A stretch of 19,735 bases of DNA from an uncultured Clostridia bacterium (GTDB taxonomy: Bacteria > Bacillota > Clostridia > Christensenellales > UBA1242), in contig CALVUB010000005.1 in the NCBI GenBank assembly GCA_944363385.1, forward strand, positions 1 to 19,735, given 5' to 3'. The notes below the pieces were generated by a model. It saw only the letters and a program-made list of their open reading frames with translations, did no database searches and was not told where the DNA came from. Shown here in pieces: positions 1 to 19,735 of the stretch; position 1 is the first letter of the stretch, and each line of letters starts with the position of its first letter. The position numbers were made by a program, and so were the translations under genes.

Positions 1-33
1 GCTATTTTTTTATGATTTTTTAATATATTTTTT

Positions 34-1095
34 TTAATTTTTCTTATTTTTCAATTTTTCATAATCAAGTCCCATGGCTTCTTTGATTTTTTCAAGAATT
101 TTTTGAGCAGAATTTCTCGCTTTTTTGCCACCTTCAAACAGAATGTCATAAACTTTGTCGATATTTTCTTCAAGCTCTTTTCGCTTTGCCCTTATTGGAG
201 TGAGCAGCTGGTTGACGATATTGTTTAAGAAAAGTTTGACTTTTACATCGCCAAGTCCTCCCCGTTTGTAATGAGCTTTAAGTTGGTCTAAATTTTTGTA
301 TTCTGGCAAATATTTTTCGAAATGCTCATCTTTACAGAAGGCGTCCAAATATGCAAACACAATATTCCCTTCAATTTGTCCAGGGTCAGACACTTTGATA
401 TGGTTTGGGTCGGTGTAGGCGGACATGATTTTTTCTTTAACGGTCTTTTCGTCATCACAAAGATAGATTGCGTTGCCTGCCGATTTTGACATTTTTAGTT
501 TTCCATCAAGCCCAGGAAGGCGTGCGCAAATTTTATTTTCAGGCAATAACCCTTTGACTTCTCTAAAAACTTGCCCATAAGTGTTATTGAATGAGTGGGC
601 AATTTCCTTTGTTACTTCTATAACAGGCATTTGGTCTTCGCCAACAGGGATTATATTTGCATTGAAGGCCAAAATATCGGCAGCTTGAGAGACTGGATAG
701 TTTAAAAATCCGATAGGTAGTGACTTTTCAAAACCGCGTTGTTTTATTTCGTCTTTGATTGTTGGATTGCGTTGGAGGCGAGAAACAGAAACCAGGTTCA
801 TAAAATAGGCGGTGATTTCAAAAAGTTGTGGCACCTGTGATTGAATAAAAATAGTCACTTTGTTTGGGTCTATGCCTGCAGAGATATAGTCTATCGCCAC
901 TTGAATGATGTTGTTTTTGACTTTATCAACATTGTTTGCGTTGTCGGTCAGCGCTTGAGTGTCGGCAATCATTATATAATATTCGTCATAATCGTTTTTG
1001 TTTTGCAGGTCGATTCTGGTTTTAAGGCTTCCTACATAATGACCGAGGTGCAGATTTCCAGTTGGGCGGTCGCCTGTCAAAATAATGTTGTTCAT
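34..1095 (-). CDS. trpS: Tryptophanyl-tRNA synthetase
   Basis: Cytoplasmic class I aminoacyl-tRNA synthetase that charges tRNA-Trp with tryptophan using ATP. The 353-residue product has the HIGH-type signature GNLHLGH at residues 13-19, preceded by TGDRPT, and a perfect KMSKS loop at 201-205. It also carries a VGEDQMP segment at 151-157, in the place where TrpRS has its conserved GxDQ motif. The length is within the usual 330-350 range plus a short lysine-rich C-terminal tail. I chose the ATG at 1093-1095 because GGAG (1102-1105, minus strand) lies six bases upstream. An in-frame ATG 13 codons earlier falls inside the -10 box of the promoter and would add non-family residues. The gene is transcribed divergently from the giant surface-protein gene. 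No terminator is visible in the 33 bases downstream. Identity is seen directly from the motifs. Confidence 0.96.
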   Translation of the reverse strand: MNNIILTGDRPTGNLHLGHYVGSLKTRIDLQNKNDYDEYYIMIADTQALTDNANNVDKVKNNIIQVAIDYISAGIDPNKVTIFIQSQVPQLFEITAYFMNLVSVSRLQRNPTIKDEIKQRGFEKSLPIGFLNYPVSQAADILAFNANIIPVGEDQMPVIEVTKEIAHSFNNTYGQVFREVKGLLPENKICARLPGLDGKLKMSKSAGNAIYLCDDEKTVKEKIMSAYTDPNHIKVSDPGQIEGNIVFAYLDAFCKDEHFEKYLPEYKNLDQLKAHYKRGGLGDVKVKLFLNNIVNQLLTPIRAKRKELEENIDKVYDILFEGGKKARNSAQKILEKIKEAMGLDYEKLKNKKN

Positions 1096-1132
1096 AATTT
1101 TCTCCATAGTCAACAAAATTTTTTGCAATTTC

Positions 1133-1161
1133 ATTGTAGCTTTTTTTAGTTATCAAGTCAA
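1133..1161 (-). promoter_or_regulatory. trpS promoter (TTGACT-N17-TACAAT)
   Basis: On the minus strand, TTGACT (1156-1161) and TACAAT (1133-1138) are separated by exactly 17 bases, which closely matches the sigma-A consensus. Transcription should begin near 1126, giving a leader of about 30 bases with the GGAG ribosome site near its end. This leader is too short for a tryptophan T-box or attenuator. Confidence 0.75.
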
Positions 1162-1373
1162 GTTTTTGTAACATTTTTGCTGTAAAACTTATCACAAAAT
1201 CAATAAAAATTCTAAAAATTTCTCAATAAATGTTAAAAAAATAGCAAAAAAATCATAAAAAACCCAAAATTTCGTAAAAAAAGTGAAATTAAAACATTTT
1301 TTAGAGTGAAAAAATAAAAACTTTTGTATGCTATTAAAAGATAAAAAATTTATCTTTAAGTGGCTTATTTTGT
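1162..1373. other. A+T-rich divergent intergenic spacer
   Basis: About 210 bases between the trpS promoter and the promoter of the giant gene. The plus strand is dominated by A-runs (aaaaaat and aaaaagtg tracts). No reading frame with a ribosome site, no tRNA and no terminator hairpin is visible. The only clear structure is the inverted repeat at 1337-1357, listed separately. Phased A-tracts could bend the DNA upstream of the promoter, but that is inference. Confidence 0.6.
1337..1357. repeat. Inverted repeat AAAGATAAA-AAA-TTTATCTTT
   Basis: A perfect 9-base inverted repeat (1337-1345 and 1349-1357) with a 3-base spacer lies 16 bases upstream of the -35 box of the giant gene. It could be a binding site for a dimeric regulator or simply A+T-rich symmetry. 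There is no poly-U tract placed to make it a terminator for either divergent gene. Confidence 0.5.
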
Positions 1374-1402
1374 TTGCTTTTGTCGAAACAAAAGACTATA
1401 AT
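1374..1402 (+). promoter_or_regulatory. Promoter of the giant surface-protein gene
   Basis: A consensus TATAAT at 1397-1402 is preceded at 17 bases by TTGCTT (1374-1379), a half-match to TTGACA. The predicted start of transcription is about 1408-1410, giving a leader of roughly 72 bases. The weak -35 box with a perfect -10 box, together with an inverted repeat in the spacer, suggests a regulated promoter. That reading is inference. Confidence 0.65.
1377..1394. promoter_or_regulatory. Candidate operator in the promoter spacer (CTTTTGT-CGAA-ACAAAAG)
   Basis: A perfect 7-base inverted repeat (1377-1383 and 1388-1394) around CGAA fills the spacer between the -35 and -10 boxes and overlaps the end of the -35 box. 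This is a classical position for a repressor dimer to block RNA polymerase. The symmetry is seen directly; the operator role is inferred and no cognate regulator lies in the window. Confidence 0.45.
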
Positions 1403-1409
1403 ATAAATG

Positions 1410-1448
1410 AATTAATTTTGGATTAAGCGTATTAATTCCAAATTAATT
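1410..1448 (+). promoter_or_regulatory. Large imperfect hairpin at the 5' end of the giant-gene mRNA
   Basis: Arms at 1410-1426 and 1432-1448 are near-perfect complements of 17 bases each, with one unpaired T on the left and one unpaired A on the right, closed by a GCGTA loop. The left arm starts at about the predicted transcription start, so the RNA would begin in a stem. The Shine-Dalgarno AAGGAG (1470-1475) is outside the hairpin. A 5'-terminal stem is a known way to protect long mRNAs from 5'-end-dependent decay. It has no U-tract, so it is not a terminator. Confidence 0.5.
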
Positions 1449-1481
1449 AAACACAATAAGTTCAAAATGAAGGAGTTTGTT

Positions 1482-4400
1482 ATGTCAAAGAAAATATCAA
1501 GGGGACTAACTTTCTTAGCTTTAGCGATTTTGAGTTTGGGGGCAATTCTTTTTGTGCCTTCTCTTTTTAGTGGAACAAGGGCAGTGCAGGCCAGTGCTGA
1601 AGAAAAATTTGAAAGCACTGAGGAGAAGCCTTTGTGGGTCGAGAAAGAACTTAATGAGGCAAAGATTGAAGATGCTACATATTTTGGCTTGGATTGTAAG
1701 GTGATTGACTCGGCGGATGACCTTGCATATTTTTCTTATCAAGTGGGTCATGCAGTAGATAAATATGTGACCGCAAACATCTATCTTGCAGATGATATTG
1801 ACTTAAGTGCAGGGCTTTGGACACCTATTGGCACAGAAGAAAATCCTTTTCAAGGCAATTTCTTTGGCAATGGTCACTCTATTTCAAATATTGTCGTTGC
1901 TCAAGCTTCGCAATTCAGAGGCAATGCTGTCGGGCTGTTTGGCGCGGTCAAAAATGGTTCAATCGTGGACTTAACCGTTTCTGGTGGTTTTGCAGTTTCT
2001 TCAATGATTGATGAGACAAACAATGTTGGCACTCTTGTTGGCCACTTAGATGGCAGTGCAAAAGTTATCAACTGCTTTGATGAAACATATCAACCAACAA
2101 ATTCTACATACAGCACAATCGGAACTGCGAAAAGCGGAACATTTGTGATTTATCCATCTAGCAAAAATGGAAAAGAGGCTTATCTTACCACAGCGGAAGA
2201 GATGAGCGGTGCTATAACAATTGAAGATGACGCATCAACCAAAGGTTACACAGCTTTTTATAACACAGCAATTACTCCAGGCGTTTCAGACATTGAAGGC
2301 ACTGGCGTTGGATTTTATAAAGATGGCAAATATTTCTTCTCAGGCAACAAAACAGATTCTCAACAGGTGAGAGTTGCCTTTACTGACACAACTTACACAA
2401 GCACTCTTGCAGGTTTCTCTCATGTTTTATATGCTTCTTCTGCTCCAGTTTTAAGAGAAAATGCAACTGTTGGCGGTGTTTATGCACTTAGAACAGGTTA
2501 TCAAGCCACAATTGGCACTCCTTTAGTGGCTGAAAGTGGTGTGGTAAACTTAACTTGGGAATCAAAGACTGTTAATGTTACTTATGATTTTGACTACAGC
2601 ACAAGAGATGTAAGTTTTAATGTTGGCTATGACACTCCATGGGAAAATATTATTACTGATCGCCCTATTGAAAGACTTGGCTATCAAACCAGAACTCTCT
2701 ATTCAAATGCAGGCAAAACTGAAGAGTTAAACACTTCTGAGCAAAGCCAATTTTTGACTTACTATGCAGACAATGCTGACATTGTTTATATGACTTGGTC
2801 AGACGCAAAAACTTTGACAAGCAAGCTCTATTTTGCGGCTGCAAGCACTGAAGGCGGTGCATATACCAACGCAAAAGGGTCAGACGCCGTTTCTGCAGTT
2901 CAGGTTACAGGAGCAACCCATACAGCCATGTCAACAGGTGACGACTATGATCTTTCAGCTATTCCAGCAGGCGGTCCTATAACAGTCAATTTCACATTAA
3001 ACGATGGCTTTATCTTCCAAGGTGCGGGAGCAGGCTCGCATGTCACATCAAGATCAGATTGGACAATCACTACTGGCGTTTCAGATTTAAACGCTGGTGC
3101 TTATGCTTATTTCCCAAACAGCACAGGGGAAGGGATTAACTACAAAGTTGGTAATACAGGTGGTTATTATGACGCCTACACTCCAGTTGCGGTTAAGGTA
3201 GAGGCGAATGGAGCAAACTATACCATCACTTTCACAAACATTTTAGATAACGGCGGAGAGCTTGTGCTTGTCTTTGGCAAAGAGAGTCAGACTATAAACC
3301 TTAAAGGAACAGGGCTTGAATTTGCCACGGCTTCACTTTCAAACAACTCAAGCCAAACTATTCTCGATTGGGAAAAGAAAACTTTAACCACCAAAGCGGG
3401 TGAAAAATTCACTTTAACCGTGACTAGCACAAATGAAGATTACTATATTTTAACTTATAAAACTTCAGGCTTTAAATTTAATGAAGTTGGCTCAAACAGT
3501 ACAGTCGAGTTAAATGGAGAAACTTATTATAAAAACAGAATATTTAAAACAAACAGCTTTGAAGTTTCATCAACTGAGGAGTTAAGTATAACCCTTACCA
3601 TCAACAGACTGGTAACCTTTATCAAGGTGCAAATTGATTATGGCAAGGATATTGAACAAGACTACCAAGGAGTAGTGCCTGTTTACATTATTAGCTCAAA
3701 TAAGGGGGAACAATTAACTTATACTAGTCGTGTTTTTGAGGTTTCAAACGCAACAGAGACCACAATAAGATTGGGAGAACCAGAGCAAGCTTTCTTCTCT
3801 CTTGCAAGTGTTAGCGGAGTGGAGGGTGTTCAAATTCAAGACAACAGTTTTTCTTATATTTTTGAAAAGACCACAGCAAGCTCTGACGATCCTGCCTATA
3901 CAATCACAATCTATCCTGCGAAAATAGCCTATGATGTGAGCATTTCTTACACTCTTGACGGACAACCAATTGATGAAGAGGTTGCCAAGAGATTTGTAAC
4001 CTTCTCAGGCACAACCACAGATCTTGACTATGCTCTTGCAAGTGGCTATGAGTATAGTCTTGCACTGAAAACAGGTGCTCAAACTTGGCTTGACTATGGC
4101 GTTTCAGTAACACTTTCTAACGCAGGCTCAACTCAAGCAGGAGTGTCACAAGCATCATTAATTCAAGGTGCGACAAACAATGTTTTAAAAGGCACATTTG
4201 ACTCTGGAAACAACTTTGAGTTCACATACTTGCCAGGAACAATAGACTCTACAATCACAGTGGCTTTGACCAGCAAAACGATAAGTGTAAACTTTAAAGG
4301 ACTTGTGCTTAACAGTGGTGACAAAAAAACTCCTTTCACAACCACAAACTATGCAAGTCTTACATTAAGATATAGCGCAGACAGACTTGGCACTTTGACA

Positions 4401-7400
4401 ATTTCGCAAGGTGGATTTACAAGCGTGTCGATTGAAAACGGATACTATCTTGTTGGTTGGTATCTTTCAAACGGCACAGTTGTAAACACTTTCTCAAATG
4501 CAGAATTGCTTGCAAATGAAGAGTTTAAAACTCTTGTTGAGTCAAGCGCAAAAGGAAATAAACCGGCGCCAACTGTCACAATCAATCCGCTTGTTGAAAA
4601 GAGGGTTATAAACCTTTCTTACAGCTCGAATGGTGAAGATGACGAAGAGGGCGTTAGTGACGATGGCTCTTTAGCGCCAAGCTATAGCTATCGCGACCCA
4701 GCTGTTGCACTTAGCACCACAAAATATAAGAAAATTGGCTACTCTTTCAGTGGTTGGACTGCAACTGAAGGCACAACAAATGGCAATCAATATCAACTTG
4801 TTGGCGCAAACTGGAACGCCTTCTGGGAAAGAGGCTCAAGCACTTCAGTTTGGGAGAGTTTTGTCACCACAGCAGAAAGCGACCCCCGCGCTGAAAGAGG
4901 TGTTGTTTTGACTGCAAACTTTAACATTCTGACTTACAAGATTTCAGTTGACTCAGACAGAACTTTAAATATATCTTTAGGGCAATCTGTAACCTTTACA
5001 AAGGCAGGCAACAACACTTATGCAATCTACTCAGTTGGCTCAAACAATGTTAACGGCGCTACCAAAACAGGGCATGAAGTTACTGGTTACACCATAAAGG
5101 GCAAAGAAGGCTCAGAGCAGACAGGGCAAACAACAACCTTCACTCTTACTCTTGAAAACATACAAAACTACATTGCAGAGGACAACCTTTATTCGGTCAG
5201 CGCAAGCGATGGCGCCCACTTTGTCATCACCTCAGAGTTCAAGCCTTTGGTGCTTAAACTCTATATCACCAAAAGCCCTAACGAGTACTATACCGTTGAC
5301 CTTTCTGACGACATGCCAGAAGGTGCAGGCGGAACAGACAGCACAGGAACTTATGTCAACATAAGCTATGGGCAAAAGCCAAGCGAGGTTCTTTCTTATG
5401 TGAAAGTAACAAGACCAGGCTTTACACACACTGGCGGCTACACAATTGGTGGTGTCGACTTTGCAGTGGACACAGCATACACCCAAACCACAAACGCAAC
5501 TCTTATGCCAAAATTTGCCGTTAACGAAGAGGATGAGTTTTGGAGTAGTTATGTGAATGTTAAATATTCAGAAGATTTTGAAATTGAAAACAAACAAACT
5601 CACAACAAATATGAATTTTATCTCACTTTCCCAGGAGAGGTTGATGAAATTGAATTAATGAGTATCATTTTCAAACCTAACATAGGCAGTGGTCTTTCAA
5701 TTTCTTCAACGAAAAAAATTTACATCAAAGGCTACTCACAGGTTTTTGAGAACGTGGTTCCTCAAGATGGATCTCCAACAATCAAGATTGGCACTGTTTT
5801 CACTTTAATTTTAGAACTTTTGCGACAAGGGGTTATACAAGAAGCACTTTCAGATATCACGCTTGTCTGTGAATATACTATTGAAGATCATGTTACAAGC
5901 GAAACTATGACAAAAGTTGTTGAGACAAAACCTTTTAAAGTTTTGCAAAACGAAATGTTGGTAAGCATTAGTGATTCGGTCGACAGCTACTATACTGGCA
6001 CAGAAAACATTGTTTTGACCACTGAAGAAATTTCTTCAACCTTGACTACGACAATGAAATATGATGCTCATGGAAATCCATCGCCTGTTTCACAACAAAT
6101 GCCAATCGAAAGCGAAATGATGCAAGATTCAAAAATCATAGATGAGGCACAAACTTTTGCAGTTAGTGACACTTCTTACGATGCAAAAATTCTTTTTGAA
6201 AGTAACAGATTAACAGCATGGGGAGATATGGACGAAGAGGCTTTTAGGAAGGTTGTGTCATTCACTTATCCAGGTTGCGAGATTGAAATCAGTGATGGCG
6301 TTTATTACATTTACTTTACATGTGAAAGTGCTGTTGATGTTGTAAAATCTCCAGCGGTTATCAGATTTGAGTCCACTGGCGCAGCTTATGTCAGTGGCAT
6401 GGTGATGACCGTTGCTCAAAGCGAAAGCGGATCGTTCAATGTGCTTGACAATCCAAGCTATCCTTTCACCTATTCCTTTAAAGAAATAACTCTTGCAGAG
6501 AACTCTTTTGACAGTCTTCCTCAAACCTTTACTGGAACAGAAACAACAGCTGACCAAACGGTTTTCAACATTTCAGAACTTGTCATTCAAAAAAATGGTC
6601 AAGGCGACAATCTGCTGTCAAACTTTGATTGGGTGATTTCAACAGAGTCTTCTTTCACAGTGTATGACAGCTCAAACTTTACAACATATCGCTATCAGGC
6701 AAGATATTTCACAGCAAATGAAGACAGAACAGCTCTTACCGCCATGTCAAACACATGGAAAGACAACCATGTTCATAACTTTACCGTTTCAAACATAATG
6801 GTCAACGGCTCATCTTTTTCACCAAACAATGGCTACAGCCATATTAAAGACGGAAAAATCTTCTTTACAATTTATGGCAATGGCGAAAGCGAGCTTGTTA
6901 TTTCAGTTAACCCAGACACCGTTACAAGCCTTAGCATGGATATTACAGTCAATGCAAATGCAAGCGCAAATGTAAGTGGTCTTGTGCTTTACAACTGGCA
7001 AACAGACACAACAATTGACGAAAGTTTGTTTGGAAATGTTACAGCAGACCCTATGACAAAACTTGACTATAACACCAGCCAAGCCCAGACAACCTATGCT
7101 GTGTTTACCGATGTGACAAAAGTTTTGGTAGACTTCAACCTCAGCGGACTTGAAAACGAAACGCTTTATGTTGCAAGCGATGACCGCTTTCCAATTAACG
7201 ACCCAACAGACAGCGAAAAAGAACTTGCCTTTGACGGTTTTGTTTCAAGCGGAAACGGAGCGCAAATCACCGACAATGAAGGAAACAGCACAGTCGCATG
7301 CACCACAGCAGGCGGAAGCGCCACCTTCAAAGCAAAGTGGAGGCTTACAAATGTTAATATTGAGCTTGACGAAACAAAATCAGAGCTGACTATAACTACG

Positions 7401-10400
7401 ATAAGACAGAAAGCTGGTGTTGAAATTTATTTCAATGACCTACTTAACAATCTTTCAAAAAGGTTTATCTTTGGGAACGCAAGTTATGCTGACAAGATTA
7501 AGGTTGTAGCAACAAAAACAAGTGGAAAAGGCGCAGAAACGTCACCTTTAACATTAAATGTTTTCAATACTAATTATTTTGATTTGCCATATTACGAAAT
7601 GGTTGGCTCTATATCTGGCGGTCAACACTGTTATTTATCGCTTGACAACTTGGGAACATACAAACTTAAAGTAACTTATTCTTACAATGACGGCATTCAA
7701 ACAACAACCATCACAAAAGATTACGAATTTAGCATTTCTATGGTTATGGCTGAAATAAGAGTTGGAAACATTGCAGAGGCAAACAAAGATTTGGTTTTTG
7801 CAAACTCAGAATTCCAAGAAATCACTTTGCCTTGCACTTTGTATGTAACGCAAGATGACCTTACAAAGCCTTCAGAAATTGTGAGCGATCTTTCTCTTTC
7901 AGCTGATGAAATCAAAAAATATGTGGTGTTTAACGGAAGCTCTGACTTAAGCAGTATTAGTGACATGATGTATTTCGATGTTACCACACCACAAGGAGTG
8001 GACGGCAAGAGACTTGACAACTTCTACCGCGCAGGCGAATACATTTTTGAGGCAAAAGTGCCTGAGAAATTTGCAAAATATGTCAAAGCAGTCAACCCAG
8101 AAAATGAGGAAGAGGCTAAGTTCACCATTGCAAAATACCAGATTGACCTTAAAGATTATAACGACTCAATTAATATCGGAAAACCTTATTCAACTCCTGA
8201 CCCAGAGACTATTTCAAGCGAAATCACCATTTCTGCATTGCAAGATTCGCCTAAGGTTAAGGTTTACTTTACAAGAGAAGCAGGAGAAGCGGTTAACAAT
8301 GAGGTCGATACAGGTTATGCTCTTTCAGTTAGAGATGACCAAACTTACACAAACGGATTAAGTCAAGCCGATGCTCAAAATTATGTTATCAATGCAGAAG
8401 GCTTTAATGCTGAATTTGTGATTTTTGAAAATGACTCATCAGAGCTTCAAGTTAGCCTTGACAACGGTATTCACCACATTTACAATGGAAAAGTAGTTAC
8501 AAGCTTTAAAGTGGTTTATCAAAATTCACAATTCATTCTGCAGGCTTTAGCAAGTGATAATTCAGTTTTAGCCACAACGCCGATTAGCGTTAAAATGATG
8601 GTAGACGGCACAGGTTATGACCTTGTGGAAGGGGCTAAGGCTCAAACTGCAAAAGGAATAGCTATCTCGCTCACAAATGGAGCGGTTAAAGACCACAACG
8701 AAACTGGCTATGCCTTGTCGGTAACTTTCACTGGTGAGGGCTTCACAACAATCTCATTTGCTGAAAATGGGGACAACAACCTTTATATCGACAAAGCAAC
8801 TTTGTCTATTTCTTTAATCACAAAAGTATTTGACTATACAACAACCTTTATTGATAGCAATATTACCTACACAGGAGAGGTTTCTAGTGACGATGTTTCT
8901 CTTAGCGGTAACTTTGACAGCGAACATGGTGGCGTGAGAACGGTTTCGGGAGATATTGCAATTTCGGGAGCAGCTGCAAACAACTATCAAGTTGCATTTG
9001 CTGAAAATTGCACAATAACTATCACTCCAAAACAAGTTGGCGAGGCAACCGTTTCTATTACAACAAGCGAGATTGAGTATGGCAAAATCTCAAAAGATAT
9101 GGATGTTGATGAGCTTATCTCTCTGCTTGGCACAATTACCGTGAATATTGATAGTAAAAACTTATCTCTCTCTGACTACCTTTCAATCTCTGATTTTGCA
9201 ATTGACGGCGCAAGCTATTCAAGTTCAGACAGTCTTGTGGCAAACAGCACGGCTTACACTATCAACTTTGTGCTTGCTTCAACTGACTATGTTGGCATGA
9301 ATGGCACAGATGAGGCAGGAGCAAGTGGTCAAATCACTATCAAAGCAAAAGTGTTAGACCTTTCTGGCACGACCATTTCTAAGGGTTATGACGGAACAGC
9401 AAAACTGCCAGAGGGTATCAACTGGCAAGGGCTTGACATTGTCGGCATTGATGAAGTCTCTGTCGATATGGAACAATCTGCTTTTGAAAACAAAGGCAAA
9501 GGCTCTCATAAAGTGACTATCAAATTAACAGGCAAGGACAGCGCAAACTATAGCGTTACAGACAATGTTACAGGTCAAATCACAGCAATCACCATTACCC
9601 TTCAAGCTGATGTAACCGAAAACTTGCCAGAAGATGGCTTTGTTGACGGCAACCAAACCATAACAAATGGCAACCTTCAAATCAGAGTATCTTATCCATT
9701 TGATGAAGGCGCAAATGTTGACGAGATTATCTCTTCTTGGGCAAAACCTTCAAGAGTTGGCTACACAGTGACAGGTTACAGCTATAAAGAAACAAGTGGC
9801 ACATTCACTACAATCACAGCAGAAAATCTCGTGGCTTTCCTTGAAAAAATCGCAACTGACTCCGCAAATACTGACAAAACTGCAACAATCTATCCAAATT
9901 GGCAGATTGATTCAATCACCATCACAATCACTGGCGAAAATCTTGCTTCAATTTCAGCAGATCCTAGTGACAAAGTCAATATTGTTGACGGAAACTTTGA
10001 CGACAACAGTGCAAGCGTTACGGTAGACTACTATTCAAGCTTTAATCTTACTCTCACTACCAAAAATGGCTACAAAATCACTGGCGTAAGAATAGGCAAC
10101 AACACTCAAAGCGAAGGCTTGGGAGCAAACACCTTTACGGCAAACTTTACAAATCTTGGCTCAAGCACAAGCATTCAAGTTACAACCTCATCGATTGTTG
10201 TAACATTCAACTTTGACAAAAACATTCCAACAGTTGAGGGCGCTCTCATCACAGAAACCTCTTCAACTGGCTCAAGTGTAACTGTAAATTATGCTGACCT
10301 TAATGCTGAAACGCTGGACAGCATTCTTCCAAATATCACATTGACAGAAGGAACATTCACTCTTTCTGGTTGGAAAAATGGCGAAGCTGATTTGACTTTG

Positions 10401-13400
10401 ACTCAAGCAGTTAAAGGCTATATTGACAGTCTTTTCCCAACGCTAGACGCCGACAAGCCCGTAAATCTTACAGCTCAGTGGAAAGGCGTTGAATACACTA
10501 TCACCTTTGACGGCGGAGAACTTCAAATTGGCGAAGAGCTTGTTGAAGGAACAATTGAAGGAACAGCGACAATCAAAGCAACTTTTGGTCAAGCAATTGA
10601 AACCGCTTTCCCAACTGCTAAACTTGGCAACACAAATGGATATGTTTACAACTTCTTTGATGCTAAGTCTGACGGAAAGATGTATACTCAAGGCACAATT
10701 CTTTCTTCAATCAGAGCAGACGGACAGCTCACTCTCTATGCAGTTTGGTCAGAAGGCAGATATCAAGTAACCTTTAAAATTGACCCTCTCTTGACCGTTC
10801 GTTTTGACGGCAACAACTTAACCGATGGCTCAAAAGAGATTGTCCATGGCGAAAAGTGGGAGTTTGAGATTACAGCTGCTGCAGGCTATTCGTTCACAGT
10901 AGAGGTTAAAGACTTCTACGGACAACATTCTGCACTAACAGAAAGCCCATTCAGCATTTGGAATGTTTACAAAAATTCAACCATAGAATTTGTAGCCGTA
11001 GCAAATGACAACACTTTGACTCTTTCTTACAACTCTAAGCATATCAGCGTAACTGTTGACGACACAGCCTATACAAGCGCAGTTACAAGAAAGACAGGCA
11101 CAACAGCAACAGTTATTGCCACTGCCAGCGAAGGTTATGAATTTGATTCAAATTCTGCAGTTCTTTCAGGAAGCGGAACAATTTCAGGGCTTAGCTTAAG
11201 CGAAAACAACAAAGTTCTCACCTTCACATGGAAAGACTTTACTGATGACGGCACAATCACCATTACAGAATTGCGAGCAAAGGTTACACTTTCGTGGGGA
11301 GCAATTTCAAACTATGCAAAAGATATTTCAATTGGCGGAGAAAGCCAAACTCTTGATAACGGAAGCTTTATAACCCGTGCTGGAGAAGAACTTGACATTG
11401 AAATCACACTGAAATATGGCTTTAAGAATGCAAAATTGACAAGTGATAATGCAACCATTTCAAACGAGAAGAATGCAGGCTTAAATGCTGAAGATGTGGT
11501 TGTTTATACTGCGACAATATCAGGCTTTACTAAAGACTTTAAAATCATTTTGTCGGCAGAGGTAAGAACATTTACTGTCACAGTTAGTGCCAGTGGTATA
11601 AGCCCAACAGAGGGAGAGCATACTGTTACAGTTACTCCAAGTGGCGAAAACAACCTTGTGTTTGGCTCTTCTGTAACTTTAAGCGCAAGCCCTGCAGATC
11701 CAAGCTATCGCTTTATCGGTTGGTATCATGACGAAGAGCTAGTTAGCGAAGAGACTGAGCTTGATATTACAGCGTCTGAAGAGAACAAAGCTTTGCTTGA
11801 AAGCGGAAATCTTAACTTTGAAGCTAAATTTGACTATAACACTGTTGATGTCACCTTCAATTCTGGCGCGCATGGAAGCATGAGTGTCAAAATTAATGAA
11901 GAAGAACCTTTTGCAGTTGGCGCAGGCTCAATGCTCGAGCGCACAATATTTGTTGGCGATCGCATAACCTTCACCTTCCAGCCTGACAAAGGTTATGAAA
12001 TTGACATGTTCTATGCCGATAGTGAAGATAACAACTTAACAGATGGCATTAAAGAGGGCGTTTATACTATAGATTCAGTTGTCGCAAACAGCTACACTTC
12101 TTACACAATCAGCTACAAGGCAAGTGAAGTTTATGTGGACATTTCAGTTTCAGTCAGAATCCACTTTGTCGACTATCCAAACAACAACTTGGGCGGAAAC
12201 ATTTGGCTTGTGGATGCAAGCGGAACAAAACTTGAGGATGAAAATTATCTCCCTCCAAGCGAAGGCGACAAAGTCGTTGGAAGCAGATATAAAGTGCTTA
12301 CTTACACCGACCAAGTGTTCTATCTCTATCCAGAAGCTAAAGCAGGTTACTCCTTCTCATTTAGCGCTCAAACAAATGCCACTATTGACGCAATTTCACT
12401 AAGCGATGGCAGAACGATTTACCGCATCTCAAATGCAACAGACGGTTCAAGTCTTGTTGGGGTGTTTACCGCAGAGGATGTGCAAGTTGATGTTATGTTT
12501 GTAAGCGAACAAAAAGCAACAGATCAAGAAACAACAACCCTTACTCCTGCTTCTGCTGGTAGAATTCAAATTACTGATAGTAAAGGATTTTATAGCGAAA
12601 TTGGAAATGAACAAGGAAAACTGTCTATTTCTGCCGTTACAAGCACAGACCTTACTCTAACTGTCTATACCAATTTCTATTTCACACTTGCTGTTAAAGA
12701 TGAAGAAAGCAGTGAGATTATTGCCTACATTGATGGAGAACAGGAAGGCTTTAGCTACACACTAGGAAAGGCTATCAAGCTTTCTGATGAAGAGACCAAG
12801 AGAATGGGCTTTACCTATTCTTCAACGCTCACTCTTACAAATATCAATTCTGATATCACAGTAAAGATTTTGGTAGAGCCACAAGAATTCAAAGTAAAAT
12901 TATATGTCAATGAAAATGATGAAACTATCTATGCGTCAGAGCCAATTGTGATTGACGGAGTGCTCTATGGCGAGGTACTTGATCTTACAAATCTGACTGA
13001 CGAAGAAAAAGAAAGAATAACAAATGCCACAGAAGACAGTGAATATTTCTTAGGTTACTACACAAAACAACTTGGAGCAGGCGAAAAGTATATTGATGAA
13101 AATCTTATAGCAATTAAACCTTGGGAAGAAAAACCATATAAGCTTAACGGTCAAGAGTATGTCGTTGCAGACAACTATGACCCAGAGACTCACACCTTCA
13201 CACTTTATGCAGGTTGGGCTTATAAAAAGGCGATTGTTTCAGTTGACTTTATCCCACCTGAGTTAAAAGAAGTGGGAGACTATTCAATTTCAGACATTAT
13301 CACAAATATCAACCAGACAGTTCCATGGATCAACCCTGACAATATTTGGATTGGTGAGTTTAAGGTGACCAACTCGCTTAACCTTAGTCTTTCAGCTTTT

Positions 13401-14933
13401 GAGTTTGAAGGATATGAATTTGCTTATTGGTCGGTTACCAGCGGAGAACAAACTGTTCAGTATACTTCTAAAAACCTTACTCTCAGCAATATGGACATAG
13501 GAGAATATGCAATTCAAGCAGTGTATCTGCCTACTTTCTCAATAACCATTCAAAGCGATAGCCAAGAAGACGTGTCACTGATTGGTGAGGTATACATTAC
13601 GCAAGACGGTCAGCGTGTTACAACAACTGGTTATGATTCAACCAAAGAGGTGGTTCTTGTAGCAGAAGAAAAACCAGGATATTCTTTCCAATACTGGATT
13701 AATGCCAATGGAGAAATTTACTATGCAAGCGAAGTGAGCGAAGGCAGATGGGAATTCAGCCTTGGACCTCAATCAAAACCAATCTCGCTCTCTGCCGTGT
13801 TTAAAGGTGACGAGGTCGGCCTTGTCTTTGACCTTTCAGATTTTGCTTATGGACAAATCATTAGCGCAAAGATTGGAGAGCAACAAATATCTGATTTTAG
13901 TGTTCAGCATGATGTTACAATAGGAGAAAAAATTGAGCTTCAGGTGGAAATTAACACAGGTTATGGAGTGAAATTTGCAGGACCAGCATTCAATTATGAT
14001 CCAGCTCTAAACACTTACTCTTACATTGCCAAAGCGCAAGACCTTGTGGACGGAAAAATCATAATAAAACCTGTTTCAACTCAACTAGAAATATCTTTCA
14101 AATTTGAATTCAAAGTGGGCGGAGAAGACAAAATTGATGACGCGACCATAACAGGTTCAACAAGATTTACCTACACGCTCAACAATGAAATCTCAGCAAA
14201 CACGCCTGTGACAGATGGAATGATTATTGAAGAAAATCTTCTTTTTGGCGGAACGGCAACTTTAACAATTGTGCCAAGTCTTAATTACACAGTTGGAAAT
14301 ATTTTGATTTATTCTAGCGATTCTAATGTTGAAGATATAACCCACATGCTTAATAATGGTATCATCAATATTTCAAATGCTATATTGTCAGAGCATTTTG
14401 CTGAAAACGCGCCATACACAATTGTTATCAACTATGTAAGAATGATGTGGAACGATGAGGCTTACAGAGCATCAGACTTGCAAGGCGAAGGAACTCAATC
14501 AAACCCATACATTATCTCAACCCCTGCAGAAATGGGCTTTGTAGCTTGGGCTGTCAACAACGGAGAGGTCAATGATAACGATGTTGCTTATGCAGAATGC
14601 TATTATAAATTAACGGCAAATCTTGACTTCAATGGAAAATTCTGGCAACCTATCGGAACTCATGATAATCCATTTAATGGAACAATGGATCTTGGAGAAC
14701 ATAGCATAAGCAATGTTAACCTTGCTGAAAACTTTACAAATCCAAATCCAACTTATAATAAACTATTTTGGGTGCTTGGTGACAAAGCAGTCATCATACA
14801 AGCAAACCATGTTCTCGCCATTGTTCTTGGCATTGTTGGTGGACTTCTGCTTTTAGCAATAATCATAATTGTAACCTTTGTGATTATTCGCAAGAAAAAG
14901 AAGAAAAAATATAACGAACTTGCAAATGGCTAA
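1482..14933 (+). CDS. Giant secreted, membrane-anchored InlB/MBG/GLUG-repeat surface protein (4483 aa)
   Basis: Putative cell-surface protein, probably an adhesin or surface-layer filament; its ligand is unknown. A signal peptide (residues 1-39) has a KK..R start, a hydrophobic core and an ASA cleavage site. Residues about 60-200 resemble a GLUG-type beta-helix module. InlB/Listeria-Bacteroides-like modules recur, with GY-F-GW/YW signatures near 1086, 3409, 3977 and 4066. MBG/YDG-like modules lie around 2215-2710, including a YDGT motif near 2635. A second GLUG-type half module lies at about 4331-4430. One transmembrane helix (4444-4469) is followed by RKKKKKK and a short tail. I see no LPXTG-type signal and no enzyme motif. 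Cysteine is scarce. The start is the ATG at 1482, six bases after AAGGAG (1470-1475); an in-frame ATG at 1467 contains that Shine-Dalgarno site. The gene is monocistronic, with its own promoter and terminator. By eye it is richer in G+C than its neighbours. Repeat-family names are from memory of their patterns. Confidence 0.9.
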   Translation: MSKKISRGLTFLALAILSLGAILFVPSLFSGTRAVQASAEEKFESTEEKPLWVEKELNEAKIEDATYFGLDCKVIDSADDLAYFSYQVGHAVDKYVTANIYLADDIDLSAGLWTPIGTEENPFQGNFFGNGHSISNIVVAQASQFRGNAVGLFGAVKNGSIVDLTVSGGFAVSSMIDETNNVGTLVGHLDGSAKVINCFDETYQPTNSTYSTIGTAKSGTFVIYPSSKNGKEAYLTTAEEMSGAITIEDDASTKGYTAFYNTAITPGVSDIEGTGVGFYKDGKYFFSGNKTDSQQVRVAFTDTTYTSTLAGFSHVLYASSAPVLRENATVGGVYALRTGYQATIGTPLVAESGVVNLTWESKTVNVTYDFDYSTRDVSFNVGYDTPWENIITDRPIERLGYQTRTLYSNAGKTEELNTSEQSQFLTYYADNADIVYMTWSDAKTLTSKLYFAAASTEGGAYTNAKGSDAVSAVQVTGATHTAMSTGDDYDLSAIPAGGPITVNFTLNDGFIFQGAGAGSHVTSRSDWTITTGVSDLNAGAYAYFPNSTGEGINYKVGNTGGYYDAYTPVAVKVEANGANYTITFTNILDNGGELVLVFGKESQTINLKGTGLEFATASLSNNSSQTILDWEKKTLTTKAGEKFTLTVTSTNEDYYILTYKTSGFKFNEVGSNSTVELNGETYYKNRIFKTNSFEVSSTEELSITLTINRLVTFIKVQIDYGKDIEQDYQGVVPVYIISSNKGEQLTYTSRVFEVSNATETTIRLGEPEQAFFSLASVSGVEGVQIQDNSFSYIFEKTTASSDDPAYTITIYPAKIAYDVSISYTLDGQPIDEEVAKRFVTFSGTTTDLDYALASGYEYSLALKTGAQTWLDYGVSVTLSNAGSTQAGVSQASLIQGATNNVLKGTFDSGNNFEFTYLPGTIDSTITVALTSKTISVNFKGLVLNSGDKKTPFTTTNYASLTLRYSADRLGTLTISQGGFTSVSIENGYYLVGWYLSNGTVVNTFSNAELLANEEFKTLVESSAKGNKPAPTVTINPLVEKRVINLSYSSNGEDDEEGVSDDGSLAPSYSYRDPAVALSTTKYKKIGYSFSGWTATEGTTNGNQYQLVGANWNAFWERGSSTSVWESFVTTAESDPRAERGVVLTANFNILTYKISVDSDRTLNISLGQSVTFTKAGNNTYAIYSVGSNNVNGATKTGHEVTGYTIKGKEGSEQTGQTTTFTLTLENIQNYIAEDNLYSVSASDGAHFVITSEFKPLVLKLYITKSPNEYYTVDLSDDMPEGAGGTDSTGTYVNISYGQKPSEVLSYVKVTRPGFTHTGGYTIGGVDFAVDTAYTQTTNATLMPKFAVNEEDEFWSSYVNVKYSEDFEIENKQTHNKYEFYLTFPGEVDEIELMSIIFKPNIGSGLSISSTKKIYIKGYSQVFENVVPQDGSPTIKIGTVFTLILELLRQGVIQEALSDITLVCEYTIEDHVTSETMTKVVETKPFKVLQNEMLVSISDSVDSYYTGTENIVLTTEEISSTLTTTMKYDAHGNPSPVSQQMPIESEMMQDSKIIDEAQTFAVSDTSYDAKILFESNRLTAWGDMDEEAFRKVVSFTYPGCEIEISDGVYYIYFTCESAVDVVKSPAVIRFESTGAAYVSGMVMTVAQSESGSFNVLDNPSYPFTYSFKEITLAENSFDSLPQTFTGTETTADQTVFNISELVIQKNGQGDNLLSNFDWVISTESSFTVYDSSNFTTYRYQARYFTANEDRTALTAMSNTWKDNHVHNFTVSNIMVNGSSFSPNNGYSHIKDGKIFFTIYGNGESELVISVNPDTVTSLSMDITVNANASANVSGLVLYNWQTDTTIDESLFGNVTADPMTKLDYNTSQAQTTYAVFTDVTKVLVDFNLSGLENETLYVASDDRFPINDPTDSEKELAFDGFVSSGNGAQITDNEGNSTVACTTAGGSATFKAKWRLTNVNIELDETKSELTITTIRQKAGVEIYFNDLLNNLSKRFIFGNASYADKIKVVATKTSGKGAETSPLTLNVFNTNYFDLPYYEMVGSISGGQHCYLSLDNLGTYKLKVTYSYNDGIQTTTITKDYEFSISMVMAEIRVGNIAEANKDLVFANSEFQEITLPCTLYVTQDDLTKPSEIVSDLSLSADEIKKYVVFNGSSDLSSISDMMYFDVTTPQGVDGKRLDNFYRAGEYIFEAKVPEKFAKYVKAVNPENEEEAKFTIAKYQIDLKDYNDSINIGKPYSTPDPETISSEITISALQDSPKVKVYFTREAGEAVNNEVDTGYALSVRDDQTYTNGLSQADAQNYVINAEGFNAEFVIFENDSSELQVSLDNGIHHIYNGKVVTSFKVVYQNSQFILQALASDNSVLATTPISVKMMVDGTGYDLVEGAKAQTAKGIAISLTNGAVKDHNETGYALSVTFTGEGFTTISFAENGDNNLYIDKATLSISLITKVFDYTTTFIDSNITYTGEVSSDDVSLSGNFDSEHGGVRTVSGDIAISGAAANNYQVAFAENCTITITPKQVGEATVSITTSEIEYGKISKDMDVDELISLLGTITVNIDSKNLSLSDYLSISDFAIDGASYSSSDSLVANSTAYTINFVLASTDYVGMNGTDEAGASGQITIKAKVLDLSGTTISKGYDGTAKLPEGINWQGLDIVGIDEVSVDMEQSAFENKGKGSHKVTIKLTGKDSANYSVTDNVTGQITAITITLQADVTENLPEDGFVDGNQTITNGNLQIRVSYPFDEGANVDEIISSWAKPSRVGYTVTGYSYKETSGTFTTITAENLVAFLEKIATDSANTDKTATIYPNWQIDSITITITGENLASISADPSDKVNIVDGNFDDNSASVTVDYYSSFNLTLTTKNGYKITGVRIGNNTQSEGLGANTFTANFTNLGSSTSIQVTTSSIVVTFNFDKNIPTVEGALITETSSTGSSVTVNYADLNAETLDSILPNITLTEGTFTLSGWKNGEADLTLTQAVKGYIDSLFPTLDADKPVNLTAQWKGVEYTITFDGGELQIGEELVEGTIEGTATIKATFGQAIETAFPTAKLGNTNGYVYNFFDAKSDGKMYTQGTILSSIRADGQLTLYAVWSEGRYQVTFKIDPLLTVRFDGNNLTDGSKEIVHGEKWEFEITAAAGYSFTVEVKDFYGQHSALTESPFSIWNVYKNSTIEFVAVANDNTLTLSYNSKHISVTVDDTAYTSAVTRKTGTTATVIATASEGYEFDSNSAVLSGSGTISGLSLSENNKVLTFTWKDFTDDGTITITELRAKVTLSWGAISNYAKDISIGGESQTLDNGSFITRAGEELDIEITLKYGFKNAKLTSDNATISNEKNAGLNAEDVVVYTATISGFTKDFKIILSAEVRTFTVTVSASGISPTEGEHTVTVTPSGENNLVFGSSVTLSASPADPSYRFIGWYHDEELVSEETELDITASEENKALLESGNLNFEAKFDYNTVDVTFNSGAHGSMSVKINEEEPFAVGAGSMLERTIFVGDRITFTFQPDKGYEIDMFYADSEDNNLTDGIKEGVYTIDSVVANSYTSYTISYKASEVYVDISVSVRIHFVDYPNNNLGGNIWLVDASGTKLEDENYLPPSEGDKVVGSRYKVLTYTDQVFYLYPEAKAGYSFSFSAQTNATIDAISLSDGRTIYRISNATDGSSLVGVFTAEDVQVDVMFVSEQKATDQETTTLTPASAGRIQITDSKGFYSEIGNEQGKLSISAVTSTDLTLTVYTNFYFTLAVKDEESSEIIAYIDGEQEGFSYTLGKAIKLSDEETKRMGFTYSSTLTLTNINSDITVKILVEPQEFKVKLYVNENDETIYASEPIVIDGVLYGEVLDLTNLTDEEKERITNATEDSEYFLGYYTKQLGAGEKYIDENLIAIKPWEEKPYKLNGQEYVVADNYDPETHTFTLYAGWAYKKAIVSVDFIPPELKEVGDYSISDIITNINQTVPWINPDNIWIGEFKVTNSLNLSLSAFEFEGYEFAYWSVTSGEQTVQYTSKNLTLSNMDIGEYAIQAVYLPTFSITIQSDSQEDVSLIGEVYITQDGQRVTTTGYDSTKEVVLVAEEKPGYSFQYWINANGEIYYASEVSEGRWEFSLGPQSKPISLSAVFKGDEVGLVFDLSDFAYGQIISAKIGEQQISDFSVQHDVTIGEKIELQVEINTGYGVKFAGPAFNYDPALNTYSYIAKAQDLVDGKIIIKPVSTQLEISFKFEFKVGGEDKIDDATITGSTRFTYTLNNEISANTPVTDGMIIEENLLFGGTATLTIVPSLNYTVGNILIYSSDSNVEDITHMLNNGIINISNAILSEHFAENAPYTIVINYVRMMWNDEAYRASDLQGEGTQSNPYIISTPAEMGFVAWAVNNGEVNDNDVAYAECYYKLTANLDFNGKFWQPIGTHDNPFNGTMDLGEHSISNVNLAENFTNPNPTYNKLFWVLGDKAVIIQANHVLAIVLGIVGGLLLLAIIIIVTFVIIRKKKKKKYNELANG
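1797..2090 (+). other. N-terminal GLUG-type beta-helix-like module (domain of the giant protein)
   Basis: Residues about 106-203 read DLSAGLWTPIG, NPFQGNFFGNGHSISN, then VGLFGAVKNGSIVDLTV and VGTLVGHLDGSAKVINC. The alternation of a 'nGhsIsn' turn with 'vGLFG...gsI.nltv' strands is characteristic of GLUG repeats, which form right-handed beta-helix rungs in many adhesins and peptidases. Only two to three rungs are present before the sequence changes to InlB-like modules. Confidence 0.65.
8110..9600 (+). other. MBG/YDG-like module block (domain region of the giant protein)
   Basis: Residues about 2210-2706 contain several units resembling MBG and YDG surface-protein domains. One begins at the KYQIDLKDYNDSI segment near 2215. 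A second has NITYTGEVSSDDVSL and ends in NNYQVAF...ITITPKQV (about 2451-2520). A third has SKGYDGTAKLPEG, then KGSHKVTIKLTGKDSANY (about 2632-2695). The 'ttYnG/YDGt ... v.l.G...NY.v' pattern is typical of these stalk-forming beta-sandwich repeats. Unit boundaries are approximate. Confidence 0.55.
9667..13840 (+). other. C-terminal InlB-like and divergent InlB-like repeat region (domain region of the giant protein)
   Basis: Residues about 2729-4119 repeat a pattern of a beta-strand, a 'GY.f.GW' or 'GY.f.YW' turn, and a closing 'v.A.W' or 'l.A.F' strand. Examples are LTAQWKGVEYTITFDGG, LYAVWSEGRYQVTF, YRFIGWYHDEE near 3409, GYEFAYWSV near 3977 and GYSFQYWINANGE near 4066. These match the Listeria-Bacteroides (Flg_new) and divergent InlB B-repeat patterns, which form short beta-grasp-like modules in surface stalks. 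The copies are highly diverged; I see no near-identical tandem units. Confidence 0.6.
14473..14760 (+). other. C-terminal GLUG-type half module before the membrane anchor (domain of the giant protein)
   Basis: Residues about 4331-4430 include GEGTQSNPYIISTPAEM, FWQPIGTHDNPFNGTMD and GEHSISNVNL. They repeat the N-terminal module segment (WTPIG, ENPFQGNFFGNGHSISN) almost position for position. The following KLFWVLGDKAVI lies where the first GLFG strand would be, and the chain then enters the transmembrane helix. The module therefore looks truncated by the anchor. Confidence 0.6.
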
Positions 14934-14935
14934 TC

Positions 14936-14963
14936 AAAAAAAGCGAGATTTCTCGCTTTTTTT
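14936..14963 (+). terminator. Rho-independent terminator of the giant gene
   Basis: The stem AAAAAAAGCGAGA (14936-14948) pairs perfectly with TCTCGCTTTTTTT (14951-14963); the core is GCGAG/CTCGC followed by a run of seven T. It starts two bases after the stop codon. The A-run on the left arm makes it potentially bidirectional, although no convergent gene is present. Confidence 0.9.
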
Positions 14964-14991
14964 GTTGTAAAAAATTATAGACAAAATTTTC

Positions 14992-15020
14992 TTGACAAAA
15001 AACTTTTTTAATGTTATCAT
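14992..15020 (+). promoter_or_regulatory. Promoter of the rpsF-ssb-rpsR-rpmE operon
   Basis: Perfect TTGACA (14992-14997), a 17-base spacer and TATCAT (15015-15020) with an extended -10 TG at 15012-15013. Transcription should begin near 15027, leaving a leader of about 70 bases before rpsF. This is the strongest-looking promoter in the window, as expected for ribosomal protein genes. Confidence 0.85.
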
Positions 15021-15098
15021 AATGCCAGCAGTAGATTACTGTCCTTGTTTTTTTGTGAAAGCAAAAAGACCATTTTAGTCCAAAAGGAGGTAAAAAGT

Positions 15099-15379
15099 AT
15101 GAATAAGTATGAAATTCTGTATATCATTTCTGCTGATGTGTCAGAGGAAAAACGTGAAGAACTTATCAAAAAGTTTTCTTCTTACGTTGAAAGCAAAAAG
15201 GCACCGTGCTTGGAATTGATAAATGGGGAATGAGAAAGCTTGCTTATCCAATCAACTTTAAAACAGAAGGCTTTTATGTTCTTATGAATGTTGAACTTGA
15301 CCCAGCTGAAGTTGACCCAATGGCAAAACTCATGAACATTACAGAAGGCATTGTTAGACAAATTTTTGTTAGAAAATAA
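15099..15379 (+). CDS. rpsF: 30S ribosomal protein S6, reading frame broken by a -1 shift at an A-run
   Basis: S6 binds 16S rRNA in the small-subunit platform together with S18. The gene starts at the ATG at 15099 behind AAGGAGG (15084-15090). Frame 0 encodes a typical S6 N-terminus (NKYEILYIISADVSEE) but stops at 15231-15233 after 44 codons. The rest of S6 continues without a break in the -1 frame to the TAA at 15377-15379, including DKWGMRKLAYPINF, the signature W-G-x-R-x-L-A-Y. The break lies at the five-A run 15195-15199: one extra A would give ESKKGTVLGIDKWG and a 93-residue protein of normal length. Shared ancestry of both halves is certain. Whether the break is an assembly or sequencing error, a real mutation or recoding cannot be decided here. 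First gene of the operon, 21 bases before ssb. Confidence 0.9.
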
Positions 15380-15400
15380 TGCATTTTAAGGAGAAAAATT

Positions 15401-15817
15401 ATGAACAAAGTTATGTTAATTGGCAATCTCACAAGAGATCCAGAACTTACAACAACAAACAGTGGCGTTTCAGTTTGCAGATTTTCACTTGCTGTGCAAA
15501 GAAGATTTGGCAATTCTGACAATGGTCCACAGGCAGATTTCTTCAACATTGTTGTTTGGAGAGGTCTTGGCGAAAACTGTCATAAATTTTTAAAGAAAGG
15601 TTCAAAATGCGCTGTCATGGGAAGACTTCAAAACTCTTCTTATGAGGCAAGCGATGGCACTAAGAGATACACAACTGATATCATTGCTGATGATGTAGAA
15701 TTTTTGGGAAGCAAACCGTCAGAGGGCGGAGAAAACTCTGCACCTGCACCTTCAAAATCATCAAGCAAAGAAGCGGTCGAGCTTGAACCTATTGATGATG
15801 ACAGTTTGCCATTTTAA
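15401..15817 (+). CDS. ssb: Single-stranded DNA-binding protein
   Basis: Homotetrameric protein that coats single-stranded DNA in replication, recombination and repair. The 138-residue product has the N-terminal MNKVMLIGNLTRDPEL opening of the SSB OB fold (about residues 1-105), including DFFNIVVWR and the GRLQNSSYEASDGTKRY segment. A flexible Ser/Ala/Pro/Glu-rich linker follows, and the protein ends in the acidic tip DDDSLPF, the docking peptide for SSB partner proteins. The start ATG follows AAGGAG (15388-15393) at seven bases. Its place between rpsF and rpsR is the conserved Firmicutes order, so it should be co-transcribed with them. Confidence 0.97.
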   Translation: MNKVMLIGNLTRDPELTTTNSGVSVCRFSLAVQRRFGNSDNGPQADFFNIVVWRGLGENCHKFLKKGSKCAVMGRLQNSSYEASDGTKRYTTDIIADDVEFLGSKPSEGGENSAPAPSKSSSKEAVELEPIDDDSLPF

Positions 15818-15836
15818 TATTTAAAAGGAGATTATT

Positions 15837-16109
15837 ATGAGCGAACAAGTTAAAACTGAAGTTAAAGAAGAAAAACCAGTCGTAAAGAAATTCCGCAAAC
15901 CTTCAAAGAAAAAAGTTTGTGCTTTCTGTGTGGCTGGCGAAAAAAATATTGACTATAAAGATATTGCAAAAATCAGAAAATATATCACTGAAAAAGGTAA
16001 AATTTTGCCAAGACGCCAAACTGGTGTTTGTGCTCGTCACCAAAGAGAACTTGCACTGGCAATCAAAAGGGCACGCAATATAGCGCTTCTTCCTTATGTG
16101 GGCGACTAA
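15837..16109 (+). CDS. rpsR: 30S ribosomal protein S18 (zinc-binding type)
   Basis: Small-subunit protein that pairs with S6 on the platform of the 30S subunit. The 90-residue product has the family core NIDYKD (37-42), GKILPRR (54-60), [13 protein letters not shown] (75-87) and a charged N-terminal extension. Cys28, Cys31, Cys65 and His68 form a C-x2-C...C-x2-H set expected to bind zinc, as in the C+ form of S18 found in Clostridia and others. A good ribosome site (AAAAGGAG) precedes the ATG. It lies 19 bases after ssb and 17 bases before rpmE, in the same operon. Confidence 0.97.
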
Positions 16110-16126
16110 GCAAAAAGGAGGTTATT

Positions 16127-16330
16127 ATGAAAAAAGATATTCATCCAGATTATCATGAAGTGACCGTAACTTGTGCTTGTGGAAACACTTTCAAAACCAG
16201 GTCAAATGTAAAAGGTGACACGATGAGCATTGATATCTGCAACAAATGCCACCCTTTCTTTACTGGAAAGAAAAAGATTGTTGACGCAAGTGGAAATGTT
16301 GAAAAATTCAACAAAAAGTATGGTTTATAA
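16127..16330 (+). CDS. rpmE: 50S ribosomal protein L31 (zinc-binding type)
   Basis: Large-subunit protein at the central protuberance that helps bridge the subunits. The 67-residue product begins [12 protein letters not shown], typical of L31, and carries the zinc ligands Cys16, Cys18, Cys38 and Cys41 (CAC and CNKC), followed by HPFFTGK. This is the C+ form; zinc-free paralogues lack these cysteines. The start is the ATG at 16127, five bases after AAGGAGG (16115-16121); any earlier start would overlap rpsR. Last gene of the operon, with a terminator directly behind the stop. rpmE usually heads the DUF1385-prmC-prfA cluster, which here follows after the terminator. Confidence 0.96.
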
Positions 16331-16331
16331 T

Positions 16332-16362
16332 AAAAAATCGCTTTAGTTAAGCGATTTTTTTT
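16332..16362 (+). terminator. Rho-independent terminator after rpmE
   Basis: AAAAAATCGCTT (16332-16343) pairs perfectly with AAGCGATTTTTT (16349-16360) around a TAGTT loop, and the T-run continues to 16362. It begins one base after the rpmE stop codon and separates the ribosomal operon from the DUF1385-prmC gene. Confidence 0.9.
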
Positions 16363-16369
16363 CGTTCCA

Positions 16370-16397
16370 ATGACTTTTCAAAATTTAAAAATTTAAT
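16370..16397 (+). promoter_or_regulatory. Weak candidate promoter for the DUF1385-prmC-prfA cluster
   Basis: ATGACT (16370-16375) and TTTAAT (16392-16397) are separated by 16 bases, a partial match to the sigma-A consensus. A new promoter is expected because a strong terminator precedes this point. The sequence is so A+T-rich that chance matches are likely. Confidence 0.35.
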
Positions 16398-16445
16398 GAC
16401 AAATAAAAAAAGACTAAAACAACAAAAAATGTCAATAATTTTAGC

Positions 16446-18131
16446 GTGAAAAATTTTGTTTTCCCATTCAATAATGGCGTTGCATTTGTAAAAGATGAAA
16501 AATATTCTCTTGCCTTTATTGACAGTGATGGGCAGAAAAAAGTTTGCTCGGGCAAAGTTAAGGCTATTAAAGGCTGGAATGTGTTTTTTTGGCGAGGCCT
16601 TTTATATTTTTTTGTGGGAATAGTTTTGTATATTAAATTGCTTTTAGTGGAGGACAAAAATAATGATAGACCAAAAGATGAACAAAACAAAAGTTATGCA
16701 AAAGCAAAAAACATAACTTATTTTTCAAACTATCTTTTGCTTTTTGCTTTTGTTTTTCTTGCTTTTTTGTTTGGTTTTATTGTGCTGGGTTTTGTAGCCA
16801 ATTTTGTTTCAGACAAAATTGTAGACGAGCAAGATTTTTATCTTCACAGTTTTATTGTGGCTCTTTTAAGAACGGCTTTTATCTATATTTCTTTTCTTGC
16901 GCTTCGATTTTGCCCTTTTATGCAAAGTTTTTTACGCTTCAATTTGGCAGGACAAATCATCCTTGATGGTCAAACGTTCAGAAAAAGACCTCCTTTAAAT
17001 TTCTTGAATTTTGTTGTTATCGTTTGTTTATTTTCCACTTTTGTGATATCCTTAATTAGCATAAATGTGTCTTTTGTTGCCAATTTTTTTATCAACTTAG
17101 CGCTCTTTTTGTTGCTGATATGTATAAGTTATGAAATTCTGTTTCTTTTAGCAGGTTGCAAAAGCAGGTTTATCAGAGATTTATGTTTTATCACCACATT
17201 TTTGGTTGAACTTAAACCAAATACAACACAACTTGAGGTTTCAAATATGGCAAAAATCGAACTGGAAAATGGTTTTCAAAATTCTTATGGCGAAAGCGAA
17301 ATCCCGCTTTCTAGCGTTTTTGCACAGATAGAAACAAAACTTAAAAAAGCTGAGAAATATGAAAAAAGCGATGCCGATTGGATTGTGGCGAATGTGCTTA
17401 ATATTGGTCGCGGACAAATCAGACTGGTTAAAAGTTTGACTAAAGACCAAGAAAGAGAAATCTTATCAATTGCAAATAGAAGAGCAAAAGGCGAGCCTCT
17501 CTCAAGCATTTTTGGTTATGTTGATTTTTATGGCAACAAAATTTTGGTAAACAAAAAAGTTCTCTCTCCTAGAATGGAAACCGAACTTTTGACGGATGAG
17601 GTTATTAAAAAAATAAAAAAAGAAAAACTAGGCTCTGTGCTTGACCTTTGCACAGGCTCTGGAGCTATTGCAATTGCAATCAAGAAAAATTGTCAGATTG
17701 AAGTCACTGCAAGCGATATCTCTAAGTCAGCGCTTGCTGTTGCCATGCAAAATGCAAAGCAAAATGATGCCAAAATCAACTTTGCGCAATCTGACCTTTT
17801 TAAAGCTTTCAAAAAGAGCAAAAAATTTGATCTTATTGTGTCAAATCCGCCTTATATCAAAAGTTCTGAGATTGAAAAACTTGAAAGGGAAGTCAAAGAT
17901 TATGACCCCAAATTGGCGCTTGATGGTGGCGAAGACGGCTATCAGTTTTATCGAGAAATTGTCAAACAAGCTCCAAATTTTTTAAATAAAAAAGGCTACC
18001 TTTTCTTTGAGGTTGGCTTAGGACAGGCAAAGACAGTTGCAAAGCTGATGAAAGAAGGCAATTTTGTAGACATTAAAGTGCAAAATGATTATAATAAAAT
18101 TGAAAGGATTGTTTATGGAAGAATTGATTGA
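16446..18131 (+). CDS. prmC: DUF1385 (YqhQ-like) membrane domain fused to PrmC, release factor glutamine methyltransferase
   Basis: A 561-residue fusion. Residues 1-275 resemble DUF1385/YqhQ: an FFWRGL segment near 47-52, hydrophobic membrane segments at about 52-68, 94-122, 134-155, 186-208 and 210-237, then ELKPNTTQLEV where YqhQ has its EPTDDQVEV-like end. The usual family HGAEHK motif and N-terminal GGQAVxEG motif are not recognisable, so this half is degenerate. Residues about 285-561 are a complete PrmC: N-terminal helical domain, SPRMETELL (374-382), S-adenosylmethionine loop LDLCTGSGAIAIAI (399-412) and catalytic NPPY (467-470). PrmC methylates the GGQ glutamine of RF1/RF2. The start is a GTG without a clear Shine-Dalgarno site and is uncertain. 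The two domains are usually separate neighbouring genes. The gene overlaps prfA by 17 bases. The PrmC half is certain, the DUF1385 half likely. Confidence 0.88.
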   Translation: MKNFVFPFNNGVAFVKDEKYSLAFIDSDGQKKVCSGKVKAIKGWNVFFWRGLLYFFVGIVLYIKLLLVEDKNNDRPKDEQNKSYAKAKNITYFSNYLLLFAFVFLAFLFGFIVLGFVANFVSDKIVDEQDFYLHSFIVALLRTAFIYISFLALRFCPFMQSFLRFNLAGQIILDGQTFRKRPPLNFLNFVVIVCLFSTFVISLISINVSFVANFFINLALFLLLICISYEILFLLAGCKSRFIRDLCFITTFLVELKPNTTQLEVSNMAKIELENGFQNSYGESEIPLSSVFAQIETKLKKAEKYEKSDADWIVANVLNIGRGQIRLVKSLTKDQEREILSIANRRAKGEPLSSIFGYVDFYGNKILVNKKVLSPRMETELLTDEVIKKIKKEKLGSVLDLCTGSGAIAIAIKKNCQIEVTASDISKSALAVAMQNAKQNDAKINFAQSDLFKAFKKSKKFDLIVSNPPYIKSSEIEKLEREVKDYDPKLALDGGEDGYQFYREIVKQAPNFLNKKGYLFFEVGLGQAKTVAKLMKEGNFVDIKVQNDYNKIERIVYGRID

Positions 18132-19200
18132 AAGTTTACTTGAAAAAACAAAAAAAATGAAAGATAGATATGACGAATTGACCAACAAGGTGTCAGACCC
18201 TAGCGTGATAGCCGATAACAGTCGGTGGCGCAAAATTGCAAAAGAGCGCTCTATGCTTGAAGAGGTTGCAAATGGATATGAACGGCTTAGCAAATTATAT
18301 GACGAATACAAACTTTGCGAAAAAGAATATCACAGCGAAAAAGACAACGACCTTAAAGCTATGTTTTACGATGAAATTGGCTCGCTTAAAACCAAACTTG
18401 AAGAGCTTTGTGAAGAGATAAAAATTTTGTTGCTTCCAAAAGATGAGAACGATGACAACAATGTAATTATGGAAATCAGACCAGGCGCAGGTGGAGAAGA
18501 GGCTTCACTGTTTGCAAGCGTTCTTGCAAAGATGTATCAATTTTATGCTGAAAAAAACCGCTGGAAATATGAAGTGCTTGATCTTAGCGAAACCGAGCTT
18601 GGCGGAATAAAAGCTATCACTTTCCTAATAAAAGGCAAAGGCGCATATAGCAAACTTAAATATGAAAGCGGAGTTCATCGCGTTCAAAGAGTGCCTGAAA
18701 CAGAAAGTCAGGGGCGCATACATACTTCAACTGCAACCGTTGCCGTTTTGCCAGAAATTGAAGATGTAGATGTTGAAATTGACGAAAAAGATTTGAAAAT
18801 TGACACATATCGCTCTTCTGGCGCAGGCGGACAACATGTCAACAAAACAGAAAGCGCTATCAGAATAACTCATCTTCCAACAGGAATTGTGGTTGCCTGT
18901 CAAGATGAGCGCTCTCAATTAAAAAACAGAGACAAAGCCATGAAAATTTTGCGCGCGAAACTTTATGAATACTACAAAGAACAGCGAGACAGCGAATATA
19001 AACAAAATCGTAAAAGCCAGGTTGGCACAGGCGACCGCTCAGAGCGCGTGCGCACATACAACTATCCACAAGGCAGGGTGACCGATCACCGCGTAAATTT
19101 AAGTTCGTATGACCTTGAAGGCGTGCTGAATGGCGACATTGAACAATTTATTGAAGCATTAACCATAAAAGACCGCGCAGAAAAACTCGCAAACGCTTAA
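18115..19200 (+). CDS. prfA: Peptide chain release factor 1
   Basis: RF1 recognises UAA and UAG stop codons and triggers peptide release on the ribosome. The 361-residue product has the usual length. It shows GAGGEEASLFA (124-134), the tripeptide anticodon region with PET at 194-196 (RF1 has P-x-T; RF2 has SPF), and the catalytic GGQ at 238-240 within SSGAGGQHVNKTESA. Gln240 is the residue PrmC methylates, which fits the overlap with the upstream prmC. The start is the ATG at 18115, six bases after GAAAGGA (18102-18108). An ATG ten codons upstream would extend the overlap and lacks this site. Probably translationally coupled to prmC. Confidence 0.97.
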   Translation: MEELIESLLEKTKKMKDRYDELTNKVSDPSVIADNSRWRKIAKERSMLEEVANGYERLSKLYDEYKLCEKEYHSEKDNDLKAMFYDEIGSLKTKLEELCEEIKILLLPKDENDDNNVIMEIRPGAGGEEASLFASVLAKMYQFYAEKNRWKYEVLDLSETELGGIKAITFLIKGKGAYSKLKYESGVHRVQRVPETESQGRIHTSTATVAVLPEIEDVDVEIDEKDLKIDTYRSSGAGGQHVNKTESAIRITHLPTGIVVACQDERSQLKNRDKAMKILRAKLYEYYKEQRDSEYKQNRKSQVGTGDRSERVRTYNYPQGRVTDHRVNLSSYDLEGVLNGDIEQFIEALTIKDRAEKLANA

Positions 19201-19211
19201 AAGGATAAATA

Positions 19212-19735
19212 ATGAAAATCCATAACGCTGAAATGCTGAAAATGTTTGGAAACAATGGCAAACTTAATGTTGCCATTATTTCGGACATATACAAGCCTTT
19301 TACTGGAGGGGTGACAACTGTTGTTGAAGACCTTGCAAATAATCTAAAAAACAACTGCAATGTTGTCCTTTTTTGCCAAGACGGAGAGATTGAAGATAAA
19401 GACGATTTCCCTATCGTGAGATGCAAAACCATTCCTTTTATCAAATCTATAGGAGACATTCCTATTCCAAACCTAGATTTTAAACTTAAAAAGCTATTTA
19501 AAAGTTTGAATATAGACATCATCCATATTCACACTTTTTTTGGGCTAGCATCTTTTGCGCTTAAAATGTCAAAAAAGTTAAATATTCCTGTTGTTTATCA
19601 TGGACATACAAAACTTTATGACGAATATATGTCAATCTCAAACAGCAAATTGATTTCAAAAATTTTGACTAAAAGAGCAGTAAAGAAGCTTAATAAAGCA
19701 ACAGAGATTTGGGCGGTAAGTGAAGGCACAAAAGG
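19212..19735 (+). CDS. Glycosyltransferase family 4 protein, N-terminal part (cut by window end)
   Basis: Starts at the ATG at 19212, 11 bases after the prfA stop, with AAAAGGA immediately upstream; 174 codons are visible and the frame is open at the edge. After a short leader, residues about 18-36 (LNVAIISDIYKPFTGGVTT) show the GT4 opening: a beta-strand followed by a P-x-x-GGV loop. DIIHIHTFFG and then VVYHGHTKLYDEYM follow the GT4 pattern. The H-x-H-T and HT-x-x-Y-x-x-Y layout resembles diacylglycerol glucosyltransferases of Gram-positive bacteria, which make membrane glycolipids. The exact acceptor and sugar cannot be told because the C-terminal catalytic domain (EX7E region) lies outside the window. 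Likely in the prmC-prfA transcription unit. Confidence 0.88.
   Translation, partial: MKIHNAEMLKMFGNNGKLNVAIISDIYKPFTGGVTTVVEDLANNLKNNCNVVLFCQDGEIEDKDDFPIVRCKTIPFIKSIGDIPIPNLDFKLKKLFKSLNIDIIHIHTFFGLASFALKMSKKLNIPVVYHGHTKLYDEYMSISNSKLISKILTKRAVKKLNKATEIWAVSEGTK

Follow-up and report, generated by a model that had tools for sequence, protein, structure and literature searches.

The window (the whole stretch of DNA analysed, 19,735 bases) is the entire contig of a 764 kb assembly that is 73% complete, and 68% of it is taken up by a giant surface-protein gene (1482..14933, + strand) encoding a product of 4,483 aa, 489 kDa and pI 4.4. The open frame spans 1467–14933 (+). It yields 4,488 aa if read from the first in-frame ATG (1467) and 4,483 aa if read from the one at 1482, which is the preferable start since it is where close homologues begin (with MSKK or MSLK). 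Among the listed frames of at least 80 aa, the longest that competes by overlapping the gene encodes 127 aa. The protein is acidic and contains 10 cysteines. The first-pass annotation had described one open frame of 13.4 kb, which is borne out as 4,483 residues from the conserved ATG, and had raised the concern of an assembly chimera; since 29 other protein clusters of the same size cover the first 1,000 residues at 98–100%, the long frame is not such a chimera. The length of the protein is 4,428–4,496 residues in 30 clusters, the window's own included.

Upstream, trpS (34..1134, −; TIGR00233, 2.5e-76) is a divergent neighbour that is often retained across the genus. The downstream housekeeping genes are ssb (15401–15817, +), rpsR (15837–16109, +), prmC with an extra N-terminus (16446–18131, +) and prfA (18085–19200, +). 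The window's PrmC has about 290 additional N-terminal residues, with a weak DUF1385 match (E 0.002, below the cut-off), and long PrmC forms are also found in the flanks of neighbours (family F12).

Ends, Modules and Predicted Fold

Hydropathy exceeds 1.6 (19-residue window) at the two ends of the giant protein only, at window starts 5–14 and 4435–4456. The N-terminus is signal-peptide-like in sequence and hydropathy (residues 1–40; 1482..1601, +), and a transmembrane helix is predicted at residues ~4443–4469 (14808..14888, +) from hydropathy and from the helix that closes the C-terminal structure model. The C-terminus is K/R-rich and ends in a short basic tail, RKKKKKKYNELANG (14889..14930, +), and ELAN-like endings recur in related subclades. 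An earlier description of these ends as a signal peptide and one C-terminal transmembrane helix with a lysine tail is consistent with the signal-like start and hydrophobic helix found here by hydropathy and sequence. Across 41 sequences, of which 37 include the C-terminus, the final 160 residues contain no LPxTG. Export would proceed via the N-terminal signal, placing the N-terminus outside and leaving the C-terminus in the membrane via the helix and basic tail.

The Pfam profile for the divergent InlB B-repeat domain (PF18998) matches the whole protein at E 7e-10 (39.2 bits; cut-off 23.6) in two stretches, the better of which covers residues 3383–3438 (11628..11795, +), and is present in all nine homologues scanned. 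PF09479 stays below its cut-off in the giant protein (13 bits vs 27). Two YDG domains (PF18657) were found at 8811..8996 (+; 30.3 bits) and 9345..9566 (+; 32.4 bits), both above the curated cut-off of 25; these surfaced in an own-genome search with PF18657, and the whole-protein hmmscan listed none. The InlB-like and MBG/YDG-like modules proposed in the first-pass annotation are thereby recovered. Its third family, GLUG, is not: of the 32 genomic matches to Pfam Glug (PF07581) at E ≤ 1, none falls in the giant frame, and the parts called GLUG-like are read here as an 'FWxPIGTxxNPFxGxF' module that lies near both ends. Pfam detects no leucine-rich repeat in the giant protein.

The end module is about 85–100 residues long. 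Its N-terminal copy occupies residues 75–157 (1704..1952, +), where a profile of the C-terminal copies matches at 2e-15, and its C-terminal copy occupies residues 4333–4434 (14478..14783, +), immediately before the membrane helix. When windows of about 100 residues, taken every 50 from an alignment of nine homologues, were compared with each other by hhalign, one strong pair was found (residues 71–157 vs 4341–4433, 97–98%), the next scoring 59 and 54%. A BLASTP self-comparison of the giant protein yields no match off the diagonal at E 0.01. Because internal self-matches are almost absent, the chain resembles a series of modules that have diverged strongly and not a copy-number array. All 30 full-length orthologues and all 30 database homologues, two sets that overlap by two proteins, have an N-proximal copy of the end module, located in the first 690 residues, and 14 of the 30 full-length orthologues have a third copy; the profile was built from C-terminal modules, which makes C-terminal hits a matter of construction and N-proximal hits independent. 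Smaller frames (about 300–2,200 aa) in many congeners also match this module, which is apparently widespread among the surface proteins of the genus.

Tandem β domains followed by a closing helix make up the model of the C-terminal 1,200 residues (mean pLDDT 83). For the N-terminus the model is poor, with a mean pLDDT of 57.7 and values mostly below 50 over residues 104–357. The bacterial structures nearest to the C-terminal model are Gram-positive pilins and adhesins, at TM-scores of just 0.09–0.12 on the model. The modelled fold supports the view of the giant protein as a long, predicted membrane-anchored surface chain of β modules. An earlier proposal of a very long extended surface fibre stands as far as this anchored chain is concerned; the extended shaft itself is conjectural, and would be of the order of 100–200 nm if β domains of about 90 residues stack. 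A search for function by homology returned none for the giant protein.

Distribution and Constraint within the Genus

The final 1,833 residues of the giant protein find a match 221 residues long or longer in 43 of 48 congeneric genomes. In 32 genomes from other families of the order, matches reach at most 155 residues, nearly all on the end module. The listed records with matches are uncultured Clostridia or Firmicutes assemblies, one of them labelled Christensenella (80 of 86 loci kept), and many lower-ranking listed loci are short module matches in other bacteria. The 30 full-length orthologues range from 4,309 to 6,612 aa, with 21 above 6,000; 11 stretches with incomplete orthologues were excluded from the length and end-module counts. 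Judged by this distribution, the giant protein is the product of a genus-core gene.

The position of the gene is also retained. trpS lies at most two ORFs upstream in 26 of the 33 genomes whose upstream flank was read (15 divergent, as in the window, and 11 codirectional), in five further genomes the last upstream ORF belongs to a family taken by eye for gltX, and two (G026 and G011) differ in their upstream neighbour. The first-pass annotation had regarded a location between core translation genes as unusual and had suggested a search for homologues and synteny; that search identifies the location as the usual site of a genus-core gene. The five congeners without a long match fall into different cases. 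In G048, an N-terminal piece adjoins trpS at the contig edge, and in G013 the contig stops just past trpS. In G032 (98% complete), trpS is present with no giant gene adjoining, and in G012 and G023 only short module hits and no giant gene were found, which together indicate that the giant gene is not indispensable. On the 3′ side, contigs of six genomes (G002, G009, G011, G016, G021 and G033) end ~70–500 bases past the gene, as if a repeat or an rRNA operon followed.

Other large frames occur in these genomes. A congener (G046, L237–L239, contig C2:17524–55926, −) encodes a 12,801-aa frame whose start is signal-like and which also has a hydrophobic stretch and a lysine tail. Seven PF09479 stretches, seven PF18998 stretches and one MucBP lie in a 4,999-aa piece of it; a profile search did not find the end module in this frame. 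The window's own genome has a 3,183-aa frame on another contig (C8, L240:2319–12765) that starts like a lipoprotein and in which Pfam gives no hit at E 0.01. It is followed by a 289-aa frame that has a hydrophobic stretch at its C-terminus and directly precedes a gene resembling uppP by eye; in another subclade, the giant gene precedes a gene similar to this uppP-like gene.

Purifying selection acts on the giant gene in the three pairs compared: pairwise dN/dS is 0.28 (G000/G028), 0.14 (G035/G036) and 0.20 (G010/G038), and all 250-codon windows are below 0.45, values that are rough because synonymous divergence is high (dS 0.7–1.4). Between G000 and G028, protein identity is 95% for trpS vs 67% for the giant protein. 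G035 and G036, which belong to the long lineage, both encode 6,138 residues and align with 10 gap columns over that length; their first ~1,250 residues change faster (69–76% identity vs 81–91% after). In this pair, the sole long-lineage pair compared closely, there are no sharply bordered blocks of the kind described below, and the mosaic is therefore claimed for the 4.4-kaa subclade only.

Alleles in the Middle of the Chain

An alignment of 32 homologues was used, from which P0031 was excluded as short and P0034 as long. Twenty-five homologues were grouped by their backbone (residues 2,750–4,480) into group 1 (P0001–P0005), group 2 (P0006–P0024) and P0025. Backbone identity between groups 1 and 2 is 72–74% in the pairs listed, and these two groups and P0025 probably correspond to species-level groups. 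The five members of group 1, the nearest database homologues, have 98–100% identity from about residue 3,600 onward (the last five 200-column bins), drop to 34–39% in certain bins, and change partners from bin to bin. When the chain is divided into 45 hundred-residue bins, pairs from one group that are less than 60% identical are confined to bins 601–800, 1301–1600 and 1901–2600. Such pairs number up to 6 of 10 in group 1 and up to 89 of 171 in group 2 for bins 1301–1600, and up to 6 of 10 and 114 of 171, respectively, for bins 1901–2600.

Three variable blocks are delimited in this way. Block A (residues ~1345–1619; 5514..6338, +) has five types among the 25 close homologues, block B1 (residues ~1901–2200; 7182..8081, +) has two, and block B2 (residues ~2219–2600, with sub-borders near 2437 and 2560; 8136..9281, +) has four, as defined by clustering at 80% identity over residues 1351–1600, 1901–2200 and 2210–2600, respectively. 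Blocks A and B are not the sole variable places, given bins 601–800 in group 2: this weaker variable region (window 3282–3881; P0001 residues 601–800), in which 16 of 171 pairs are below 60% in 601–700 and 4 of 171 in 701–800, is possibly a fourth slot.

The borders and combinations of the blocks are seen in individual pairs. P0001 and P0005 are alike to ~1,345, unlike to ~1,619 and then alike again; P0001 and P0002 differ at ~2,219–2,437 in the region read, and P0003 additionally differs at ~2,440–2,560 and 2,640–2,680. Sixteen of the 40 possible A × B1 × B2 combinations occur among the 25 homologues, and two A types with two B2 types form all four combinations within group 1 and likewise within group 2. 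Types also cross between groups whose backbones are 72–74% identical: block A of P0004 and P0005 is 94–95% identical to that of P0011, and block B2 is 97% identical between P0004 and P0015 and 95% between P0003 and P0023. Quick trees (LG+G4) of blocks A and B2 reject a group 1 clade (AU p 4e-66 and 2e-41, respectively), and control regions 300–700 and 3000–3400 recover group 1 at 99–100. The B1 tree keeps group 1 together at 99, nested among group 2 sequences. As judged from these alignments and trees, the comparisons show the middle of the giant protein to be a mosaic of sharply bordered alleles in many combinations.

In one pair, G028 (= P0022) and L143 (close to P0025), the DNA spanning a shared block was compared. 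In three 100-codon windows (G028 residues 2112–2412), dS is 0.07, 0.00 and 0.04, vs 0.44–2.30 in the remaining 23 of 26 windows. In 30-codon steps, DNA identity is 0.93–1.00 (mean 0.98) from 2142 to ~2412, 0.89–0.94 in the flanking steps and 0.89–0.99 in a second island at ~2473–2560; the other printed steps between 1961 and 2744 are at 0.58–0.81. A tract of ~0.8 kb at ~98% DNA identity, which maps to the equivalent of ~2080–2444 at block B2, thus lies inside genes that are ~75% identical overall. Elsewhere, the same two genomes have DNA identities of 81% (trpS), 75 and 79% (prmC–prfA) and 90% (the ssb–rpsR stretch). P0025 comprises five member sequences, one on a 117 kb contig, and has the same block as L143, to which it is 93–100% identical on either side; the block therefore did not arise from the L143 contig alone. 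The tract appears best explained by recent recombination between species.

Explanations and Known Systems

The window's frame is probably an allele of a genus-core gene for a predicted membrane-anchored β-chain, the mid-segment alleles of which are shared across strains and species and recombined to vary shaft display. The segments of the mid-section would be alternative alleles circulating among strains and species, most likely via recombination, and cells may exchange the blocks by homologous recombination in the conserved flanks. A search for a second copy of the block region found none in G028 (98% complete) or in G000 (73% complete, so that a silent cassette could be missing), and from these two genomes we infer exchange between cells. 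Diversifying pressure, whether from phage, host antibody or a changed binding partner, may act on the blocks in particular, with base and frame kept; recombination would then vary what the shaft, assumed to be exposed at the blocks, displays. A fuller version, in which a fixed-length giant fibre with copies of one module close to its two ends and three or more cassette slots in mid-shaft draws on an allele pool shared between species for combinatorial surface recognition, is put forward tentatively, as somewhat doubtful in that complete form.

A mechanical main job, as a cell-to-cell bridge, sheath element or gliding leg, in which recombination varies the middle as a by-product with no role in recognition, would suit a protein whose length is so closely kept (4,428–4,496 residues in the 30 clusters and 6,138 in G035 and G036), which has the same module near both ends and which most congeners retain despite genomes of 0.7–1.5 Mb. 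It is nevertheless unlikely, as adhesins and pilins are the bacterial structures that come closest in fold, and it gives no reason for several kept alleles. Assembly or binning chimeras, in which metagenome assembly put the blocks of one strain on the backbone of another, deserve attention because the giant-bearing records listed are uncultured, most of them marked as MAGs, and the G028 and L143 contigs, being named in one style, probably come from one project; such an origin is very improbable, given that the 117 kb contig of P0025 is distinct from the 15.9 kb contig of L143, that shared-block identity between group 1 and group 2 or P0025 tops out at 97% and not 100%, and that several types recur across many clusters of different sources. 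Least probable of all is a plain adhesin stalk whose blocks are loosely constrained, faster-drifting domains with no exchange, which fits the low conservation of the blocks at distance (30–45% at 1401–1600 and 2001–2600 vs P0025, P0026, P0028 and P0030) and their somewhat higher G000/G028 dN/dS (0.35–0.43) but accounts neither for block A types at 20–40% identity beside 90–100% flanks with borders a few residues wide nor for types common to different groups above backbone identity, and is largely contradicted by the near-zero dS in one tract.

Giant surface proteins are often set aside, since the important part is not evident. Here, natural variation marks domain-sized slots, a few of which differ sharply among close relatives and recur across species, with thousands of surrounding residues alike, and the function of the giant protein thereby becomes testable (for example, whether alleles bind different things). 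Exchange by recombination, the preferred reading, would operate inside a single gene between species with genomes of ~1 Mb, for which a gene of 13–20 kb is a large cost, and swapped segments would let related bacteria alter their display to viruses, hosts or partners. If the fuller, combinatorial version is true, the 5 × 2 × 4 types could present phages, antibodies of the host or partner cells with up to 40 surface identities.

Both the kinds of domain seen here and mosaicism as a principle of surface proteins are already known. Searches of the open-access literature listed no paper on the giant protein, and to that extent the combination of a fixed-length giant core gene, a module present near both ends and internal cassettes that species share is new.

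The nearest bacterial structures are tandem Ig/CnaB pilins and adhesins of Gram-positive bacteria (PitA, 7vcn; T-antigen, 8f70; the Cna B region, 1d2p; SpaC, 6m48; TIE, 6fwv), from which the giant protein differs in being far longer, in having a transmembrane helix and basic tail in place of LPxTG and in having no recognised ligand domain. With InlB B-repeat or List-Bact proteins (PF18998, PF09479) it shares its two PF18998 stretches at a whole-protein score above the cut-off; however, PF18998 leaves most of the chain uncovered, and the leucine-rich repeat is missing from the Pfam results. Its two YDG domains relate it to MBG/YDG surface proteins (PF18657, PF18676), and a 6,456-aa homologue has PF18676, although YDG is a small share of the chain. 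Giant type-I-secreted adhesins (RTX/Bap, such as SiiE) have no signal peptide at the N-terminus and possess long repeats that are nearly identical, whereas the giant protein has a signal-like N-terminus, a C-terminal transmembrane helix and no near-identical repeats. Mosaic surface antigens such as pneumococcal PspA and the neisserial transferrin-binding proteins are spread by recombination. The giant protein resembles these in its sharp allelic blocks common beyond the species and in a genealogy of blocks A and B2 that conflicts with that of the flanks, with low dS in the one pair compared; it differs from them in that its variable part is internal to a fixed-length chain of 4.4 kaa, in uncultured Clostridia.
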